Shown here: in pieces, positions 1-64,000 of the stretch
Layout: each line of letters begins with the position of its first letter
Numbering within the stretch: position 1 is the stretch's first letter
DNA from: a virus
Strand: one strand, 5' to 3'
DNA: 64,000 nt
Virus record (IMG/VR): IMGVR_UViG_3300020214_000005
Span: 1 to 64,000 of that record
The notes under the pieces: generated by a model
The model's database searches: none
What the model was told of the DNA's origin: nothing
What the model saw: only the letters and a program-made list of their open reading frames with translations
Translations under genes and position numbers: made by a program

Positions 1-420
1 CGCCCTGTCCTGCCCTGTCGCCCTGCCCTGCCCTGTCGCCTAGTGCCGTGCCGTGTCCTGCCGTGTCCTGCCCTGCCGTGTCCTGCCCTGCCGTGTCCTG
101 CCCTGCCGTGTCCTGCCCTGCCGTGTCCTGCCCTGCCGTGCCGTGTCGCCTAGTGCCGTGTCGCCTAGTGCCGTGTCGCCCTGCCCTGCCCTGCCCTACC
201 CTGTCGCCCTGCCCTACCCTGTCGCCCTGCCCTGCCCTGCCCTGCCCTGCCCTGTCGCCTAGTGCCGTGCCGTGTCCTGCCGTGTCCTGCCCTGCCGTGT
301 CCTGCCCTGCCGTGCCGTGTCGCCCTGCCCTGCGTCGTCTGGCGAACACTTGTTCGCCCTCGTTCGGTGCGTCATTTTTGATACTTGACTTGTCTCATAA
401 ATGTCGCTAGTGTGTGGTTT
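1..420. repeat. CCTGC/CCGTG low-complexity repeat tract
   Basis: The + strand is built from tandem CCTGC, CCGTG, TGTCC and GTCGCC words. The word CGCCTAGTGCCGTG occurs four times (37, 147, 162, 256). A is almost absent before about 340. Long open frames here are by-products of the composition and are not called as genes. The last 40 bases hold the promoter of the gene at 421. Confidence 0.85.
385..413 (+). promoter_or_regulatory. promoter of the 421-663 gene
   Basis: TTGACT (385-390), a 17-base spacer and TAGTGT (408-413), then 7 bases to the ATG at 421. This spacing predicts a leaderless mRNA. The bases around the -35 box, TACTTGACTTGTCTCA, recur in the minus-strand promoter at 4451-4479, so both belong to one promoter type. 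Confidence 0.65.
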
Positions 421-663
421 ATGGAAGTAACCCTACTGACCGAGACACTCAACTTGCGTGAGACGCTTCGCCTCGCTCGCCTTGCCGAGCGTCTGCCCGT
501 TTCCCGTTTCCGTTTCGGTTCGCCGTGCCGTTTCGTTCGTGTCATTGACCTAACCGTTCATCTTGTAATGCCAGAGATGTTTGAGCGTGTCGGTGCGTTG
601 CGTGTCGCTCGCTACTTGCGTAGCACCTCGCCACGATGGGGTCGTTCGTGGCGCAAGTGGTGA
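421..663 (+). CDS. small conserved protein, paralogue of 38198-38425
   Basis: An 80-residue protein of unknown function. It is real because its C-terminal two thirds match the product of 38198-38425: both carry a FGSPCRFVRV segment, a hydrophobic VIDLTVHLVMPE-like segment, and end in YLRSTSPRWGR(S/T)W. The start at ATG 421 is set by the promoter 7 bases upstream. The gene uses A-poor codons (CGT, GTC, TTG) and sits inside the A-depleted repeat tract, unlike its GC-rich paralogue. The middle could be a membrane-associated helix. No known family was recognised. Confidence 0.6.
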   Translation: MEVTLLTETLNLRETLRLARLAERLPVSRFRFGSPCRFVRVIDLTVHLVMPEMFERVGALRVARYLRSTSPRWGRSWRKW

Positions 664-3600
664 GCGTTGCGCTCGCCGTTGCGTTGCGCTCGCCGTTGCG
701 CTCGCCGTTGCGCTCGCCGTTGCGTTCGCCGTTGCGTTGCCGTTGCGTTCGCCGTTGCCGTTGCGTCGTCGTGCGTGGTGCGCTCGTCGTAGCGTCGTCG
801 TGCGTGGTGCGCTCGTCGTAGCGTCGTCGTGCGTGGTGCGCTCGTCGTAGCGTTGCGCTCGTCGTAGCGTCGCCGTGCGTGGTGCGCTCGCCGTTGCCGT
901 TGCCGTTGCGTTGCCGTGCGTGGTGCGCTCGTCGTAGCGTTGCGCTCGTCGTAGCGTCGTCGTGCGTGGTGCGCTCGTCGTAGCGTCGTCGTGCGTAGTG
1001 CGCTCGCCGTTGCCGTTGCCGTTGCGTTGCCGTGCGTGGTGCGCTCGCCGTAGCGTATCGCTCGCCGTTGCGTTGCGCTCGTCGTAGCGTCGCCGTGCGT
1101 CGTCGTGCCGTGTCGCCCGTCGTGCGTCGTCGTCGTGCTTCGTCGTCGTGCTTCGTCGTGCGTCGTGGTCGTGCGTCGTGGTCGTGCTTCGTCGTGCTTC
1201 GTGCTTCGTCGTCGTGCTTCGTCGTCGTGCTTCGTCGTGCTTCGTCGTCGTGCTTCGTCGTGCTTCGTCGTCGTGCTTCGTGCTTCGTCGTGCTTCGCCG
1301 TGCTTCGCCGTGCTTCGTCGTCGTGCTTCGTGCTTCGTCGTGCTTCGTCGTGCTTCGCCGTGCGTCGTCGTGCGCCGTGCGTCGTCGTGCGCCCTGCGTC
1401 GTTGTGCTTCGCCGTGCGTCGTCGTCGTGCTTCGTGCGTCGTGCTTCGTGCTTCGTGCGTCGCCGTGCGTCGTGGTCGTGCTTCGTCGTCGTGCGTCGTC
1501 GTTGTGCTTCGCCGTGCGTCGTGCTTCGCCGTGCGTCGTGCGCCCGTCGTGCGTGGTGCGTTCGTCGTCGTGGTGCGCCCGTCGTCGTGGCGTGTCGCCC
1601 GTCGTGCGTGGTGCGCCCGTCGTCGTGGTCGTGCGTCGTGGCGTGTCGCCCGTCGTGCCGTGCGTGAGGCGTGAGGCGCACGGGTGGCACGGGGTCGCCC
1701 GTGTGCGTCGTGCGTATCGCTCGCCGTGCCGTGTCGCCCGTCGTGCGTCGTGCGCCGTGCGCCCTGCGTCGTCGTGCGCCGTGCGTCGGCGTGTGTCGCC
1801 GTGCGTCGGCGTGTGTCGCCGTGCGTCGGCGTGTGTCGCCGTGCGTCGGCGTGTGTCGCCGTGCGCCTGCGCCTGCGCCTGCGTGTGTGCGCTCGCCGTG
1901 CGTGTCGCCTTGCGCTTCGCCGTGCGTGTCGCCCTGCCCTGCGCTTCGCCGTGCCGTGCGTGTCGGTTCGCCCGTTGGTAGGTGCGCTCGCCGTGCGCCG
2001 TGCGTCGTGCGTCGCCGTGCGTCGCCGTGTCGGTTCGCTCGCCGTGCCGTGCGTGAGGCGTGAGCCTCACGGGTGGCACGGGGTCGCCGTGTGCGTAGGC
2101 GTGTGCGCTCGCCCGTCGTGTCGGTGCGCCCGTCGTCGCCCGTCGTCGTTCGTCGTCGCCCGTCGTCGTTCGTCGTCGCCCGTCGTCGCCCGTCGTCGTT
2201 CGTCGTCGCCCGTCGTCGCCCGTCGTCGCCCGTCGTCGCCCGTTGCTCGCCGTGCGTTCGTCGCCCGTCGTCGGCGTGTCGCCCGTCGTGCGCCGTGCCG
2301 TGCGTGTGCGCCCGTCGCCCGTCGTGCGCCGTGCCGTGCGTGTGCGCCCGTCGTGCGCCCGTCGCCCGTCGTCGTGGTCGTGCGTCGTCGTGCGTATGCG
2401 CCCGTCGTGCGCTCGTCGCCCGTCGCCCGTCGTGCGCCCGTCGCCCGTCGTGCGCCCGTCGCCCGTCGTCGTGGTCGTGCGTCGTCGTGGTGCGCTCGTC
2501 GTGCCGTGCGTGAGGCGTGAGCCTCACGGGTGGCACGGGGTCGCCGTGTGCGTAGGCGTGTGCGCTCGCCCGTCGTGTCGGTGCGCCGTGTCGTGCGTCG
2601 TGTCCGTTCGCTCGCCGTGCGTGTGTCCGTCGGTGCGTCGGTGGGTGCGCCGTGTGTGCGTCGGTTCGTTCGTGCCGTTCGTGCGTGTGCCGTGTGTCCG
2701 TCGCCGTGTGCGTCGCCGTGTCGGTGCGTGTGCGCCGTGCGTCGCCGTGTCGGTGCGCTCGCTCTCCCTGCGTGTGCGCCTGCCTGCGTCGCCGTGCCGT
2801 GCGTCGCCCTGCCGTGTCGTGCGTGTGCGCCCGTCGCCCGTCGTGCGCCCGTCGCCCGTCGCCCGTCGTGCGCCGTGCCGTGCCGTGCGTCATTGGTCGC
2901 CCGTCGTGCGTCGCCGTCTGCCGTCGTGCGCCAACTCTCGTAGCCCTGCGAACCTCACGGGCAACACGGGTGCGCCCGTCGTGTCCCCGTCGTGCCGTGT
3001 CCCCGTCGTGCCGTGTCCCCGTCGTGCCGTGTCGTGCGTCGTGCCGTGTCGTGCGTCGTGCCGTGCCGTGCGTCGTGCCGTGTCGTGCGTCGTGCGCTTG
3101 CGTGAGCGTGTGCGCTCGTCGGTGCGCCGTCGCTCGCCGTGTCGGTGCGTGTCGTATCGCTATGCGTCTGCGTGTGTCGCCGTGTGTCGCTCGCCGTGTG
3201 CGTAGGCGTGTCGGTGCGCCTGCCGTGCGTATGCGTGTCGCCGTGAGTGCGCTCGTCGTAGGCGTGTCGGTGTCGGTGCGTGTGCCGTTCGCCGTCGTGC
3301 GTGGTGCGCCGTCGTGCGTCGTGCCGTGCGTCGTGCGCTCGCCGTGCGCCGTCGTGCTTCGTGCTTCATAGTGCGCCCGTCGTGCCGTGCGCTCGTCGTG
3401 TGTCGTGCGTGAACCTCACGGGTGGCACGGGGTCGCCCGTCGTGCGTGTGCGTCGCCTGTCGTGCTTCGTTGCTCGCCGTGTCGGTGCGTGTCGTATCGC
3501 CGTGCGTCTGCGTGTGTCGTCGTGCGTCGCCGTGAGTGCGCTCGCCGTCGTGTCGCCACGCCCTGCGCTCGCCGTTCGTCGTGTCGCCGTTCGTCGGTTC

Positions 3601-4182
3601 GTCGCCGTTCGTGCCGTTCGTGTGCGCCACGCTACGCCGTTCGTGCGTGTGCCGTTCGTGCGTGTGCCGTGTGTCGGTTCGCCGTGTGCGTCTGTGCCGT
3701 GTGTGTCGCTCGTCGTGCGTCGTGCGTGAGCCTCACGGGTGGCACGAGGTCGCCGTGTGTCCGTCGTTGCGTCGGTGCGTCGTGCGTGTGTCCGTTCGCT
3801 CGCCGTGTCCGTTCGTTCGCCGTGTCGGTGCGCCGTCGTGTCGGTGCGTATCGTTCGCCTTGCGCTCGCCGTGTCGGTGCGCTCGCCGTGTCCCCTCGTG
3901 CGCCGTGCGTCGCCGTGCGTGTCGCCCTGCGTGGGTCGTGCGTCGCCACGCCCTGCGCTCGCCGTTCGTCGTGTCGCCGTTCGTCGGTGCGCCGTTCGTG
4001 TGCGTCGCCGTGTGCCGTGTCGCCGTGTGCCGTGTCGCCCTGTGCCGTGCCGTGCCTCTCGCCGTGTCGTGTCGTGCCAAAAGCGCACGGGTGGCACGGG
4101 GTCGCCGTGCCGAACCCGACACACGACAAAGCCTCGCCACTCTGCGCTCGGTGCGCTCGGTGGCGAGGCTCGCCGTGCCGTG
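664..4182. repeat. A-depleted low-complexity tract, no genes
   Basis: About 3.5 kb of CGTCGTGCTTCG, GTTGCGCTCGCC, CGCCCGTCGT and GTGCGTCGGC words in shifting tandem order; one 20-base unit repeats about four times at 1780-1860. Bases 1087-1666 contain no A at all, and 2098-2395 none either. Stop codons on the + strand all need A and minus-strand stops all need T, so every frame is open by default. The 783-residue minus-strand frame at 542-2893 is therefore an artefact. Function unknown: possible expansion repeat, structural DNA, or transcript lacking one base. Confidence 0.85.
1675..4106 (+). repeat. dispersed CACGGGTGGCAC element
   Basis: CACGGGTGGCACGGGGTCGC or a close variant interrupts the A-poor tract near 1679, 2069, 2524, 2950 (degenerate), 3418, 3734 and 4088, about every 320-460 bases, always in the same orientation. 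Further copies lie at 4518 and 5220. Several copies are preceded by the small inverted repeat CGTGAG/CTCACG. These copies hold most of the A residues of the tract. Confidence 0.8.
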
Positions 4183-4401
4183 CTAGACGGTCATCAGGTG
4201 TCGCCCGTCAAGCTCCCAGACGCTCAGCCAAGTCGTCGCTATCAACTTGGCCTGCGCCTCGCTCTGACAAGGGATAGCGACTATGTGAGTGTCGCTACTG
4301 TCCCCCGTCGGGCTACTGATCCATACCTCAACGGTGTCGCCATTGGTGACTATCGCCCGAGGCGTTCCCTTCATCACGGTTGTCGGTCGGTTCGTGTTCA
4401 T
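4183..4401 (-). CDS. small hypothetical protein (72 aa)
   Basis: The product starts MNTNRPTTVMKGTPRAIV and has alternating polar and hydrophobic segments that suggest a small beta-rich domain; no family was recognised. The start at 4401 has a strong ribosome site (GGGGGTGGAGAA) just before ATG and its own promoter at 4451-4479. The frame stays open upstream through the next gene, but that part is a shadow. Confidence 0.6.
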   Translation of the reverse strand: MNTNRPTTVMKGTPRAIVTNGDTVEVWISSPTGDSSDTHIVAIPCQSEAQAKLIATTWLSVWELDGRHLMTV

Positions 4402-4450
4402 TTCTCCACCCCCTTCTCCCTTCCCTTGTGGGGCTCTCCCCACGAACAAC

Positions 4451-4569
4451 ACCCTAGTGGCACTTGTGAGACAAGTCAAGTACCCAGACGACGGCTCGGA
4501 CAGGGGCACAAACGCCCACGGGTGGCACGGGCGAGGGTACTTGACTTTCTGGGGGGACTGCCCTATCGT
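4451..4569. promoter_or_regulatory. divergent promoter pair with CACGGGTGGCACGGG between
   Basis: Minus strand: TTGACT (4479-4474), 17 bases, TAGGGT (4456-4451), driving 4401-4183. Plus strand: TTGACT (4541-4546), 17 bases, TATCGT (4564-4569), driving the gene at 4609. The CACGGGTGGCACGGG element lies between the two -35 boxes at 4518, a position suited to shared regulation. Confidence 0.65.
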
Positions 4570-4608
4570 GATGGTTGGGATTACCAACCAACAAGAAGGG
4601 AGACATAT

Positions 4609-4968
4609 ATGAGGCGGTCGTCGGTTTTTCGGGGAGGTCGCACGACGGTCGTGCCGTTCGGCGTGTCGTTGCGCCGTGCGCTCGTCGTGGGCGCACTCGT
4701 CGCCGTGGCGTCGGTGGCGTACGCTCGGCTCGGTGCGAGCCCGTCGTTCGTGTGCGACGCCACGCCCGTCGTCGCCGAGGAGGGCGACACGCTCTGGGGC
4801 ATAGCCGAGGCGAGGTGCGAGGGCGACATACGGCAGGCGACCGACGAGGCGTTCCTTGCGTTCGGCCCGCTGTCGGTCGGCGAGTGGGTCGTGATGCCCG
4901 AGCGTGAGGGCTGTCGTCTGAGCTGGGTCGGCGTGTCGCCGTCGGTGCCGACGCAGGACTGCCGATGA
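4609..4968 (+). CDS. membrane-anchored LysM-like protein
   Basis: A 119-residue protein. It has an Arg-rich N-terminus, one hydrophobic segment (about residues 25-40, ALVVGALVAVASVAYA), then a LysM-like domain with the hallmark EGDTLWGIAEA and a closing GEWVVMP. LysM domains bind peptidoglycan or chitin, so the likely site is the outer face of the membrane. Two Cys pairs could form disulfides. The ribosome site AGAAGGGAG precedes ATG 4609, and the promoter is at 4541-4569. The stop overlaps the next start (ATGA). Possible roles are lysis or exclusion of other phages (inference). Confidence 0.7.
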   Translation: MRRSSVFRGGRTTVVPFGVSLRRALVVGALVAVASVAYARLGASPSFVCDATPVVAEEGDTLWGIAEARCEGDIRQATDEAFLAFGPLSVGEWVVMPEREGCRLSWVGVSPSVPTQDCR

Positions 4969-5207
4969 ACGCACGAACGAGGTCGCTGACGCTCACGAGC
5001 GTCACGAGCGTCGTGTTCGTGGCCCACGCAATGTGGATCGTCGTCGGCATGGTGCTGTCCGTGAGGGGCTCGCTGTCGTGGTCCACCTACTTCGGCGTCG
5101 GGCTGGGGTCGTGGCTCGTCGTGAGGCACCTGATTTCCCTCAGCGAACGGGCCCTGTCCGAGTTCCTGCGCTCGGCCCCGAAGGGGCGCACCGACCGAGC
5201 CGAGTAG
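4965..5207 (+). CDS. small membrane protein
   Basis: An 80-residue protein with two hydrophobic stretches (about residues 12-30 and 42-58) and a charged C-terminus. The start overlaps the stop of the LysM gene by four bases, so the two are probably co-translated. It could be a membrane partner of the LysM protein or a holin-like factor; no family was recognised. Confidence 0.65.
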   Translation: MNARTRSLTLTSVTSVVFVAHAMWIVVGMVLSVRGSLSWSTYFGVGLGSWLVVRHLISLSERALSEFLRSAPKGRTDRAE

Positions 5208-5249
5208 GGCGCAAGACGCCCACGGGTGCCACGGGCTCGCCCCCTGCGC

Positions 5250-5906
5250 TCAGTCGCCCCTCTCGGGGTTCCCCACGAAGTTCTTGGTCTCAAACCCACG
5301 CTCAACCATCGCCAGCGTGAGGGCGTCGTAGAACGCCCGCCCGATGCCGTCGTGGGCCAACTCGTCGGAGACGGGGAGCGTGAGAGCCTTGGCGAACAGC
5401 AATGGGTACATGCCCTCGTGCCCCACGATGCGCTGGTGGCCGGGGACGAAGTTCTCCTCGCCCCAGACGACCGACTTGGGCACGGCGTACCTGTACGACT
5501 TGGTCACGAACGAAACCTCGTCGCCGAGGACGTGGGTCACGGTGAGCGCCTCCTTGATCCTCGGATTGCCCTTGGCGAACTCGTTCGCGAAGTTCTTGCC
5601 CAGGGTCTCCACGGGCTCGTCGGAGACGTACCCCTCGGCGACCATGGTTATCTCGTCGGCACCCCAGCCCTGCCTCAGTATGGCCGCGGCCTCGGAGACC
5701 GCCAGGAACCTCACGTCGGGCGACCTGCGCTGCATGGCATCGGTCATCCTCGTGATGACCGCCAGACGGTCGGTGCGCCAGCCGTAGAGCACCTGGTTCA
5801 TGTCCTCGCCTATGCCGAAGTCCCTCACGCCGGCGGTCTTGGTCTCCACCGCAGTCGCAAGGACGAGCGCCAGTTTCATCATCCGACCCTCGTAGGCGAC
5901 GTCCAT
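5250..5906 (-). CDS. hypothetical protein (218 aa)
   Basis: A soluble, mixed alpha/beta product with no recognised motif. Segments such as YRYAVPKSVVWGEENFVPGH suggest an enzyme-like fold, but no catalytic signature was found. ATG 5906 lies 6 bases after TACCAT, a -10-like box, which fits a leaderless start. ATGATG at 5882, preceded by GAGGG, is the alternative start. Confidence 0.6.
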   Translation of the reverse strand: MDVAYEGRMMKLALVLATAVETKTAGVRDFGIGEDMNQVLYGWRTDRLAVITRMTDAMQRRSPDVRFLAVSEAAAILRQGWGADEITMVAEGYVSDEPVETLGKNFANEFAKGNPRIKEALTVTHVLGDEVSFVTKSYRYAVPKSVVWGEENFVPGHQRIVGHEGMYPLLFAKALTLPVSDELAHDGIGRAFYDALTLAMVERGFETKNFVGNPERGD

Positions 5907-5986
5907 GTATCAATGGTAAGGACGCCACGGGCGTCCACGGGGAAGGGTTCCCCTACGGCGACCAGTTGTTTACTAGCCTGTGCGAC

Positions 5987-6181
5987 ATGGCACAAAAAAA
6001 GAAAACCACCAAGAAATCAAACAACGCAAAGAAGCCCGCCGTCAAGAAGGTCGCATCGAAGATCGCGGCAGCGCCGAAGGTCGAAGCACCGAAGCCTGTC
6101 TCCGTCTCGAGCGTGCCGTCGCCCGCGCCCTTCCTCCCAAAGAAGAAGAAGAGCTTCCTCGCGCGCATCTTCGGCTCCTAG
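5987..6181 (+). CDS. small Lys/Ala/Pro-rich basic protein
   Basis: A 64-residue protein. The first half is Lys/Ala-rich (AQKKKTTKKSNNAKKPAVKK), followed by a Pro/Val linker and a KKKKSFLARIFGS end. The composition resembles the tails of histone H1-like proteins and would bind nucleic acid (inference). ATG 5987 was chosen over 5966 because TAGCCT, a -10-like box, lies 7 bases upstream. Confidence 0.55.
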   Translation: MAQKKKTTKKSNNAKKPAVKKVASKIAAAPKVEAPKPVSVSSVPSPAPFLPKKKKSFLARIFGS

Positions 6182-6187
6182 TCTCGC

Positions 6188-6520
6188 CTAGCGGCGATAG
6201 GAACGATACGCCGCTCGCAATATCCGCACGCCGTTGTCCAGGGGGCGGTAGCACTCCGTGTCGCCACGGGTGGCCATGGGCATCTTCATCATGATGCCGA
6301 AGTTCGCATAGCTCTTGATCAGGATGCCCATCTTGACGAGGCGGTCGAGCGTGGCCTTGGCATCGTCGTTGTCCTCGAACGCGGCGTCGAAGGCGCACAG
6401 CTGGTACGCGAAGGTGGGCACCTCGGGTCGCCGTGACAGGATGAACAACGAGGCCATCATCAGCTTGCGGTCGCCCGCCACGATGTCGGCCTCCCTGCAC
6501 CCCGTCGCGGCCGTCGTCAC
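6188..6520 (-). CDS. hypothetical protein (110 aa)
   Basis: A helical product with segments such as KLMMASLFILSRRPEVPTFA and LDRLVKMGILIKSYANFG. A winged-helix-like fold is possible but not shown. The GTG start at 6520 overlaps the upstream stop (GTGA), which fixes the start. It is the last gene of the 7498-6188 minus-strand operon. Confidence 0.6.
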   Translation of the reverse strand: MTTAATGCREADIVAGDRKLMMASLFILSRRPEVPTFAYQLCAFDAAFEDNDDAKATLDRLVKMGILIKSYANFGIMMKMPMATRGDTECYRPLDNGVRILRAAYRSYRR

Positions 6521-6816
6521 TGGGGCTCCGTCTGGTCGCCGTCCTTGTCGGGCCCCGCGCCGCCGGTGCCGGCGTTCTGTGCCGCTGGCTCGTTGACCTT
6601 CCCGAGTAGGTCGCTCATCGTCGCGTTCAGCTGCCCGAGCAGGACGTTCGTCTTCTCCATCAACTGCTCCACGCTCGTCAGCAGGACGACGGTCTGCACC
6701 GCCAGGTTGCCCTGGCTCTCGTACCTGACGCGGAGGTCGTCGGTGATCCTGCGGTAGATGCGGTCCTGGGCCCACGGGTCACGCCTGTCCATCGGATCCT
6801 CCACGTAGCCCGTCAT
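6517..6816 (-). CDS. hypothetical protein, predicted helical
   Basis: A 99-residue product. Residues 25-75 form a long heptad-like helix (NLAVQTVVLLTSVEQLMEK) that could be a coiled coil; the tail is Gly/Asp/Glu-rich and probably disordered. Its start overlaps the stop of 6813-7067 and its stop overlaps the start of 6188-6520. Confidence 0.6.
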   Translation of the reverse strand: MTGYVEDPMDRRDPWAQDRIYRRITDDLRVRYESQGNLAVQTVVLLTSVEQLMEKTNVLLGQLNATMSDLLGKVNEPAAQNAGTGGAGPDKDGDQTEPQ

Positions 6817-7067
6817 CTCGGCACCTCCTCGGTCGCGATCTCCTCCGAGAGCATTCTATCGAACGAGACCTGGAGCTGCGCGTGCCAGCGCGCGACGTCG
6901 CGCATCAACGCCTGCGCGACGACGAACTGCGGCGGGACGTCGCGCGGCTCCACGGCCACGGGCGACTGGTTGTGGAAGAGGCACGGCTCGGACCGCACCA
7001 TCAGCTCGACGAGCATGCCGGGCTGTATGTTGGAGCCATCGTCACCGTGCGAGGTGCGATCGGTCAC
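6813..7067 (-). CDS. hypothetical protein (84 aa)
   Basis: A small acidic product with no recognised domain. It lies between two genes with four-base overlaps on both sides, so it is probably translated with them. The C-terminal half looks helical. Confidence 0.6.
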   Translation of the reverse strand: MTDRTSHGDDGSNIQPGMLVELMVRSEPCLFHNQSPVAVEPRDVPPQFVVAQALMRDVARWHAQLQVSFDRMLSEEIATEEVPR

Positions 7068-7498
7068 TTATGGTGCTCCACGAGGGCCCCCATCGGCATG
7101 ACGATCCGCTCCTCGAGCAATCCGACTTCGAGGGAGTTCGCCGCGATGTGGTCGAGGGCGTCCACGAGGCGTATGCCGATCCTCTCGAACTCGGGCGCCA
7201 TCCGGCGCATCTCGAGCTGGCGCCTCCACGCCTCGGTGCTCTCCTCGATGCTCTCGGCGCCGAACGTGTCGAAATGCTTGTTGGCGAAGTCGAGCAGGTG
7301 GAGCGGATAGTTGTTCTGGTAGCGCTCGCGCGTCTCCTCGGACGCATCCGCGAACGGAGCGAAGAATACGCCCACCTGGGCGAGGTTGTACAGGGCCGCC
7401 GCGTGCTCGCCGACGAGCCTCCTTCGCTCCTTGGCCGCCTGATTCCTCTTGCTGGCCCCCGCCGTCTTCTTCTTTTTCCTCGCGTTCTTTTTGCTCAT
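7064..7498 (-). CDS. hypothetical protein with basic N-terminus (144 aa)
   Basis: The N-terminus is a Lys/Arg cluster (MSKKNARKKKKTAGASKR), followed by a helical body. No family was recognised. ATG 7498 lies 6 bases after the -10 box of the promoter at 7505-7533, so the mRNA should be leaderless. It is the first gene of the operon 7498-6188. Confidence 0.65.
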   Translation of the reverse strand: MSKKNARKKKKTAGASKRNQAAKERRRLVGEHAAALYNLAQVGVFFAPFADASEETRERYQNNYPLHLLDFANKHFDTFGAESIEESTEAWRRQLEMRRMAPEFERIGIRLVDALDHIAANSLEVGLLEERIVMPMGALVEHHK

Positions 7499-7504
7499 GC
7501 CAGC

Positions 7505-7533
7505 ATCCTAAATGCCCACGGGCGCGCCGTCAA
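7505..7533 (-). promoter_or_regulatory. promoter of the 7498-6188 operon
   Basis: On the minus strand: TTGACG (7533-7528), 17 bases, TAGGAT (7510-7505), then 6 bases to ATG 7498. The spacer contains the CACGGG word seen throughout this part of the window. Confidence 0.7.
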
Positions 7534-7536
7534 CGC

Positions 7537-9327
7537 CTAAAACTCCTCGTCGGCGTGGGGGCCCGCCACCTGCGACGGGCGTGTCGCGGCCGGCTCGGAA
7601 ATCTCGAAGGGGAACATCCTGCCCCGCCTGAGCTTCTTGGGCCACTGCCTCTCGTCCCGCGCCCCGCGGAAGTGCCTGAGCTCGTAGGTGTAACCGTCGG
7701 GCGACAGCGGGTCTGGCGTCAGCGATATGCCGAACTCGGGCCAGCGAGACCACACCGCCGAACCGAACGGTCTGAGCTCACGGGTGGCCATGTTGCTGCC
7801 GAGCGGCGCGTGGTGCTCCAGCCACAGCGCGCAGTCGTAGGCATCCTTGACGACGTCAAGGAACTTCGCGACCTCCACGGCCACGGACTCGGAGTTCCGC
7901 CCGCCCGGGTCGACGTACGACTTGTACAGCGGGCCGAACATGATCAGCTCGGGCTTCACCGCCTCGATGTGACGCAACAGGTAGGCGCGGTCGTCCTCGC
8001 GGAGCAGGTCTATGCCCGACGGCTTCAGCAGGAGCGACCCGTCCAGCGGACGAACCTTCATGTTGAACTCCTTCTCCACCCTGAGCTTCGCCCTCATGTA
8101 GGTGTGCCTGCTCATGCGGCGGATGATGCGGTCGGGGTTCTCCAGGTCCACGAACAGGGTCCTCACGGGCGGGATCGACTGGAAGGAGAAGGGGTGTATG
8201 CCGAACGAGGACAGTATGGCGATCTGGCGGGCGAGCATCGTCTTGCCCACGCCCTCGGCGGCGACGACGATGACGCGCTCCTTGCGCTCCAGTATGTCGG
8301 GGATGACCCAGTCGTAGATTCCGTCGTCCTCCTCGGACATGAAGTCGTCCCACCTCACGAGACGACCCGTGTCTATGCGGTCGTTTGTGTACGAACCGCC
8401 GATCATCGCCTGCACACGGGCGAGCTTCGTGGCGTCCTTGATCGACCTGTCGGTCAGCACCTCCGAGATCCTGACCGCCAGGTCCTCCATCGGCGTGACG
8501 ACCTGCTCCAACTCCTCACGGGTGAGCGGCGCGATGTCCACGAGGTCGCCGAGCTTCAGGCCCGCCCCGATGTGGTCGGTGACATCCTTGTGGTTGGGCG
8601 CCCGAACGAGCGACACCTCGCAACCGTGCTCCCTGAGCGCCGCGAACACCTCCGACGCGTACGAGATGCCCGCCTCGTCGTTGTCGGCGATGATCTCCAC
8701 GATCCCGCCGGCGAGCCACTCGCTGAACTGCGGCTCCCACTTCCCCGACCCCGCCCCCGACGGGCCCGTGGTGGCGGCGAAACCGAGCGATGTGAGCGTG
8801 TCGGCGTCCTTCTCGCCCTCCACGACGTACACGGGCTCGCCGTCGCCCACCGCCTTCAGCACGGCGGGCAGGTTGTAGAGGACCTTCCGCACGCCGTCCA
8901 GCGAGTAGACGTAGTCGCCTGGGACGTCGGGGTCCGGGCGCCTCTGCAGGAACGTCTTCTTGCCGTCCTCGGTGACGTAGCGGAGCTTCTCGTAGACGAA
9001 CTCGCCGTTCTCGTCGTAGTACTTGTAGATCTTGACGAGCTTCTTGCTCTTGGGCTTTCTCGGTTTCCTCTCACGGGTGAAGTCGTTGCTCTTGGTGTCG
9101 GCGAACAGCTCCGCCGGGCGCATCCCCATGGCGGAGCAGATCTGCTCGAAGCTGCACCCGTTGCCGCGGTGGCAGTAGACGCCGATGTTCCCGTTCTCGT
9201 CCCTGACCGACAGGGACGGGTTCCTGTCGTCATTCCGGCACGGGCACCTCGCCATCCATCGGTCGGGACCGTTCGGCCTGACCCCGTCCAGCCTGGACAG
9301 GAACCGATGGGCGGTCTCTGACGTCAT
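7537..9327 (-). CDS. primase-helicase (zinc finger, Toprim, RecA-like ATPase)
   Basis: A 596-residue replication protein. It has an N-terminal zinc-binding region (about 29-59, CPC...CHRGNGC), as in DnaG/T7 gp4-type primases; a Toprim domain (about 165-260) with the acidic VEGEKDAD motif and an IADNDEAG motif; and a RepA/DnaB-type ATPase with Walker A AAEGVGKT (about 352-360) and a Walker B-like TLFVDLEN. It should make primers and unwind DNA at the fork. Length and order match fused phage primase-helicases. It lies just downstream of a WhiB gene. Confidence 0.85.
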   Translation of the reverse strand: MTSETAHRFLSRLDGVRPNGPDRWMARCPCRNDDRNPSLSVRDENGNIGVYCHRGNGCSFEQICSAMGMRPAELFADTKSNDFTRERKPRKPKSKKLVKIYKYYDENGEFVYEKLRYVTEDGKKTFLQRRPDPDVPGDYVYSLDGVRKVLYNLPAVLKAVGDGEPVYVVEGEKDADTLTSLGFAATTGPSGAGSGKWEPQFSEWLAGGIVEIIADNDEAGISYASEVFAALREHGCEVSLVRAPNHKDVTDHIGAGLKLGDLVDIAPLTREELEQVVTPMEDLAVRISEVLTDRSIKDATKLARVQAMIGGSYTNDRIDTGRLVRWDDFMSEEDDGIYDWVIPDILERKERVIVVAAEGVGKTMLARQIAILSSFGIHPFSFQSIPPVRTLFVDLENPDRIIRRMSRHTYMRAKLRVEKEFNMKVRPLDGSLLLKPSGIDLLREDDRAYLLRHIEAVKPELIMFGPLYKSYVDPGGRNSESVAVEVAKFLDVVKDAYDCALWLEHHAPLGSNMATRELRPFGSAVWSRWPEFGISLTPDPLSPDGYTYELRHFRGARDERQWPKKLRRGRMFPFEISEPAATRPSQVAGPHADEEF

Positions 9328-9334
9328 CCGCGCG

Positions 9335-9670
9335 TCATTCGTAGTCCGTGCGGGGGATGGATATCTTGAGTTTGGCCCTGATCATCTTGCGGGCGTACTC
9401 GGTCATCCCACCCCAAATCCCGAACTGCTCCCACTCGAGCCCGTGCACGAGGCACTCAAGCTGCACGGGGCACCGATGGCATATCTTCATGGCCTCCGAG
9501 CCCAACGATCCGCCACGCCTGGTGTGGAACTTGAGCGTGTACCATAACTCAGTCGGATGCCCGACGCACGCACCGCCCTTGGGCGGTCTCGGCATCACGC
9601 CCCCCGCGCCCCCGCTCACCATCCCGGTCGCCAGCGGTCTTTTGCCTAGAGTTCCTTTGCTTACGGGCAT
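9335..9670 (-). CDS. WhiB-family iron-sulfur transcription factor
   Basis: The product has the four WhiB cysteines, one in ACVGHP followed by CHRCPVQLEC (C-x2-C-x5-C), then the turn motif FGIWGG and a basic tail (MIRAKLKI). The family binds a 4Fe-4S cluster and acts with the main sigma factor in actinobacteria. ATG 9670 (or 9679) was chosen because the promoter at 9697-9726 would start transcription near 9690, excluding the longer frame. It is one of three WhiB-like genes here. Confidence 0.85.
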   Translation of the reverse strand: MPVSKGTLGKRPLATGMVSGGAGGVMPRPPKGGACVGHPTELWYTLKFHTRRGGSLGSEAMKICHRCPVQLECLVHGLEWEQFGIWGGMTEYARKMIRAKLKISIPRTDYE

Positions 9671-9696
9671 CGTCCCCATCCCTTCTGTTCGCAAGG

Positions 9697-9726
9697 ATGG
9701 TATCGCCTACACCAAACGCAAGTCAA
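9697..9726 (-). promoter_or_regulatory. promoter of the WhiB gene
   Basis: On the minus strand: TTGACT (9726-9721), 18 bases, TACCAT (9702-9697). It overlaps the 3' end of the upstream gene. Confidence 0.5.
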
Positions 9727-10222
9727 TCCTCTTCCAAGCCTCGTAGACGAGTTTACGGATCCTGTTCTTCGTTTTGTCCACGGGTAACTTGAATGCCTCG
9801 TCAACGATGTCCCCCCTCCTGCGCAGGCAGGCGTAGGTGACCTCGAGGATCATGTCGTCCCAGGCGTCGGTGTTCCTCGCCATCAGCCATGTCCTCGGGT
9901 CGTAGACGCCGTGCTTGGCGAAGGCATGGTCCTCGATGTCCGCCTTGGTGGCGACGATCTCCATGTGCCACCCGACGGTCCGCTCTATCGCGAACACGAG
10001 GTCCATCACTCCGCTCTCGCCACGGGCTTCCTTGATCGTCCTGACGGCGTTGACGAAGCGCTCCTCGGCGATCAGCGCGCAATGGGCGTCTATCTCGTCG
10101 AGCCTGTCCTTGAGTTGCTCGTCGTTCTCGTTCTCGGCGATCTCCCTCATTATCTCGTAGTCCTCGAAGAAATCAGGCATGTCGTCCTCCCCGAGACCAT
10201 CCGGCCAGTCCTCGTTTTCCAT
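9707..10222 (-). CDS. hypothetical protein (171 aa)
   Basis: An acidic N-terminus (MENEDWPDGLGEDDMPDFFE) precedes a helical body with conserved-looking WLMARNTDAWDDMILEV. No family was recognised. ATG 10222 shares its A with the TGA of the DUF932 gene (TGATG), so the two are translationally coupled. Confidence 0.65.
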   Translation of the reverse strand: MENEDWPDGLGEDDMPDFFEDYEIMREIAENENDEQLKDRLDEIDAHCALIAEERFVNAVRTIKEARGESGVMDLVFAIERTVGWHMEIVATKADIEDHAFAKHGVYDPRTWLMARNTDAWDDMILEVTYACLRRRGDIVDEAFKLPVDKTKNRIRKLVYEAWKRIDLRLV

Positions 10223-11241
10223 CACGAACCTAGCAGAACCCTCTGCACGGAGAGCTTCTTCTTCGTCGTCATCGAGCTCTCGTCCATGCTCGCTATCGCC
10301 AGCTCCTCGGTGCTCGTGTGGCGGTAGTGGTCAAGGTACTCGCAGGCGGCGTTGTAGACCGACCAGGCGTTGTGCCCGAAGCGACCCGAGTTCCTGTCCG
10401 ACACGTACACCTTCCCGATCAGGTTCCACACCGACTCCCTGAACTCCCGCTCCCTTTGCGACTCGTTCTTCTTCCTGGGTTGCACGATGTTGAGTATCCT
10501 CTCGTTGATCATCCTCGAGGTGTTGGACACGGACGCCAGGGACTCCACGGAGCGCCTCACCTCGTCCCCCCACTTCACGGATATCCCCAGGACCTCACGG
10601 GCGTCCTGGATGATGGAGTCCACGTTGCGGGTGTGCCTCGCCGTGAAGACCCTCCTCGCCTTCCGCTCCCCGAGGATTATCGTGTTGTTGCACACGGCCC
10701 TCACCTCGGTGTTGGCGTAGCGGATCGGCCAGACGCCGTCGTGGCCCGCCGAAATGACCAGGTACCGGGCGAGGGAGTCGTTGACGCCCGAGCACGCGAC
10801 GCTGAGCGACCCGAGGTCTATCGTCGCGAAGAAACGGGCGCCCCCCTTGAGGACGCCACAGGTGTCGATCACCGCCCGGCCGCGCGACGCATTGACGACG
10901 GCCAACGCCCGCTCGAGCACCTCCTTGTTCTGCCGAACCTCGTACCTCGTGCCCACGGTGGCGAGGGGATCGAAGCTCCCGTCGTTGTTCTGCCTCATGG
11001 TGGCCCTGCCGTCCGGGATGATGATCGCCGAACCGTCGGAGTTCCTGACCAGCCTGCCCGAGTCGTCAACGGCGGCGACCTTCGTCAGGACCACGTCGTA
11101 ATCGGCCTGCGAGGCGACGAGCATCTGCTCAAGGGTGCCCATGTTCCTCACGGGCGTGCCGAGACGGTGCCACGGGATCTGCCGGTCGTTGTAGGCGAAC
11201 CGGGTCCAGCCCGTCTTCGTCCTCTCCAAACCGTGAGCCAT
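10222..11241 (-). CDS. DUF932 phage/plasmid-like protein
   Basis: A 339-residue protein. The N-terminal IPWHRLGTPV and central segments (YEVRQNKEVL, VCNNTIILGERKARRVFTARH) fit the DUF932 family (TIGR03299), common in phages and plasmids and without a firm biochemical role. The start at ATG 11241 is fixed by GGGAGG about 8 bases upstream; the longer GTG start at 11250 overlaps that ribosome site. Confidence 0.8.
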   Translation of the reverse strand: MAHGLERTKTGWTRFAYNDRQIPWHRLGTPVRNMGTLEQMLVASQADYDVVLTKVAAVDDSGRLVRNSDGSAIIIPDGRATMRQNNDGSFDPLATVGTRYEVRQNKEVLERALAVVNASRGRAVIDTCGVLKGGARFFATIDLGSLSVACSGVNDSLARYLVISAGHDGVWPIRYANTEVRAVCNNTIILGERKARRVFTARHTRNVDSIIQDAREVLGISVKWGDEVRRSVESLASVSNTSRMINERILNIVQPRKKNESQREREFRESVWNLIGKVYVSDRNSGRFGHNAWSVYNAACEYLDHYRHTSTEELAIASMDESSMTTKKKLSVQRVLLGS

Positions 11242-11321
11242 TTTGTTCACCTCCCTGGCGCAATTATCTCACAAAAGCAAGACTAATAAATTTGCGGCTA
11301 ATCACGGGAAAGCGATAGGCA

Positions 11322-11350
11322 TTGCAAATCGCCACGGGTGACCGTATCGT
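11322..11350 (+). promoter_or_regulatory. leaderless promoter of 11357
   Basis: TTGCAA (11322-11327), 17 bases, TATCGT (11345-11350), then 6 bases to ATG 11357. The spacer carries CCACGGGTGACC, a copy of the over-represented CACGGG word. Confidence 0.7.
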
Positions 11351-11356
11351 TGGACC

Positions 11357-12157
11357 ATGCCGAACAACGAAGAATCAGACCTCCTCGCCGAACAGGCGAG
11401 CGCATACCGCAATGTGATGATGTCCATGAAGAAGCTCGCCGTGCTCGCGGAGAAGGGGCCGGTGGACATCCCGTCGATCCTCGTCATTCGCTTCGGAACC
11501 AGCACGGGCACCGACGCCTACAAGCTCGCGAAGTCGTACGAGGCGAAGTCGCACGAGGGGAACAGCAACATTTTCTACGAGGAGAACGGGGCCACCCCCT
11601 ACCTCCTCCACGAGGAGGACGGGGTCGCGCTCTGCGAGGCGATGATAGACCTGAACGAGTACGTGGGCAGGGGCTCGTACCCCGGCAAACACATCTACGA
11701 GGCCCTCACGCACTTCCACGAGGCCTACAAAAACGTTTCGCCCTGGACCGTCGCCCTCGTGGCCGACGGGATCGCCTGCCACGCCGCCGAGGACCCCGAG
11801 TGGCTGAAGTTCATCGAGGCCCCGGAGAATGCCGACAGGGGCTTCCACGAGCTCTTCTGCGACGAGCCCGAAGCCCAGAAATGGCTCGGCGAATGCATAA
11901 GCGTCTTCCTCATGTCGATCACGGGCGAGATGGTCTCAGCGAGCGTCAACTACTCCTACGGGGACAAAACTTTCCCCCCCGAGCCGATCTTCCAGCCGTC
12001 CACGGTGCGGCAGGAGGGCAGCGTTTTCGACAAGGACAGGGATTGGCTCCAGGGGCAGCGGGTCATCATCCAGATGGTCCTCTTCTTCGCCCACCTGGAG
12101 GCCGAGGAGGCCAAATCCTTCTCCGATCTGGGCGACCTGACCCAGGGCCGTGACTAA
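11357..12157 (+). CDS. hypothetical protein (266 aa)
   Basis: A soluble acidic product of unknown family. It contains aromatic-rich segments (HEAYKNVSPWTVALVADGIA) and a Cys/Met-containing middle. The start is fixed by the promoter 6 bases upstream. The stop codon lies inside the operator-like palindrome at 12150-12163. Confidence 0.65.
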   Translation: MPNNEESDLLAEQASAYRNVMMSMKKLAVLAEKGPVDIPSILVIRFGTSTGTDAYKLAKSYEAKSHEGNSNIFYEENGATPYLLHEEDGVALCEAMIDLNEYVGRGSYPGKHIYEALTHFHEAYKNVSPWTVALVADGIACHAAEDPEWLKFIEAPENADRGFHELFCDEPEAQKWLGECISVFLMSITGEMVSASVNYSYGDKTFPPEPIFQPSTVRQEGSVFDKDRDWLQGQRVIIQMVLFFAHLEAEEAKSFSDLGDLTQGRD

Positions 12158-12216
12158 TGTCACTTCAGAGAAAGTCCCTGTTAGGGGTTGCAATCCCCGT
12201 GGGTTGCCCATAGAGT
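12150..12216 (+). promoter_or_regulatory. operator-like palindrome and promoter of 12292
   Basis: GTGA-N6-TCAC (12150-12163) lies upstream of TAGGGGTTGCAA (TTGCAA 12188-12193), 17 bases, TAGAGT (12211-12216). The leader to ATG 12292 is about 70 bases. The same palindrome plus TTGCAA promoter arrangement recurs near 31127, 34668, 36250, 38465 and 47741. Confidence 0.65.
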
Positions 12217-12291
12217 CTCAGGCAAGCAAATGCAAACGACAAATAACATATAGCGAAATAGCAATCAACTACTAAAGAAAAGAGATACGAC

Positions 12292-13158
12292 ATGAAGACC
12301 AAGCCAACCGCCGAGGACATCGAAGTCAGCGTGCAGACGATCACCCCGGAGGACGCCAAGGTGCTGTTGCAGACGAACGTCAACAACCGCAACCTGAGCC
12401 GACGCCGAATCGGGATGTACGCCAACGACATCAAGCGCGGCATGTGGAAGCTCACGGGTGACAGCATCAAGCTCGCCAAGAACCCCAAGACGGGCGAGGT
12501 TCGCCTGATCGACGGGCAGCACCGCCTGCTCGCCATCATCGAGGCCAACCTCCCGGTCCAGACCGTGGTCGCCACGGGTCTCGAGGAGGACGCCTTCTCG
12601 GTGATCGACCGAGGCAAGACGAGGACCTACAACGACGTGCTCAACATGAGCAAGGTCAAGAACGCCAACACGGTCTCGTCCGTCGTCCGACCCGTCATCG
12701 TGCTCGAGGCGGGCCTGAACCCCTACGGGGCGGGCATCGACCTCGTCACGCCAGAGGACGTCGTGCGGTACGCCATGGAAAACGAGGAGATGGTCCAGTG
12801 GGCCGTGAACCGCTCGTTCAAGATGCGCGAACACCTGTCGGGATCGGGCACGGCGTGGGCGATGTTCGTGTACCTGCTCGCCAGGAAGCACGGGATCAAG
12901 TGCGCCGAGGCCTTCAGCAACAGCCTGCTCATGGGCGTCGGCTACGGGATCGGGGACGCACGGGCCGCCCTGCGCAACTGGGTGCTCCGCAACTACGGGA
13001 AGTACAAGGGCACGTCGCGCGGCGCGTACGACCAGTGCGCCATGATGATCAAGACCTACAACTACACCGTGACGAACCAGAAGGTCGCCCAGCTCCGCAT
13101 GACCGACATCGGAGGCGACAACTGGCCGGAGTTCAACGCAAAGAAGTTCTCCGAATAA
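12292..13158 (+). CDS. ParB/Srx-fold protein
   Basis: A 288-residue protein. The N-terminal third contains LIDGQHRLLAI, the signature loop of ParB-like nuclease-fold proteins, after an arm with NNRNLSRRRIGMYANDIKRG. The C-terminal part is helical with no clear helix-turn-helix. Phage ParB-like proteins may bind DNA, act as nucleases or modify other proteins; the sequence does not decide which. Confidence 0.75.
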   Translation: MKTKPTAEDIEVSVQTITPEDAKVLLQTNVNNRNLSRRRIGMYANDIKRGMWKLTGDSIKLAKNPKTGEVRLIDGQHRLLAIIEANLPVQTVVATGLEEDAFSVIDRGKTRTYNDVLNMSKVKNANTVSSVVRPVIVLEAGLNPYGAGIDLVTPEDVVRYAMENEEMVQWAVNRSFKMREHLSGSGTAWAMFVYLLARKHGIKCAEAFSNSLLMGVGYGIGDARAALRNWVLRNYGKYKGTSRGAYDQCAMMIKTYNYTVTNQKVAQLRMTDIGGDNWPEFNAKKFSE

Positions 13159-13170
13159 CGGCGATTCCCG

Positions 13171-13344
13171 ATGGAGCGTGCCGTGACCAGCAGGGACGCC
13201 CACGACACCGGGGAGCACGAGAGGGAGAGGAAGCTGATACGGCGGGTGCTGGAGAACCACGAGCGTGGTTTCATCCTGGACGCCGATCTCATCGCCGAAT
13301 TGCGCGAAGCGGTACGCAGGCACAGCGAGCAGGACGCGCGATGA
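13171..13344 (+). CDS. small protein with duplicated N-terminus
   Basis: A 57-residue charged helical product. Its N-terminus (RAVTSRDAHD...ERERKL) matches that of the gene at 13463: the DNA at 13177-13237 and 13457-13517 agrees at about 56 of 61 positions. The stop overlaps the next start (ATGA). Function unknown. Confidence 0.55.
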   Translation: MERAVTSRDAHDTGEHERERKLIRRVLENHERGFILDADLIAELREAVRRHSEQDAR

Positions 13345-13454
13345 AGCGCAGTACCATATACAGCAAGATGGTCCGCCACGGGCTCGCGCTGCAGTTCCTC
13401 CTCACGCTGTCCCTCCTCGTGATGCTCGTCGCCTTCGCCGTGCACTTCAACTGA
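13341..13454 (+). CDS. 37-residue single-pass membrane protein
   Basis: The product is a short basic N-terminus followed by one strong hydrophobic helix (LQFLLTLSLLVMLVAFAV). It starts in the four-base overlap with 13171-13344. It is too short for family assignment. Confidence 0.55.
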   Translation: MKRSTIYSKMVRHGLALQFLLTLSLLVMLVAFAVHFN

Positions 13455-13462
13455 AACGTGCC

Positions 13463-13957
13463 GTGACCAGCAGGGACACCCACGACATCGAGGAGTACGA
13501 GAGAGAGAGGAAGCTGACCGACATGAACGAGACCCAACAAAAGATAGAGGCCCTCAGGAGGAAGCTCCCCCGCAGCGAGCAGTACATACAGGTGGACGAG
13601 GGTTGGTACCAGCTGGTCATCGATTGCGACGCCGAACTGGCCGCGCTCAACGACAAGTACCAGCCGTTGCAAATCAAGGAGAAGTTCGGCGGCCTCCGCT
13701 ACTACTTCACCCCGTCGGCCGATACCACGGCCGAGCAGCGGGACGCGATGTACGGGGTGGTCGCCAAGTACGAGGCGATCGCAACCAAGACGTGCGAGGC
13801 GACCGGCAAGCCGGGCGTGCTCATGAAATCGATTGGCGGCTGGCTCAAGACGCTCGACCCCGAGTACGCGGAGAACACGAAGCACTACGCAAAATACTCG
13901 GTAGTCGAAATCATCCGCCACGAGACGTCACTCGGTGACCGCGAGAAGCCGGCGTAG
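13463..13957 (+). CDS. hypothetical protein with KFGGLRYYF motif
   Basis: A 164-residue product. The N-terminus duplicates that of 13171-13344, and the core EKFGGLRYYFTPS is a motif I have seen in uncharacterised actinobacterial and phage proteins. GTG 13463 was chosen because the duplicated segment begins there; ATG 13525 is an alternative. Function unknown. Confidence 0.65.
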   Translation: MTSRDTHDIEEYERERKLTDMNETQQKIEALRRKLPRSEQYIQVDEGWYQLVIDCDAELAALNDKYQPLQIKEKFGGLRYYFTPSADTTAEQRDAMYGVVAKYEAIATKTCEATGKPGVLMKSIGGWLKTLDPEYAENTKHYAKYSVVEIIRHETSLGDREKPA

Positions 13958-13961
13958 ACCG

Positions 13962-14117
13962 ATGGCCACGCGAAACGCCACGGGTGATTTCCAGCACAGG
14001 AACCGCCTCGAGCGAAAACTGGATCAATACAACCACACGATGGAGCTCGTCAGGACGATCATCCCCGTGATCGTGCTCGGTTTGCAAATTTTGATATTGA
14101 TACATCTGAGCAAGTGA
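13962..14117 (+). CDS. 51-residue membrane protein
   Basis: A charged N-terminal half (HRNRLERKLDQYNHTME) precedes one transmembrane helix (TIIPVIVLGLQILILIHL). ATG 13962 follows the previous stop by a few bases. CCGACC/GGTCGG downstream (14121-14140) could be a weak terminator hairpin. Confidence 0.6.
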   Translation: MATRNATGDFQHRNRLERKLDQYNHTMELVRTIIPVIVLGLQILILIHLSK

Positions 14118-14181
14118 GCCGCCGACCGTTCAGGTCGGGCCACTAACCGTGCGAAGCCCGGCAATGTTCTAAAATCTACGC

Positions 14182-14598
14182 ATGGGAAAGCGTAAGCGCA
14201 AATTCACATACGCATTCAGCAAGATGCAACTCCAGATCACGATAGAGGCCTTGCTCATGGCGCGCAGCAACGGGGCGCACTGCGAGGTGCTGCTCATCGA
14301 GGAATCCGGCGTAGAGCACAAGTTCGACGGCATTTCGGACGACGGGGGGATCGACAACCTCGTGGACTCGCTCGAGGCGAGCCACACGGGCTACGAGATC
14401 AAGCTAAGCCCCACGGGCAGGCTGTACACCCGTTCCGAGGACAAGTCAATCGAGACCACGATCAACGCGCTCAATTACTCGCTCGGCCAGCTCGAGGAGG
14501 CCGAGACGGAGGAGATGGACAAACTGGCGGCCGAGGCGGCGCCGCAGGTGATCGCGGATATCTACAAGTTCCTCAGCGACGAACCAACGCACGGCTGA
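14182..14598 (+). CDS. hypothetical protein (138 aa)
   Basis: A basic N-terminus (MGKRKRKFTYAF) leads into a mixed alpha/beta domain and an acidic helical end. TAAAAT, a -10-like box, lies 6 bases before ATG 14182, so a leaderless start is likely, though no clear -35 is visible. No family was recognised. Confidence 0.6.
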   Translation: MGKRKRKFTYAFSKMQLQITIEALLMARSNGAHCEVLLIEESGVEHKFDGISDDGGIDNLVDSLEASHTGYEIKLSPTGRLYTRSEDKSIETTINALNYSLGQLEEAETEEMDKLAAEAAPQVIADIYKFLSDEPTHG

Positions 14599-14646
14599 GG
14601 GGTTGCGAGGGATCTTTACACCTCCGGCAGTTTCCGACAAGAAAAC

Positions 14647-14853
14647 ATGCAATTAGTGAGATGTCCTGCCCCGGGATGCGGCCTACAGACCGAAGTCCTC
14701 GGTCGGGCCTGTCTGGAATCCACCGACGGCCCCATCGAACACCTGGAAACCTGCTGTCCGCAAGGACACCAATTCTTCTTCCCGGTCTTTATGCTCGACC
14801 GTAAACCCTATTCGGGTACGATAACCGATCCAACGGAGACCGAAAATCCCTGA
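14647..14853 (+). CDS. zinc-ribbon-like small protein
   Basis: A 68-residue product with CPAPGC near the N-terminus and CCPQGH later, which could form a zinc knuckle. Base composition is nearer AT than in the main block. Function unknown; a nucleic-acid-binding role would be usual for such ribbons. Confidence 0.55.
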   Translation: MQLVRCPAPGCGLQTEVLGRACLESTDGPIEHLETCCPQGHQFFFPVFMLDRKPYSGTITDPTETENP

Positions 14854-14889
14854 AACTGCCGTCGCAATTGACCAAGAGAGGAGTGGTTT

Positions 14890-15384
14890 GTGACCAAATT
14901 CCATATTGCTGGAACTGGCTCTCGCGAGTTGGTTCTAGACGAAGATAAGCGTCGTGAAGTTCGTGATTATCTTGCGAACCTCTTGACTAACGCAAAAGCC
15001 GAGCACGGTGACAATCTGGTCGTTATCAGCGGAATGGCGGAAGGCTTTGATGAAGCACTCGCGCGTGCCGCGATCATGGCCGGTGTGCCGTTCATTGCGG
15101 CGATCCCCAATACTGGCTACATTAAGTATTACTGGGGTAGGACCAGCATGCTCAAGCGTGACAGAATGGCTGAAGCAGAAGAAATTCTGTCAAAAGCAAG
15201 CGAAATCGTCCATGTCTGCGATGGCATATATGCGCCCGATGGTCGTCACGCCAACTTCCATCGCAATGAGTGGATGGTTGACCACGCAGATATCGTCTGG
15301 GTCTACAACCCGACTACTCGTGGTACTGCTCAATGCTATGCCTACTGTAAGAAGATGGGCAAGCGTACGATCATCATCGACTAA
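14890..15384 (+). CDS. SLOG/DUF2493-like nucleotide-binding-fold protein
   Basis: A 164-residue Rossmann-like protein. It has the early FHIAGTGSRE glycine loop, VVISGMAEGFDEALARAA, a middle FIAAIPNTGY, and the late VWVYNPTTRGTAQCYAYC. The order fits the SLOG superfamily (DprA/YpsA-like), whose members bind nucleotides or nucleotide-derived signals. Ribosome site GAGAGGAG, start GTG 14890. GC content and codons (GAT, CGT, GTT, AAA) differ clearly from both neighbours, which suggests recent transfer. Confidence 0.7.
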   Translation: MTKFHIAGTGSRELVLDEDKRREVRDYLANLLTNAKAEHGDNLVVISGMAEGFDEALARAAIMAGVPFIAAIPNTGYIKYYWGRTSMLKRDRMAEAEEILSKASEIVHVCDGIYAPDGRHANFHRNEWMVDHADIVWVYNPTTRGTAQCYAYCKKMGKRTIIID

Positions 15385-15407
15385 TTACCCGGGCCCCCCT
15401 TCCCGCG

Positions 15408-15770
15408 TCAAGCTCGGGGTGACCTGCCCGACAACTCGGCATGCCAAGGCGCCATATCCTTGATGGCTTCCAGCCTTTGCATCATTTCGGCAAGGTCTTC
15501 TTGGATCAAAGTAACCTCCCAAAACACAAACGCATCCACGGGCGCGGCATCGGGCCCGAACGCCTCGTCATAATATGCGACGAAATGATCCTTGATGGCA
15601 AGCAAGAGGTTCTTCAATTCAAGCATCTGCGCCTCGTCCAGGCGTTCTATGTTGGCGTATTTGATTTCTTTGTCCGGACTTTCATCTTCCCAGTACCATC
15701 CGTTTGTGATCTCCGGGTCGTACACGCGCTCCTGCGGGTTTTCTGGGTCGTATGCGTTCGGCTCGGTCAT
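15408..15770 (-). CDS. hypothetical acidic protein (120 aa)
   Basis: The N-terminus is Asp/Glu/Pro-rich (DPENPQERVYDPEITNGWYW) and the C-terminal half is helical. The start at ATG 15770 overlaps the stop of the lysozyme gene by four bases, tying it to the lysis operon. No family was recognised. Confidence 0.6.
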   Translation of the reverse strand: MTEPNAYDPENPQERVYDPEITNGWYWEDESPDKEIKYANIERLDEAQMLELKNLLLAIKDHFVAYYDEAFGPDAAPVDAFVFWEVTLIQEDLAEMMQRLEAIKDMAPWHAELSGRSPRA

Positions 15771-16486
15771 TGCCTGAGCCTCGCCATGCATTCCGCCTTC
15801 ATGATGTTCAGATCAAGGTCGTTGGAGACCATCCCGTACCGCTTGCCGCAGTTGTCGTGCCCGGCGGCGAACTGCCAAATGTCCCAATCCTCCCAACCCG
15901 TCAGCGGCTTGGGTTGCTCGAAAGACAGCGCCCAGGCGGCCCAGTCGGCGGGCTTCATCGGCACGCCGTTCGCCTCGAACGCCTCGGGCGAGTACTGGAC
16001 GTACTTCGCCACCCACAGCGGGCAGTTGCCGTGCTTGCGCGACTGGACCCTCGAATTCCAGAACCAGTCGCCGCTGTATATCGCCGGGGGCTTCCCCAGT
16101 TCCGTGGTGGCGCGGGCGACGATGTGGTCAACCGCTTGCTTGACCAGTTTTGGGGGCAGGTCGCCGTGGTGTTCGATGTCTATCTGCGGGACGAGATTCG
16201 CCCCGTACGTGCGGTGCGCCTCGAGAAGCATGGATATCTGTTTCTCGGCGTCGAGTTCCGGTTTCACGTAGACGTAGTAGCCGAACGGTATCTCGTTGTT
16301 CTTCGCGCGCTTTGAGTTGTATTCGAGCAGGGCGTCCTGCTTCGTGCCGACGTTGCTCCTGATGTAGGCGAAATCGAATCCGAACGAGGCGACCTTCTTC
16401 CAGTTTATTGTCCCCTGGTACTCGGACACGTCTATGCCGGTGAGATATTTCTGATTCTCAGGCAACTTTTTCTTCTTTTTCTTCAT
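15767..16486 (-). CDS. GH25 lysozyme (endolysin)
   Basis: A 239-residue glycoside hydrolase family 25 muramidase that cuts the MurNAc-GlcNAc bond of peptidoglycan. Seen: GIDVSEYQG at the start of the barrel, FAYIRSNVGT, the catalytic PQIDIEHHG with its Asp and Glu, and the closing WDIWQFAAGH. A Lys-rich N-terminal tail precedes the domain; no separate wall-binding domain is evident. ATG 16486 overlaps the upstream stop (ATGA). Confidence 0.9.
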   Translation of the reverse strand: MKKKKKKLPENQKYLTGIDVSEYQGTINWKKVASFGFDFAYIRSNVGTKQDALLEYNSKRAKNNEIPFGYYVYVKPELDAEKQISMLLEAHRTYGANLVPQIDIEHHGDLPPKLVKQAVDHIVARATTELGKPPAIYSGDWFWNSRVQSRKHGNCPLWVAKYVQYSPEAFEANGVPMKPADWAAWALSFEQPKPLTGWEDWDIWQFAAGHDNCGKRYGMVSNDLDLNIMKAECMARLRQ

Positions 16487-16779
16487 AGACACTTTTTTCT
16501 CCATCCTTCCGGCGTTCTAACGGCGTCAATTTCCCCGTTAGTTACGATATCGCTGGTGAAGCGCACCATGGCGTTCAACAGCTCGGTTTGTGTTGTCCCA
16601 GTCTCTTCCAACCAGCCGTCCATACGTCCTTCGGCGAAGTCATCCCATAGGGCTTGAATAGCGATTTTGCCGGTTGTGCCTAAGCCTAGATATTCTTCGC
16701 CAAGAACCTCATCAACTGTAAGTCCACAGTAATGGTCGGCAACCATGTCAACAATCGAGTTCTTTCTTGGTGTTGTCAT
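16483..16779 (-). CDS. hypothetical protein upstream of lysozyme
   Basis: A 98-residue acidic helical product. ATG 16779 follows GGTGGA. Its stop overlaps the lysozyme start, so it belongs to the lysis cassette. No family was recognised. Confidence 0.6.
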   Translation of the reverse strand: MTTPRKNSIVDMVADHYCGLTVDEVLGEEYLGLGTTGKIAIQALWDDFAEGRMDGWLEETGTTQTELLNAMVRFTSDIVTNGEIDAVRTPEGWRKKCL

Positions 16780-16921
16780 AAATTTTTCCACCGCCGAAAC
16801 GCATTTGCCCGACGGCCCTGATGCCCAACTGGGCGATCATGAGCATCGTAGCAAGCCCGGCCAAGATGGCGGCGATGGAGAAATACGGAATGGTGCGTCT
16901 CGGCGACTTCACGAAACCCAT
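16748..16921 (-). CDS. possible holin-like single-pass membrane protein
   Basis: A 57-residue frame with a basic N-terminus (MGFVKSPRRTIPYF) and one hydrophobic helix (FSIAAILAGLATMLMIAQLG). It lies directly before the lysozyme operon. It overlaps the start of 16483-16779 by 32 bases, which is unusual, and its ribosome site (GGGGG) is only fair. Position and topology fit a holin or antiholin, but this is inference. Confidence 0.4.
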   Translation of the reverse strand: MGFVKSPRRTIPYFSIAAILAGLATMLMIAQLGIRAVGQMRFGGGKIYDNTKKELDC

Positions 16922-16968
16922 GCTACCCCCGGCGCACGGTCGGCAAAGATCTGCCGCATAAACGAGAC

Positions 16969-17013
16969 ACCCCGATGTCCCATCTCGTTCGAGGGACTTC
17001 GGGGTGCTGCGTC
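16969..17013. terminator. strong hairpin, probable terminator
   Basis: CACCCCGA(T)GTCCC pairs with GGGAC(T)TCGGGGTG around an 11-base loop. It stands between the structural gene ending at 17059 and the lysis genes starting at 16921, on the minus strand. No long T run follows, so it may act as a processing site instead. Confidence 0.55.
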
Positions 17014-17058
17014 TGGTCGCTTCAACGCCAGGGTGGGCCGGCGTCTATGCGATTCGAA

Positions 17059-17439
17059 TTAGGCTGAGTTGCGGACTCCGTCGTAGGCGATCGCCACGGT
17101 GAGGCCTGCTCCCGCGACGGTCGAGCCGACTTGGTCCACGTCGACCGAGAGTAGGTCGCCAGCGGCGAACGTCCTCACGGAATGCTCGCCGGCGACGGCG
17201 CTGGTGGCCGACGCGTTGATCATCGGGCGGTTTGCCTGGGTGCCGAAAATCGTCGTGCCGTTCTTGTTCACGTCCGCCTGCAGGGATGCCCCCGTGGGCG
17301 CGGTCGCGACGGCTGTCGTGACTCCGGTGATCGTCCCAGCGAAAGGCATGCGGACACGCGCCTTCGTTGTTCCTGCTGTCAGGTCTCCGTCGACCTGGAG
17401 AGTTACGACTCCCCTGAACTTCCTGTATCCGAGTGCCAT
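17059..17439 (-). CDS. probable virion head-fibre or decoration-like protein
   Basis: A 126-residue beta-rich product with a repeating Thr/Ala/Val/Gly pattern (MPFAGTITGVTTAVATAPTG, NGTTIFGTQANRPMINASAT). This style is typical of phage decoration and fibre domains that coat the capsid or tail; the exact family was not recognised. ATG 17439 follows GGAGG by a good distance. It is the last gene before the 13 kb non-coding region. Confidence 0.5.
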   Translation of the reverse strand: MALGYRKFRGVVTLQVDGDLTAGTTKARVRMPFAGTITGVTTAVATAPTGASLQADVNKNGTTIFGTQANRPMINASATSAVAGEHSVRTFAAGDLLSVDVDQVGSTVAGAGLTVAIAYDGVRNSA

Positions 17440-18470
17440 GTCTGTATTGCCTCCTTGCGTGCCTCGGCACGCAGCTAGTGGTTTCCCGAGATCAAGAATA
17501 CCACCACGGGCAACTCCGCGATGAACCACGGGACTGCAAAGCGGTCGTTCCTAAAACGCCGGCGGGCGTCCCCCGCCGACGGAGTAGGGCGACCAGCCAG
17601 GTCGTCGAACGGGGAGAGAAGCAAGCGACGATGATTGAGCAACGCAGTTTTCGGGTTGGGGCGCGCAAAACGGCGTGAAAACAGGGAGTTCTTAAACAAC
17701 GCGCCTCAGGTGCGCGCCAGACATACGAAAACGAGTAGCGCAGATCGGAGGAGGCGCAGTCTCGAACTCCGGAAGCGAGGATACAAGGGCGAGGACTCGG
17801 CCGCCGAGCGGCGCGACCGATGACGGTCAGGATGATCATCAACGGGACTAGCGAACAGTCGTCCCCAACACGAAGTGCCGAGCGTGAGCGCCAGCGAACC
17901 AGCGAGGTCCGCAGGCGAGCCTGCAGCGAAGCCTGCGGATTGGTGGCGACGAGACCCACGGGACTAGCGAACAGTCGTCTCCAACACGAAGTGCCGAGCG
18001 TGAGCGCTAGCGAACCAGCGAGGTCCGAGCGCCGGGCGAGGATTGGTGGCGACGGGTGACGGTCAGGAGAATCATCAACGGGACTAGCGAGCAGTCTTCG
18101 CCAGCACGAAGTGCCGAGCGTAGCGAGTAAGTGAGCCCGGTGCGAGCGTTGGCGAGACGGGACCCACTGTGCGACCGAGCCCGTCGGGGAGGTTCGTGTA
18201 CCTACGGGAGCCTAACCGAGGGAGCATTTGGAGTTATTCCGCAGGAATAAGGACAAGCGAGTACGTGGCGAGCGACAATGCGACCGATCGTGGTCGTAGC
18301 GGAAGCGGAGAAGGCGAAGCGGAGGGGACGAACCGTGGCAACTGGGATCGGGACCGGCGAGCGAGCGGAGGAGGTTTTGAGTTCACGGCGAGTGTGTCGT
18401 GTCCAACGACTGGGATGTAGCCGTGGCGAAATCGTCAGTCGTTGAGCGGTCGTCTTCCGTCCAAGGGACG

Positions 18471-18517
18471 CACTGCCGAGACCGGAGGTCTCCAGTGCGA
18501 GGCGTGTCCTGCGCCGA
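18471..18517 (+). repeat. GAGACC hairpin, copy 1
   Basis: The outer stem CACTG/CAGTG flanks the inner stem GAGACC/GGTCTC. It is followed by GCGAGGCGTGTCCTGCGCC, which is conserved in the second copy at 19179-19225. Confidence 0.7.
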
Positions 18518-18755
18518 ACCCTTGGCTGGAAGCCGCCGAACGAAACCGAAGAGGCTTCCCGATGCCGAGGCACTCGGCGATGTGGATGCCGCGGAGAACG
18601 AGTCCGCAGGATGAACGAGAACGACGGAGCGAGCGAGCCAGTCGAGCGAGCCAGTGCGGACTGGAACGAGTGCGGAGTGAGCGGAGGATTCATTCCGGAG
18701 CATCTCGGACGGAGCACGAGTCCGTGGGGCACGGGCGAGCAAGATCAGGGTTCGT

Positions 18756-18772
18756 ACGACCCGGTGGGTCGT
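18756..18772 (+). repeat. GGT-loop hairpin, copy 1
   Basis: ACGACCC-GGT-GGGTCGT is a perfect 7-base-pair hairpin, preceded by GTTCGT and followed by CCGCC. Copy 2 is at 19796-19812 (same stem); copy 3 at 20165-20183 has a different stem. Confidence 0.75.
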
Positions 18773-19178
18773 CCGCCGACACCCGGAGCGAAGCGAACGG
18801 GGCTTCTGAGCGGTCGTGAGTGCGTCGGTCGCCGAGCGCAACCGAGAGACGCCTGTGGCGTCTCAAGGCGCTCGGGGAAAGAGCGAAGCGACTGACGAGC
18901 CCGACTCAGGCGCACTGCGACCCTGGCAGTCGTCCCCAACACGAAGTGCCGAGCATGAGCGCCAGCGAACCAGCGAGGTCCGCAGGCGGAGCAGGCGAAG
19001 CCTGCAGCGAAGCCTGCGGATTGGTGGCGACGGTCGCCCGTGACGACGGTCGGGACCGGCGAGCGAGAGGAGTGAGATCGAGTCCACGGACGAGCGTCGA
19101 GTGTCAGTCCCCTGCGCGGAGAGACCGCAGGGAACGAATGCGTCGGGGGAGTAAGCGGCACAACGCAATTAGGGAACG

Positions 19179-19225
19179 CATCGCCGAGACCGCAGGTCTC
19201 CGATGCGAGGCGTGTCCTGCGCCGG
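19179..19225 (+). repeat. GAGACC hairpin, copy 2
   Basis: The inner stem GAGACC/GGTCTC is unchanged. The outer stem is GCATC/GATGC instead of CACTG/CAGTG: both sides changed and pairing was kept. Confidence 0.7.
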
Positions 19226-19331
19226 TTCCCGCCTGCGTGCTGCCGAACGTGCGACGAGACGCCGAGGAACTCGGCGACCGAGGAGAGCGAAGTACGCAGG
19301 ATGGGCGAGATCGAGCGGAACGAGCGAGCCT

Positions 19332-19361
19332 GGGCGCACCCAACCGCCCACGGGTGCGCCC
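19332..19361 (+). repeat. AACCGCCCAC-loop hairpin, copy 1
   Basis: GGGCGCACCC and GGGTGCGCCC pair perfectly (10 bp) around the loop AACCGCCCAC. Confidence 0.8.
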
Positions 19362-19714
19362 GCTATGCGGTGCTCGTTGCGAGACGATGCGTGAACGAAT
19401 GACGAGGGCTCAATGCCCGAAGTCGTTCGTATTTCGTTTAACCGCCCCACGCGAGTCAAGTATGACGCACCGCCCCGGAGCGAAGCGACGGGACTAGCGA
19501 GCGAGCGGAGTAGCGGAGAAAGCGAAGCGTCGGAGCGACGGGCGAGCGAGCCACCTCGCGAGCGGAGTAGCGGAGAAAGCGGAGCGTCGGAGCAACGGGC
19601 GAGCGAGCAACCGAGAGAGCCAGTGCGGGCTGGGACGAGCACGGAGCAAGCGGAGGAGAGATTCCGGAGCGTTTCGTGCGGAATGCGAGTCCGTGGAGCA
19701 CGGGCGAGCGAGGC

Positions 19715-19748
19715 GCCCTTCCGACCAACCGCCCACGGTCGGAAGGGC
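19715..19748 (+). repeat. AACCGCCCAC-loop hairpin, copy 2
   Basis: GCCCTTCCGACC and GGTCGGAAGGGC pair perfectly (12 bp) around the same loop AACCGCCCAC. It is followed about 48 bases later by GGT-loop hairpin copy 2. Confidence 0.8.
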
Positions 19749-20066
19749 ACCGGCGCTCGTCGGACGCAGGTACGGCGAGCGGGAAGGGCGTTCGTACGAC
19801 CCGGTGGGTCGTCCGCCATTTACGACGAGCGAGGGCGTACGAGCGGAGCGGTATGCGGAGCCGGGGGCGGAGCAAACGGGGCGACGAGCGGAGCCTGCGG
19901 AGCGTCGGAAGCAACGTAGTAGGCAAGAGCGAGTCGGCAGGCCCACGGAATGACACGCAGTGAGCGGGAGCGACGTAGCGAGTGGAGTTGCGGAGGAGGC
20001 GCGAGCCACGGAGCAACGCAACGGCGGAGAAAGCGGAGCCACGGAGTGTTGGGGGCAGTGGGCCGC

Positions 20067-20102
20067 GCCCGGTCCGACCAACCGCCCACGGTCGGATCGG
20101 GC
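20067..20102 (+). repeat. AACCGCCCAC-loop hairpin, copy 3
   Basis: GCCCGGTCCGACC and GGTCGGATCGGGC pair over 13 positions (one G-U) around the same loop AACCGCCCAC. It is followed about 60 bases later by GGT-loop hairpin copy 3, the same order as copy 2. Confidence 0.8.
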
Positions 20103-20164
20103 CCTGCGCCCGCCGGGCGTAGACGGAGCGGAGCAAGGCACGGCGGGCGTGATGGGGGTTCGTC

Positions 20165-20183
20165 CGCAATCCGGTGGATTGCG
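20165..20183 (+). repeat. GGT-loop hairpin, copy 3
   Basis: CGCAATCC-GGT-GGATTGCG is a perfect 8-base-pair hairpin in the place held by ACGACCC-GGT-GGGTCGT in the other copies. Confidence 0.75.
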
Positions 20184-20884
20184 TTCCGACACCCGGAGCG
20201 GAGCGAACGGGACTGATTACCGACGGAATCGGGAAAGCCGTGGAGACCGAGCACCGCGAGGGCTCCGACGGTCTTCGAGGGAATTAGCGGTGTCTCGACC
20301 GCCGCTGGCGTAGCCCTGGCGAAGCCGAGGCACGAGAGACATTGCCGTATGGCTGAAAGATTACGCGATGCCGCAGGCGTTCACGGAAAGGCGGGCCCCG
20401 CGCCGGTCTTTAGCCATAAGGGCAAAGCGCGACGAGCCCGACGCAGTCGTGGCGAGCCGAGGAGTTCCGGGGCCGATGACGGCGGGACTCTGGTGTTGGT
20501 GCTTGGCGAACTCGGTGAGTCGCGGCTCTGCCGTGATCGGGGGTGCGCGTGGCTGAGCGTCGGTTCCGACGCAGCGAGCGCGCCTCGGTCACCGCGATCG
20601 TCTCCGGCGCTTAGGAGTAGCGAGAGGGGGACGAGGACGAGCTTGTCGAGGAACGAGACCCATTGAGCGGCATCCTAAGGGCAAATCGGCATCGGCGCGA
20701 AGCCGAGTCGGGACGAGGCGAGAAGGCGTGCGGATTTAGGAAAGTGAGCACGGCGCAAGGCGTTGCGAAAGATCGCGGCGAAGGACATTGATCCCGGTGC
20801 GACGGCACGCGGGGCGCCGATCGGGCGGGGCTCTTGACCTACCGCCGTGGTTCAGGGCACCCGAGGCGGCTCGCGGCGGCGAGC

Positions 20885-22395
20885 GGAACGTAGCGCGACG
20901 TCAGGGTGAACGCAAGCGAACCCTGTTCGAGTCTCACCACGCCAAGCCTGCGCGGGCGTTGGTGAAGCGAAGTGCAGCGTTTTGGCGGAAGTCGCGAGAA
21001 CGGATATCGTTCGAGTCGGCGACAAACGACGCAGACGATGCGTGCCCTGGCACGCACAGGCTTTGCCGATCGTCGGAGCGATGTGAGCGCCACGAAGCGG
21101 TCGCGAACCGAGGGAACGTGGGGCGAACCACGGCGGGGCTCTTGACCTACCGCTGGGATTCGAGAAGCACGCGTTGCCCTTGCGCAGCAGGCTACAGCGG
21201 GCGGGGTCCGAGGGAATCCGCGGCGGCGAGCGGAACGTAGCGTGACGTCAGGGTGAACGGAAGCGAACCATGCGAACATCGTAAGCGCAGCGCGCAACGT
21301 TCGAGTCTCACCACGCCAAGCCTGCGTAGGCGTTGGTGAAGCGGAGTGCAGCGTTTTGCCGGTGCCGGCAAACGACGTGGACGAATAGGAAAGGCAGTCG
21401 CGCGGACGAGCATCGCGAGGCGTGTGCGACAGGCGGTCCCTTCGCCAGTGCCGCCCCTATCGTCAGAGCGGGATGAGTGCGGCGAAGTCGTCACAAACCG
21501 AGGACTCTGAGGGCGAATCCCAGCGGGGCTCCTGAGTGCGGGGATTTTCGAGCGTTCTGGCGGACGAGGAGAAAGAACCAGCGCCTGACGAAGTCGTGCG
21601 CTGGGGCTTAGCCGCAGGCGCGCGGTGCTTTAGCGGAGCGCAGCGCAGCGGGCTATAGCGTCCGGCCGCCAGAGCGCAGGGCGTGGAGCAAGACTCCCGG
21701 AGACGTGGCGACCCCGGGCTCCCTCGCAGAGGGGCTTCAGCGGGGCGCCCGTCGACGGGACTGCCGAGTTCAGGCAGACCCGATCGTCCGGTAGCGATCG
21801 TAAATCGACAAGAGAGAGAAGCAAGAAAAACTTTGAAGTTACGGTCAGAACGAGGGTGGACACGGGACCGCGAAGTCGCTTGGCGAAGCAAGTCGGACTT
21901 CGTCGACTTGAGGAGTCAGCGACTGCGGGACCGGGGATCGCCCGAGAGCGTCGGAGACCGACCGTAACTTCAAAATTTTTTTGCGTAGCGAACGGTCGAT
22001 GACGAGGTCGTGGCGAAGCTTTCGACCAGCGTGCGAGCACGGCGCCAGCCGTTGCGAGAGGACGATCGGGTCGGGGCAAGACGCCGCGTGAGTAGTTTCC
22101 GAGCGGAATGTAGCGTGACGCCAGGGTGAACGGAGCGAACCCTGCGAACATCGTAAGCGCAGCGCACGATGTTCAGAGTCTCGCCACGACAAGCCTGCGC
22201 GGGCGTTGGCGAAGCGAAGTGCAGTGAGTGGTGCCCGCCGGAGACTGCGCGGGACTCAAGGACGCCGCGTGAGTAGTTTCCGACCGGGACGTAGCGTGAC
22301 GCCAGGGTGAACGGAGCGAACCCTGCTTTGAGTCTCGCCACGCCAAGCTTGCGCGGGCGTTGGCGAAGCGGAGTGGGAGGAGGGGTGCCCGCCGG
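20885..22395 (+). repeat. GTAGCGTGACG / CACCACGCCAA repeat family
   Basis: Four units at about 20885-20988, 21231-21361, 22103-22250 and 22282-22395. Each has GTAGCGYGACGYCAGGGTGA, a CAGGGT/ACCCTG hairpin (the distal strand is altered to ACCATG in the second unit), then GAGTCTCRCCACGMCAAGC and GGCGTTGGYGAAGCG. The last two parts pair: CACCA-CGCC with GGCG-T-TGGTG in units 1-2, CGCCA with TGGCG in units 3-4. Units 3 and 4 share the prefix GACGCCGCGTGAGTAGTTTC. Confidence 0.75.
21826..21980 (+). repeat. long-range inverted repeat 1
   Basis: TTTGAAGTTACGGTC (21832-21846) pairs with GACCGTAACTTCAAA (21960-21974), 15 of 15. After one mismatch AAAAA/TTTTT extends the stem. The enclosed segment begins with GAGGGTGGACACGGGACCGC. 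Confidence 0.8.
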
Positions 22396-22751
22396 AGACC
22401 GTGCGGGACTCAAGGACGAGACCGGGAGCCACGAGTTGGTAGCTGTTCTTTCTCCGGTAAGCGGGGGAATCGACGGTTTGCGCAGCAAACTTGAGAGGCG
22501 GAGTCTGCGTCTGGGGAAAGGCCGTGCTGTACCCGAACGACGCCGAGTCGTGGCGAGGCTAGGAGGGATCGCAAAGGAAGCGTGCGAGCAGGGCGCAAGG
22601 CCTTGCGAGAGGCGAGGGGCGACCGGTGCCCGACCCCGCGTGGTGGGCATGCGAGGCGCCGACTGGGCGGGACTCTTGAGCTTCGTCCGAGCAGACCCAA
22701 CCGGCCGCTAGTGGTCCTAATCGAAGGCGACCGGAGGAGAAAGGCTTTGAG

Positions 22752-23124
22752 CTTTTTTTTCGTTAACCGGGCGAGCGAGGGTGGACGCGGGACCGCGGAG
22801 CGCAACGAGGAACGGCGCACTCGGCGGGGGCGCCGTTCGAGAGATCGAGTATCGCTGACTGCCAGTTGCGTTGCGGTTTCTTCGGAGGAGTCCGGATGTG
22901 ACCGGCGGAGGGAGGTTCGGTCGCGGAAAGTCCACGGTAATGGAGCGACCTGAATTCCCGTAGCCGTGAGTCATCTGGATCGTAGACGGCTTGCCGCGAC
23001 GCACGAAGAATGCGCAGAGCATAGGCAGAAGGCGTTGCGCGACGCAGTCGTCGCGAAACGAGATCGGTTGAGCGGAGCGGGACCGGGGATCGCCAGTGCG
23101 AACGGCCGGTTAACGAAAAAAAAG
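22752..23124 (+). repeat. long-range inverted repeat 2
   Basis: CTTTTTTTTCGTTAACCGG (22752-22770) and CCGGTTAACGAAAAAAAAG (23106-23124) are perfectly complementary over 19 positions, 335 bases apart. The enclosed segment begins GCGAGCGAGGGTGGACGCGG, the same start as in long-range repeat 1, although the stems share no sequence. Confidence 0.85.
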
Positions 23125-26100
23125 GTCGAAGTTTCTACGTAGTGAGCTTCGATTAGCGAGGTCGAAGCCGGAGCTTTCGACCAGCGTGCGAGCAGGGCGC
23201 AAGCCTTTGCGAGAGGCCGGTTGGGTCGGGACGAGACCCCGCGCGGGGGATCTCTCAGCCGCGACCGGGCGGGACTCCGCAACGGAACCGACCGTTACGA
23301 GCGGGCAGCGTCAGAACCGGCCAAAGCGGGGGAATCTCTTCGTCCTTACGCGGGCATTGTTCGGGAGGTGGCGCTGTGCGAGCGACAGCGTAAGGACGAC
23401 GAGAGGCGGCAGGTCCGCGTGGACGGTTGTGTCCCTATGGCGAGGTGAGGATACGAAGCCGGGGCGCAGTGACGAGCCGAGATTGGGGAAGCGTGCGAGC
23501 AGGGCGCCAGCCCTTGCGAGAGGCGAGTGCACGGGAGGTGCCAGATCCCCGCGTGGACGGTACGCGAGGCGCCGACTGGGCGGGACTCCGCAACGAGACT
23601 CGGCGAGAGAGCAGGTAGCGACGATTAGATGAAATCTAGCGAGCCGGGAGGACCGGACGGAGTCGGGTCAACCGGAAGTTTGCCGAGGCCGAGACCAGGG
23701 CGAGGCCGTAAGACGAGCGAAGCGAAGCGAGCGAGCGGCGGGAAACTGACGGTTGCGAGGCCAGATTTGATCTAATAGGGACGAACCCAACGCCACGAAG
23801 CAAGCCGGGGCGAGCGAGTGGGGTAGGTGCAGTCAGCGTGTCGAGCAGGCCGCTAGGCGTTGCGAGAGGCGAGCGAGACGAGTGCCTGTCCCCGCGTGGT
23901 GGGCATGCGAGGCGCCGACTGGGCGGGACTGCGGACCTGCCCTGCTCTGCCCTTCGTCACGAGAGTGGTCCGGGTTCTAGTGAGCGGAGCGAGCTAGTAC
24001 CCACGGGACTACCGAGTGACGGGAGTCGTTCGTTCGAAGAAAAGGGCGACATCAAGGGGTAAGCGGCAGAAGACGTTCGTCTTCAAACGCTTCACCGGGA
24101 TGTGCTCCTAGTATTCGGCGACGACGATGTCGGGACTCGTGAGCGTGGCTAGCCACCGGACGACGAAGTCGAAGCCGTGTCGTTTCTGCAGCCACACGAA
24201 GTGCCGTGCGTGGAGCGCCGCGGCGCGACCCAGCACGGGGACGAACCAAGGGTGAGGACACGGATGCGAAGAGCAGCCCGCACAGCCCGAAGTGCCGTAG
24301 CGAAGCCTGGCATGTCGGCGCCGCTTAGGCAGCCGGCAGGCTGTGAGCGGACCGCGCCCATCTTTGGGCGAGGCGGATCTCTTGGGCGCTCCCGAGACGT
24401 AGCGAGCGGAGGGCAGAAGAGCTCCGGCGTCTGGCGGTAGTGAAACGGGCTCCCAGCAATCCGCACGAGGGTGGCGTCTTGAAGAAACGCTCAGGCGAGA
24501 CGAGACGAACGCACCGAATGAAACCTGATGAGCGACGGGCCCCCGCAACCGCGGCTGCCTTGGCAGCGGATTTCGTTGTCGCGAGCGACGACGATAACGG
24601 ATTACCTGTCCCCACGGAGCGCCGGGGCGAAGCTTCGGCTGCCGGGAGGGATCGGGCGGGGGTTTGTTCGCCGAATGCGCGAAGCGCCTTGAGCGAACCC
24701 CGTCGTCGGCGCGTCTCGTAGGCGCGACCCAGAAACTCCGAGCGGTCAGGAAGACCGTCGCGTTTCAAGGACACGAACGCCAATGAGCGGTATCCGAACG
24801 TCGCGAGGGCAAGTTCGGGGACGCGCCCGAAGTCCTTCGGACGAGTGGCGCGAGCGGGGCGTTCGGGGTGAGGCGCGACGCCGGTCAGGCGTTCGCGGTG
24901 AGTGGATCCGACGGTGGCGGTCTCGCGGGTGGTGGCATTTCCCGGAGCGGAGCGACGGGACCGGGGAACGCAGCGAGCTTCTCTCGAGCGGGGCGACGCA
25001 GGAGCCGTTGCGAGGGGCGAGCGGGCACCAGCGAGCAGATCGAGTGAGCGGGGGACGCGGCTGTAGACGAGTTGGTAGTAGGAGCGCTCTGAGCGTCGGG
25101 CGAGAGGATCACGGGAGGTGCGGTAGACCAGACCGGCCGTGCTGAACCCGGAGGGTTCGCAAAGAAGGTCGCCAGTCGTGCGAGGAGCGAGTGCGCCAAA
25201 CGAGTCGTGCAACGAATCGTCGGCGCCCTGAGCCCGAGAGCCACCGGAGGGATCGTCCGAGCCGACTTGCCCCGCAGGGGCGCGAGGATGGCGAACACTA
25301 CCCGTAGTCACAGCATCACGGCCGAGCGTGAGCGAGGGCGTTGATGAGCGTTAGCCACGAGGGTGAGGAGGAGACTATAACCCGCTCTGGTCCGCGCCGC
25401 AGGCGAGACCAGAAGGGCGCAAGGAACGAAGCGATTGACGACGCAACGCGAGCGCAGCGAGCGCGGGCTCGAGGGGCGACATTTGCGCAGTCGCAGCGAG
25501 AGCGACGAGTCCTATGCGTCGAGGAGCGAAGCGAAGCCGCTTGCGGCGAGCGAGGCGTGCAGCCGCAAGCCGGAGGCGAGGCAGTCGCTGAGCCGAGCGA
25601 GACGTAGCAGAGCGAATGAGATCTGCGAGCGGGCTGGACTCCAGAGTGACTCTGGTGTTCGACCTGCCCTTGACCTACCGGGGGCGCGAGAATCGCGGAG
25701 CGCGGTGGGCGGAGCAACGATTCGAGGCGAGCGGATGCGTCTATCGATTGCCCGAATTGACTTCGCAAAAGACGGCAACCAACCAGAGTCCACGAGAGGG
25801 CCGGAAGCGGCCACGGAGCTGACGAACCTGAGGGGACGAGGGTCTGCCGCCAAGGCCCTGGCCGCGGGTGGCTTGGGCGGGCGTCGTTGCGAGTCAACCA
25901 GGCAAAAGATAGCGCTGCGCAATGCTCGTCATTGCGTCGGCAAGCAGGAGCGTCCGTCGGGACTCAGGAACCGCAGAGTCGCGGCGAAGCCGTGGCCGAG
26001 GGAACGTGGAGCTCCGTGCGTGCAGGCGTCGTGCAGCGACGCCGTGTGAGGCACGAACGCACGCATCGGAGCGGAACATGCACGAGGGCACCACGAACGG

Positions 26101-26932
26101 CTGCGACCGAAGATGGGGAGTGGAGCGTTGTTAGGGACGAGCAGGGCGAGGAGCGAACATGCGTAACGTCGCATCTTCGGGGAATCGTTTCTGGGACGAC
26201 GCCGAGCCGGGGCGAGGCTAGGCGCAGACGAGATTCAGCGGGGCGAGCAGGCCGCGAGGCATTGCGAGAGTGAATGGCGACGGACTTCAATCCCCGCGCG
26301 ACGGGCATGCGAGGCTGTGACTGGGCGGGGCTCTTGAGCACGGGCAGCGAGGGGCGAGTCGATAACGGGCCGCTGCTGCGGTCGCGAGGCGGCTGCAACG
26401 CGTCGCCGAAGTGAGCGCCGCCGCGTCGAATCCCGTTTCTTGACGAAGCCGAGTCGGGACGAGGCGAGGAAAGAATGGGGATTCAGTGTGAGTGCAGGCC
26501 GAGGGGCGAAGCGACGAGGTCTTGCACTAGGCGAGCCCGGAGCGGGGTCTGGCGCCGCGTTGGGGGCGTGCGGGGCGGGGACCGAGCGGGACAGCGGAGC
26601 GGAACGAAGCCTTGTGACCCCGCGCTGGGGGGGCTCAAGGCGGCAGTCGAACGGTCTACGGACCGCCTGCTTTGCGCTACCGGCCGACGAAGCCCGAACG
26701 GCGCAATCGGGTGACTGGTAGCCAAACGACGGGCACGGTAGTCGTGCGGTCTACTCAGTCACTCCGACGCAGAGCGAGGGGCGCAGCCGTCCGCAGGATG
26801 CGAGGACAGCCCGGTCACGCAAAGCCGGGGGAAGAGGACGTCAAGACGGCACGGATTTGACGAGTGAGACGGTGGAGCGGGACGGAGCGGGACTGAAGTT
26901 CTGGAGTCGAGGGAACGGAGCGTCGAGGTAGT

Positions 26933-27064
26933 TGCCGTCGTAGCGGTGGACCGAAGGGCTCACGCTATGCGAAGCACGACGGCAGTTACCCCGGTGACTG
27001 CGTATCCGTAAAGAACGAGCAGGACGCAGTCATTGCTCGTAGGCCCCCGACGGCCGGTCGTCGG
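26933..27064 (+). repeat. three consecutive hairpins
   Basis: TGCCGTCGT/ACGACGGCA (26933-26941 with 26976-26984), GACTGCGT/ACGCAGTC (26996-27003 with 27024-27031) and CCGACG/CGTCGG (27047-27052 with 27059-27064) follow each other without overlap. Confidence 0.65.
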
Positions 27065-27481
27065 ATTGAGCCGTCGCAGCGACGCGTTGCGAGAAGGACC
27101 CCGTCCGTCGCAGCAACTGGCCGAGACTCCGAGTCGGAGAACTTCAGTCGGCGTTGGTGTTGCCCTGCCCTGGTGTTGCCCTGCCCTGGTGTTGCCCTTG
27201 GTCTACCGACCGTCTCGGACGCAGTCGGAGGCCTAGCCGCCGGGAACGAGGACCGAGCGGTCGGGACTGAGCAACGACGCTCGTTACTCCGAGGAGCGAT
27301 GTAGAGAACGGCGAAAACATTGCAGCGTATAAGCGAGGACGAGGCGGCACGACGAAGTGAGTGACGGATCGCTGAGCGCCAGCGGTCAATGTTTATCGAG
27401 GCGAGGCTCGGCGCCGATGCCGGACCGATTCTCTACAAAAGCGACGAGGGGAATGGCGTCGTGGTCGCCCGTGCTGTGAGT

Positions 27482-28150
27482 CGGGACCGGGGACCGCGGA
27501 GCGGAACGAAGAACGGCGCCATCGGTGGGGGCGTCGGTCGAGAGTTACCGAACGGTTTGCGATGAAGTGTGTAGCGTCATTTCCTGACGACGATATCCGA
27601 GGAGGTGCTGCGGCCGAAGGCTGCACTCGCTAGGGACGTTCCGTTGTGGAGCACGACCACGGTAGTGCTCGCAACTGGAACGGCCCGTGGTGAGACCGAC
27701 GAGGAGCGGAGCCGGCTTGCCGGGAGGAGGAAGGAAAAGTGCGCAACATTCATAAGCAACGCTCGCACCAATCGGGTGTCGAGCAGGGAGGTCGGTGGAG
27801 CGGAGCGGGACCGGGGATCACCCGAGAGTGTTGTGGACCGCGGAACGGAACGAAGAACGGCGCCATCGGTGGGGCGTCGTTCGAGAGACCAAGCGATTCG
27901 CGTCAGGAGCATGGAAGCGTGCTATGACGACGAAGTCCGAGGAGGTGACATGGGAGGGATGCTCCGTCACGGGCTGGCGGCCACGGTAGCCAGCGTGACT
28001 GGAGTCAGCCCGTGAATGTGACCGACGAGGAGCGGAGCCGGCTCGCCGCGAGGAGGGAATAGCCTGCTGTAATGCCATGTAAGCGAAGATTGCGCCGTTG
28101 AGGCGTCGAGCAGCGAGGTCGGTGGAGAGGAGCGGGACTGTCGTGCGCAG
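27482..28150 (+). repeat. tandem duplication of a ~330-base unit
   Basis: Unit 1 (27482-27808) and unit 2 (27809-28150) share, in order: GGGACCGGGGA, ACCGCGGARCGGAACGAAG, AACGGCGCCATCGGTGGGG, GACGACGA-W-RTCCGAGGAGG, ACCGACGAGGAGCGGAGCC and GAGGTCGGTGGAG. ACCGAC near the start of the last part can pair with GTCGGT at its end. A partial copy of the GGGACCGCGGAGCG...CGGCGC part is at 22789. Confidence 0.7.
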
Positions 28151-30508
28151 GGAGCGAGGACGAGACGCTAGCCGACTTTCGTCGACTAGCAGGGGAAATG
28201 GCGACAGGTAATCGCTCAGTTTTCTCCGAACCGGGGCTTCTTTGCGACCAGGTTACCTGTCGTTATTGGCGTAGTCTGTCTGTCGACGAGAGGGCCGTGC
28301 TGGGGAGCGACGGAGCGAGCCGGGGCGAGCGAGTGAGCGTCCGCTAAGGCAGCGTTGTGAGCAGGGCGACGCAGGAGCCCTTGCGAAAGGCGAGGACGAG
28401 CGGGGTGGGTCGCCGCGTGAACGGTAAGCGGGCCTGACGGGGCGCGGGACTCTAGACCTGTTCTCGGTTTGCGATCCAGGTTCTAGGGACCGGAGGGAGC
28501 TAGTACGTGGGAGCGGAATAATTTCGGGACTGTAGACCGGGGAGACCGGCTTTCTTCACCGAACCACTGGCAGGTACTTTACTCAGGGAGCGATCGACAA
28601 GTCAAATGTGACAAAGAAAGCGTGTAGTCAATCTGTAACTCGTTTGGCGAGAATGTCGCGCTGGACTGCAGAGCGGCACGCGGCGCAGGACAAGCGGTCG
28701 TTCGAGCAAACGGTGATGATGGACGAAACTGCGTTCGTAGGAACGTTTTACTTTCGGGAGCGGAACTGGTAAAGATACCGAAAGTGGTGAGGTGACGGAG
28801 ACGGTCGGACTTTGGCTCGTCCGGGCAACCGGTACGGGACTCAGGAACAAGGCGGGCGCGTAGCGCCGACGCCCGCAGGGCGTCGATAAGTCGGTGCTGG
28901 GCCCGAGCCTTTGCGCAAGATGGGGAAGCGGAAGCGACCCCCATCGAGCGAGGGAACCGTCAAAGGGGACCGACGGAGCGAAGCGTGGTTTTTGCGAGGC
29001 CCACCACGATGAGGTCTATACGAATCGTTGTGGGATGAGCAACCGTCGGCGAGTGGAGCCGTAGCGAGGCGCCCGGCCGCATTCGTGGAACGAGGAGGAC
29101 GCACGGATGTGCGGACTCGGAGCGACGCAGAATGCGAAATGGCGGGCGTCGACGAGTGCGTGGCGGAGCGCTCTAAGGCGCGCAGCGAAGAGCGAGCAGC
29201 GAAGCGTCGGGCGAGCGACCCAGCAACGAGGAGATTGGCGTCGCGGAGAGGATTTACGAAGCACCGACCCGCCGGGGAGTTGGGTGAGGACCGGGCACGG
29301 GACTGGTGAGTTGGTGCTGGTGCTGGTGTTACCGCGGAGTCGTGTGAATGGTCGTTCGCAGGAAAACCGGACGAGCGTTACGAGCCGAGAGCGGAGCGTG
29401 TTCGCGCAGCGAACCGAGGCGTGGTAGCGAGGAGGTGTTATCCGGAGGACGCCGTTACACGACGAAGCGGGGCTTGAGAGCAGACCGCGTGTTATCGGCG
29501 TGGGTCGTTCGGGGGAGCGACGGTGTTTGGGTGTACGGAACAACCGGACGAGATCGTTGCGACGGCGGACGGCAGAGCGTTCGACGGAAAGCGTCGCTTT
29601 AGCGAGCGGCGGCGCGGGACCCTTCGGGTCTTAGCCGTTCCCAAAAGGACGCGGTCGCCTAGCACGGCGGGCGCAGCCGGAAATGACGAGGAGGATATTT
29701 CCGGACCTGCGGAGCGAACCATGGTGTAGCGGGCACCGGCACGGGGCACGCGGAACTACATGGTGAGCGTTGAGCCGGAGATCGGAGCCGCTCGCGGCGA
29801 GGACGGTTTTTCGTACTGCTTACAACACCGTAAAGCGCAGGGCCGGAGGACTCTGCGCCAAGCGAGAGCCGCACGTAGCGCGAACCGACGAGTTTGCAAC
29901 GAGGAGGCGAGGATGGCCGCAGGCTAACCGCAGAGCCCGCAGCGGAGCGGAGGGTTGGAAACGCGGAGAGAGGCGGCCGGCAACGAGACCCGCCCGCGGA
30001 GCGATCGAGCCTAAACGAGAGAGCGACGCGTAGCCGCCTGCGGAGAGCGAGCCGGGTCGGCAGGAAGCCGTGAGGGCGGGGTCCCTACGGATTCCCTTTG
30101 TCCGACGGTAGGTGAGCGAGGGTCGAGAGAGAACGGCGAGGGAGCCCCCATACCCGGGGAGGCGACCGAGTTGCCCACGGAGACACAGCGGGCGGTCGCC
30201 CGTGATGGGGGTCGGGACTGGGGAGCGCGCGTCGGCACCGAGCAGGTCAGGGGACGCGCGGAGCGCGGAACCGGACGATGAAGGGGCCGCGCGCGCGTCA
30301 TAATGTTTGCGTCTGGTTCAGCCCGATCGAAGTCGTCGGAGACGAGCGGAGCGGGGACGCAGTGAGTGGCGAGCCCGAGCGCGAGCCTGCGAGCAATCCG
30401 AGGGCGAGTGGCACCCGTCTAAACAACGGGTCCACTGAACCGACGCAAACCCCGAGCGCGTCCGCCGAAGAACTGGAGGAGCCGTCGCCAGCCGACGGCG
30501 ACCCAAGT

Positions 30509-30536
30509 AACTCGGCGAAGGGGTTCGCCGAGTTTT
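30509..30536 (+). terminator. intrinsic terminator near the end of the non-coding region
   Basis: AACTCGGCGAA, loop GGGG, TTCGCCGAGTT: a perfect 11-base-pair stem running into TTTT. It lies about 400 bases before the first gene of the right block and is oriented to end + strand transcription from the non-coding region. Confidence 0.75.
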
Positions 30537-30919
30537 CGAGGCGGCGGGCGAGGGGGGACCGCGAGCAGTCGGCGACGAGAAATCGGGACGAAGTCCTCGG
30601 TGTCTTTCTCGGCGCCGCTCAGGCGAGCGGGACCGGGGAATGCCCTTCCCCGAGGAGCAGCCGTTCGGGTAGTGGAACGGTTTGACGCGGACCACCGGTC
30701 CAGTCAAGACCCGGCGGCGGTCGCCCGTCGGAACCGCCGATCGGTTCCGCGCTTGGGTCCGGGTCGTCTCGTCGGCGGAGGCTCTCGAACGCCGCTTCAC
30801 GGACGACCTGGACTGGAGCGGCCCTTCGCCGCGAACCGGAGCCGTTCTGGAGTCCAGCGTGGGAATCCACCCCGGGGATTGGCGTTGTCGCGCGGCGTAG
30901 CCCGTCCGTGAGTTACGGG

Positions 30920-30948
30920 TTGTGGATTGGCTAGTTCCCCTGTATTCT
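30920..30948 (+). promoter_or_regulatory. leaderless promoter of 30957
   Basis: TTGTGG (30920-30925), 17 bases, TATTCT (30943-30948), then 8 bases to ATG 30957. Confidence 0.6.
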
Positions 30949-30956
30949 CTAACCGT

Positions 30957-31130
30957 ATGGCTACCACGAATAAATCTACATTCTTTTGGAGCTGCCCGAA
31001 GTGCGGGCAGGTCGCGAAGATCCACGTCCGGGCGACCGAGGTCGTGTGCCACAACAAGGACGCGCACAGCTCCACCCCCGTCGAGATGACGGTGGTGGAT
31101 GACGGCCCCGGCCGCCGCAAGCGGCGGTGA
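30957..31130 (+). CDS. small zinc-ribbon protein (57 aa)
   Basis: The product contains FWSCPKCGQVAKIHV and VVCHNKD, a probable zinc knuckle with C-x2-C and a later Cys/His, then a basic tail. The start is fixed by the promoter 8 bases upstream, excluding the longer frame from 30927. The stop lies in the operator at 31127-31140. Function unknown. Confidence 0.6.
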   Translation: MATTNKSTFFWSCPKCGQVAKIHVRATEVVCHNKDAHSSTPVEMTVVDDGPGRRKRR

Positions 31131-31180
31131 CAAACGTCACACCACTAGGGGTTGTCACCCACAAGGATGGGCGATAGTTT
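31127..31180 (+). promoter_or_regulatory. operator and leaderless promoter of 31189
   Basis: GTGA-N6-TCAC (31127-31140), 11 bases, TTGTCA (31152-31157), 17 bases, TAGTTT (31175-31180), then 8 bases to ATG 31189. Same arrangement as the divergent promoters at 36250 and 38465. Confidence 0.65.
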
Positions 31181-31188
31181 CGTCTGGC

Positions 31189-31494
31189 ATGGGACACACG
31201 ACGGGTCACGGCCTGGGGACCACCTACAGGGCCGACGCGTTCAAGACGCTCGGCCGGAACGCCAGCGAGAGCGGATGGCTCAGGGAGCGCGTGGCCAAGT
31301 ACGAATCGACGCGGCGATCGGAGCTGCTCGGGTGGGTCATATCGATGATCTCGGAGCACGGCGAGCACGGCGACGGAACGATCGACTGGGTCGAGGCGTG
31401 GAGCGACGACCCCGACGAGGACTGGAGCCTCGGGGCCGAGGCGAACGCGGAGACGATCCAGGAGGCCGCCGAGCAGATGCTGGAGGATTTCTGA
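31189..31494 (+). CDS. hypothetical acidic protein (101 aa)
   Basis: First gene of the operon 31189-33176. A helical N-terminal half (RERVAKYESTRRSELLGWVI) precedes an Asp/Glu-rich C-terminus. The leaderless ATG is set by the promoter. No family was recognised. Confidence 0.6.
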   Translation: MGHTTGHGLGTTYRADAFKTLGRNASESGWLRERVAKYESTRRSELLGWVISMISEHGEHGDGTIDWVEAWSDDPDEDWSLGAEANAETIQEAAEQMLEDF

Positions 31495-31661
31495 TGAGCG
31501 CGTGGAGGGTGCAGTTCGCGGGGGACTACTTCGTGACGACGACGACCGTCTACGCCGCCGACGAGGAGCAGGCCGAGATCGCGGCCTCCAGGATCCTCAA
31601 GGAGTACTACGGCTGGGACATGGACGGGGTGGCCAACGAGATCGAGGCGGAGGAGCTGTGA
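31494..31661 (+). CDS. small hypothetical protein (55 aa)
   Basis: ATG shares its A with the upstream TGA. The N-terminal beta-like stretch (WRVQFAGDYFVTTTTVYAAD) followed by a helix resembles very small phage accessory proteins; no name can be given. Confidence 0.6.
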   Translation: MSAWRVQFAGDYFVTTTTVYAADEEQAEIAASRILKEYYGWDMDGVANEIEAEEL

Positions 31662-31807
31662 GCCTGCTCGCGTTCCTGCCCGCCATCGGGCTCAGCTGCC
31701 TGGTCGGCATGGCGTACCTCGTCGGCAAGGACAAGGGCGCGAGGGACGAGAGGGACAGGCAGGCCGTGCGCAGGGCGTACGGGATGCGCCGGGGGGACGA
31801 CCGATGA
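31658..31807 (+). CDS. 49-residue membrane protein
   Basis: GTG start in a GTGA overlap. One hydrophobic helix (LLAFLPAIGLSCLVGMAYLV) precedes a strongly basic tail, which suggests an N-out single-pass protein. Confidence 0.55.
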   Translation: MSLLAFLPAIGLSCLVGMAYLVGKDKGARDERDRQAVRRAYGMRRGDDR

Positions 31808-31977
31808 CCGTGATCAACGAGACCCACGTGATCAACGAGCTCTGCAGGGTCGCCAGGGAACGCTACGGCGACAACGCCGTCGAGGCCCTGGTCGGCGCGC
31901 TGGCGAGCGTCTGCACACCCGAGCAACTCGAGACGCTGCTGACCCGCTGGCGGGCGCGGGTGCAGGAACGCAAATGA
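31804..31977 (+). CDS. small protein, paralogue of the 39851 N-terminus
   Basis: A 57-residue product. Its core NAVEALVGALASV closely matches NAVEYLVGALASV in the protein at 39851-40285, so the two share a small helical domain. ATGA overlaps on both sides. Function unknown. Confidence 0.6.
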   Translation: MTVINETHVINELCRVARERYGDNAVEALVGALASVCTPEQLETLLTRWRARVQERK

Positions 31978-32186
31978 CCCTCGACGTGGGGACGATGCGC
32001 GACGCCCTGATGGGCAGGAGGATCAGGCTCGTCGCCACCGACGACCCCTGGACGAGGCTCCGCTCCGGCGAGGAGGGCGTCGTCACGGCCGTGGACTGCA
32101 CGGGGACCGTGCACGTGCGCTGGGACTCGGGCGGGCACCTCGGGCTGGTCGAGGAGGCGGGCGACCGCTTCGTGGTCGTGGACTGA
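31974..32186 (+). CDS. DUF4314-like protein
   Basis: A 70-residue protein in which GRRIRLVATDDPWTRLRSGE, GVVTAVDCTGTVHVRWDSGG and a final FVVVD follow the DUF4314 pattern (a small SH3-like beta barrel common in phages). Role unknown. Confidence 0.65.
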   Translation: MTLDVGTMRDALMGRRIRLVATDDPWTRLRSGEEGVVTAVDCTGTVHVRWDSGGHLGLVEEAGDRFVVVD

Positions 32187-32196
32187 CGGGGACGCC

Positions 32197-32520
32197 ATGA
32201 AGAAAGCCGTGAAGATAACCACGCGCGGGCAGATCACGATCTTCGACCTGGGCCTGAACGAGCTCGAGCAGCTCCAACGGGCGGTCGGGGGCTACGTCCA
32301 GGCCGTGAACCTGAACGACGACGTCACGCTCTGGTGCAACGAGGAGGGCAAGATACACGGCCTCCCGCACAACGCCATGGCGCAGAGGCTCTGGGACAGG
32401 ACCTTCGGGGCGGACACGGACCACATCGTGGGCGACGTCGTGCTGACGGGCCTCGCCGACGACGGCGAGACGACGGGCCTGACCGACGAGCAGATGGACG
32501 CGTGGGTGGTCAGGCCGTGA
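32197..32520 (+). CDS. DUF3846-like protein
   Basis: A 107-residue protein with the DUF3846 order: ELEQLQRAVGGYVQAVNL, LWCNEEGKIHGLPHNAMA and HIVGDVVLTG. This family occurs widely in phages and mobile elements; its function is not established. ATG follows GGGGACGCC. Confidence 0.65.
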   Translation: MKKAVKITTRGQITIFDLGLNELEQLQRAVGGYVQAVNLNDDVTLWCNEEGKIHGLPHNAMAQRLWDRTFGADTDHIVGDVVLTGLADDGETTGLTDEQMDAWVVRP

Positions 32521-32858
32521 GCACCTCGCTCGGTTACCTCGTGAACTCGCTCACCGGGGAATCGGTTCCGCTGGAGCGGTGCCTGGTGATCGTGGGCTCG
32601 GGCGCGGGCCGCCCGATCGTCTGCGACAAGACCAACGGCATCCACTACCAGACGGACCCCGCGTGGGTGTTCGTCGAGGGGGCGGACGACTCGGCGGCCG
32701 GGATGATGAACCACCCCTCGTTCCGACTGGAGATGAAGGGCAAGGCGGTGCGGAGCGGGCAGGACCTCGCCGTGCTGGCCAACCTCGGGAAGTGGAACAC
32801 CCTGCTCGAGACGATAGAGAAGATGTCAAGGACCGGAGGAACGAATGGAAGAGACTGA
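32517..32858 (+). CDS. hypothetical protein (113 aa)
   Basis: GTG start overlapping the DUF3846 stop. A beta-rich N-terminal half (CLVIVGSGAGRPIVCDKTNG) and a helical end; no known domain. Confidence 0.6.
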   Translation: MSTSLGYLVNSLTGESVPLERCLVIVGSGAGRPIVCDKTNGIHYQTDPAWVFVEGADDSAAGMMNHPSFRLEMKGKAVRSGQDLAVLANLGKWNTLLETIEKMSRTGGTNGRD

Positions 32859-33120
32859 ACTGACGCGCGTGGAGGACCTGGTGGGCGCGCGCGAGATCGC
32901 CGAGAGGCTGAACTGCACCAGCAGCAAGACGGTGCACGGGTGGCACAAGCACCACGCGGACTTCCCGGTCCCGGTCAAGCAGCTGTCCATGGGCATCATC
33001 TGGGACTGGAGGGAGATCGAGCAGTGGCACGAGAGGTTCGAGCGCAGGAAGACCGCCAACTGGAGGACCACCGGGCGGACGAGCTACAAGGACGCGGGAG
33101 TCCCGGCGGTCGCCAGCTGA
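32845..33120 (+). CDS. helix-turn-helix DNA-binding protein (AlpA/MerR-like)
   Basis: A 91-residue protein with VEDLVGAREIAERLNCTSSK followed by VHGWHKHHADFPVPVKQL and WDWREIEQWHERF. This matches the small excisionase/AlpA-type winged HTH layout that binds one short DNA site. Probable regulator or excisionase; no integrase is in the window. It overlaps the previous gene by 14 bases. Confidence 0.7.
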   Translation: MEETELTRVEDLVGAREIAERLNCTSSKTVHGWHKHHADFPVPVKQLSMGIIWDWREIEQWHERFERRKTANWRTTGRTSYKDAGVPAVAS

Positions 33121-33176
33121 TGGAGATCCTCACGTTCTTCACGTTCTGCGTCTTCGTGGTCTGGCTCTGGAGCTAG
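33120..33176 (+). CDS. 18-residue hydrophobic microprotein, copy 1
   Basis: MEILTFFTFCVFVVWLWS, encoded from an ATG that shares its A with the upstream TGA (TGATG). Two further copies of the same length and pattern are at 41317 and 48278, also with TGATG coupling. One short membrane helix ending in W-L-W-S; function unknown. Confidence 0.65.
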   Translation: MEILTFFTFCVFVVWLWS

Positions 33177-33367
33177 AACAGCGACTCCTGCGATGCGACC
33201 ACCCTGCCGCTCTCGCAGCATATCCTGTGCGCGTAGATGAACCTCTCCTGGACCCCCATGGCGCCGCTCGTCTTGCCCACCGGGAGCCAGCACTCCACCC
33301 TGCGGGCCACCCCGGAGGCCTTCACGTCGGCGATTACGATGTCGCAAAAGAAGCACCTGTACTGCAC
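33173..33367 (-). CDS. zinc-knuckle small protein (64 aa)
   Basis: The product begins MQYRCFFCDIVIADV and later has AHRICCESGR, a plausible C-x2-C plus H/C-C zinc site. GTG start 33367 lies 6 bases after TATAGT, a -10-like box, suggesting a leaderless mRNA. Its stop overlaps the microprotein stop (CTAG). Confidence 0.55.
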   Translation of the reverse strand: MQYRCFFCDIVIADVKASGVARRVECWLPVGKTSGAMGVQERFIYAHRICCESGRVVASQESLF

Positions 33368-33393
33368 ACCGAGACTATAACGCGAGGTAGGAA

Positions 33394-33699
33394 ATGGAAG
33401 AGAAAATGACGCCCGAGGAGATCCTGCAGGACCTCGTCGCGCTCCTGCGCGAGAGCTACTGGCACGGGCCGGTGACGGGGGCGGAGGCGATGCGAGACAT
33501 ATGGTCGGAATTCGCCGACAACAGGGAGGGCTTCGAGGAGACGGCGCGCGACATGTCCGTCAGCGTCGACGACTTCCACCGGGCCGCGAACGTGCTGGCG
33601 GACTGGCTGAGGACCAACGGGATGATGGACAGGAGCCCGCTGGGGGCGTCGGCGGACATACGCAAGGAAAAGCTGAAATTCCCGGAACACAGCAAGTGA
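33394..33699 (+). CDS. hypothetical protein (101 aa)
   Basis: A helical acidic product with MTPEEILQDLVALLRESYWH and a second helical pair. Ribosome site GAGGTAGGAA precedes ATG 33394. No family was recognised. Confidence 0.6.
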   Translation: MEEKMTPEEILQDLVALLRESYWHGPVTGAEAMRDIWSEFADNREGFEETARDMSVSVDDFHRAANVLADWLRTNGMMDRSPLGASADIRKEKLKFPEHSK

Positions 33700-34216
33700 G
33701 CACCCCGGGCCCCGGGGCGTCGACGCGCCGTTCCTGAGTCCAGCCCGCCGCGGACGAAACCCGGGAAACGACGAAAAAGGCGAAAAAGGCGAAAAACGGG
33801 ACCGCGGAGCCGCGGGCCGAGAAGATCAAAAAGGCCGCCGACGGCCAGGACGCACCGTTCGCGCCGTTCCGGAGTCCAGCCCGTCGCGCCGACGCGCGGA
33901 AGCCCCACCAGACCTTCGCCGGAAGCCGTCTCGACACCGGTCGCGACGCACGCGCGACGAAACCAGCGAAGACGGGACCGGGGAGCGCCGCGTCCCCCGA
34001 AGACGGGACCGGGGAGCGCCGCGTCCCCGGGATGTCAGTCGACGTGCGAAAAACGCCCAGGTTACGATCGACTCGGCGCGCGCCGTTCCGGAGTCCAGCG
34101 GGAGTGCGCGGAAGAAAGAAACCGTCGGGACCGCGGAACGGGGCGCGCCGCGCGCGCTTGCCTTGGTATCCCGACGGTGGCGGAAGAGCCGGTGGCCGCC
34201 GGGGCGGCCCGGGGGG
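33700..34216 (+). repeat. non-coding stretch with A-B-C intergenic elements
   Basis: About 520 bases without a gene. Box A (TTCYGGAGTCCAGC) is at 33730, 33866 and 34085; box B (GGGACCGCGGA or GGGACCGGGGA) near 33799, 33973, 34006 and 34126; box C (CGACGGTGGCGGA) at 34172. In the last copy CCGTTCCG (34083-34090) pairs with CGGAACGG (34134-34141), and GTCC with GGAC inside it. Confidence 0.7.
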
Positions 34217-34642
34217 TCAGAGGTACTTCGCCACCGAGTTGTAGGTGCTCGCGCTCACCGTCTGATCGTCCGTGAGCCTGAGCACCCGGATCGCCTGCGA
34301 AATCTCCTCGACCTCCCGCCTGTACTCGTAATCTTGGTAGGTCTCGGGGGCTTCCGGCTCCTCCGGGAGCGACCCGGCGGGCAGCAACACGACCACGTTG
34401 AACCCGATCTTGTTCCCGCGCTCCTTCGACCTGTCGTAGTAGGCCAGCCTCGACGCCTCCCCGACCTCGACCTTGCCCGCCCTGACGAGCTTGACGACCG
34501 CGCGGTTGTACGCCTCGATCGCCTTGTCGTACTCGGCCTGTTCCCTTCCTCTGTTCTTGTAGCGGGCGTGCCGCTCGGCAAGACCCTTCTCGAGGTGAGA
34601 AATGAGAACGCTCGTTTTCACCTTTACCCTCACTGTGGACAT
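34217..34642 (-). CDS. hypothetical protein (141 aa)
   Basis: A basic helical N-terminus (LEKGLAERHARYKNRGREQA) precedes a beta/helix body. ATG 34642 follows AGGGAGG; the promoter at 34668-34696 would give an 18-base leader and excludes the longer frame. No family was recognised. Confidence 0.6.
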   Translation of the reverse strand: MSTVRVKVKTSVLISHLEKGLAERHARYKNRGREQAEYDKAIEAYNRAVVKLVRAGKVEVGEASRLAYYDRSKERGNKIGFNVVVLLPAGSLPEEPEAPETYQDYEYRREVEEISQAIRVLRLTDDQTVSASTYNSVAKYL

Positions 34643-34667
34643 TGCTGCCTCCCTTTTCCTGCCAACC

Positions 34668-34723
34668 ACGCTACGGACGAACCTAGCACCTTACAACCCA
34701 CAAGGGTGTGATCCACGTCACGC
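34668..34723 (-). promoter_or_regulatory. operator and promoter of 34642
   Basis: On the minus strand: TTGTAA (34696-34691), 17 bases, TAGCGT (34673-34668). GTGTGA-N6-TCACGC (34706-34723) lies 9 bases upstream of the -35 box. Confidence 0.65.
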
Positions 34724-34763
34724 GGCGGGCCGGGGGCGGCCGGGGCGGGTTGCGCGCGGGGCG

Positions 34764-34822
34764 CTCAGCTCCGGAGTCCAGCGCGTCGGGGCGCGGCGGC
34801 GACCGGGGGCGGGACCGCGGAT
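34764..34822 (+). repeat. A-B element without C
   Basis: Box A (AGCTCCGGAGTCCAGC, 34767) and box B (GGGACCGCGGA, 34811) lie between two minus-strand genes, in the same orientation as the other copies. Confidence 0.6.
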
Positions 34823-34868
34823 TTGCCGCGGGACGGCACGGCCGTACGCCGGTGGCCGCCGGGGCGCG

Positions 34869-35096
34869 CTATTGCTCCGGGTCCCCCAGCGCGAACTGCT
34901 CGAGGGCCGCCATCGGGTTGAGGCCCTCGGTGAAGGCGAGTTGCTCCCAGTCGACCTGCGCGTCCCCGGGCGAGTACCCGCCCCCGCGGATCGAGTCGAG
35001 CATCCCCCGGTAATAGTGGATCGCCCGCTCCAACTCGTGGGCGAGGTCCTCCAGGTCCTCCTGTTGCTTCTCGGAGAGAGGGTTGTCGTTTTCCAT
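34869..35096 (-). CDS. hypothetical helical protein (75 aa)
   Basis: The product has EKQQEDLEDLAHELERAIHY, probably a helical hairpin. ATG 35096 lies 7 bases after the -10 box of the promoter at 35104-35132, so it is leaderless. Confidence 0.6.
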   Translation of the reverse strand: MENDNPLSEKQQEDLEDLAHELERAIHYYRGMLDSIRGGGYSPGDAQVDWEQLAFTEGLNPMAALEQFALGDPEQ

Positions 35097-35103
35097 GCCC
35101 CGA

Positions 35104-35132
35104 ACGCTATCGCCACTTCTTGCGAGTTGCAA
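35104..35132 (-). promoter_or_regulatory. leaderless promoter of 35096
   Basis: On the minus strand: TTGCAA (35132-35127), 17 bases, TAGCGT (35109-35104), then 7 bases to ATG. Confidence 0.7.
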
Positions 35133-35192
35133 CCAACAAGATGCGGCCCTCGGGTAGATCCGCGCCGCGCACGCGGCGGCGACCCGCGGCGC

Positions 35193-35312
35193 GCTCCGGA
35201 GTCCAGCGCGTCGCGCGCGTCCCCGCGGAGGGTTGCGGCGCCCGTCACGGGTCGTCGGGACCGCGGAACGAAACGCGCCGCGGGGGGCTTGCGGGTGCGA
35301 CGGTGGCGGATG
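35193..35312 (+). repeat. A-B-C intergenic element
   Basis: Box A at 35193, box B at 35256 and box C at 35298, in that order. CGGCGCG before box A can pair with CGCGCCG after box B. Confidence 0.7.
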
Positions 35313-35317
35313 GGCCG

Positions 35318-35815
35318 CTAGCCCATCGAGTGGACGATGTCCAGGATCCGCGACTCAATCGCGTCGCGGAGGTCGCCGCGACCGTCGGTCTCGACGAGCG
35401 GGTCGCCCGGGTCGTCGGCGAAACGCATCACGGAGGTCATCCGGTCCAGGCCCTCGATCACGATGCTCAGCCTGACCTTCCGCCTCCCGGGGTGGTCGGC
35501 CGGGGCGGTGTCGGGCAGGTCGCCAGGGGCGGCCCAGCCGTGGGACACCAGGACGAGGGCGCAGCCCGCGCGGACGGCCTGGGCGAAGTCGGGGTGCTCG
35601 ATCCCCGCGTATGGGTCGGGCGCGCAGCCGTCGTACGCGATGCCGCCCTCGAGTGCCCTGTACAAATGGAAGAAGCCGGACTGCCTGTCGGGCTCGACGC
35701 CGGCCTCGCGCATCTGGGCGAGGAGTGCCTCCTCGTGCGCGGGCTCGACCCTGGGCCTGACCACGTCGTGGATGATCGCCTCCACCGCGCGGGCGAAACT
35801 CGTGTCGCGCCCCAC
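35318..35815 (-). CDS. hypothetical protein (165 aa)
   Basis: A GTG start just after the stop of the upstream gene. The product mixes helices and strands (CALVLVSHGWAAPGDLPDTA) with no recognised motif; it may be soluble and enzymatic. Confidence 0.6.
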   Translation of the reverse strand: MGRDTSFARAVEAIIHDVVRPRVEPAHEEALLAQMREAGVEPDRQSGFFHLYRALEGGIAYDGCAPDPYAGIEHPDFAQAVRAGCALVLVSHGWAAPGDLPDTAPADHPGRRKVRLSIVIEGLDRMTSVMRFADDPGDPLVETDGRGDLRDAIESRILDIVHSMG

Positions 35816-35816
35816 C

Positions 35817-36224
35817 TCAGGCCCCCACGTGGTGCAGGCCCGCGAGCTCGTCGAAACGGGCGACGAGGTTGGGGACGTAGAGCCTGACGCGGCCCTGGTC
35901 GTGCCCCCACCAGGCGAAAACCTCCACGTTCGGGCCGTCGTGGCTGTCCCACGCGACCTCGCACCGCGGGCCCCCGCAGGTGCGCAGCACGATCACGGTG
36001 GCCCCGTGGTCGTAGCCCCTGACGTCCACCCTCACGGAGACGTCCAGGACGGTCTCATTCACCCACAGGGAGAACGGATCCTCGCCGTGGTCGACGAGGT
36101 CGTCCATCTCGAGGGACTTCAGCGCGTCGGCCGCCCCCTCGCCCCCGGACAGGGCCGCGTCCAGGGCGCGGACCTCGTCCGCGATGTGCTGGGCGTACTC
36201 CTGGGCCTCGTTCTGTTCGTTCAT
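35817..36224 (-). CDS. hypothetical protein (135 aa)
   Basis: A helical N-terminus precedes a beta-rich C-terminal half (VSVRVDVRGYDHGATVIVLR, CEVAWDSHDGPNVEVFAWW). ATG 36224 follows GGAGGGG. Driven by the minus arm of the divergent promoter at 36250-36343. Confidence 0.6.
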   Translation of the reverse strand: MNEQNEAQEYAQHIADEVRALDAALSGGEGAADALKSLEMDDLVDHGEDPFSLWVNETVLDVSVRVDVRGYDHGATVIVLRTCGGPRCEVAWDSHDGPNVEVFAWWGHDQGRVRLYVPNLVARFDELAGLHHVGA

Positions 36225-36249
36225 AAACCCCTCCATTCCTAGGCCAGGA

Positions 36250-36343
36250 ACGCTACCCGGCCGCCTTGTTGGTTGCAACCGTTAAAGGTGTGAAAAACGT
36301 CACACACTTAAAGGTTGCAAGGGGCAAGGCGGGCTCGTAGCGT
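36250..36343. promoter_or_regulatory. divergent promoters sharing one operator
   Basis: Minus strand: TTGCAA (36278-36273), 17 bases, TAGCGT (36255-36250). Plus strand: TTGCAA (36315-36320), 17 bases, TAGCGT (36338-36343), then 6 bases to GTG 36350. GTGTGA-N6-TCACAC (36288-36305) sits 9 bases from both -35 boxes, symmetrically placed. Confidence 0.75.
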
Positions 36344-36349
36344 GGCGGT

Positions 36350-36622
36350 GTGCAAATCTCCACGATCACGGACAGCCTCTCCAGCAGGTACGCGGCGACC
36401 GACGAGGTCGCCGTGGCCTGGTGGGACAGGGAATGGTTCGAGCGGATGCTCGACCAGAAGCTCTCCGACGAGCAGTGGGACGCCGTGCTCCTGGCCGCCG
36501 AGAAGGTGCTGGAGTTCTCCAACCTGGGCGACTGGATGACGGACGCCGCGGCGGACACCATCTACGAGCTCGAACGGCGGCGGATGACCGACAAGAAACC
36601 AAGGAAGAAACGGAGCAAATAG
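36350..36622 (+). CDS. hypothetical protein (90 aa)
   Basis: Leaderless GTG start. A helical, Trp-rich product (VAWWDREWFERMLDQKL) with a basic tail (KKPRKKRSK). First gene of the operon 36350-37706. No family was recognised. Confidence 0.6.
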   Translation: MQISTITDSLSSRYAATDEVAVAWWDREWFERMLDQKLSDEQWDAVLLAAEKVLEFSNLGDWMTDAAADTIYELERRRMTDKKPRKKRSK

Positions 36623-36623
36623 A

Positions 36624-36887
36624 ATGACCAGGAAGCGCAAGACCACCTACTACGTGTACCACGCGGGAACGGACACGCTCATCGACGCCGCCGACGGAAC
36701 GTTCGTTTTCAGCGACGAGGACTTCAGCGACGAGGAGCGAGAGGCACTCGACGACAACCCGTACCTCGCCAAGGACGTGGGCGTGCGGCTCACGACGCTC
36801 ATCCGCGCCTACGAGAAGCTCTGCGCCGAGGAGGCCGCCCGGGCGAAGAGGACCAGGAAGAAGAACGGGAAGAAGGGGAGGAAATAA
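36624..36887 (+). CDS. hypothetical protein with basic tail (87 aa)
   Basis: A beta-like N-terminus (TYYVYHAGTDTLIDAADGTF), an acidic middle and a Lys/Arg-rich C-terminus. The basic end may touch nucleic acid (inference). Confidence 0.6.
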   Translation: MTRKRKTTYYVYHAGTDTLIDAADGTFVFSDEDFSDEEREALDDNPYLAKDVGVRLTTLIRAYEKLCAEEAARAKRTRKKNGKKGRK

Positions 36888-37435
36888 TGGGACTCGACCA
36901 ATACCTCTACGCGAGGAAGCACATCTCCGGGTACGAGTTCTACGGCGAGAAGGCCAGGGCGGAGTTCGCCGCGGTGAAGGAGGCGGCCGGGATGTCCGCG
37001 GTGAAGGCCGACGGCGGGATCGGCGTCGGCCTCAACGGCAGCGTCTCGTTGTGCGTGGCGTACTGGCGCAAGGCCAACGCCATCCACGGATGGTTCGTCA
37101 GGGAGTTCGCCCGGGACGGCGTGGACGACTGCCGCGAGATGTGGATCCCCCGCGAGGGGCTCGTCTCGCTGCGCCACGTCTGCGAGGAACTGCTCGCCGA
37201 CAGGGACCCGCAGAAGGCCGCGCAACTGCTGCCGCCCACGGACGGGTTCTTCTTCGGGTCGTACGAGATCGACGACTGGTACTGGGGCGACCTCTCGCAC
37301 ACCGTGTCGCAGATGAACTCGGTCCTGAACGACTGGTTCTCGGCCGGCCGCAAGCCCGCGGGCCTCAGGATCGAGGCCGAGGAGACGACCGCCCCCCTGG
37401 GCGACATCGACTTCTACTACCAGGCGAGCTGGTGA
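36887..37435 (+). CDS. MGLDQYLYARK-type phage protein
   Basis: A 182-residue protein with the N-terminal MGLDQYLYARKHISGYEF found in a widespread phage and bacterial family of unknown function, plus AYWRKANAIHGWFV and the middle YEIDDWYWGDLSHTV. Many aromatics suggest a compact domain. It starts right at the previous stop. Confidence 0.7.
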   Translation: MGLDQYLYARKHISGYEFYGEKARAEFAAVKEAAGMSAVKADGGIGVGLNGSVSLCVAYWRKANAIHGWFVREFARDGVDDCREMWIPREGLVSLRHVCEELLADRDPQKAAQLLPPTDGFFFGSYEIDDWYWGDLSHTVSQMNSVLNDWFSAGRKPAGLRIEAEETTAPLGDIDFYYQASW

Positions 37436-37439
37436 CGCG

Positions 37440-37706
37440 ATGGGACGCATCTCGACCGAGGGAATGATCGAGGCCGGCGACGAGCTCGGCCTGCCCAGGC
37501 GGCAGCAGCTGCTCTGGCACCTGTCGTCCAACCACTACCCCCCGGTCCACCCCAGCTTCGCGGGGACCGCGGAGGAGGCGATACGCCTCGCCGATCTCGG
37601 CGAGTGGGACGCCGAGGTGACGATGCCCAACGGCCTCGTGCGCACCGCGGCGTTCATAGTCGAGGGCCTCCACCTGAAGCCCTTCCTGGCCGGGGAGGAG
37701 GACTAG
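37440..37706 (+). CDS. hypothetical protein (88 aa)
   Basis: Last gene of the operon. It contains LPRRQQLLWHLSSNHYPPVH and an acidic end; the His/Trp cluster is notable, but no family was recognised. Confidence 0.6.
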   Translation: MGRISTEGMIEAGDELGLPRRQQLLWHLSSNHYPPVHPSFAGTAEEAIRLADLGEWDAEVTMPNGLVRTAAFIVEGLHLKPFLAGEED

Positions 37707-37722
37707 CCGTGAGCCGGGGGCG

Positions 37723-37899
37723 TCAGAACCCCTTGGTCCGGTTCCTCCTCGCGTAGACGAAGTTGTGCAGCGAGCAGCACGGGTTGCGGTTGTACGAGTT
37801 CAGGACCACGTCGCAACCGGGCTCGGCGCACGTCCTGGGGCCGTCGCCGTACTTCCTCCTGTGCCTCCAGTCGCGGTGGTACTTCGCATCGTGTCCCAT
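37723..37899 (-). CDS. small zinc-finger protein (58 aa)
   Basis: The product has CAEPGC, then CCSLHNF, arranged as a plausible C-x4-C...C-C-x2-H zinc site, within a very basic sequence (RDWRHRRKYG, ARRNRTKG). Likely nucleic-acid binding. ATG 37899; TAGGAT lies 9 bases upstream, so transcription may be near-leaderless. Confidence 0.6.
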   Translation of the reverse strand: MGHDAKYHRDWRHRRKYGDGPRTCAEPGCDVVLNSYNRNPCCSLHNFVYARRNRTKGF

Positions 37900-37937
37900 C
37901 AGGCACCCATCCTAGCGGGAAGACGCGCCCGCGCGCC

Positions 37938-37952
37938 GTTCCGGAGTCCAGC
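37938..37952 (+). repeat. box A just upstream of tRNA
   Basis: GTTCCGGAGTCCAGC, a lone copy of box A, 22 bases before the tRNA. Another box A lies 12 bases after the tRNA at 38060. Confidence 0.6.
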
Positions 37953-37974
37953 GCGCCGCGGTAGGATGGTGGTC

Positions 37975-38048
37975 GCCGGCGTAGCCCAACCGGGAGAGGC
38001 GCGAGACTTAAAATCTCGAGAGTGAGAGTTCGAACCTCTCCGCCGGCA
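37975..38048 (+). tRNA. tRNA with anticodon UAA, class I shape (Leu codon UUA)
   Basis: Acceptor GCCGGCG/CGCCGGC, anticodon stem CGAGA/TCTCG around CTTAAAA (anticodon TAA), T arm GAGAG-TTCGAAC-CTCTC. No CCA is encoded. The variable loop is five bases, whereas bacterial leucine tRNAs normally carry a long variable arm. UUA is rare in this GC-rich sequence. Confidence 0.85.
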
Positions 38049-38059
38049 CGACGCGCGCC

Positions 38060-38192
38060 GTTCCCGAGTCCAGCGCGCCGGGCCGCCGACGGCGGCCGGC
38101 CGCTCGGGACCGCGGAGCGGGACGACGGGGAACGGGACCGCGGAGCCCGCCGCGGGAGCCCCGGGGGGCTCCGTATCCGACGGTGGCGGATG
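38060..38192 (+). repeat. A-B-C intergenic element after tRNA
   Basis: Box A variant TTCCCGAGTCCAGC at 38060, box B at 38105 and again at 38133, box C at 38178. TCCCGAG of box A can pair with CTCGGGA at box B, a changed but still paired version of the usual contact. Confidence 0.7.
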
Positions 38193-38197
38193 ACCCG

Positions 38198-38425
38198 TCA
38201 CCAATGGCGCCAGGTCCTCCCCCATCTCGGGGACGTCGAGCGCAGGTAGTCGGCCGCCCCGGGCAGCCTGCCGCCGATCACCTCGGGCAGGACCACGTGC
38301 ACGAGCAGGTCCACCACCCTCACGAACCTGCACGGGGAACCGAAGCGCGTCCTGCTCACGGGGAGCAGCTCGTGGCCCCGGGCCAGCAGCAGGCGCGTGC
38401 TGACGCGGACGAAGATCCCGATCAC
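38198..38425 (-). CDS. small conserved protein, paralogue of 421-663
   Basis: A 75-residue product sharing FGSPCRFVRV, VVDLLVHVVLPE and YLRSTSPRWGRTW with the gene at 421. GTG 38425 overlaps the stop of an 11-codon leader frame (GTGA). Function unknown; the hydrophobic middle could contact membrane. Confidence 0.65.
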   Translation of the reverse strand: MIGIFVRVSTRLLLARGHELLPVSRTRFGSPCRFVRVVDLLVHVVLPEVIGGRLPGAADYLRSTSPRWGRTWRHW

Positions 38426-38457
38426 GCCCCCGCCGATCGCATCCGTTGGTTGTCCAT
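38422..38457 (-). CDS. 11-codon leader peptide
   Basis: ATG 38457 lies 7 bases after the -10 box, so it is the leaderless start of the transcript. It encodes MDNQRMRSAGA and stops in the GTGA that starts the next gene. It may serve only to load ribosomes for the downstream gene. Confidence 0.45.
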   Translation of the reverse strand: MDNQRMRSAGA

Positions 38458-38464
38458 CCCCCGA

Positions 38465-38558
38465 ACGCTACCTGGCCGCCTTGTTGGTTGCAACCCACAA
38501 GGCTGTGAAGAATGTCACACACTTAAAGGTTGCAAGAGGCAAGGTGGGATCGTAGCGT
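38465..38558. promoter_or_regulatory. divergent promoters sharing one operator
   Basis: Minus strand: TTGCAA (38493-38488), 17 bases, TAGCGT (38470-38465). Plus strand: TTGCAA (38530-38535), 17 bases, TAGCGT (38553-38558), then 7 bases to ATG 38566. TGTGA-N6-TCACA (38504-38519) is between them. The block is nearly identical to 36250-36343. Confidence 0.75.
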
Positions 38559-38565
38559 GGTGGCC

Positions 38566-38805
38566 ATGGAAACAAAGTACCCAGACATAAACATCCCGAT
38601 GGTCGGCGAGGACGGCAACGCCTTCTCGATCCTCGGCCGCATCAGGCGCATCATGCGACGCGCCAACCTGCCCGACTCCGAGTGGGAGGCGTTCCGCGCC
38701 GAGGCGACCTCGGGCGACTACGACAACCTGCTCGCGACCGTCATGCGATGGTTCGAGGTGGATCGCGACCTGGACGACGACCACGAAGACGAGGACTACG
38801 AATGA
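38566..38805 (+). CDS. hypothetical protein (79 aa)
   Basis: Leaderless ATG. A helical product with GRIRRIMRRANLPDSEWEAF and an acidic end. First gene of the operon 38566-40377. No family was recognised. Confidence 0.6.
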   Translation: METKYPDINIPMVGEDGNAFSILGRIRRIMRRANLPDSEWEAFRAEATSGDYDNLLATVMRWFEVDRDLDDDHEDEDYE

Positions 38806-39200
38806 GCACGAAGCTCCAGGCCGACTACGAGAAGCACGACGCCTACGACCTGGACGAGGGCTGGGCGGCGACCCGCGAGCACGCGGAGAACGCGATCCTC
38901 ATCGCGTTCGACGGCTGCCACAAGATCTACCTCGCCATGGACGAGGCCCAGGCGAGGTGGTTCCGGGACAACTACAACGGCCGGGGCTGCGACGACCGCA
39001 CCTTCGCCGGCTCGCCCGACCAGATGTTCGACCAGCTCACCGAGTGGTACGAGGATTCCTGCTCGCTGCGGTTCATCCAGGCGGTCTGGAAGAACGAGGA
39101 CGACCCGAACGCGGGCTTCGTTTCGCTCATCGACCAGGGCGCGGGCGACCCGAGGGACGAGTACGAGGACGACGAGGACGACGAGGACTACGATGGCTGA
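38802..39200 (+). CDS. hypothetical acidic protein (132 aa)
   Basis: ATGA overlap with the previous gene. It contains MDEAQARWFRDNYNGRGCDD and a long Asp/Glu C-terminus (about 20 residues). No family was recognised. Confidence 0.6.
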   Translation: MSTKLQADYEKHDAYDLDEGWAATREHAENAILIAFDGCHKIYLAMDEAQARWFRDNYNGRGCDDRTFAGSPDQMFDQLTEWYEDSCSLRFIQAVWKNEDDPNAGFVSLIDQGAGDPRDEYEDDEDDEDYDG

Positions 39201-39456
39201 CCCGGTGCTGTACCACGGCACGCCCGTGGCGTTCCCGAGCCGCACGCGCAAGGTTCACCCCACGCCGACGACGCAGGACACGGGCGGCTACCCGCCGGGT
39301 TGGCGCATCGCGCACGCGACCAGCGACATGGCCGAGGCGCGGCGATACGGCGCGGTCGTCTACGAGGTCGCATTCGACGAGCACACGCAAGAGGGGTACG
39401 GCGACACCTGCTACTTCAGCGAGCGCGGGTTCCGCATCGTCAGGCGGGTGTCCTAG
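39193..39456 (+). CDS. small ADP-ribosyltransferase-like protein (tentative)
   Basis: An 87-residue product starting MADPVLYHGTPVAFPSRT, with HATSDMAEARRYGAVVYEV. YHGTP and the later ATSDMAEARRYG recall the small rifampin-type (Arr) ADP-ribosyltransferases, in which a tyrosine-His-Gly strand lines the NAD site. The protein is shorter than Arr and the catalytic set cannot be confirmed. Confidence 0.45.
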   Translation: MADPVLYHGTPVAFPSRTRKVHPTPTTQDTGGYPPGWRIAHATSDMAEARRYGAVVYEVAFDEHTQEGYGDTCYFSERGFRIVRRVS

Positions 39457-39849
39457 GTGGGCACCCCGACCCGCGAGGAGTTCCGGGCGTTCCGCGCCCA
39501 GCGCCCCGACGCCATGGGCGTGCACGACGACATGAGGACGGAGTACGGCCCGGTGGGCCCGCTCCTCCCGGCCGTCCACGGCGCCGACGGGAGGCCGACC
39601 AAGGAGACCATCGAGGCGTACGAGAAGCTGAGGGGGGTCTGCGCGAGCCGCTCGGCGGTCGGATCGGTCTGGACCGTGTACGAGGAGACCGCGGATTCCG
39701 CGGTCACCCGGAGGGACCGCGTCTATGCGCGCAACAAGCTCGAGCTGAACAGCCACAGCGACAGGATAAAGGTCCTCGGATGGGTCGTCACCGCCAAGGC
39801 ATCGGGCCCGGTGTACCAGGTCTACCTCCTCGACAGGGACGAGCTCTGA
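39457..39849 (+). CDS. hypothetical protein (130 aa)
   Basis: A GTG start directly after the previous stop. A charged, mostly helical product with VWTVYEETADSAVTRRDRVY; no known domain. Confidence 0.55.
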   Translation: MGTPTREEFRAFRAQRPDAMGVHDDMRTEYGPVGPLLPAVHGADGRPTKETIEAYEKLRGVCASRSAVGSVWTVYEETADSAVTRRDRVYARNKLELNSHSDRIKVLGWVVTAKASGPVYQVYLLDRDEL

Positions 39850-39850
39850 C

Positions 39851-40285
39851 ATGACCGACTCCGACATGATCGACGCCGGGAGGGAGAACGAACTCGCGTC
39901 CCTGGTGCGGACCGTCCACGGCGAGAACGCCGTGGAGTACCTCGTCGGCGCCCTCGCGTCGGTGACGACGGGGCCCCAGCTCGACCACCTGCTCCGCCAC
40001 CTGGCCGGGGCGATGACGCGGCCCCTCGCGCCGGCCGAGGCCGAGCGCCTGATCAGGGCGATATTCGACGGGGACCTCGTCGCGGACGACGGGGCGGCGA
40101 CGACCGACTACCGGATCCGCGTCGCGTTCACCGCGAGCCGCCCGCTCACCAAGCACGAGATCGACTCCCTCAGGGACTCCATCGCCACCCGGGTCGGGGA
40201 CCCGAGGTCCTGGCGACGACAGGAGCGCGGGACGTACGCCGAACCAGGGTTCGGCGTGAGCGACGTCGCCGTGGACGTGCGATGA
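39851..40285 (+). CDS. two-domain hypothetical protein
   Basis: The N-terminal domain (about 1-60) matches 31804-31977 (NAVEYLVGALASV). The C-terminal domain (YRIRVAFTASRPLTKHEIDS...) resembles the middle of 40440-40796 (YVATVSFSADRKLTAEEIDR). So this gene looks like a fusion of two phage-specific small domains found separately nearby. Confidence 0.6.
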   Translation: MTDSDMIDAGRENELASLVRTVHGENAVEYLVGALASVTTGPQLDHLLRHLAGAMTRPLAPAEAERLIRAIFDGDLVADDGAATTDYRIRVAFTASRPLTKHEIDSLRDSIATRVGDPRSWRRQERGTYAEPGFGVSDVAVDVR

Positions 40286-40377
40286 GCAGGGTGACCGACG
40301 CGCTCGCCCGCCTGTGGGGGATCGTGACGACCGTCACCGAGTGGGTGCTGTCGCTGGTCTGGGAGGGGATCTTCTGA
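40282..40377 (+). CDS. 31-residue amphipathic/membrane peptide
   Basis: ATGA overlap. The product is MSRVTDALARLWGIVTTVTE followed by WVLSLVWEGIF, a Trp-rich hydrophobic helix. It ends next to box C at 40378. Confidence 0.5.
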   Translation: MSRVTDALARLWGIVTTVTEWVLSLVWEGIF

Positions 40378-40404
40378 CGACGGTGGCGGATGTGCCCTTA
40401 GGGG

Positions 40405-40433
40405 TTGCAACCGGCCAGGTCGGCCGATAGGAT
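40405..40433 (+). promoter_or_regulatory. leaderless promoter of 40440
   Basis: TTAGGGGTTGCAA (TTGCAA 40405-40410), 17 bases, TAGGAT (40428-40433), then 6 bases to ATG 40440. No palindrome is visible just upstream; box C (40378-40392) lies there instead. Confidence 0.7.
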
Positions 40434-40439
40434 GTTCCA

Positions 40440-40796
40440 ATGAGAAGAAAAAAGGAGGCCCCAGTGGCCAAGAAAAACGAGAAGAACAAGAAGAGGCAGC
40501 TCTCGAGGCGCGTGAGGGACCTGGAGAACGAGTTCTCCGCCATCATGCGGGCCCTGCAGACGCACACGCAGCCGATCGTCGAGCACAAGACGCCCAACAC
40601 GTACGTTGCGACCGTCTCGTTCTCGGCCGACCGCAAGCTGACGGCCGAGGAGATCGACAGGCTCGCGTTCGCCATCAGCGTGCAGGTGGAGGATCCCTCC
40701 GGCCTCGACGACGAGAAGCGCGCCGAGTTCTCCACCGCCCAGGTGAGGACGATCATCAAGCGCACGCGCAGGCGACGACGCGCCGTCGGGAAGTAG
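40440..40796 (+). CDS. hypothetical basic protein (118 aa)
   Basis: Leaderless ATG. Basic N- and C-termini (MRRKKEAPVAKKNEKNKKRQ; KRTRRRRRAVGK) flank a domain shared with the C-terminal part of 39851-40285. Likely nucleic-acid contact through the ends (inference). Confidence 0.6.
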   Translation: MRRKKEAPVAKKNEKNKKRQLSRRVRDLENEFSAIMRALQTHTQPIVEHKTPNTYVATVSFSADRKLTAEEIDRLAFAISVQVEDPSGLDDEKRAEFSTAQVRTIIKRTRRRRRAVGK

Positions 40797-40801
40797 CCGG
40801 C

Positions 40802-41317
40802 ATGGGGTACCACATCGAGGCGACGGAGATCTCCGTGCGCATCAAGACCCAGGACGAGGACGCCGCCTTCAGGGCGATCTGCGCGTTCAACGCCGAGTGC
40901 CCGCCCACGATGAAGCGTGGCGGCACCGTGGGCGAGGACGGCAAGGAGGAGAAGTGGTTCTCGTGGATGCGGGCGGACTTCTCCGAGTACGCCGACCTGC
41001 GCGAGGTCCTGCGCGAGATGGGGTTCTCGCTCGACGCCTGGGACGGATGGATGGTCCTCACCGGGTGGCACGGCGACAAGCGCGGGCAGGAGGACCTCCT
41101 CATGGAGTCGATCGCCCGCTGGGTGGAGCCCGGCTCGTACGTCAACTGGATCGGCGAGGACTGCGCCCGGTGGCGCTGGGAATTCTCCGACGACAGGCTC
41201 TGGGTCCGCGCCGCGACGACGGGGTGGGCCACCGAGAAGTCGACCCCGACCGAGAACCACATGGCCGGCATCATCCGCGCGGAACGCTTCGCGCGGCTGG
41301 CGGCCAGGGAGGCCTGA
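40802..41317 (+). CDS. conserved phage-type protein (171 aa)
   Basis: The product has FSEYADLREVLREMGFSLDA, WHGDKRGQEDLLMESIARWV, GSYVNWIGEDCARWRWEFSD. This layout recurs in uncharacterised phage and actinobacterial proteins I have seen; no function is known to me. Its stop is coupled to the microprotein at 41317. Confidence 0.6.
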   Translation: MGYHIEATEISVRIKTQDEDAAFRAICAFNAECPPTMKRGGTVGEDGKEEKWFSWMRADFSEYADLREVLREMGFSLDAWDGWMVLTGWHGDKRGQEDLLMESIARWVEPGSYVNWIGEDCARWRWEFSDDRLWVRAATTGWATEKSTPTENHMAGIIRAERFARLAAREA

Positions 41318-41373
41318 TGTGGACGCTGCAATTTTTCGCGTTCTGCGCGTTCGTCGTCTGGCTGTGGAGCTGA
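41317..41373 (+). CDS. 18-residue hydrophobic microprotein, copy 2
   Basis: MWTLQFFAFCAFVVWLWS. Same length, FCxFVVWLWS core and TGATG coupling as copies at 33120 and 48278, although the upstream genes are unrelated. Confidence 0.65.
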   Translation: MWTLQFFAFCAFVVWLWS

Positions 41374-41395
41374 CGGTGGCGGATGATAGGGTGAA

Positions 41396-41632
41396 ATGAT
41401 GGAGAAAACGCTGAACAAGGCAAGGACCTTCACGGCCGCGGACAAGAGGAAGCACCGCTCGGTCGTCGGAAGGGTGGGGTTCGTCGCGGTGGACGACATC
41501 TCGGTGGCCGTCAAGGTCGTCGGGGAACGCTTCAGGTACGGCAGGCTGGACCTCCAGGTCAAGCCGCTGGCCGGCAGGGGCAGCCGATGGGTCGAGTTCC
41601 ACAACGTGCACCTCTCGAAGAAAGGGGAATGA
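41396..41632 (+). CDS. hypothetical basic protein (78 aa)
   Basis: ATGATG start; TAGGGT lies a few bases upstream and box C (41371-41385) just before it. The product has KARTFTAADKRKHRSVVGRV and a beta-like middle. No family was recognised. Confidence 0.6.
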   Translation: MMEKTLNKARTFTAADKRKHRSVVGRVGFVAVDDISVAVKVVGERFRYGRLDLQVKPLAGRGSRWVEFHNVHLSKKGE

Positions 41633-41751
41633 TGGAGTTCTGGATCAACGAAATCGCAATCGCCGCGATCGCCGCCCTGGCGGCGGTGGTCGTGGCGGCG
41701 AAGGCCTGCGTGCGCATATTCGCGCGCGGAGAAAACGAAAACGACGCGTAG
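41632..41751 (+). CDS. 39-residue membrane protein
   Basis: An Ala/Val/Ile-rich helix (IAIAAIAALAAVVVAAKACV) with a charged end, started in the TGATG overlap. Single-pass membrane protein of unknown role. Confidence 0.55.
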   Translation: MEFWINEIAIAAIAALAAVVVAAKACVRIFARGENENDA

Positions 41752-41772
41752 ACCCCCTTCGCGGCCATTTCG

Positions 41773-41799
41773 ACCCCGGGTACCGAAAGGCGCCCGGGG
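41773..41799 (+). terminator. intrinsic terminator
   Basis: CCCCGGGTACC, loop GAAA, GGCGCCCGGGG followed by TTCTTTTTT. It ends the 40440-41751 operon. Confidence 0.85.
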
Positions 41800-42527
41800 T
41801 TCTTTTTTCATACCAAAACGCCCGGGCGCGGGTACCTGCAGTCGCTGCGCGGCGCGCTCCTGAGTCCAGCGGGCGCCGCGCGGGGTACCGAAACGGCCGG
41901 CCGGCGCCACCCGGGTACCGAAACGCGCGCTCCTGAGTCCAGCCCCGCGATCCCCCGAAGAAACGACCCCTCGGGACCGCGAAACGGCGCGCGGGCCGGG
42001 AAACGAGCCGAAAACGGGACCGGAATTCGCCGCGCGCGAGTCGCCGGTTGTCCAGGTCTTCCGACGGTGGCGGATGAGGGGCCGGGCCGGGGGCCCTCGT
42101 CGCCGACGGTGGCGGATGGACGAGCCGCCGCCCGGGCAGAAAGGAGAAAAGACCCGGGCGGCGACCCTGATAGCTCGGGAAAGGGGGGTGATCACCGAGC
42201 GATGACGATTGTAGCCCGGGACGCCCGTCCCGGCCGCAACCCCCCGGAGGGCGACCAAGGTCCTTGACGAAGGGGGTCTGGGCGCGCTAGAAACGTCTGA
42301 AAAAAGTTAGTCGTGATGCCTCCCCGACCCCGTGGACGACGGGACGGTCGGGTCGGTGGGCTGTCGTACTGGAACGACGAAGGCGTCGTTCCGATACGAC
42401 GACGGACTCCCGCGTTGCGAGGGACGTCCGGTAAGTACAACTTGTGGTACGTACTCTCTACAAGGGGTCCGCGCGAGGCGTTCGCACGATGCGGTCGGGA
42501 GTCTGCCCCGGGGGCGGCCGATCGCCC
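41800..42527 (+). repeat. non-coding stretch with A-B-C elements
   Basis: About 730 bases without a supported gene. GGGTACCGAAA words at 41884 and 41913, box A at 41856 and 41929, box B at 41972, box C at 42062 and 42104. TTGACG (about 42263) with TAGAAA 18 bases later could be a promoter for an untranslated RNA or for the frame at 42313-42531, which lacks support. Confidence 0.6.
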
Positions 42528-42556
42528 TTGACCGCGCGGCCGGGGCGGTGTACGAT
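42528..42556 (+). promoter_or_regulatory. leaderless promoter of 42563
   Basis: TTGACC (42528-42533), 17 bases, TACGAT (42551-42556), then 6 bases to GTG 42563. Confidence 0.7.
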
Positions 42557-42562
42557 GTCCGC

Positions 42563-42952
42563 GTGCAGGGGGTGCTATTCGTGACCGAACCGGGGCGTGG
42601 GAGAGCCGGCAAGTACGCGCGGCGCAGGAAGAAGGCCGCCGCGGCCGGCGCCGGCGACGTGATGCGCGTGTGGAACGAGTGGGTGCGCGTGCACCGGCCC
42701 GGGCAGGAGAACAGGGTCAGGCTGACCGAGGAGCGCGAGGAGAGGATCTCGTGGGCCGTGGCCACCTACGGCGCCGACGCGTGCGTCGAGGCGATAGAGG
42801 GCTGCAGGCTCAGCCCGTTCCACCAGGGCGACAACGACCGCCGGCGCAAGTACGACGACGTGGAGCTCATACTGCGCGACGCGGCCAAGATCGAGAGGTT
42901 CCGCGAGATCGCGAGGGAGCACCGCGCGCGGCCGAGGGGCACCGACTTCTGA
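42563..42952 (+). CDS. probable replication-module protein
   Basis: A 129-residue product. VMRVWNEWVRVHRPGQ, RVRLTEEREERISWAVATYG and SPFHQGDNDRRRKYDDVELI follow the pattern of the small C-terminal domain of phage replisome organisers and helicase-loader proteins. The start is fixed by the leaderless promoter, excluding the longer frame from 42332. The next gene starts in TGATG. Confidence 0.55.
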   Translation: MQGVLFVTEPGRGRAGKYARRRKKAAAAGAGDVMRVWNEWVRVHRPGQENRVRLTEEREERISWAVATYGADACVEAIEGCRLSPFHQGDNDRRRKYDDVELILRDAAKIERFREIAREHRARPRGTDF

Positions 42953-43431
42953 TGGACCGCGAGTCGGCGGGCAGGGTCGTCGTGGCCTTCTACAACGCCT
43001 GGAACGAGCGCATCCCCAAGGGGACCGACTGGGACGAGCTGCTCTCCACCTGGGCCCGCTTCTTGTCCGACGTGAGCGTCGAGGAGGCCCGCCACGCCTA
43101 CCGCCGCCTCGTGGCCCAGGACTCCAACTGGCTCCCGAGGCCCGGCACCGCGCGCCGGGTCGCGATCGCGTCGAGGGGCGGGCAGCCGCCGAGGGAGTGG
43201 GAGGCGTGGGCGCAGCTCCGCAGGATCGCCGAGGCCTCGTACGCCGGCGTCGGCTCGGGCGAGAAGCTCCACGCCGTCGTCTCCGCCACGCTCGCCTCGC
43301 TCGGCGGCAGGGACGCGCTCGAGCTCCACACGAACGGCGACCGCGAGCTCTTCTTCCGCGCGTACCGCGAGAAGCTCGCCGACTGGGAGGCCGCCGAGTA
43401 CGGGGTCCCCCCGGCGGAGGGGAGGGCGTAG
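42952..43431 (+). CDS. helicase-loader-like protein (tentative)
   Basis: A 159-residue product. The N-terminal part (FYNAWNERIPKGTDWDELLS, WARFLSDVSVEEARHAYRRL, then NWLPRPGTARRVA) has the helical layout of G39P-type loaders that deliver the replicative helicase. The C-terminal part is helical and unassigned. Coupling to 42563 supports a replication role, but this is inference. Confidence 0.45.
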   Translation: MDRESAGRVVVAFYNAWNERIPKGTDWDELLSTWARFLSDVSVEEARHAYRRLVAQDSNWLPRPGTARRVAIASRGGQPPREWEAWAQLRRIAEASYAGVGSGEKLHAVVSATLASLGGRDALELHTNGDRELFFRAYREKLADWEAAEYGVPPAEGRA

Positions 43432-43443
43432 TAGCCTCGCCCC

Positions 43444-43629
43444 GTGGCGAACGGGAGAGGCGGCAGGCCGGCCAAGAGGGCCGACGGGGACTGGGCGACG
43501 GTGACCGTGCGCGTGCCCGCCTGGTTCAAGAACCACCTGATCGAGGTGTCCGAGGGCTACGACATGTCGATCACCGACTACGTGAAGGCCCTGGTGCTCA
43601 GGGATGCCCCGCCGCCCGACGCCTCCTAG
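43444..43629 (+). CDS. ribbon-helix-helix protein
   Basis: A 61-residue Arc/CopG-like protein: strand WATVTVRVPAWF, then helices LIEVSEGYD and SITDYVKALV. Such proteins bind DNA as dimers through the strand. A sibling with the same layout overlaps its 3' end at 43604. Confidence 0.65.
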   Translation: MANGRGGRPAKRADGDWATVTVRVPAWFKNHLIEVSEGYDMSITDYVKALVLRDAPPPDAS

Positions 43630-43945
43630 GGGCGACGACGACCCCCACCAGGTCTGCGTGCGGATCCCGGGCTGGCTGAAGGGCAGGGTGCTGGCGATCT
43701 GCGAGCGCGACGGGATCTCCGTCAACGCGTTCGTCTCCAACGCGATCCGCGAGTCCGAGAGGGCGGGCCGCGGGCTGCCGTCCCCGCCCGAGGGCCGTCC
43801 CAACCCGGGGATAGCCGAGGTGCTCGCCGCCTACGCCACCGGGGGGAGGGTCGTGAGACCCTGCGGGAGGACCAGGTGCGACCAGAGGCTGGTGCGCCTG
43901 GACGGGCGCGAGTTCTGCGACGAGTGCGGGATCAGGGTCGGATAG
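43604..43945 (+). CDS. ribbon-helix-helix plus zinc-ribbon protein
   Basis: The N-terminal RHH (HQVCVRIPGWLKGRVLAI, ISVNAFVSNAI) mirrors the gene at 43444. The C-terminal end has CGRTRC and CDECG, a treble-like zinc ribbon. The pair may form a hetero-oligomer at the adjoining repeats at 43944-44134 (inference). Confidence 0.65.
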   Translation: MPRRPTPPRGDDDPHQVCVRIPGWLKGRVLAICERDGISVNAFVSNAIRESERAGRGLPSPPEGRPNPGIAEVLAAYATGGRVVRPCGRTRCDQRLVRLDGREFCDECGIRVG

Positions 43946-44134
43946 ATCGGCCCGCGCGCGTAGTTCTATTTTTTCTTAGCCTCGCATAAATTAGCCCGCG
44001 CACGCGCGGTCGCAATTTTTTTTAGCCGCGATTATTCCCGGTCTCGCATAGATTAGCCCGCCCGCGCGCGGCCACGATTTTTTTTCGCCGCATAAATTAG
44101 CCCGCACGCGCGCGGCTACGATTTTTTTTCGCCG
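43944..44134. repeat. iteron-like array: AT core, GC palindrome, T8 run
   Basis: Four units: 43944-43980 (degenerate), 43983-44034, 44045-44090 and 44090-44134. Full units read GCATARATTAGCCCGC, a CGCGCG-rich part, a GCAATT- or ACGATT-like junction and T8, then GCCG. It lies just after two RHH genes and the putative replication genes. Candidate origin, partition site or terminator cluster. Confidence 0.7.
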
Positions 44135-44286
44135 CTTCGGGCCGGCCGCTTTCCCTCCCCCGCCGATCCGGGCAGGCACGCCTGGCAAACACAAAATCCC
44201 GGCCCGGGGCTCGAACCGGCCCCGCGGCCGTTCGCGCGGGCGTTCAGGCGGCCATCCTGCGTTCGCGCGGGCGTCCCGCATCCGCG

Positions 44287-44652
44287 TCACTCGCCCCACA
44301 TCTGGCTGAGCGTCGGCCTCGTCGGCGCGATCCCCCTGCGCTTCTGCTCGGCGGCCAGCTGCCTCGAGGTCAGGCCGGCCCACACGCCGTGCATGTCGGC
44401 GGCCGGGAACTCCAGCGCGTAGTCGAGGCACCTCGGCCGGACGGTGCAGTGCGCGCACATCTCGCGCGCCTCCTGGATGTAGCTGATGTCCTTGTGCCCC
44501 TTGGGGAACATCTTGTCCGTCTCGCCCCGGCACCTGGCGTTCTTCATCCACCCGTATCTTGGTATATCGGGCGCCCGCGGCCCGTCGGCCCGTTTCCCCC
44601 CGCCCCCGCCCGTCGGCCGCTTGCGCTCCCGGGCGTCCCTCTTCCTCGGCAT
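44287..44652 (-). CDS. WhiB-family iron-sulfur transcription factor
   Basis: A 121-residue protein with Cys in NARCRGE, then CAHCTVRPRC (C-x2-C-x5-C), followed by HGVWAGLT, the family turn motif. N-terminal basic tail (MPRKRDARERKRP). Ribosome site GGGAGGCG before ATG 44652. No typical basic C-terminal AT hook is obvious. Confidence 0.85.
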   Translation of the reverse strand: MPRKRDARERKRPTGGGGGKRADGPRAPDIPRYGWMKNARCRGETDKMFPKGHKDISYIQEAREMCAHCTVRPRCLDYALEFPAADMHGVWAGLTSRQLAAEQKRRGIAPTRPTLSQMWGE

Positions 44653-44702
44653 GTCGCCTCCCTGGGGGGCGAGATTACCGGATGGCTACTAACTAATTGG
44701 CG

Positions 44703-45356
44703 CTACTGCTTGCGCCTGTTTTTCCGGGGGACGTTTTTCCTGCGGCTACTTCCCGCGCGCCTCTTCTGGTGCTGGGTGGCGACGTGGAACGGCGCCCCCG
44801 TCCCCGGGTCGAACCTGCTCGCGACCGAGAGCGCCTTGAGCACCGAGTTGCGCGCCGTCAGCACCGACCTCCCCCAGCCCGTGGCCGTCAGCGCCCCCAG
44901 GGCGTAGTGCGCCCCGCTCCCGACGGCGTACAGGCCCGAGGCGTCCGAGATCCAGCTGTAGTCCCCGTCTATCGGGTAGGCCCTGCCGTTCACCGCCACT
45001 ATCAGCTCGCTGTCGAACTCCGTCTTCCCCGGGTGGTCCTTGATCACGGGGGCGTACCCCGACTTCTCCAGCACCTCGCGCAGGGACGGGACGAACTCGG
45101 CCGAGACGAACCTGTCGAGCCCCTGCCCCGAGAGCGTGGGCCTGGGCGCCGGCGGGTTGAAGTTGTGCGACAGCACGTTGATCGCCCTGAGGTCGCCCGC
45201 CGCCCCGATCAGCCACGGCCCGTTCTGGACGACCTTCCTCTGGCTCTCGGCGAGGACGTGGATCTCCGCCCTGCCCTCGCCGTCGGTGACCGAGATCCGC
45301 GAGTCCCAGCCCACGATGCACCAGCCGTCGCCCTGGACGGCGACTATGGTCGTCAT
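44703..45356 (-). CDS. HslV/proteasome beta-like Ntn hydrolase
   Basis: A 217-residue protein. It starts MTTIVAVQGDGWCIVGWDSR, so removal of Met would expose the N-terminal Thr used as nucleophile by proteasome beta subunits and HslV. It also has IGAAGDLRA and YAVGSGAHYALGAL, matching the glycine turn and IGSGGxYA region of HslV, and a very basic C-terminus. Probable peptidase of the phage cycle; partner ATPase not in the window. GGGAG before ATG 45356. Confidence 0.7.
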   Translation of the reverse strand: MTTIVAVQGDGWCIVGWDSRISVTDGEGRAEIHVLAESQRKVVQNGPWLIGAAGDLRAINVLSHNFNPPAPRPTLSGQGLDRFVSAEFVPSLREVLEKSGYAPVIKDHPGKTEFDSELIVAVNGRAYPIDGDYSWISDASGLYAVGSGAHYALGALTATGWGRSVLTARNSVLKALSVASRFDPGTGAPFHVATQHQKRRAGSSRRKNVPRKNRRKQ

Positions 45357-45465
45357 CGGTCGCTCCCGCGCCGGTGCCCCCTTGGCGTCGCTGGGACGGT
45401 GCCACAAGGAGGGCTTTGAGGGGTGCGTGTCTGGTCGGTGGACAAGTGCGTTCCTCGTTCCCGGC

Positions 45466-46689
45466 CTAGGACGCCTTGACGACGGGGGGCTTGGTCTTCC
45501 GCGCGTCGTACTCCCTGCCCCTGAACATGGCGTAGCCGTCGTAGATCGTGACCACCTCGTAGCTGAAGAAGTTCTTCCCCGTCTCCTCGTAGGTGACGAG
45601 CCCGACGCCCTGCTGCCAGTCCTCCACGACGGTCTTGGGGCGCCCCCAGGCGTCCACCCCGCCCTTGGTGGACGGCACCGCGCCGTCTATGCGGGCGAGC
45701 GTGCCCGGGCTGGCGGCCATGATCGTGCGGGCCCCGTCCCAGTCGTGGCGGGTCCTGTAGGCCAGCTCGATCCTGTGGATGTGCCCGTAGATCACCGAGA
45801 GCTTCTGCTCGTTGAGGTAGATGTGGGCCGTCGAGCCGCGGGAGCGGACCCTGGTTCCGTGGATGCAGGCGAGCTGGTTGTTCAGCAGGTAGCGCCCGGC
45901 CGGGTAGCCGCTCTCGAACCCCACGCCGTACTCCTCCATCCTGCAGAGCGACGGGATCGACATGTCGGGCCACGCCTTCGGGGTGTTCCCCTTGGTGATG
46001 CCGAAGGCGGCCTTGGCGTTGTCGAGGATGTAGTTGGTGAGCCTCTCCTCGTGGTTGCCGGCCAGCCACACGATCTTCGCCTTCGGCGCCGCCGACCTGA
46101 GCTCGGCGCACAGGGTCGTCGCCCTGTCGATCGACGCCTGCGTCGTGAGCGCGAACGCCGGGCTGAGCCTGTACTTGCCGAACTCCGGCAGGTCCAGGTT
46201 GTCGCCGAGCAGGACGATCTGGTCGGGACGTATATCGTTCACCATCGACATCATTATCGCGATAGCTTTCTCGTCGTGCGTGGGCACGAGTTCGCCGTCG
46301 ATGTCCCGGAAATATCCGATCTGTATATCGGGCACGATGATGGCGGTCTTCTTGTCCGAAGCGTTCCTCGGTTTCACCTCGGACTTTTGTATTTGCACCG
46401 GGGGGCCCGGCTTGGGCAGTTCCCACTTCGGGCCCTCCTCCCACGCGGGGGAGAACTGGATCGCCTGCAGGTCGTGCACCTGGAAGTCGCCCTCCGCGTC
46501 CTTCGTGACCTGCTGGTAGATCGAGACCTTCTTGATCGACCCGATGTCGGATATGTCGATGCCCTTGGCGCGGATCATCTCCTCGATGGCGTTGAGGATG
46601 CGTCTCGATTTGGTGGCGTCGGCGGCCTTGTCCTTCATCCGCTTCATCCCCTCGGCCAGTCTCGCGTTGTCGGGTCTGACCTTTTTCAT
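45466..46689 (-). CDS. calcineurin-like metallophosphoesterase
   Basis: A 407-residue protein. The C-terminal two thirds carry the metal motifs VPDIQIGY, LLGDNLDLP, GNHEERL, IHGTR and GHIHR of calcineurin-like phosphoesterases and Mre11-type nucleases. The N-terminal 110 residues are helical and unassigned. Likely a nuclease or phosphatase in DNA or nucleotide metabolism. ATG 46689 follows GGGAGGGAAT. Confidence 0.85.
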   Translation of the reverse strand: MKKVRPDNARLAEGMKRMKDKAADATKSRRILNAIEEMIRAKGIDISDIGSIKKVSIYQQVTKDAEGDFQVHDLQAIQFSPAWEEGPKWELPKPGPPVQIQKSEVKPRNASDKKTAIIVPDIQIGYFRDIDGELVPTHDEKAIAIMMSMVNDIRPDQIVLLGDNLDLPEFGKYRLSPAFALTTQASIDRATTLCAELRSAAPKAKIVWLAGNHEERLTNYILDNAKAAFGITKGNTPKAWPDMSIPSLCRMEEYGVGFESGYPAGRYLLNNQLACIHGTRVRSRGSTAHIYLNEQKLSVIYGHIHRIELAYRTRHDWDGARTIMAASPGTLARIDGAVPSTKGGVDAWGRPKTVVEDWQQGVGLVTYEETGKNFFSYEVVTIYDGYAMFRGREYDARKTKPPVVKAS

Positions 46690-46728
46690 ATTCCCTCCCA
46701 TGGTTTCCTGAATGCCCCCGCGTTTTTT

Positions 46729-47058
46729 TTATTGGCCGAACTTCTCGTCCAGCCCGCACTTGTCCTCGTGGGCGCACGAGCAGACCCTCGCCCGGTAGTC
46801 GTAGACCGTCTGGCGGGCGATCCTTATCCCCGACGCCCGCATCTCGCGGATTATGTCGCTCGTGGTGGTTATCTGGTCGTTGAGCACGTCGTACAGGCAC
46901 TGGCTGGTCTCGTCGTCGAGCCTCTTCAGGATCTTCGCCATCGGGCACACGAGGTGCGTGCATTCCTTCTCGGCGTTCGTCCCTATCTTTTTCAGCCTCT
47001 GGGAGAGCCTGTCTATTTTCCGGTCTATCTTCAGCGTCTTCTTCGGGTCTTTGGCCAC
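46729..47058 (-). CDS. small Cys-containing HTH-like protein
   Basis: A 109-residue basic protein with SDIIREMRASGIRIARQTVY, a helix-turn-helix-like segment, and a Cys-rich end (CSCAHEDKCG) plus CTHLVC earlier. Possible zinc-binding DNA protein. GTG 47058 follows GGAGGAGAT. Confidence 0.6.
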   Translation of the reverse strand: MAKDPKKTLKIDRKIDRLSQRLKKIGTNAEKECTHLVCPMAKILKRLDDETSQCLYDVLNDQITTTSDIIREMRASGIRIARQTVYDYRARVCSCAHEDKCGLDEKFGQ

Positions 47059-47118
47059 ATCTCCTCCTCCGCGGCAACCTTATACCACGGAGGGGCGTTC
47101 GCACAATAGTATAAGTCG

Positions 47119-47556
47119 GTGACCTCAGGGGAATACAGAAAGCACTCGATAGACGACGCCCTCGCGAAGGCGATAAGGGACAGCGTGGGCGACGACGACG
47201 AGGCGCGCCGGCTCGCCCAGAAGGTCATGAAGCAGCTGGACAAGCACGGGTTGATCTACTACTCGGCCCCCGACGAGATCAGCCTGCTCAGCGCCGCCGG
47301 CCGGCTCCTCGTGGCCCTGGCCGAGACCCCCAACGCGACCCAGCGGTCCCTCGCCGTGTTCCTGGGCGTGAGCGAGGGGGCGGTCCGCAAGTCGGTCGAC
47401 CAGCTCGTGGCGGCGGGCCTGGTGGCAAAGACAAAAGTCAAGAACAGGAACCTCCTCGTGATCGTCCCCAGGAAGGTCGCCGAGACGAGCGATATCAGGA
47501 GGTTCGGGGCGCTGCTCAGGGTCGCGTCGGCGGGCGGGGACGACGAGCTCTTCTGA
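47119..47556 (+). CDS. winged-helix regulator
   Basis: A 145-residue protein. ATQRSLAVFLGVSEGAVRKS and DQLVAAGLVAKTKVKNRNLL form a typical winged HTH (IclR/MarR-like). GTG 47119 lies 6 bases after TAGTAT, fitting a leaderless start. Probable transcription regulator of unknown targets. Confidence 0.7.
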   Translation: MTSGEYRKHSIDDALAKAIRDSVGDDDEARRLAQKVMKQLDKHGLIYYSAPDEISLLSAAGRLLVALAETPNATQRSLAVFLGVSEGAVRKSVDQLVAAGLVAKTKVKNRNLLVIVPRKVAETSDIRRFGALLRVASAGGDDELF

Positions 47557-47567
47557 TATCTTGGGGC

Positions 47568-47741
47568 ATGCAACTGCTCTGGTTCCTCATCGGACTGCTC
47601 GTCGGTCTCGTCCTGGATTTCTTCCTCGTCGTCTGCTTGCTCCGGCCCATCATGGCGCGCGTCGCGGAACTGGAGCGCTCGAATCTCTGTCTCCACGGGC
47701 GGATCCGGGGGGAGGTGGCGCCCGAACCGGACCACAACTAG
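47568..47741 (+). CDS. small membrane protein (57 aa)
   Basis: One long hydrophobic helix (LWFLIGLLVGLVLDFFLVVC) precedes a soluble tail. Its stop overlaps the operator at 47741-47758. It could be Rz- or holin-like, but no lysis gene is nearby. Confidence 0.6.
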   Translation: MQLLWFLIGLLVGLVLDFFLVVCLLRPIMARVAELERSNLCLHGRIRGEVAPEPDHN

Positions 47742-47827
47742 TGTGACCAAAGTCACACGATTTTTTTGGTAGTTATTTGAAAAAAATCCCCTTACGGGTT
47801 GCAATGCCGAACGCCGTGCCCTAGCGT
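47741..47827 (+). promoter_or_regulatory. operator and promoter of 47865
   Basis: GTGTGA-N6-TCACAC (47741-47758), then TTGCAA (47799-47804), 17 bases, TAGCGT (47822-47827). The operator is about 40 bases from the -35 box, further than at other sites, with T7 and A-rich runs between. Confidence 0.65.
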
Positions 47828-47864
47828 GTCCCATAAGTTATCCAACTACATAGGAGAAGAGGAC

Positions 47865-48278
47865 ATGAAAGAGAAGCAGAAGAAACCGGCCAGCGCGATG
47901 CAGGCGGCCCGAGCGTTCGCCGACGCCAAGTCGTGCTACGACGAGGCGGTCAAGACGAAGAAGCTCGCCGAGCAGAACTTCATCGAGGCGTGCGCCAAGG
48001 AGGGCGTGGAGTTCTCGGTGATCACCAACGACGCCGGCGTTTCGTCCAAGGTGTTCGTGCGCCGCACGATCCGCACCAAGGTCATCCTGGACAAGCTGCG
48101 CAAGCTCGTCAAGCCGGCCGTGCTCAAGAAGCTCGTAGTCGAGGAGCTCGACCAGAAGCTGGTCGCCAGCGCCATCAACATGAACATACTCGACCAGGCC
48201 ACGGTAGACCAGGCCAGCGAGGCCACCACCGTCGTCTCGGTCATGATCGCCGAGCTCGAGTCCAAGATCGACGCCTGA
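47865..48278 (+). CDS. hypothetical helical protein (137 aa)
   Basis: The product has AKSCYDEAVKTKKLAEQNFI and later helices; possibly a coiled-coil scaffold. ATG 47865 follows AGGAGAAGAGG. Its stop is coupled to microprotein copy 3. No family was recognised. Confidence 0.65.
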   Translation: MKEKQKKPASAMQAARAFADAKSCYDEAVKTKKLAEQNFIEACAKEGVEFSVITNDAGVSSKVFVRRTIRTKVILDKLRKLVKPAVLKKLVVEELDQKLVASAINMNILDQATVDQASEATTVVSVMIAELESKIDA

Positions 48279-48334
48279 TGCAGCCGATCTTGTTCTTCGC
48301 GTTCTGCGGGTTCATCGTCTGGCTGTGGAGCTGA
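48278..48334 (+). CDS. 18-residue hydrophobic microprotein, copy 3
   Basis: MQPILFFAFCGFIVWLWS. Conserved with the copies at 33120 and 41317; TGATG coupling to the gene before. Confidence 0.65.
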   Translation: MQPILFFAFCGFIVWLWS

Positions 48335-48377
48335 CCGACGACCCGGCCGCTCGCAACGCGACGACGCACCAGTACGC

Positions 48378-48406
48378 TCGCCATGGGGACGATGTCCCCA
48401 TGGCGA
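48378..48406. promoter_or_regulatory. perfect 13-base inverted repeat before XRE gene
   Basis: TCGCCATGGGGAC and its exact complement flank GAT. It lies 35 bases before the XRE regulator and is a good candidate operator for that protein; it could also form a hairpin in RNA. Confidence 0.65.
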
Positions 48407-48441
48407 ACGGGAAAACAAAACGATAGGGTCAGGAGGACCAG

Positions 48442-48666
48442 ATGAAGAGAACGATAAGCACAGTGGAGAAAGAAGTAGCCAAGCGCCTTCGCGCGGCCCG
48501 GACGAGGGCCGAGATGTCGCAGGGCAACCTCGCCGACGCCGCGGGGATCGAGCGCAAGACCGTGAACCGGATCGAGAACGGACATTTCTCGCCCAACTTG
48601 GAAACGCTCACCCGCCTTTGCGCGGCGCTGGGCACCAAGCTCTCGGCGTTCCTGAAAGGGATTTAA
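48442..48666 (+). CDS. XRE-family (Cro/CI-like) regulator
   Basis: A 74-residue protein consisting almost entirely of an HTH: LRAARTRAEMSQGNLADAAG, IERKTVNRIENGHFSPNLET. No dimerisation domain follows, so it is Cro-sized. A perfect inverted repeat lies upstream. Confidence 0.85.
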   Translation: MKRTISTVEKEVAKRLRAARTRAEMSQGNLADAAGIERKTVNRIENGHFSPNLETLTRLCAALGTKLSAFLKGI

Positions 48667-48750
48667 CCGAGTAGAAGAGCGGCCCCCGGGGTCTCCCTCC
48701 CTTTTCCGACCTCGGGGACCGGCTTCACTATATTACGTCAACGTAATTCC

Positions 48751-48824
48751 GTCCTCGTAGCTCAGCCGGATAGAGCGACGGCTTCCTAAGCCGCAGGTCG
48801 CAGGTTCGACTCCTGCCGGGGACG
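48751..48824 (+). tRNA. tRNA-Arg (anticodon CCU)
   Basis: Acceptor GTCCTCG/CGGGGAC (one G-T pair), anticodon loop TTCCTAA, T arm GCAGG-TTCGACT-CCTGC; no encoded CCA. It reads AGG, which is common in the genes of this window. An inverted repeat ATTACGT/ACGTAAT lies just upstream at 48732-48747. Confidence 0.9.
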
Positions 48825-48827
48825 CAG

Positions 48828-49145
48828 TCAGTTGACGAAGGCCTCGTTGATGGCGGCGACGACCTTGTCCGGCCCCATCGCCCCGACGATGGACGAGACC
48901 TTCCGCCCGCCGGCGAACATCAGGAGCGTGGGGATGCTCAGCACGTTGAAGCGTCTCGCCAGCTCCGGGTTCTCGTCCACGTTGCACTTGTAGAAGGCGA
49001 CGGCCCCCTCGTAGATGACCGAGATGTCCTCCAGCATCGGGCCCATCACCTGGCACGGCCCGCACCACTCGGCCCACATGTCGACGACGACTGGGTCCCC
49101 CTGGTCGAGGATTGCGTCGAGCTCGTTGTCGCCTATTTCCCGCAT
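48828..49145 (-). CDS. thioredoxin
   Basis: A 105-residue protein with the active site WAEWCGPCQVM, the cis-proline region LSIPTLLMFAGG and full family length. It reduces disulfides; phage thioredoxins can also serve polymerases. It converges on tRNA-Arg. Confidence 0.95.
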   Translation of the reverse strand: MREIGDNELDAILDQGDPVVVDMWAEWCGPCQVMGPMLEDISVIYEGAVAFYKCNVDENPELARRFNVLSIPTLLMFAGGRKVSSIVGAMGPDKVVAAINEAFVN

Positions 49146-49166
49146 GAAAGAATTTTATCGCCCGGG

Positions 49167-49195
49167 TTGCCGCCCGGGGAGGATGGCCGTAGGGT
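49167..49195 (+). promoter_or_regulatory. promoter of the 49226 WhiB gene
   Basis: TTGCCG (49167-49172), 17 bases, TAGGGT (49190-49195), followed by a leader with AAGGAG before ATG 49226. Confidence 0.6.
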
Positions 49196-49225
49196 GGACC
49201 TTACTACCTACAAGGAGTGTTTACC

Positions 49226-49459
49226 ATGATCTACATACCAGGAGAATCTTGGCGACGCAAAGCGAAGTGCGCGACCATACCTCAGACCAACGACTTCTTC
49301 CCGGTCGGGAGGAAGCACCCGAAGATCGCGCTGCAGGCGTGCTCCGTCTGCTTGGTCCGCAAGCCCTGCCTCAAGTACGCTCTGGACAACGACATAGAGC
49401 ACGGCATATGGGGCGGCAAGACCGAGAGCCAGCGAAGACGCATGAGGAAGTGCAAGTAG
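49226..49459 (+). CDS. WhiB-like protein, compact form
   Basis: A 77-residue protein with Cys in AKCATI, then CSVCLVRKPC (C-x2-C-x5-C) and the turn GIWGGKTE, followed by a basic end. AAGGAG 8 bases before ATG 49226. Third WhiB-like gene here, shorter than the others. Confidence 0.85.
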   Translation: MIYIPGESWRRKAKCATIPQTNDFFPVGRKHPKIALQACSVCLVRKPCLKYALDNDIEHGIWGGKTESQRRRMRKCK

Positions 49460-49468
49460 GGGGCAAGC

Positions 49469-51412
49469 GTGAACCAACGTTATCTTTGGCTCGGTGACGG
49501 GGAGCTCGTGATGGATTTCCCCTACGACGCGGGCGACGTCCAGGCGATCAAATGCATACAGGGCGCCCGCTGGGACAAGCTCGGCAAGGTCTGGAGGCTC
49601 CCTGCCACGAGCATCCGCGAGGCCAGGCATTTCGCCTCGTCGCGGGGTTTCAGGATAGACCCGGCGGTTCTGAAGTTCGATGCCCCCGCCCGGCTCCACG
49701 ACCCAGCAGGGATCACCTGCACGGCCTCCTGGATCTACGTGGACTTTTCGTGGGACGAGGTGAAGGTCCGCCAGGTCAAGAAGATCCCGGGCGTCACGTG
49801 GAACTCGAAGACCAAGGCTTGGAAGGTGCCGAAGACGTCGGCCATGGAGGTGATCGGATTCGCAGAGTCCTTCAAGATGGGGGTTCCCGACGACCTCCGC
49901 GAGTACGCGGAACGCCGCAAGCTCGAGAGCAAGACCATGACGGAGGCGTCCAGGGCGGAGTCCGCAGACATCAAGGTGGACGACATCAACGGCAACCTCC
50001 TGCCGTACCAGCTGGCGGGCGTCAGCTACGCCTTCAATGCCCGTCGCTGCTTCATCGCCGACGACATGGGCCTCGGCAAGACCCTCCAGGCGATAGCGAC
50101 CCTCGAGTACGCCGAGCAGAACGGGTCGTCCCCGTTCCCGGTGGTGGTCGTCTGCCCGCCGAACCTGGTCCTCAACTGGAAGGCGGAGTACGCGAAATGG
50201 GCTCCGCACCGGTCGGTCGCCGTGGTGACCGACAGGAAGAACCTCCCCGAGGACGAGCACGACGTGCTCATTGTGGGGTATTCGAACATCGACCACTGGG
50301 CCAAATTCCTGAACGACTACAAGAGCCTCGTGTGCGACGAGTCGCACTACCTCAAGACCAAGGACGCGCAACGGACCAAGGCGGCGACGAGGATCGCCAA
50401 GCGGGTCGGCACGGGAATAGTCCTTTGCCTCACTGGCACCCCTGTCACCAACAGGCCGATGGAGTACGCGAGCCAGCTCGGCATAATCGGGCGGCTCGAC
50501 GAGTTCGGCGGCGAGTGGGGTTTCTACCGCCGCTACTGCGCGGCCTTCAAGGACAAGTTCGGCCACTGGATTCTCAGCGGCGCGTCCAACCTGGAAGAGC
50601 TGAACGACAGGCTCCGCTCGTCCTGCTACATCAGGAGGACCAAGGACCAGGTGCTCGCCGAGCTCCCTGACGTCGTGCACGACATGTACCACGTGGGCAT
50701 GTCGGAGAAGCACGCCAAGGAGTACGTCAAGGCCGAGGACGACATCGTGGAGTACCTCGTGGCGCGGGCGAGGAAGATCGCCGAAGATCTCGGCACGTCC
50801 CCGGGGTCGGCCGCCGTCATGGCCAGAATGAAGACCGAGTCGCACCTGCATCTTGTGAAGATATCCGTGCTCCGCAGGCTGGCGGCCAAGGCGAAGATGG
50901 AGGCGATCAAGGAGTGGGTGCAGGCGAACATCGACGCCGGGGAGAAGGTCGTGATCGCGGCCCACCACAGGGACATCGTGGACGAGCTGGCCCTGCATTT
51001 TGGTGGTCTCAAGATTCAGGGGGGAATGAAGGTGGAGGAGGTCGAGGATGCCAAGAAGAAATTCCAGACCCTCCCGATTGAGGATGCCCCTGCGATCGTC
51101 CTGTCCATCCAGGCGGCGAAGACTGGCCACACCCTCACGGCGGCGCAGAAGGTCCTCTTCGTGGAGCTTCCGTGGACGCCGGCCGACGTGGATCAGCTCT
51201 ACTCCCGCTGCCACAGGCTCGGCCAGAAGGGGTCCGTGATGGTCACCTACTCCATCGCCGACGGAACGGTGGACGAGAAGATCTACGGCCTGATCGAGTC
51301 AAAGCGGGATGTCGTCAACGCCGCAGTCGACGGAATCTACGAGGACCTCGAGAGGGAAAACGCCGAGCAGCTCATGCTCTCCCTGCTCGACAGGGGTTTG
51401 AAAAGTAGGTAA
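49469..51412 (+). CDS. SMARCAL1-like SNF2 helicase
   Basis: A 647-residue protein. Two N-terminal HARP-like repeats (WDKLGKVWRLP; WNSKTKAWKVP), then a SNF2 ATPase: Walker A DDMGLGKTLQA (about 197-206), DESH box (about 289), LTGTPVTN, and C-terminal AAKTGHTLTAAQKVLFVELP with YSRCHRLGQKG. The family rewinds or remodels DNA at stalled forks. GTG start. Confidence 0.9.
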   Translation: MNQRYLWLGDGELVMDFPYDAGDVQAIKCIQGARWDKLGKVWRLPATSIREARHFASSRGFRIDPAVLKFDAPARLHDPAGITCTASWIYVDFSWDEVKVRQVKKIPGVTWNSKTKAWKVPKTSAMEVIGFAESFKMGVPDDLREYAERRKLESKTMTEASRAESADIKVDDINGNLLPYQLAGVSYAFNARRCFIADDMGLGKTLQAIATLEYAEQNGSSPFPVVVVCPPNLVLNWKAEYAKWAPHRSVAVVTDRKNLPEDEHDVLIVGYSNIDHWAKFLNDYKSLVCDESHYLKTKDAQRTKAATRIAKRVGTGIVLCLTGTPVTNRPMEYASQLGIIGRLDEFGGEWGFYRRYCAAFKDKFGHWILSGASNLEELNDRLRSSCYIRRTKDQVLAELPDVVHDMYHVGMSEKHAKEYVKAEDDIVEYLVARARKIAEDLGTSPGSAAVMARMKTESHLHLVKISVLRRLAAKAKMEAIKEWVQANIDAGEKVVIAAHHRDIVDELALHFGGLKIQGGMKVEEVEDAKKKFQTLPIEDAPAIVLSIQAAKTGHTLTAAQKVLFVELPWTPADVDQLYSRCHRLGQKGSVMVTYSIADGTVDEKIYGLIESKRDVVNAAVDGIYEDLERENAEQLMLSLLDRGLKSR

Positions 51413-51440
51413 TCGGTGTACACTGGTCCTGCAATCCCAA

Positions 51441-51820
51441 GGGGCTGACAGGTTTCGACGATCGGTCTGTCCGGAGAGGATGCGACCCGAGTTGCTCAGA
51501 CTCGTTAAACAGGGCAAAAAAATAACTGCCAACAAGCAGTTCGCTCTCGCCGCCTAATCGGGCGACAGGGGAGCAACCGTGAGCCGCAAGGTCGCACGGG
51601 GCCGATCCACCGCAGCCCGGCAACAGAAGCGGGGATGACGACGGGAAAGGCCGTTGACCTCGGGGAACGAAAGCCCGACGACCTCTCGGAAAGACGAGAC
51701 GCGGCCTGGGCGACTAGGCGGCCGACCCGTCGGCGGCGGAGCGACAACGTCACAACGGGGATGGTCGTAGCAGTCTCCTCGGTATCCGCTCGGACGGGGG
51801 TTCGATTCCCCCCAGCTCCA
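51441..51820 (+). ncRNA. ssrA: tmRNA
   Basis: The 5' end GGGGCTGACAGGTTTCGACG and 3' end GGGGGTTCGATTCCCCCCAG fit the tRNA-like domain; CCA is not encoded. The tag frame 51513-51557 reads GKKITANKQFALAA, stop. The ALAA end is the usual proteolysis signal. The resume codon is Gly (GGC) as read. It sits directly after the helicase gene. Confidence 0.95.
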
Positions 51821-51842
51821 CTCTCGGGACCGCCCGGTGCCG

Positions 51843-52703
51843 TCAGCCGCCGCTAGGCGGATACCCCGAAACGGCGCCGGCGCCGCCGGTCAAAACTTCG
51901 ACGCCCGTCCCGGTTACCAGCACCGTGTGCTCGAACTGCGCCGTTCGTTTCCCGTCGGCGGTCACGGCCGTCCAGCCGTCGTCCCACATCCTGTGCCGCC
52001 AAGTGCCGAGGGTGATCATCGGCTCGATCGTGAAGGTCATGCCCGGCCGCATCCGCAGGTGGCTGTAAGGGTCGAAGAAATGCGGCACCTGGATGTCGGT
52101 GTGGAACTGCTCGCCGATGCCGTGGCCCACGAACGCGCGCACCACGCCGAGTTTGTGGGCCTTGGCGTGGTCTTCGATCGCCCGACCGATGTCGCTCAGC
52201 GGTCGCCCCGGCCTCACCGCCCCGATGCCGCGCCAGGCGCACTCCTCGGTCACGCGGATCAGATCGCGGCTCTCGGCGTCGATCTCGCCGACGGCGAATG
52301 TCGCGTTCGTGTCGCCGTGCACCCCGCCGACGAAGCACGTCACGTCCAAGTTGACGATGTCGCCCTCGGCCAGCTTGCGCGAGTCGGGTATGCCGTGGCA
52401 GATCACCTCGTTCACCGAGGTGCAGACGCTCTTCGGGTAGCCCATATAGTTCAACGGGCTGGGGTACGCGTTGTGCGCGATGCACAACTCGTGCACGACC
52501 TTGTCGATCTCGTCCGTCGTCACGCCGGGTTCCACCGCTTGTCCGGCCAGGCGCAAGACTTCCGCCGCCGTCGCGCCTGCGTGTCGCATGCGCTCGATGA
52601 TCTCTGGCGACTTGACCGCCGGTTCGTTCCATCTCACCACTTCGCCCGAGTCGGCGTACGGTGGGCGGGCGATCGTGCTCGGCACGTCGCGCCGCGGGCT
52701 CAC
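51843..52703 (-). CDS. map: type I methionine aminopeptidase
   Basis: A 286-residue protein with the five metal ligands: Asp in VNLDVT, Asp in GDTNATF, His in GHGIG, Glu in TIEPM and Glu in QFEHT. It removes initiator Met and should be active. The GTG start overlaps the upstream stop (GTGA). Unusual for a phage; an N-terminal extension of about 35 residues precedes the core, as in actinobacterial MetAP. Confidence 0.95.
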   Translation of the reverse strand: MSPRRDVPSTIARPPYADSGEVVRWNEPAVKSPEIIERMRHAGATAAEVLRLAGQAVEPGVTTDEIDKVVHELCIAHNAYPSPLNYMGYPKSVCTSVNEVICHGIPDSRKLAEGDIVNLDVTCFVGGVHGDTNATFAVGEIDAESRDLIRVTEECAWRGIGAVRPGRPLSDIGRAIEDHAKAHKLGVVRAFVGHGIGEQFHTDIQVPHFFDPYSHLRMRPGMTFTIEPMITLGTWRHRMWDDGWTAVTADGKRTAQFEHTVLVTGTGVEVLTGGAGAVSGYPPSGG

Positions 52704-52978
52704 GATGAGACGCGGTTACCGTCTCGTGGTGGTATCTTGCCGTCCAGTAGGTGGGCGAGGATGAATTTGACGTGGGCGTTTCCGTCCTCGTCGACTGCCG
52801 TCACCTCGGCCTGGGTCAGCTCAATCAATCCCCTTGCGATGTCGCCGCAACGATCGAACCATTCCGATTGGTCCGTGTCCTCGGCCTCGGGGTCAAAGGA
52901 CATCTCAAATATGGCGTCTTGGAACTGGTCAATTACGTACAATCGCGCCTTCTCGGGCGTCATCGGTCCTGTGGTCAT
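52700..52978 (-). CDS. hypothetical protein coupled to MetAP
   Basis: A 92-residue acidic product. ATG 52978 lies 7 bases after TAGCCT, a -10-like box, so probably leaderless. Its stop overlaps the MetAP start. No family was recognised. Confidence 0.6.
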   Translation of the reverse strand: MTTGPMTPEKARLYVIDQFQDAIFEMSFDPEAEDTDQSEWFDRCGDIARGLIELTQAEVTAVDEDGNAHVKFILAHLLDGKIPPRDGNRVSS

Positions 52979-53006
52979 AGCCTTCAGGCTATCACGAAAC
53001 TACCTC

Positions 53007-53035
53007 TTGACGACAACCACCCCCCGTGATATGCT
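53007..53035 (+). promoter_or_regulatory. promoter of ssb
   Basis: TTGACG (53007-53012), 17 bases, TATGCT (53030-53035), then a leader with GAGGAGG before ATG 53075. Confidence 0.75.
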
Positions 53036-53074
53036 GCAAGTGGCGAATTCAACCGACACGAGGAGGATATTGAC

Positions 53075-53545
53075 ATGTCACTAGCGCCTGTAACAATCAC
53101 CGGAAATCTCACTGCCGATCCGGAGGTGAGGTACTTCGATTCGGGAACATCAAAGCTCCAGTTCTCGGTCGCAGTGAACAACTACTGGACCGACGCCAAG
53201 GGCGAGAAGCAAGAAAAGACATCGTTCTTCAACGTCGTCGCTTGGAGAAACCTTGCGGAGGACGCAGCCAACATTCTCGCCAAGGGATTGCGGGTCACCG
53301 TCACTGGCCGTCTCGAGCAGGAAAGCTGGGACGACAAGGAGACCGGCAAGAAGCGTTCAACCGTCCACATTCTGGCCGACGAGATCGGCGTTTCGGTCCG
53401 CTCGATCGAGAAATTCGATCGCAAGCAGCGTCCGCAGGGCGATGGCAACGGCAAGGAACAAGCACGTCCGAGGCCACAGGCTAAGCAACCCGCCCGGGTT
53501 GGCGGCGGGAACCCCGACGCCTTCAACGGCGAAGAACCCTTCTGA
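53075..53545 (+). CDS. ssb: single-stranded DNA-binding protein
   Basis: A 156-residue SSB. It has the OB fold (ITGNLTADPEVRYF, SVAVNNYW, FFNVVAW, LRVTVTGRLEQESW), a Pro/Gln linker, and the acidic tip NGEEPF that recruits partner enzymes. Length is typical. Confidence 0.95.
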   Translation: MSLAPVTITGNLTADPEVRYFDSGTSKLQFSVAVNNYWTDAKGEKQEKTSFFNVVAWRNLAEDAANILAKGLRVTVTGRLEQESWDDKETGKKRSTVHILADEIGVSVRSIEKFDRKQRPQGDGNGKEQARPRPQAKQPARVGGGNPDAFNGEEPF

Positions 53546-55077
53546 CCCTAACTTTCGGCAGTCTTTTCGCCGGCGTCGGTGGCTTCGATCTTGGCTTCGA
53601 GGCCGCCGGTTGGCGTTGCCAATGGCAAGCGGAATGGGACGAGCAGTGCCAGCGGATTTTACGCAAGCACTGGCCCAACACCCCCAAGTATTATGATGTG
53701 AAAGACGTTGACGGAAGGCTCCTGGAGCCGGTGGACGCGATCAATTTCGGTTCGCCGTGCCAGGATCTTTCCGTCGCCGGTAAGAGGGCCGGCCTAACTG
53801 GTTCTCGTTCTAATTTGTTTCACGAGGCAATGCGGATTATCAGGGAGATGCGCGATGCAACAAACGGAACTTTTCCAAGGCTCGCAATATGGGAGAACGT
53901 CCCAGGGGCCCTCAACTCCAACAAGGGAGCTGACTTCGGGGTCGTCCTCGACGAAATGGCTCTCGCAGGGGCTGTGGCTATCGAGTGGGCAGTCCTGGAT
54001 GCGCAATACTTCGGAATCCCCCAGCGACGGCGCCGCGTTTTCGTGTGTGCTCTCTTCGATTCTGGCGCCGCAGAACGAAGTTCCTTCCCGATATTATCTG
54101 TCTGCGAGGGCGTGCGCAGGAATTCTCAGAAGGGCAATAAGAAGAAACAAGACCCTGCCTCCGCGCTTGAAGGCGGCGCTGCAGGCGGTGGTGGACAAGG
54201 ACCCGGACCGGGACAGGGACAACTCGAGTTCGGAGTGAATGAGGAGCAGGACTCCACGGCGTTCAGGATGCGCGGCTTCGGCGACTACACATCGGACGGG
54301 ACGGTCTCCGCGATCAAGGCGCGCGATCACAAGGACGCTACCGATCTGATCGTGTCCGAACCGGAACCGTTCACTGCTACGAGTTTCGCCAAGTACGTCG
54401 AGGGAGTGGGAACTCTCCGGGCTGCCGGTGGGGACCTCGGCGGGGGCAGCGAAACGCTTCTTGCCTACGAAGATCCGGACACCATGGTGTTCCACCCGCA
54501 CCGTCAGGACGGAGTGAGAATGCAGGGCGACACGATCAACACGCTCACCGCCTTCATGGGGACCGGGGGCCTCAACACCCCGATGGTCGCCCAGGCGATC
54601 GGTTTCTCCCACACCCAGTGCCTCGATGCCCAGCCCTCGGAGGTGGCTTTCCCCACGCTGAGGACGGGCGGGGCGGGTCACGCCGTCGCCCACGCCGACA
54701 TGAACGACGGACTGGCCATGACATTGAGATCTGGCGGGGACGGAGGGGTGCCCTCGTCCCGCGGGGAGAACCTAGTCATTGAGCCGGACCGACCGATCGC
54801 CTACGACGAGTACAACGACAGGCTCGTCGACGGCGACGTGCATCACTCCCTTCGGGCCGGGACCAAGCAGTCGAGCGGCGTCATCCAGAACATGGTCGTG
54901 AGGAGGTTGATGCCGTCGGAGTGCGAGGCCCTAATGGGCTGGCCGAAAGACCACACTAGGTACACCGACGACGGCAAGGAACTCAGCGACACCCATCGGT
55001 ACAAGCAATGCGGTAACGGGGTGGCGGCGCCGGTGGCCGAATGGATCGCACGAAAATATGCGGTCATTTTTGAATAG
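53542..55077 (+). CDS. DNA cytosine-5 methyltransferase, CTG start
   Basis: A 511-residue enzyme. Motifs: FAGVGGFDLGFEAAG (SAM loop), GSPCQDLS (catalytic Cys), WENVPG, QRRRRVF, and the late QCGNGVAAPV. A long insert (about 200-430) separates the catalytic core and last motifs. No ATG, GTG or TTG exists before motif I; CTG 53542 overlaps the ssb stop (CTGA) and is the best start. Likely protects phage DNA from restriction. Confidence 0.85.
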   Translation: MTLTFGSLFAGVGGFDLGFEAAGWRCQWQAEWDEQCQRILRKHWPNTPKYYDVKDVDGRLLEPVDAINFGSPCQDLSVAGKRAGLTGSRSNLFHEAMRIIREMRDATNGTFPRLAIWENVPGALNSNKGADFGVVLDEMALAGAVAIEWAVLDAQYFGIPQRRRRVFVCALFDSGAAERSSFPILSVCEGVRRNSQKGNKKKQDPASALEGGAAGGGGQGPGPGQGQLEFGVNEEQDSTAFRMRGFGDYTSDGTVSAIKARDHKDATDLIVSEPEPFTATSFAKYVEGVGTLRAAGGDLGGGSETLLAYEDPDTMVFHPHRQDGVRMQGDTINTLTAFMGTGGLNTPMVAQAIGFSHTQCLDAQPSEVAFPTLRTGGAGHAVAHADMNDGLAMTLRSGGDGGVPSSRGENLVIEPDRPIAYDEYNDRLVDGDVHHSLRAGTKQSSGVIQNMVVRRLMPSECEALMGWPKDHTRYTDDGKELSDTHRYKQCGNGVAAPVAEWIARKYAVIFE

Positions 55078-55702
55078 GTTCAACCCAGCGCCCCTCAAGA
55101 CATGGAACGACTCGGCGGCCAACGCCCTGTTGATGTTTCTCCCCGGCGACCACGGCCAGTACATTTGCGAGCCGTTCCCCCTGCCGCACTACTTCCCGAT
55201 GTTGAAACACGACTCCGACCTCATGGGCAGACTCGGCAGGCTGAGGATGTCGGTGGACTATCTCATCGCCCACCAATTCGAGGAAGACGGAAGCATCAAG
55301 GCGTCCAGCGTTGCGGCCGACGGCGTCATCCAGTCCTGGCGGCAGATCGGTTTTTACGGTAGGGAGTTCGGCACCGTGGCGTGTCCGTTCTCCCCCCTGG
55401 ATTTCAAGAGCGTGGCCAAACACGTCCACCACGTGCTCGTGCGCAAGCAGACGGACTACGGGCACGAGAACATCAGGAGGTTCGGGAGAATCGGATTGAT
55501 CGTTCGCATGCACGACAAGGTGGCGAGACTTGAGAACTTGGTAGCCCGCGGGGCGATCGACGACCCGCGCAACGAGTCCATCTTCGACAACGTCGTGGAT
55601 GTGATGGGTTACTCGGCGATAGGCATCATGTGGGAGTCGGACAGTTTCCTTCTGCCCCTCAGGGAGGACGCTCAGTCTCGGCTGGAGGTCTTGCCGCTGT
55701 AG
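55058..55702 (+). CDS. DUF1599-like nucleotide-modification-associated protein
   Basis: A 214-residue protein. The C-terminal half has VLVRKQTDYGHENIRRFG, RMHDKVARLENL and FDNVVDVMGYSAIGIM, matching the DUF1599 pattern (DK...R, D...GY). The family is linked to base modification in phages. It overlaps the methyltransferase 3' end by 20 bases. The N-terminal half is unassigned. Confidence 0.65.
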   Translation: MRSFLNRFNPAPLKTWNDSAANALLMFLPGDHGQYICEPFPLPHYFPMLKHDSDLMGRLGRLRMSVDYLIAHQFEEDGSIKASSVAADGVIQSWRQIGFYGREFGTVACPFSPLDFKSVAKHVHHVLVRKQTDYGHENIRRFGRIGLIVRMHDKVARLENLVARGAIDDPRNESIFDNVVDVMGYSAIGIMWESDSFLLPLREDAQSRLEVLPL

Positions 55703-55884
55703 ATGTCGTAGACGGTGGCTATCCCGAGGGCGTTTTGCCAATCAAACTTGGGAAGTTCGCCCAGCGGTTTTTCGTTTTTGTCCCGCGGACGGGCGAGCCG
55801 GACCACGAGCGTCTCGAGCTCCGAGATTCTGCGCTCCATTTCCTCGAACCTCTCGTCGATGTCAATCCTGTCGTTGTCTTTCAT
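55672..55884 (-). CDS. small coiled-coil protein (70 aa)
   Basis: The product begins MKDNDRIDIDERFEEMERRI and continues as one helix (SELETLVVRL), then a basic Pro-rich end. ATG overlaps the nuclease stop (ATGA). It overlaps the converging gene by 31 bases. Function unknown. Confidence 0.55.
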   Translation of the reverse strand: MKDNDRIDIDERFEEMERRISELETLVVRLARPRDKNEKPLGELPKFDWQNALGIATVYDIYSGKTSSRD

Positions 55885-56282
55885 TTGTGTTTGAATTCCA
55901 CCCAGGTCTTGTCGCCGACGCCATAGTACTCCCGTGCGTAACCGGACTGGATGATGTCCTTGTTGAGGCATGCCGTCGTCGGATCGTCGATCTCGTCGGA
56001 CGAGTAGATATTGGCGAGGATTCGCCCGTACTTGTCGTTCTTGTCCGGGATCGTGTTGACGAAAACCCAGTCATGATTGGTCAGCCAGTCCAAAGTAAAC
56101 GACTTCGCCTTCAATCCGAGCTCTTTTTCCTTGAGGTCTTTTGTCCGCGACTCTGGTGCGTTGACACCGAACAAGCGGACGCGGATCTTATGGTGGATAT
56201 TGAAACCAAGGTCGATCATCAGGTCCAGGGTGTCGCCATCCACGACGTTGAGCACCTTGGCTCCGTACCAGAACCTTTGCAT
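55881..56282 (-). CDS. SNase-family (thermonuclease-like) nuclease
   Basis: A 133-residue nuclease: VLNVVDGDTLDL, KIRVRLFGVNAPESR (catalytic Arg and Glu), and DKYGRILANI (second Arg). No signal peptide, so it probably acts inside the cell. It starts in the TGATG overlap with the virion gene before it. Confidence 0.85.
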   Translation of the reverse strand: MQRFWYGAKVLNVVDGDTLDLMIDLGFNIHHKIRVRLFGVNAPESRTKDLKEKELGLKAKSFTLDWLTNHDWVFVNTIPDKNDKYGRILANIYSSDEIDDPTTACLNKDIIQSGYAREYYGVGDKTWVEFKHK

Positions 56283-58075
56283 CAGTTACTCCCGAAATTT
56301 CTTCCGGGACCCCTTTGGCGACCTCGGTTCGGATTATTCGGCGTCCTAGTTATCGGTTGCATACGAGACGGAGGATTCTTTGGCACGTTGCGACCCGGAA
56401 TTTCGCGAGGATTTACGGTCGCCGGTCTTGGTCGTGGGTTGTCGTCGGTCGGCATTCTTCTCGGGTAAGTGGGCTCTTGTCGCGGTCTCATTGGTCTCAT
56501 TGGTCTCCGTGGGGCGGACGGCCCTCGTTCAAACCCTCGTCCGCCCCTCCCGCCATCCCCCCTGCGGGGCGGGTTCGGGTACCTGTCGGCGGGTCTCGGG
56601 TTGCCCGTCGCAGCCGATGGTCCTGGCGGACCGGACGGCCCTGGTTCAAACCCTCGTCCGCCCCTCCCGCCATCCCCCCTGCGGGGCGGGTTCGGGTACC
56701 TGTCAGCCGGTCTCGGGTTGCGCGTCGCCGGGGAAGGTCCCTCGGGCGTCTGACCGGGCGGGTACTTTTTCGGCGGGGGGTTGGGGTACCTGTCGGCCGG
56801 CTTGGGATTTTTGGTCGCCGCGGATGGGGGTTCTGGCTTCTGTCCCGGCGGATATTTCTTCTGCGGGTCAGGGTACCTGTCGGCCGGCTTGGGATTGGTG
56901 GTCGCCGGAGAACGGACCCTCCCTCTTTCGATTCGATTCTCCTCCTCGAGTCCTGCCATGTACGTCATCTTGTCGTACGCAGCGCGAGCCTTCGCGCGGG
57001 CGTCCCTCTCCTTCTGCGAGCGGTCCTGCACCTTCGGGTTGCGCTTGATGCCCTGTCTCCTTAGTTCCGAGCGGACGAACTTCCTGCGATCCATTTCGTA
57101 CTTGTTGTTGCTCTGCCTCTTGTACGGGGCGCGCTGCTCCTGCGGGGTCCCCTCGAAAATAATTCCGTCCATGTCGTGGTCGATCGCCTCGTCGGCCGGT
57201 CCCATGGAGCCCGAGCCGATCGCGGCGCCGAGAGCCTTGACCGACGGGCGGACGGCGACGGACTTCGTCTCGGTGATCGGGCCTCCCGTCACCCACGCGC
57301 GGCAGGTCCTCTTCGACGCGCACTTGAAGTCGAACGCCTCGCAGTAGCCGAGCCCGCCGGCCGCGTCGATCGCGTCCCACTCGTCCTTCCGCGTGGGACC
57401 GGTCACGCCCTTCTGTATGCACGATTTCATCTCGGGCGTGACGATGAACATCGAGCAGTTGCCGCACATCTGCTTGCGGGCCTGGTCTGGGGCGACAGCC
57501 CACTCCGTGGCGAGCTTCTTGTAGAAGGCGTCGTTGGGCTCGTCGGGGTTGAGGGGCCCGTACGTGGCCGTCTTGATGGCCTTCGTCCTGTTCTTCAGGT
57601 TGGTGGCGATGTCTCTCGTGGCTTTCGGGCAGTTCCCGGAATTGGCGGGTTCCTCCTTGATCTTCATCCTGCGCTTCCCGACGTTGGTGGGCATGACGGG
57701 CATCTGAGCGGCCGGGTCGTAGACGCCCTTCACCACGCCGTCTGGGATCACGGCGAACCTGCACTTGCCGCCGTCCTCGACCTTCTGGGCGATTATCTTG
57801 CAGACCCCGTTCCCCGCGTACAGGGCGCAGTTTGCGCACTTGACGCCGATGTGCGCGACGACGTTGTCCTTGGCCGGCTCGTAGCCCGCCCATATCCCGG
57901 TCTCGTCCTCGTTGAACTTGCCGTACTTCTTGGCGATGGCGATGAGGGCATCGGCGAGCTCCTGCTCCTCGGCGGCTAGCTTGGGCTTGACCTGCGCCGG
58001 CTTTTCTGGCTCGTCCTGAACGACCATTACGATCTCGCCTGAAACAAGCCTGCCGAGAATGTCGTTGATGTCCAA
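56282..58075 (-). CDS. Cys-rich virion-associated protein with PADRYPNP repeats
   Basis: A protein of about 597 residues. The N-terminal half carries two Cys clusters, CANCALYAGNGVCKI and CGNCSMFIVTPEMKSC with GYCEAFDFKCASKRTCRAW, like the Cys-rich proteins near phage portals and prohead cores. The C-terminal 200 residues are Pro/Arg/Gly-rich with about five PADRYPNP units, encoded by a ~100-base direct repeat (56520-56720). TTG 58075 is preferred because GGGAG lies 5 bases before it. Confidence 0.65.
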   Translation of the reverse strand: MDINDILGRLVSGEIVMVVQDEPEKPAQVKPKLAAEEQELADALIAIAKKYGKFNEDETGIWAGYEPAKDNVVAHIGVKCANCALYAGNGVCKIIAQKVEDGGKCRFAVIPDGVVKGVYDPAAQMPVMPTNVGKRRMKIKEEPANSGNCPKATRDIATNLKNRTKAIKTATYGPLNPDEPNDAFYKKLATEWAVAPDQARKQMCGNCSMFIVTPEMKSCIQKGVTGPTRKDEWDAIDAAGGLGYCEAFDFKCASKRTCRAWVTGGPITETKSVAVRPSVKALGAAIGSGSMGPADEAIDHDMDGIIFEGTPQEQRAPYKRQSNNKYEMDRRKFVRSELRRQGIKRNPKVQDRSQKERDARAKARAAYDKMTYMAGLEEENRIERGRVRSPATTNPKPADRYPDPQKKYPPGQKPEPPSAATKNPKPADRYPNPPPKKYPPGQTPEGPSPATRNPRPADRYPNPPRRGDGGRGGRGFEPGPSGPPGPSAATGNPRPADRYPNPPRRGDGGRGGRGFERGPSAPRRPMRPMRPRQEPTYPRRMPTDDNPRPRPATVNPREIPGRNVPKNPPSRMQPITRTPNNPNRGRQRGPGRNFGSN

Positions 58076-58156
58076 GAAATCTCCCAAAAGATGGTAGTTA
58101 GATTATTGCACGTCTACGATGAAATAAACATAACCCATGTTCGCCGTGAAAGGCAA

Positions 58157-58199
58157 CGCCCCCGTCCCTGCCGAATGTTCCTCGGCCGAGACGGGGGCG
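58157..58199 (-). terminator. terminator after the capsid gene
   Basis: CGCCCCCGTC and GACGGGGGCG form a 10-base-pair stem around a 23-base loop. It lies just past the major capsid stop on the minus strand. Confidence 0.65.
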
Positions 58200-58224
58200 A
58201 CGCTTATTCCTGCGTTAGTTCGGA

Positions 58225-59559
58225 TCAGGCTGGTGCGCTGTTGAAGGTAACCTTCACGAAGGCTTCCGGCCTCTTGACCGCCAGCGCCAGGCGCTGCTCG
58301 GCCAGGATGACGATCGCGTTGCGGACGAAGAAGTCCGAGTGCTGTTCGCTGACTCGGATGCTTGCCTGCTCGCGGTCGTATAGCTGGGCGCCGGTTCCGA
58401 ACGCACCGACGAGGGCGGTGCCCTCGGCGATTGCCGGTGACTCGACAACCGAGGTCCTCCACAGCCTCGGCTGACCGCCGAGAGCCACGGAAACCGCGAC
58501 TAGGTACTGACCGTTGTCATCTTTCGAGAGTTCGATCTTCTCCCAGTCGCTCGGGTGCATGACCACGCCGGTCGGCTCGTAGTAGGCAAGGAACGACAGG
58601 GTCAGGGCGCGACGAATCGCGTCTCCCCTATTGTCCCCGGTCTGACCAGACGACCAGTTGTAGGTCTGGATTCCCGCCGTCTGAAGGACGCCCCTCAGGT
58701 TCTCGCCCGACCCGCTGCCGTTGAGGATTTGCGAGTCCTCAAGGAGACGCAAACCGTACATGAGCTCGTTGTCGATGATGCTGCGGAGCTGCGGTTCGTC
58801 GGCCAGCACGTTGCGGTGCGCGGCTTCCCAGTGGGCAAGCGTGCGGACCGAAGCGGCTTCGGCGACGAACTGGAGGCTCGACTGCGGCTTGGCAGCGAAC
58901 ACGTCCGGGTTCGGAGTCGTGTCTCGCTGTGCCACCGCAGCAGCGGCGTTTGTTGCCGTCGTTCCCGGCGTTGTGTAGCCGAGGTGACGGAAGTACTCGA
59001 TCACGGCCGCAGTGGTCGTGCGCGACGGGAACAGGTCCCTGACGCGCTTCGTCCTCGTCGGCTGGGTGACCATCGGGTCGCGCTGCACGGTTCCGAAGTT
59101 CGCCGTCGCACCGTTGGCAAGGTTGCCCGTCGGCATCGCCGAGAACACGTCCTTGACACCGTACTCGGTGAGCGAACCGGTGTACTGCCATGGTGAGGCC
59201 ATGTTGGCACCGTTGCGTCCCCCGTTGAGGGCCTTGAACTCCGGTGAGTCGACGAACTGTTGTCCGATCGACCTCGGGGCTTGCTGAACTGGTGCGATGA
59301 CCGCTGCTTGGGCGGCTATCGATGCATCGGCCGGGGATGAACCCCAGTCCTTCACCTGGTTGAGCGACTCGAGACCCTCAATGAGTCCCTTGATCTCGCG
59401 GATGTCGGACATGTTCTTGTCGAAGGCCGACTTCTGCTCGGTCGTAACGACGACCGTTCCGTTGTCAACGCGGAATGAGTCCGCGATCTCTTTGTTTTGC
59501 TGCATCTTTTCGCGGAGTGCTGACTGCAACTCGCGGAGCCTGCTCGTGTCTTCCGACAT
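58225..59559 (-). CDS. HK97-type major capsid protein
   Basis: A 444-residue protein. The N-terminal ~100 residues are a coiled-coil scaffold (delta) domain (REKMQQNKEIADSF, IREIKGLIEGLESL), followed by an HK97-like core with LTEYGVKDVFSAMPTG, AAVIEYFRHLGYTTPG, DEPQLRSIIDNELM and GVVMHPSDWEKIEL. It builds the capsid shell. AGGAGG before ATG 59559. The delta domain is normally cut off by a prohead protease, which is not seen in the window. Confidence 0.9.
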   Translation of the reverse strand: MSEDTSRLRELQSALREKMQQNKEIADSFRVDNGTVVVTTEQKSAFDKNMSDIREIKGLIEGLESLNQVKDWGSSPADASIAAQAAVIAPVQQAPRSIGQQFVDSPEFKALNGGRNGANMASPWQYTGSLTEYGVKDVFSAMPTGNLANGATANFGTVQRDPMVTQPTRTKRVRDLFPSRTTTAAVIEYFRHLGYTTPGTTATNAAAAVAQRDTTPNPDVFAAKPQSSLQFVAEAASVRTLAHWEAAHRNVLADEPQLRSIIDNELMYGLRLLEDSQILNGSGSGENLRGVLQTAGIQTYNWSSGQTGDNRGDAIRRALTLSFLAYYEPTGVVMHPSDWEKIELSKDDNGQYLVAVSVALGGQPRLWRTSVVESPAIAEGTALVGAFGTGAQLYDREQASIRVSEQHSDFFVRNAIVILAEQRLALAVKRPEAFVKVTFNSAPA

Positions 59560-59684
59560 GATTTTGCCTCCTGGGCATTATTGTTGTTGCTGTTCTACTA
59601 GACAGCGCTAGGTGAGCACCCGCTGCTTGCGTCTGGATTCAAAGTTAGCAGAATACTAAACGCCGTAGTGTAAGTAGCGTATTT

Positions 59685-59891
59685 TTATGTGGCTATGTCT
59701 ATGCCGTAACCGTGGCTACGCATGTCTGCGTAGATGTCCTTCAATTTGTCAAGCATTTTGCGATTTTCTGGGGTGTCGGCAAGTCCGTAATGGGACAGGG
59801 GTTGGTCCAGACACGCCGCGAGTTGCAGCGCCTCAAAGGCGTTCAGGCCTGCGCCGGCCCTCGGTCGATCGGAAATCCTGTCGTCGCTCAT
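59685..59891 (-). CDS. small hypothetical protein before the capsid gene
   Basis: A 68-residue helical product with LNAFEALQLAACLDQPLSHY and MLDKLKDIYADMRSHGYG. It lies between the polyprotein and the capsid gene, so possibly a virion assembly factor. Confidence 0.6.
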   Translation of the reverse strand: MSDDRISDRPRAGAGLNAFEALQLAACLDQPLSHYGLADTPENRKMLDKLKDIYADMRSHGYGIDIAT

Positions 59892-59893
59892 CC

Positions 59894-62800
59894 CTACCTC
59901 CCAGAGAACGGAATAGTTATCGTTTGCGTCTTGCGCACCTCAATTTTACTGCCATCGGGGGCTGTCCTGTCCTTGTACAAGTATCTTAACAGGTAGGGGT
60001 GCTTTATCTGGAGGATCTGCGGCGCACCCAGCTGCCCGAGGAGCATCTGTCCGACGAGGAGGGGTTTCGTCGGGTCCTTCTCCGAGTCCCAGATGTACAA
60101 CTCGTCGAACAATTGCCTCTCAATGATGATGGGAAGTATCTGCTGGAGGTTCCACTGGATCTGTTCAACTATCCCTTCCGGCACGTGACGCCCGAACTGA
60201 TCTTCCCTGTTCAGCACCCTTTTTTGGATGACTGGCAACGGTGCGAAGAAGTAGTGGCCGACGATGTTGTATCCCTTCTTGCGCCAGTCAACCAGGTCCT
60301 GGAACCCGTCGTTGAACTGTCCGCTGGTGTCGTACACGAGGTCAAGCCCCTCCTCCGTGGCGGCCCTCGCCATCACGGCTGCCACCTGCCGCGACTCTCG
60401 GTGCACCAGGCCGGACGCGCTCTCCAGCCTGCGCGCGTACCAGAGCCTCGTCTCGGGCATCATTATTTTTGCGTCGTCCGGATCCGCCACGATGGCGCTG
60501 TCGTAGTTCGGTATGCCCGCCAAACCCATGTTCCTCGCCGTGGACTTCCCGGTCCCTGATCCTCCCCCGAGTATGTAGGCGGTCGGTCTCTGCTGGTCGT
60601 TGGGAATGTCGCCCCTCCTCGCCCGCTCGAGACTCAACTCCACGTACGGCCTCCATAACTGCTCCACCCGGTCCTTGTCGCCCCAGGCCGCAAACAGGTC
60701 GTCCCCGCCCCTCGAGGTGCCCACCCTGTAGAACCCTGCGGTGTCGCTGCCCTTTTCGAGGTGACTCGGCGGCATCTTGCTTTGCACCGACAGGAGACCG
60801 AGCTCGCGTGGCAGCGAATCATCTATGGGTTTGTCCGACATGCCCGCCTCGGCGCCCGGTCCGAATCTCCAGGTGGATGCGGCGACCCTGTTGCCCCACG
60901 GCATCAACGGGTGGGGCATCTTGTTCGATCCAAGGAACAGCTTCCTCCCCGTGGCCCTGCGGATGTCGTTTATCTGGGCGATCATCTTCTGGTTCCTCAC
61001 CCTCGCCGCCCGCGCAAGCATCCCGAGTCTTCTGTTGATCGACAGACTCAGGTCGCCGTACGGATCCGACGACGGATCGTTCTGCAGGTTTGCGACCGCC
61101 CTTCGTATCCACTCGGCATGGCCGAAGGCGAGCCTGTGCTGGCCCGCGGCTATCTCGGAGAGAGGAACCCAGCGAGCTCCCGACGCATCCGAGGCGGCGA
61201 CGAGTTGCGTGTCCCAGGGGACGACGAACATTCCGGCGCCGACCCTCACCCCGTTGACGAACCTCGGGTCCCAGTCTGGGGCTTCCATGGCGCCGAGGTA
61301 ATCCGCCTGCAGGGCGTTCTCAAGGGAAACCCCCACCTCTTCGAAGGTCTCGCGGGTCGCGGTCGTCATGAGGTCCTCGCCATCGTCCTTCAATCCGCCG
61401 ACGAGCGCCAAGGCATTCCTGTACGGGCCGCTCTTGCGCGTGATCATCGCTATCTCCGCCGTGCGAAGATCCAAGTCCCTCATCCTTATCATCACGGAGT
61501 CGGCCCCCTCGACGTAGATCGCGTCCTTGTTGAAGGACCAATTGCTGGTGCTCCAGTTGATGTCGTCTTCGGTGTAGTCAAGGTTGTGAAAGATGTTGAA
61601 CGGCGATCCCATGGATATGTTGTCGGCGACCTTTCGCAGTTCCGATTCGCTCATATCGACGTCCCCGTAGACCCCCTCGAAGTAACGCCTCTGATCGACT
61701 TCTTCGGAGCGAGCGAAGTTCCCGACGATGGGCTCGATCATGTCGGCGAAGTTCCTCGCCATCCCCGCCTCGGCGTCGTCGGTCTCGTCCGGCATGTGCT
61801 CGTCGTTGTCGAAGTACAGGCGCATGCTTGACTTCAGTTTCGTGAGTCGCGTTTGTTCCGAGTTGTCGGTCACCATCGCGTCCGCCCTGTCCATGGCGTG
61901 CCTTATCGCCCCCAGGAGGTCCGCCGGTTCCTGGCCGTTGTCACCGAAAATGAGACGAGAGTTCGTTGGGCGCACGGCGTCCGCCGAGAACGGGGATTCC
62001 CCTCCCCTGAAGTCCACGGGGGAGATTTCATTGCTCGCCGCCATCAGTGAGTAGATGTCCATTAGGCGCTCGACCTCGTCGACCAGCTCCCCGTCGGTGG
62101 CCGTCCCCACGGCGACCGATATGCGTCGGTCCGAGTTAAACCACATCCCGTTCGCGAGGAGTTTGTTTCGCTTGAGGTCGTCACTTCTGTCCGTAGAGTT
62201 TGTTCTGGCGCGACTTGGCGACATTCCCGCCTCCGGACTCAACGGCATTCCGCTCAAAACCCTTGCCGTAGCAATTGTCGCCTCGATGACGTCCGGGCTT
62301 ATGTTCTTTGATCGAAGCGCCTGTTTCACGCCGTCGTCGTTTTCGTTGCCCCTGAGCCTGTCGTTGAGAATCGCCAGGATCAGGTCGCCGAGGTCAATGA
62401 ATTCGTTGCCTCTTTGCGAGGAGGCCTTGAGTGCGCCGATCAGCGCCCGGTGTGCGGCCTTCGTCCATTTGGTGGGTTTCGGGGAGGGACCGTCCTTCGG
62501 GGTGGTCACGCCTTGGAGGGCGTTGATCATGTTCTCTACCGAGATGTTCAGTCTTCTCAGGGCCGTCAAGTACGTACCAGTTTCGGGGTGGGTCATCACA
62601 TATCTCCAGGCCCCCAACAGGAGGTGTCCTGCGTTTACATCGGGCGACCCCGACTTCGCCGCGTCCTCGTAGGCTTCCACGATTGAGAAAACTGTGTCGT
62701 TGGTGAACCGGGCCATCACCATTCTGGTCAGTGCGGACATGCCCGCCTCCGCGCCGGTTCCTCTGTCGCCTCTGTCGTAGGTCAGCTCGGGGAATCCGTT

Positions 62801-64000
62801 GGCGTCCAGCCATTCGTTGAAGGTTAAGAGCTTCGCGAATCTCTCGTCGTCGCTTAGCAGCGAGTCCTTGATCGGGTCTATCATCTCCCTCTTGTACCTC
62901 GGCAGCAAAATCCTCCGTTTGCGCGCCCGCTCGGTCGCAAGTATGAAGGGCTCCATCTCCCTGACGGCCTCGCCGAGCGTCTTGACCGACCCGTAGATGC
63001 CGCTCCGTATGTGCTGCTCGAAAAGGGTGCCCAAAGTATCCTGGGCCTCGGCGTAGTACCTGTTGTACCGGGTTAGGAATTCGCTCTGCTCGGGGGTGAG
63101 CTGACGAACATCGTCGGCGCCGTCGGCACCCGTGTGCCGTGCGATAATTCCCAAGAAAGTGACCCAACCGTCCTGGTCGTCGTGAATCTTTTCTACGACA
63201 GTCTGGCCGAATTCCAAATCACCGAACAGGGAATGGACGTGCGCGCGGGCGACCTCCTCCGCCAGCTTAAGGTGCGTCTCGTCGTTGATGGATCCGCTCT
63301 CTCGCAGGGTGTTCAGGAGTTGCTCTATGACATACATTTGTGTCTGGAAATCGGTCTGTCGCATCCCAATCCCAACCCTCATAGTGTCCAAGCCATTCTT
63401 GAACGCGGCGACCTGCCTGTATCCGATTTCCATGTTGGATCGGTGGGTCTGCAGGATGCCCTTGATCAGCGGTATCATGAAATTGTTTCTAAAATCGTTA
63501 GACTCAGGCCCGTCGGGTCTGCTCAGGATTGTGTGGGCCAAAGTCAGGTGCGGTTTTCCCCCGAACATTGTGATCACTTCGAGCGGTGACGTGATAAACA
63601 TTTCTTTCATCGCATTGATTGACTCCGAGAAACTCTTGCCCGTGACGGGGTAGATGTCGTCCATTCGGTCCAGGTCCAGCCACGGGAAGATATTCTTCAG
63701 CTGACGAAGGACGGCGTCTTTCGTCACCGTTCCCGCTGGGATCCCTTTGATGATGGGCCCGATCCACTCGTCGAAGCGGTCCAGTTCGGCGACTGGGTAG
63801 CCCATTCCCAGAAGCCGTCCAAAAGCCCTTTTGAGCAACTGGCTCGGTTTCTCCTCGACGAGCGCGGCATCCTCGAAGGCAATCATCGACGAAACGTAGT
63901 CCGCGAACTCCTCGGGGTGCATCTCCAGTATCTGATCGTCCCCGAGTTCACCGTAGGCGGATGCGGTCTCCCACCAGTACTTCCCCGGGGTCTCGTCTAT
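59894..64000 (-). CDS. polyprotein: Clp-N, Nudix and Zeta-like kinase modules (partial)
   Basis: At least 1342 residues from the ATG at 63922, but the frame stays open to the window edge (...KYWWETASAYGELGDDQILE), so the true start is beyond 64000. Numbered from 63922, an xEAGM motif recurs at E392, E564, E718 and E1025. Between them lie a double Clp N-terminal domain (393-564, HLLLGAWRYV and DLILAILNDR), an unassigned 154-residue part, a Nudix domain (GLKDDGEDLMTTATRETFEE) and a Zeta-toxin-like kinase (AYILGGGSGTGKST, NYDSAIVADPDD, VYDTSGQF). Probably packaged and cut during capsid maturation (inference). Confidence 0.75.
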   Translation of the reverse strand: MDETPGKYWWETASAYGELGDDQILEMHPEEFADYVSSMIAFEDAALVEEKPSQLLKRAFGRLLGMGYPVAELDRFDEWIGPIIKGIPAGTVTKDAVLRQLKNIFPWLDLDRMDDIYPVTGKSFSESINAMKEMFITSPLEVITMFGGKPHLTLAHTILSRPDGPESNDFRNNFMIPLIKGILQTHRSNMEIGYRQVAAFKNGLDTMRVGIGMRQTDFQTQMYVIEQLLNTLRESGSINDETHLKLAEEVARAHVHSLFGDLEFGQTVVEKIHDDQDGWVTFLGIIARHTGADGADDVRQLTPEQSEFLTRYNRYYAEAQDTLGTLFEQHIRSGIYGSVKTLGEAVREMEPFILATERARKRRILLPRYKREMIDPIKDSLLSDDERFAKLLTFNEWLDANGFPELTYDRGDRGTGAEAGMSALTRMVMARFTNDTVFSIVEAYEDAAKSGSPDVNAGHLLLGAWRYVMTHPETGTYLTALRRLNISVENMINALQGVTTPKDGPSPKPTKWTKAAHRALIGALKASSQRGNEFIDLGDLILAILNDRLRGNENDDGVKQALRSKNISPDVIEATIATARVLSGMPLSPEAGMSPSRARTNSTDRSDDLKRNKLLANGMWFNSDRRISVAVGTATDGELVDEVERLMDIYSLMAASNEISPVDFRGGESPFSADAVRPTNSRLIFGDNGQEPADLLGAIRHAMDRADAMVTDNSEQTRLTKLKSSMRLYFDNDEHMPDETDDAEAGMARNFADMIEPIVGNFARSEEVDQRRYFEGVYGDVDMSESELRKVADNISMGSPFNIFHNLDYTEDDINWSTSNWSFNKDAIYVEGADSVMIRMRDLDLRTAEIAMITRKSGPYRNALALVGGLKDDGEDLMTTATRETFEEVGVSLENALQADYLGAMEAPDWDPRFVNGVRVGAGMFVVPWDTQLVAASDASGARWVPLSEIAAGQHRLAFGHAEWIRRAVANLQNDPSSDPYGDLSLSINRRLGMLARAARVRNQKMIAQINDIRRATGRKLFLGSNKMPHPLMPWGNRVAASTWRFGPGAEAGMSDKPIDDSLPRELGLLSVQSKMPPSHLEKGSDTAGFYRVGTSRGGDDLFAAWGDKDRVEQLWRPYVELSLERARRGDIPNDQQRPTAYILGGGSGTGKSTARNMGLAGIPNYDSAIVADPDDAKIMMPETRLWYARRLESASGLVHRESRQVAAVMARAATEEGLDLVYDTSGQFNDGFQDLVDWRKKGYNIVGHYFFAPLPVIQKRVLNREDQFGRHVPEGIVEQIQWNLQQILPIIIERQLFDELYIWDSEKDPTKPLLVGQMLLGQLGAPQILQIKHPYLLRYLYKDRTAPDGSKIEVRKTQTITIPFSGR

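What the first reader, a model, noticed from the sequence alone, without database searches (positions are those of the whole stretch)
59894..64000. EAGM-punctuated polyprotein of probable ejected effectors
xEAGM recurs exactly at the borders of unrelated domains (E392, E564, E718, E1025 from the 63922 ATG). T4-type prohead proteases cut after Glu before Ala or Gly, so E|AGM is a plausible processing site. The pieces (Clp-N, unknown, Nudix, Zeta-like kinase) look like host-takeover proteins carried in the capsid. The gene lies beside the capsid gene.
Basis: partly seen in the sequence, partly recalled or inferred. Interest (0 to 1): 0.88.

Follow-up and report, generated by a model that had tools for sequence, protein, structure and literature searches.

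The report
Phage cargo polyproteins with own protease
This freshwater-type phage appears to make its capsid cargo as enormous chains of unrelated proteins, joined by a short repeated tag that the phage's own capsid protease probably cuts, much as many RNA viruses make polyproteins; the cutting is inferred from sequence and has not been shown in the laboratory.

Summary
The window holds only the last 1,368 codons of a 4,975-codon ORF with ten EAGM sites. The 97.9-kb record has 15 sites in coding frame, in three ORFs (0.2 expected). A 61%-identical relative has 28 (0.4 expected). Relatives use other tags at orthologous borders (NAGM, TASM, ISGRM, GLTGAM, R/GLSSG), and each tag is shared across its own genome. 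This pattern suggests a trans-acting factor and rules out a Shine-Dalgarno origin. AGM columns are 80-89% conserved against 30-45% in the flanks. Glu is not conserved (43%), so T4-type cutting after Glu is not supported. Homology borders between genomes fall on the sites far above chance, and modules swap order there. Overlapping contigs of the same phage carry an HK97-type prohead protease (Peptidase_S78) at the N-terminus of another ~4,870-codon ORF studded with the same sites, right after an ORF in the portal position. The Clp-N, Nudix and Zeta domains are supported. Best explanation: prohead-protease-processed cargo polyproteins, probably packaged and ejected. Cleavage, packaging and the exact bond are inferred. 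No isolate shows the fused architecture.

The parts
59894..64000 (-). C-terminal 1,368 codons of cargo polyprotein A (whole frame 59894-74821 of the record, 4,975 codons, 10 EAGM sites)
62738..62749 (-). border site GAEAGMS (A residue 4025)
   Evidence: orthologous sites in relatives
62222..62233 (-). border site SPEAGMS (A residue 4197)
61760..61771 (-). border site DAEAGMA (A residue 4351)
60839..60850 (-). border site GAEAGMS (A residue 4658)
62258..62713 (-). ClpC1 N-terminal-domain-like module (within the piece 62231-62746)
   Evidence: AF2 domain at model residues 48-199; Foldseek to ClpC1-NTD 9din, TMt 0.80
61769..62230 (-). module of unknown function (A residues 4198-4351)
   Evidence: no family match
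61100..61453 (-). Nudix hydrolase domain (within the piece 60848-61768)
   Evidence: Pfam PF00293 E=2.5e-9; phrog_1198
60083..60601 (-). Zeta-toxin-like kinase domain (within the piece 59897-60847)
   Evidence: Pfam PF06414 E=4e-20; Foldseek zeta/PezT
58225..59559 (-). major capsid protein, HK97 fold family; does not carry the border tag
   Evidence: PF05065 E=2e-42; alignment of MCPs
59685..59891 (-). small ORF between polyprotein and capsid gene
56282..58087 (-). 601-aa gene after the capsid gene carrying the DxDxDGxxxEGTP element shared with the cargo ORFs (AIDHDMDGIIFEGTP, near 57130-57175)

Best explanation
The phage makes most of its head cargo as a few giant polyproteins (in close relatives about 16,000-18,000 residues in five ORFs between the portal-position ORF and the major capsid gene). 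Modules are separated by a short linker tag, in this lineage x-A-G-M-[S/A/G/T]. A trans-acting protease recognises the tag. The most likely enzyme is the HK97-type prohead serine protease (Peptidase_S78) that forms the N-terminus of the first polyprotein. It would free itself and cut the other polyproteins inside the prohead, and the released domains (ClpC-NTD-like, Nudix, Zeta-like kinase and, in a relative, sigma/HTH and polymerase-exonuclease-like domains) would be ejected with the DNA. Shown by sequence: the tag, its conservation, its covariation within genomes, its coincidence with module borders, and the fused protease in contigs overlapping this phage. Inferred: cleavage, the enzyme, the bond (probably after Met, [AG]-x-M|small, or after the preceding A/G; less likely after Glu), and packaging.
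For: Enrichment: 15 EAGM against 0.21 expected in this record, 28 against 0.41 in relative G002. Other lineages have their own tags, each above chance: ISGxM 16-18 against 0.1, GLSSG 16 against 0.02, R[LF]SSG 17 against 0.4. By a looser test, 45 of 73 relatives with enough upstream sequence show one of three tag classes. Orthologous sites change together by genome while A-G-M columns stay 80-89% identical in flanks of 30-45%. Module borders: 44 of 153 homology-block ends lie within 5 aa of a site, against 2% at random; one pair of modules is swapped in order exactly at sites. Protease: Peptidase_S78 at the N-terminus of 4,384- to 5,469-codon frames in three close relatives. For the window's own phage, G000 overlaps G001 at 99.96% over 6,921 b, and G001 overlaps contig L128 at 100% over 2,875 b; L128 has the protease in frame with ~4,870 codons carrying 13 sites. 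It aligns with annotated capsid maturation proteases of isolates at ~40%. AF2: window sites in coil, low-confidence linkers.
Against: No proteomic data and no isolate with this architecture. The MCP, the expected prohead-protease substrate, does not carry the tag. Several relatives show no recognisable tag (28 of 73), although only ~10 kb upstream was seen. The tag classes follow protease phylogeny, but also MCP phylogeny, so co-evolution is confounded with descent. Zincin-like HExxH motifs in other ORFs could be the processing enzymes. The model covering protease and first sites was too poor to use.
Confidence: 0.62

Rival explanations
1. The sites are cut, but by one of the zincin-like metallopeptidase domains encoded in the neighbouring ORFs, as proposed for polyvalent proteins generally, not by the prohead protease.
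For: Four HExxH motifs in this cluster: two in the 2,845-aa ORF, one each in ORFs 84885-87641 and 96617-97933. The polyvalent-protein paper proposes zincin processing and finds MPTase the commonest domain.
Against: No Pfam or PHROG zincin match. Polyvalent zincins were proposed to act in cis, whereas these tags are shared by several ORFs. The S78 protease is the N-terminus of one of the polyproteins.
Confidence: 0.15
2. The tags are uncut docking motifs or flexible linkers that bind a scaffold or capsid partner; the polyprotein stays intact in the head.
For: A shared binding partner would also make tags covary within a genome; the window sites lie in predicted linkers.
Against: Sites separate otherwise complete, unrelated, shufflable domains, and a prohead protease is fused to the same array. 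Chains of about 5,000 residues would have to be packaged and ejected whole.
Confidence: 0.15
3. GAGGCNGGNATG is a Shine-Dalgarno plus start codon, so the pieces are separately initiated proteins within one open frame.
For: GAGG five bases before ATG in all 15 sites of this record.
Against: A and G codons vary at the third base. Relative G004 uses GAA in 12 of 18 Glu sites. TASM (e.g. ACCGCATCCATG) and ISGRM sites at equivalent borders lack GAGG, and LSSG sites lack the ATG too.
Confidence: 0.02
4. The tag is a DNA-level joining scar or recombination site left by module shuffling.
For: Modules do shuffle at the sites.
Against: Conservation is at the amino-acid level with free synonymous change, and the peptide differs between lineages at the same border.
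Confidence: 0.05

Closest known systems
Polyvalent proteins of phages and conjugative elements (Iyer et al. 2017, PMC5512222)
   Same: Multidomain proteins of unrelated enzymatic domains near head genes, thought to be packaged; zincin motifs present; the paper itself draws the polyprotein analogy.
   Different: That paper describes 2-15 domains with proposed processing by embedded zincins. Here several ORFs share one covarying tag, and a prohead serine protease is fused to the first ORF. The passages read did not mention such tags.
T4 gp21 and phiKZ/SPN3US prohead proteases processing internal or ejection proteins (PMC10052503)
   Same: A head protease with a short motif cuts many head proteins, including ejected ones; SPN3US gp245 cuts after A-X-E with a preference for Ser next.
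   Different: Those substrates are separate genes losing N-terminal propeptides and P1 is Glu. Here up to 19 candidate sites lie in one chain, the core is [AG]-x-M, and the T4-type protease family was not found.
HK97-type prohead proteases (Peptidase_S78) of Brevibacterium phage Cantare and Gordonia phages Gray and GMA6
   Same: Homologous protease (~40% identity) and homologous capsid protein (43-46%).
   Different: In Cantare and Gray the protease is a 417- to 455-aa protein next to the capsid gene, and no repeated tag was found.
Giant ORFs of Streptomyces phage Gilgamesh (gp48, 4,624 aa) and Microbacterium phage KingKamren (gp28, 4,483 aa)
   Same: Phage genes of similar size near portal and capsid genes.
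   Different: Neither has a repeated border tag, and in Gilgamesh the protease is in a separate 641-aa gene.
RNA-virus polyproteins
   Same: Chain of unrelated domains, self-encoded protease, short repeated sites.
   Different: Analogy only; no homology.

Membership tests
HK97-type prohead protease (Peptidase_S78), protease module of this phage | Significant match to the family model | tested here: met
   PF04586 over cut-off in 13 of 18 records; E=1e-10 and phrog_80 E=2e-26 for relative G002. The copy assigned to this phage (L128) aligns with it throughout
HK97-type prohead protease (Peptidase_S78), protease module of this phage | Candidate catalytic His and Ser conserved | tested here: met
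   WGH and EWSIGY invariant across the fused relatives; assignment of the catalytic residues is from general knowledge of the family
HK97-type prohead protease (Peptidase_S78), protease module of this phage | Cleaves the capsid protein delta domain | tested here: inconclusive
   the tag is absent from MCPs; cleavage cannot be assayed
T4 gp21-type prohead protease (Peptidase_S77) system | gp21-family protease present | tested here: not met
   no PF03420 match in 18 records; some records are fragments
T4 gp21-type prohead protease (Peptidase_S77) system | Conserved Glu at P1 of sites | tested here: not met
   Glu column identity 0.43; 60 of 125 AGM-class sites have Glu
Polyvalent proteins | Several unrelated domains in one polypeptide | tested here: met
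   ClpC-NTD-like, Nudix and Zeta domains in one chain
Polyvalent proteins | Zincin-like metallopeptidase domain (common, not universal) | tested here: inconclusive
   HExxH motifs seen but no family hit
Polyvalent proteins | Packaged in the virion and delivered to the host | not testable with these tools
   needs virion proteomics

The most novel reading that the evidence does not exclude
A large family of tailed phages, mostly known from metagenomes, uses an RNA-virus-like strategy: most head cargo is made as several giant polyproteins cut in trans by a prohead protease that is itself part of one of them. Protease and dozens of sites would have diverged together into several specificities (AGM-, [ILV][ST]GxM- and [LF]SSG-type), letting cargo modules be shuffled freely between chains.
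Probability: 0.5. Interest if true: 0.9.

Novelty: new variant of a known kind. Interest (0 to 1): 0.82.

Why it matters
If true, tailed phages use multi-ORF polyprotein cargo processed by the capsid protease, a strategy otherwise best known from RNA viruses and retroviruses. It would give a direct way to read the cargo of uncultured phages: find the tag, split the chain, list the candidate effectors. It would also offer a natural series of paired proteases and cut sites with different specificities.

Tried and rejected
Shine-Dalgarno/internal start reading: rejected. T4-type protease: none found. Tag in the capsid protein: not found; in some lineages the MCP has QLSSRE or QLTSRE at the equivalent place, which may be a related site but does not track the tags. 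Isolate relatives of the Zeta piece and of the 707-aa ORF: none in the phage collection. Giant ORFs of isolates Gilgamesh and KingKamren as the same system: no tag. AF2 of the protease plus first sites: mean pLDDT 41, unusable. Composition of the site flanks alone (polar residues) does not distinguish them from background. Literature searches for prohead protease together with polyprotein gave only Iyer 2017 as directly relevant; the library lacks most subscription journals. Host: relatives in genome collections are MAG contigs of four different groups, so no host call.

Full report
Observation. The four xEAGM sites are at the stated places. The window shows only the end of the gene: the frame is open from 59,894 to 74,821 of a 97,935-base virus record, 4,975 codons with ten EAGM. 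Two further ORFs of the same strand carry one and four. Expected numbers are about 0.08 for the whole frame and 0.21 for the large ORFs of the record.

Borders. In the window the pieces are a module with a ClpC1 N-terminal-domain fold (Foldseek TM 0.80 on target), an unknown module, a Nudix hydrolase and a Zeta-like kinase. An AlphaFold2 model made with seven sequences places all four sites in coil inside low-confidence segments; the Clp-like domain and the kinase are predicted well, the Nudix piece poorly, so the test is only moderately strong. Among the window phage and three close relatives, 44 of 153 internal ends of homology blocks lie within five residues of a site, against 2% for random positions; these ends are not independent, so the nominal P of 7e-37 is only indicative. 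Module B1880-2186 precedes module B1536-1713 in relative G002 but follows it here, with breaks at the sites.

Amino-acid selection. At orthologous borders the tag changes by lineage: EAGM here, DAGM/NAGM/SAGM in G003, PTASM in L020, GP[IVTS]G[KRA]M in L054; more distant relatives use ISGRM, ITGxM, VSGxM, GLTGAM or [RG][LF]SSG. Within a genome the tags agree with each other. In the alignment of the giant protein the A, G and M columns are 89, 80 and 88% identical while the flanks fall to 30-45%; the Glu column is 43%. Synonymous change is free, Glu is GAA in 12 of 18 such sites in G004, and TASM or LSSG codons cannot form the GAGG box, so a ribosome-binding site is excluded as the general cause.

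Protease. A T4-type protease (PF03420) was not found. An HK97-type prohead protease (PF04586) was found in 13 of 18 records. In G002, G003 and G004 it is the N-terminus of frames of 5,469, 4,384 and 4,580 codons that follow a 740-aa ORF in the portal position. The window record stops short of this region, but contig G001 matches it at 99.96% over 6,921 bases, and contig L128 matches G001 at 100% over 2,875 bases; L128 has the protease at the start of a frame that continues into G001 for about 4,870 codons with 13 candidate sites. The protease aligns at about 40% identity with annotated capsid maturation proteases of Gordonia and Brevibacterium phages. Its domain is nearly identical in G002 and G003 (tree distance about 0.03), although their tags differ at the Glu position, which argues that this residue is not the main determinant.

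Mechanism. I infer that the protease cuts the tags in trans during head maturation. Three registers are possible. Cutting after Met, [AG]-x-M|[SAGT], parallels the A-X-E|S rule of SPN3US gp245 (PMC10052503) and fits the AGM and [ILV][ST]GxM logos. Cutting after the preceding A/G/S would also fit the [LF]SSG class. Cutting after Glu fits only this lineage. Each cargo ORF also has, upstream of its first modules, a DxDxDGxVxEG element followed in AGM lineages by [DN]FAxAAM; by analogy with the T4 capsid-targeting sequence (own knowledge) it may be a packaging signal removed by the protease. This is speculation.

Cargo. In relative G002 the other chains contain sigma-70 region 4 and many HTH domains, and a DNA polymerase exonuclease-like domain. 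These suit early take-over functions, but packaging is not shown.

Limits. The tag is absent from the capsid protein. 28 of 73 relatives with sufficient upstream sequence lacked a recognised tag. Tag class follows both protease and capsid trees. No isolate has the fused architecture: no record covers 80% of the protease-region query. The second structure model was unusable. A single EAGM in ORF 81842-83995 is followed by Val in a well-conserved protein and may be a chance copy.

Noticed in passing
window 16800-30600: About 13.8 kb without codon periodicity (GC equal at the three codon positions) and full of dispersed degenerate direct repeats of 30-137 nt; unusual for a phage and unexplained.
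   Followed up: partly
window 1-4100: Degenerate GC-rich short tandem repeats (TGCGTCGTCG-like, GCCCT) over about 4 kb.
   Followed up: no
window 51441-51821: Phage-encoded tmRNA (tag ANKQFALAA), with tRNA-Leu at 37975 and tRNA-Arg at 48751.
   Followed up: no
record 59897-97933 and related loci: A DADxDGLVxEGxPxINxGRGxPDPTP element recurs near the N-terminus of most cargo ORFs and, as DxDxDGxxxEGTP, in the gene after the capsid gene; possible calcium-loop-like packaging signal.
   Followed up: partly
record ORFs 87862-96399, 84885-87641, 96617-97933: Four HExxH motifs (DHELSH, VHEYAH, THEFGH, LHEFFHH) suggest zincin-like metallopeptidases that no family model matched.
   Followed up: partly
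L014 27165-29090 (Streptomyces phage Gilgamesh gp52): The S78 prohead protease appears to be fused to a Nudix-like domain (by eye) beside the capsid gene, perhaps a simple version of protease-cargo fusion.
   Followed up: no
L022, L029, L043 and others, MCP N-terminal region: QLSSRE/QLTSRE at the likely delta-domain junction resembles the LSSG tag of some lineages; possible capsid cleavage site.
   Followed up: no
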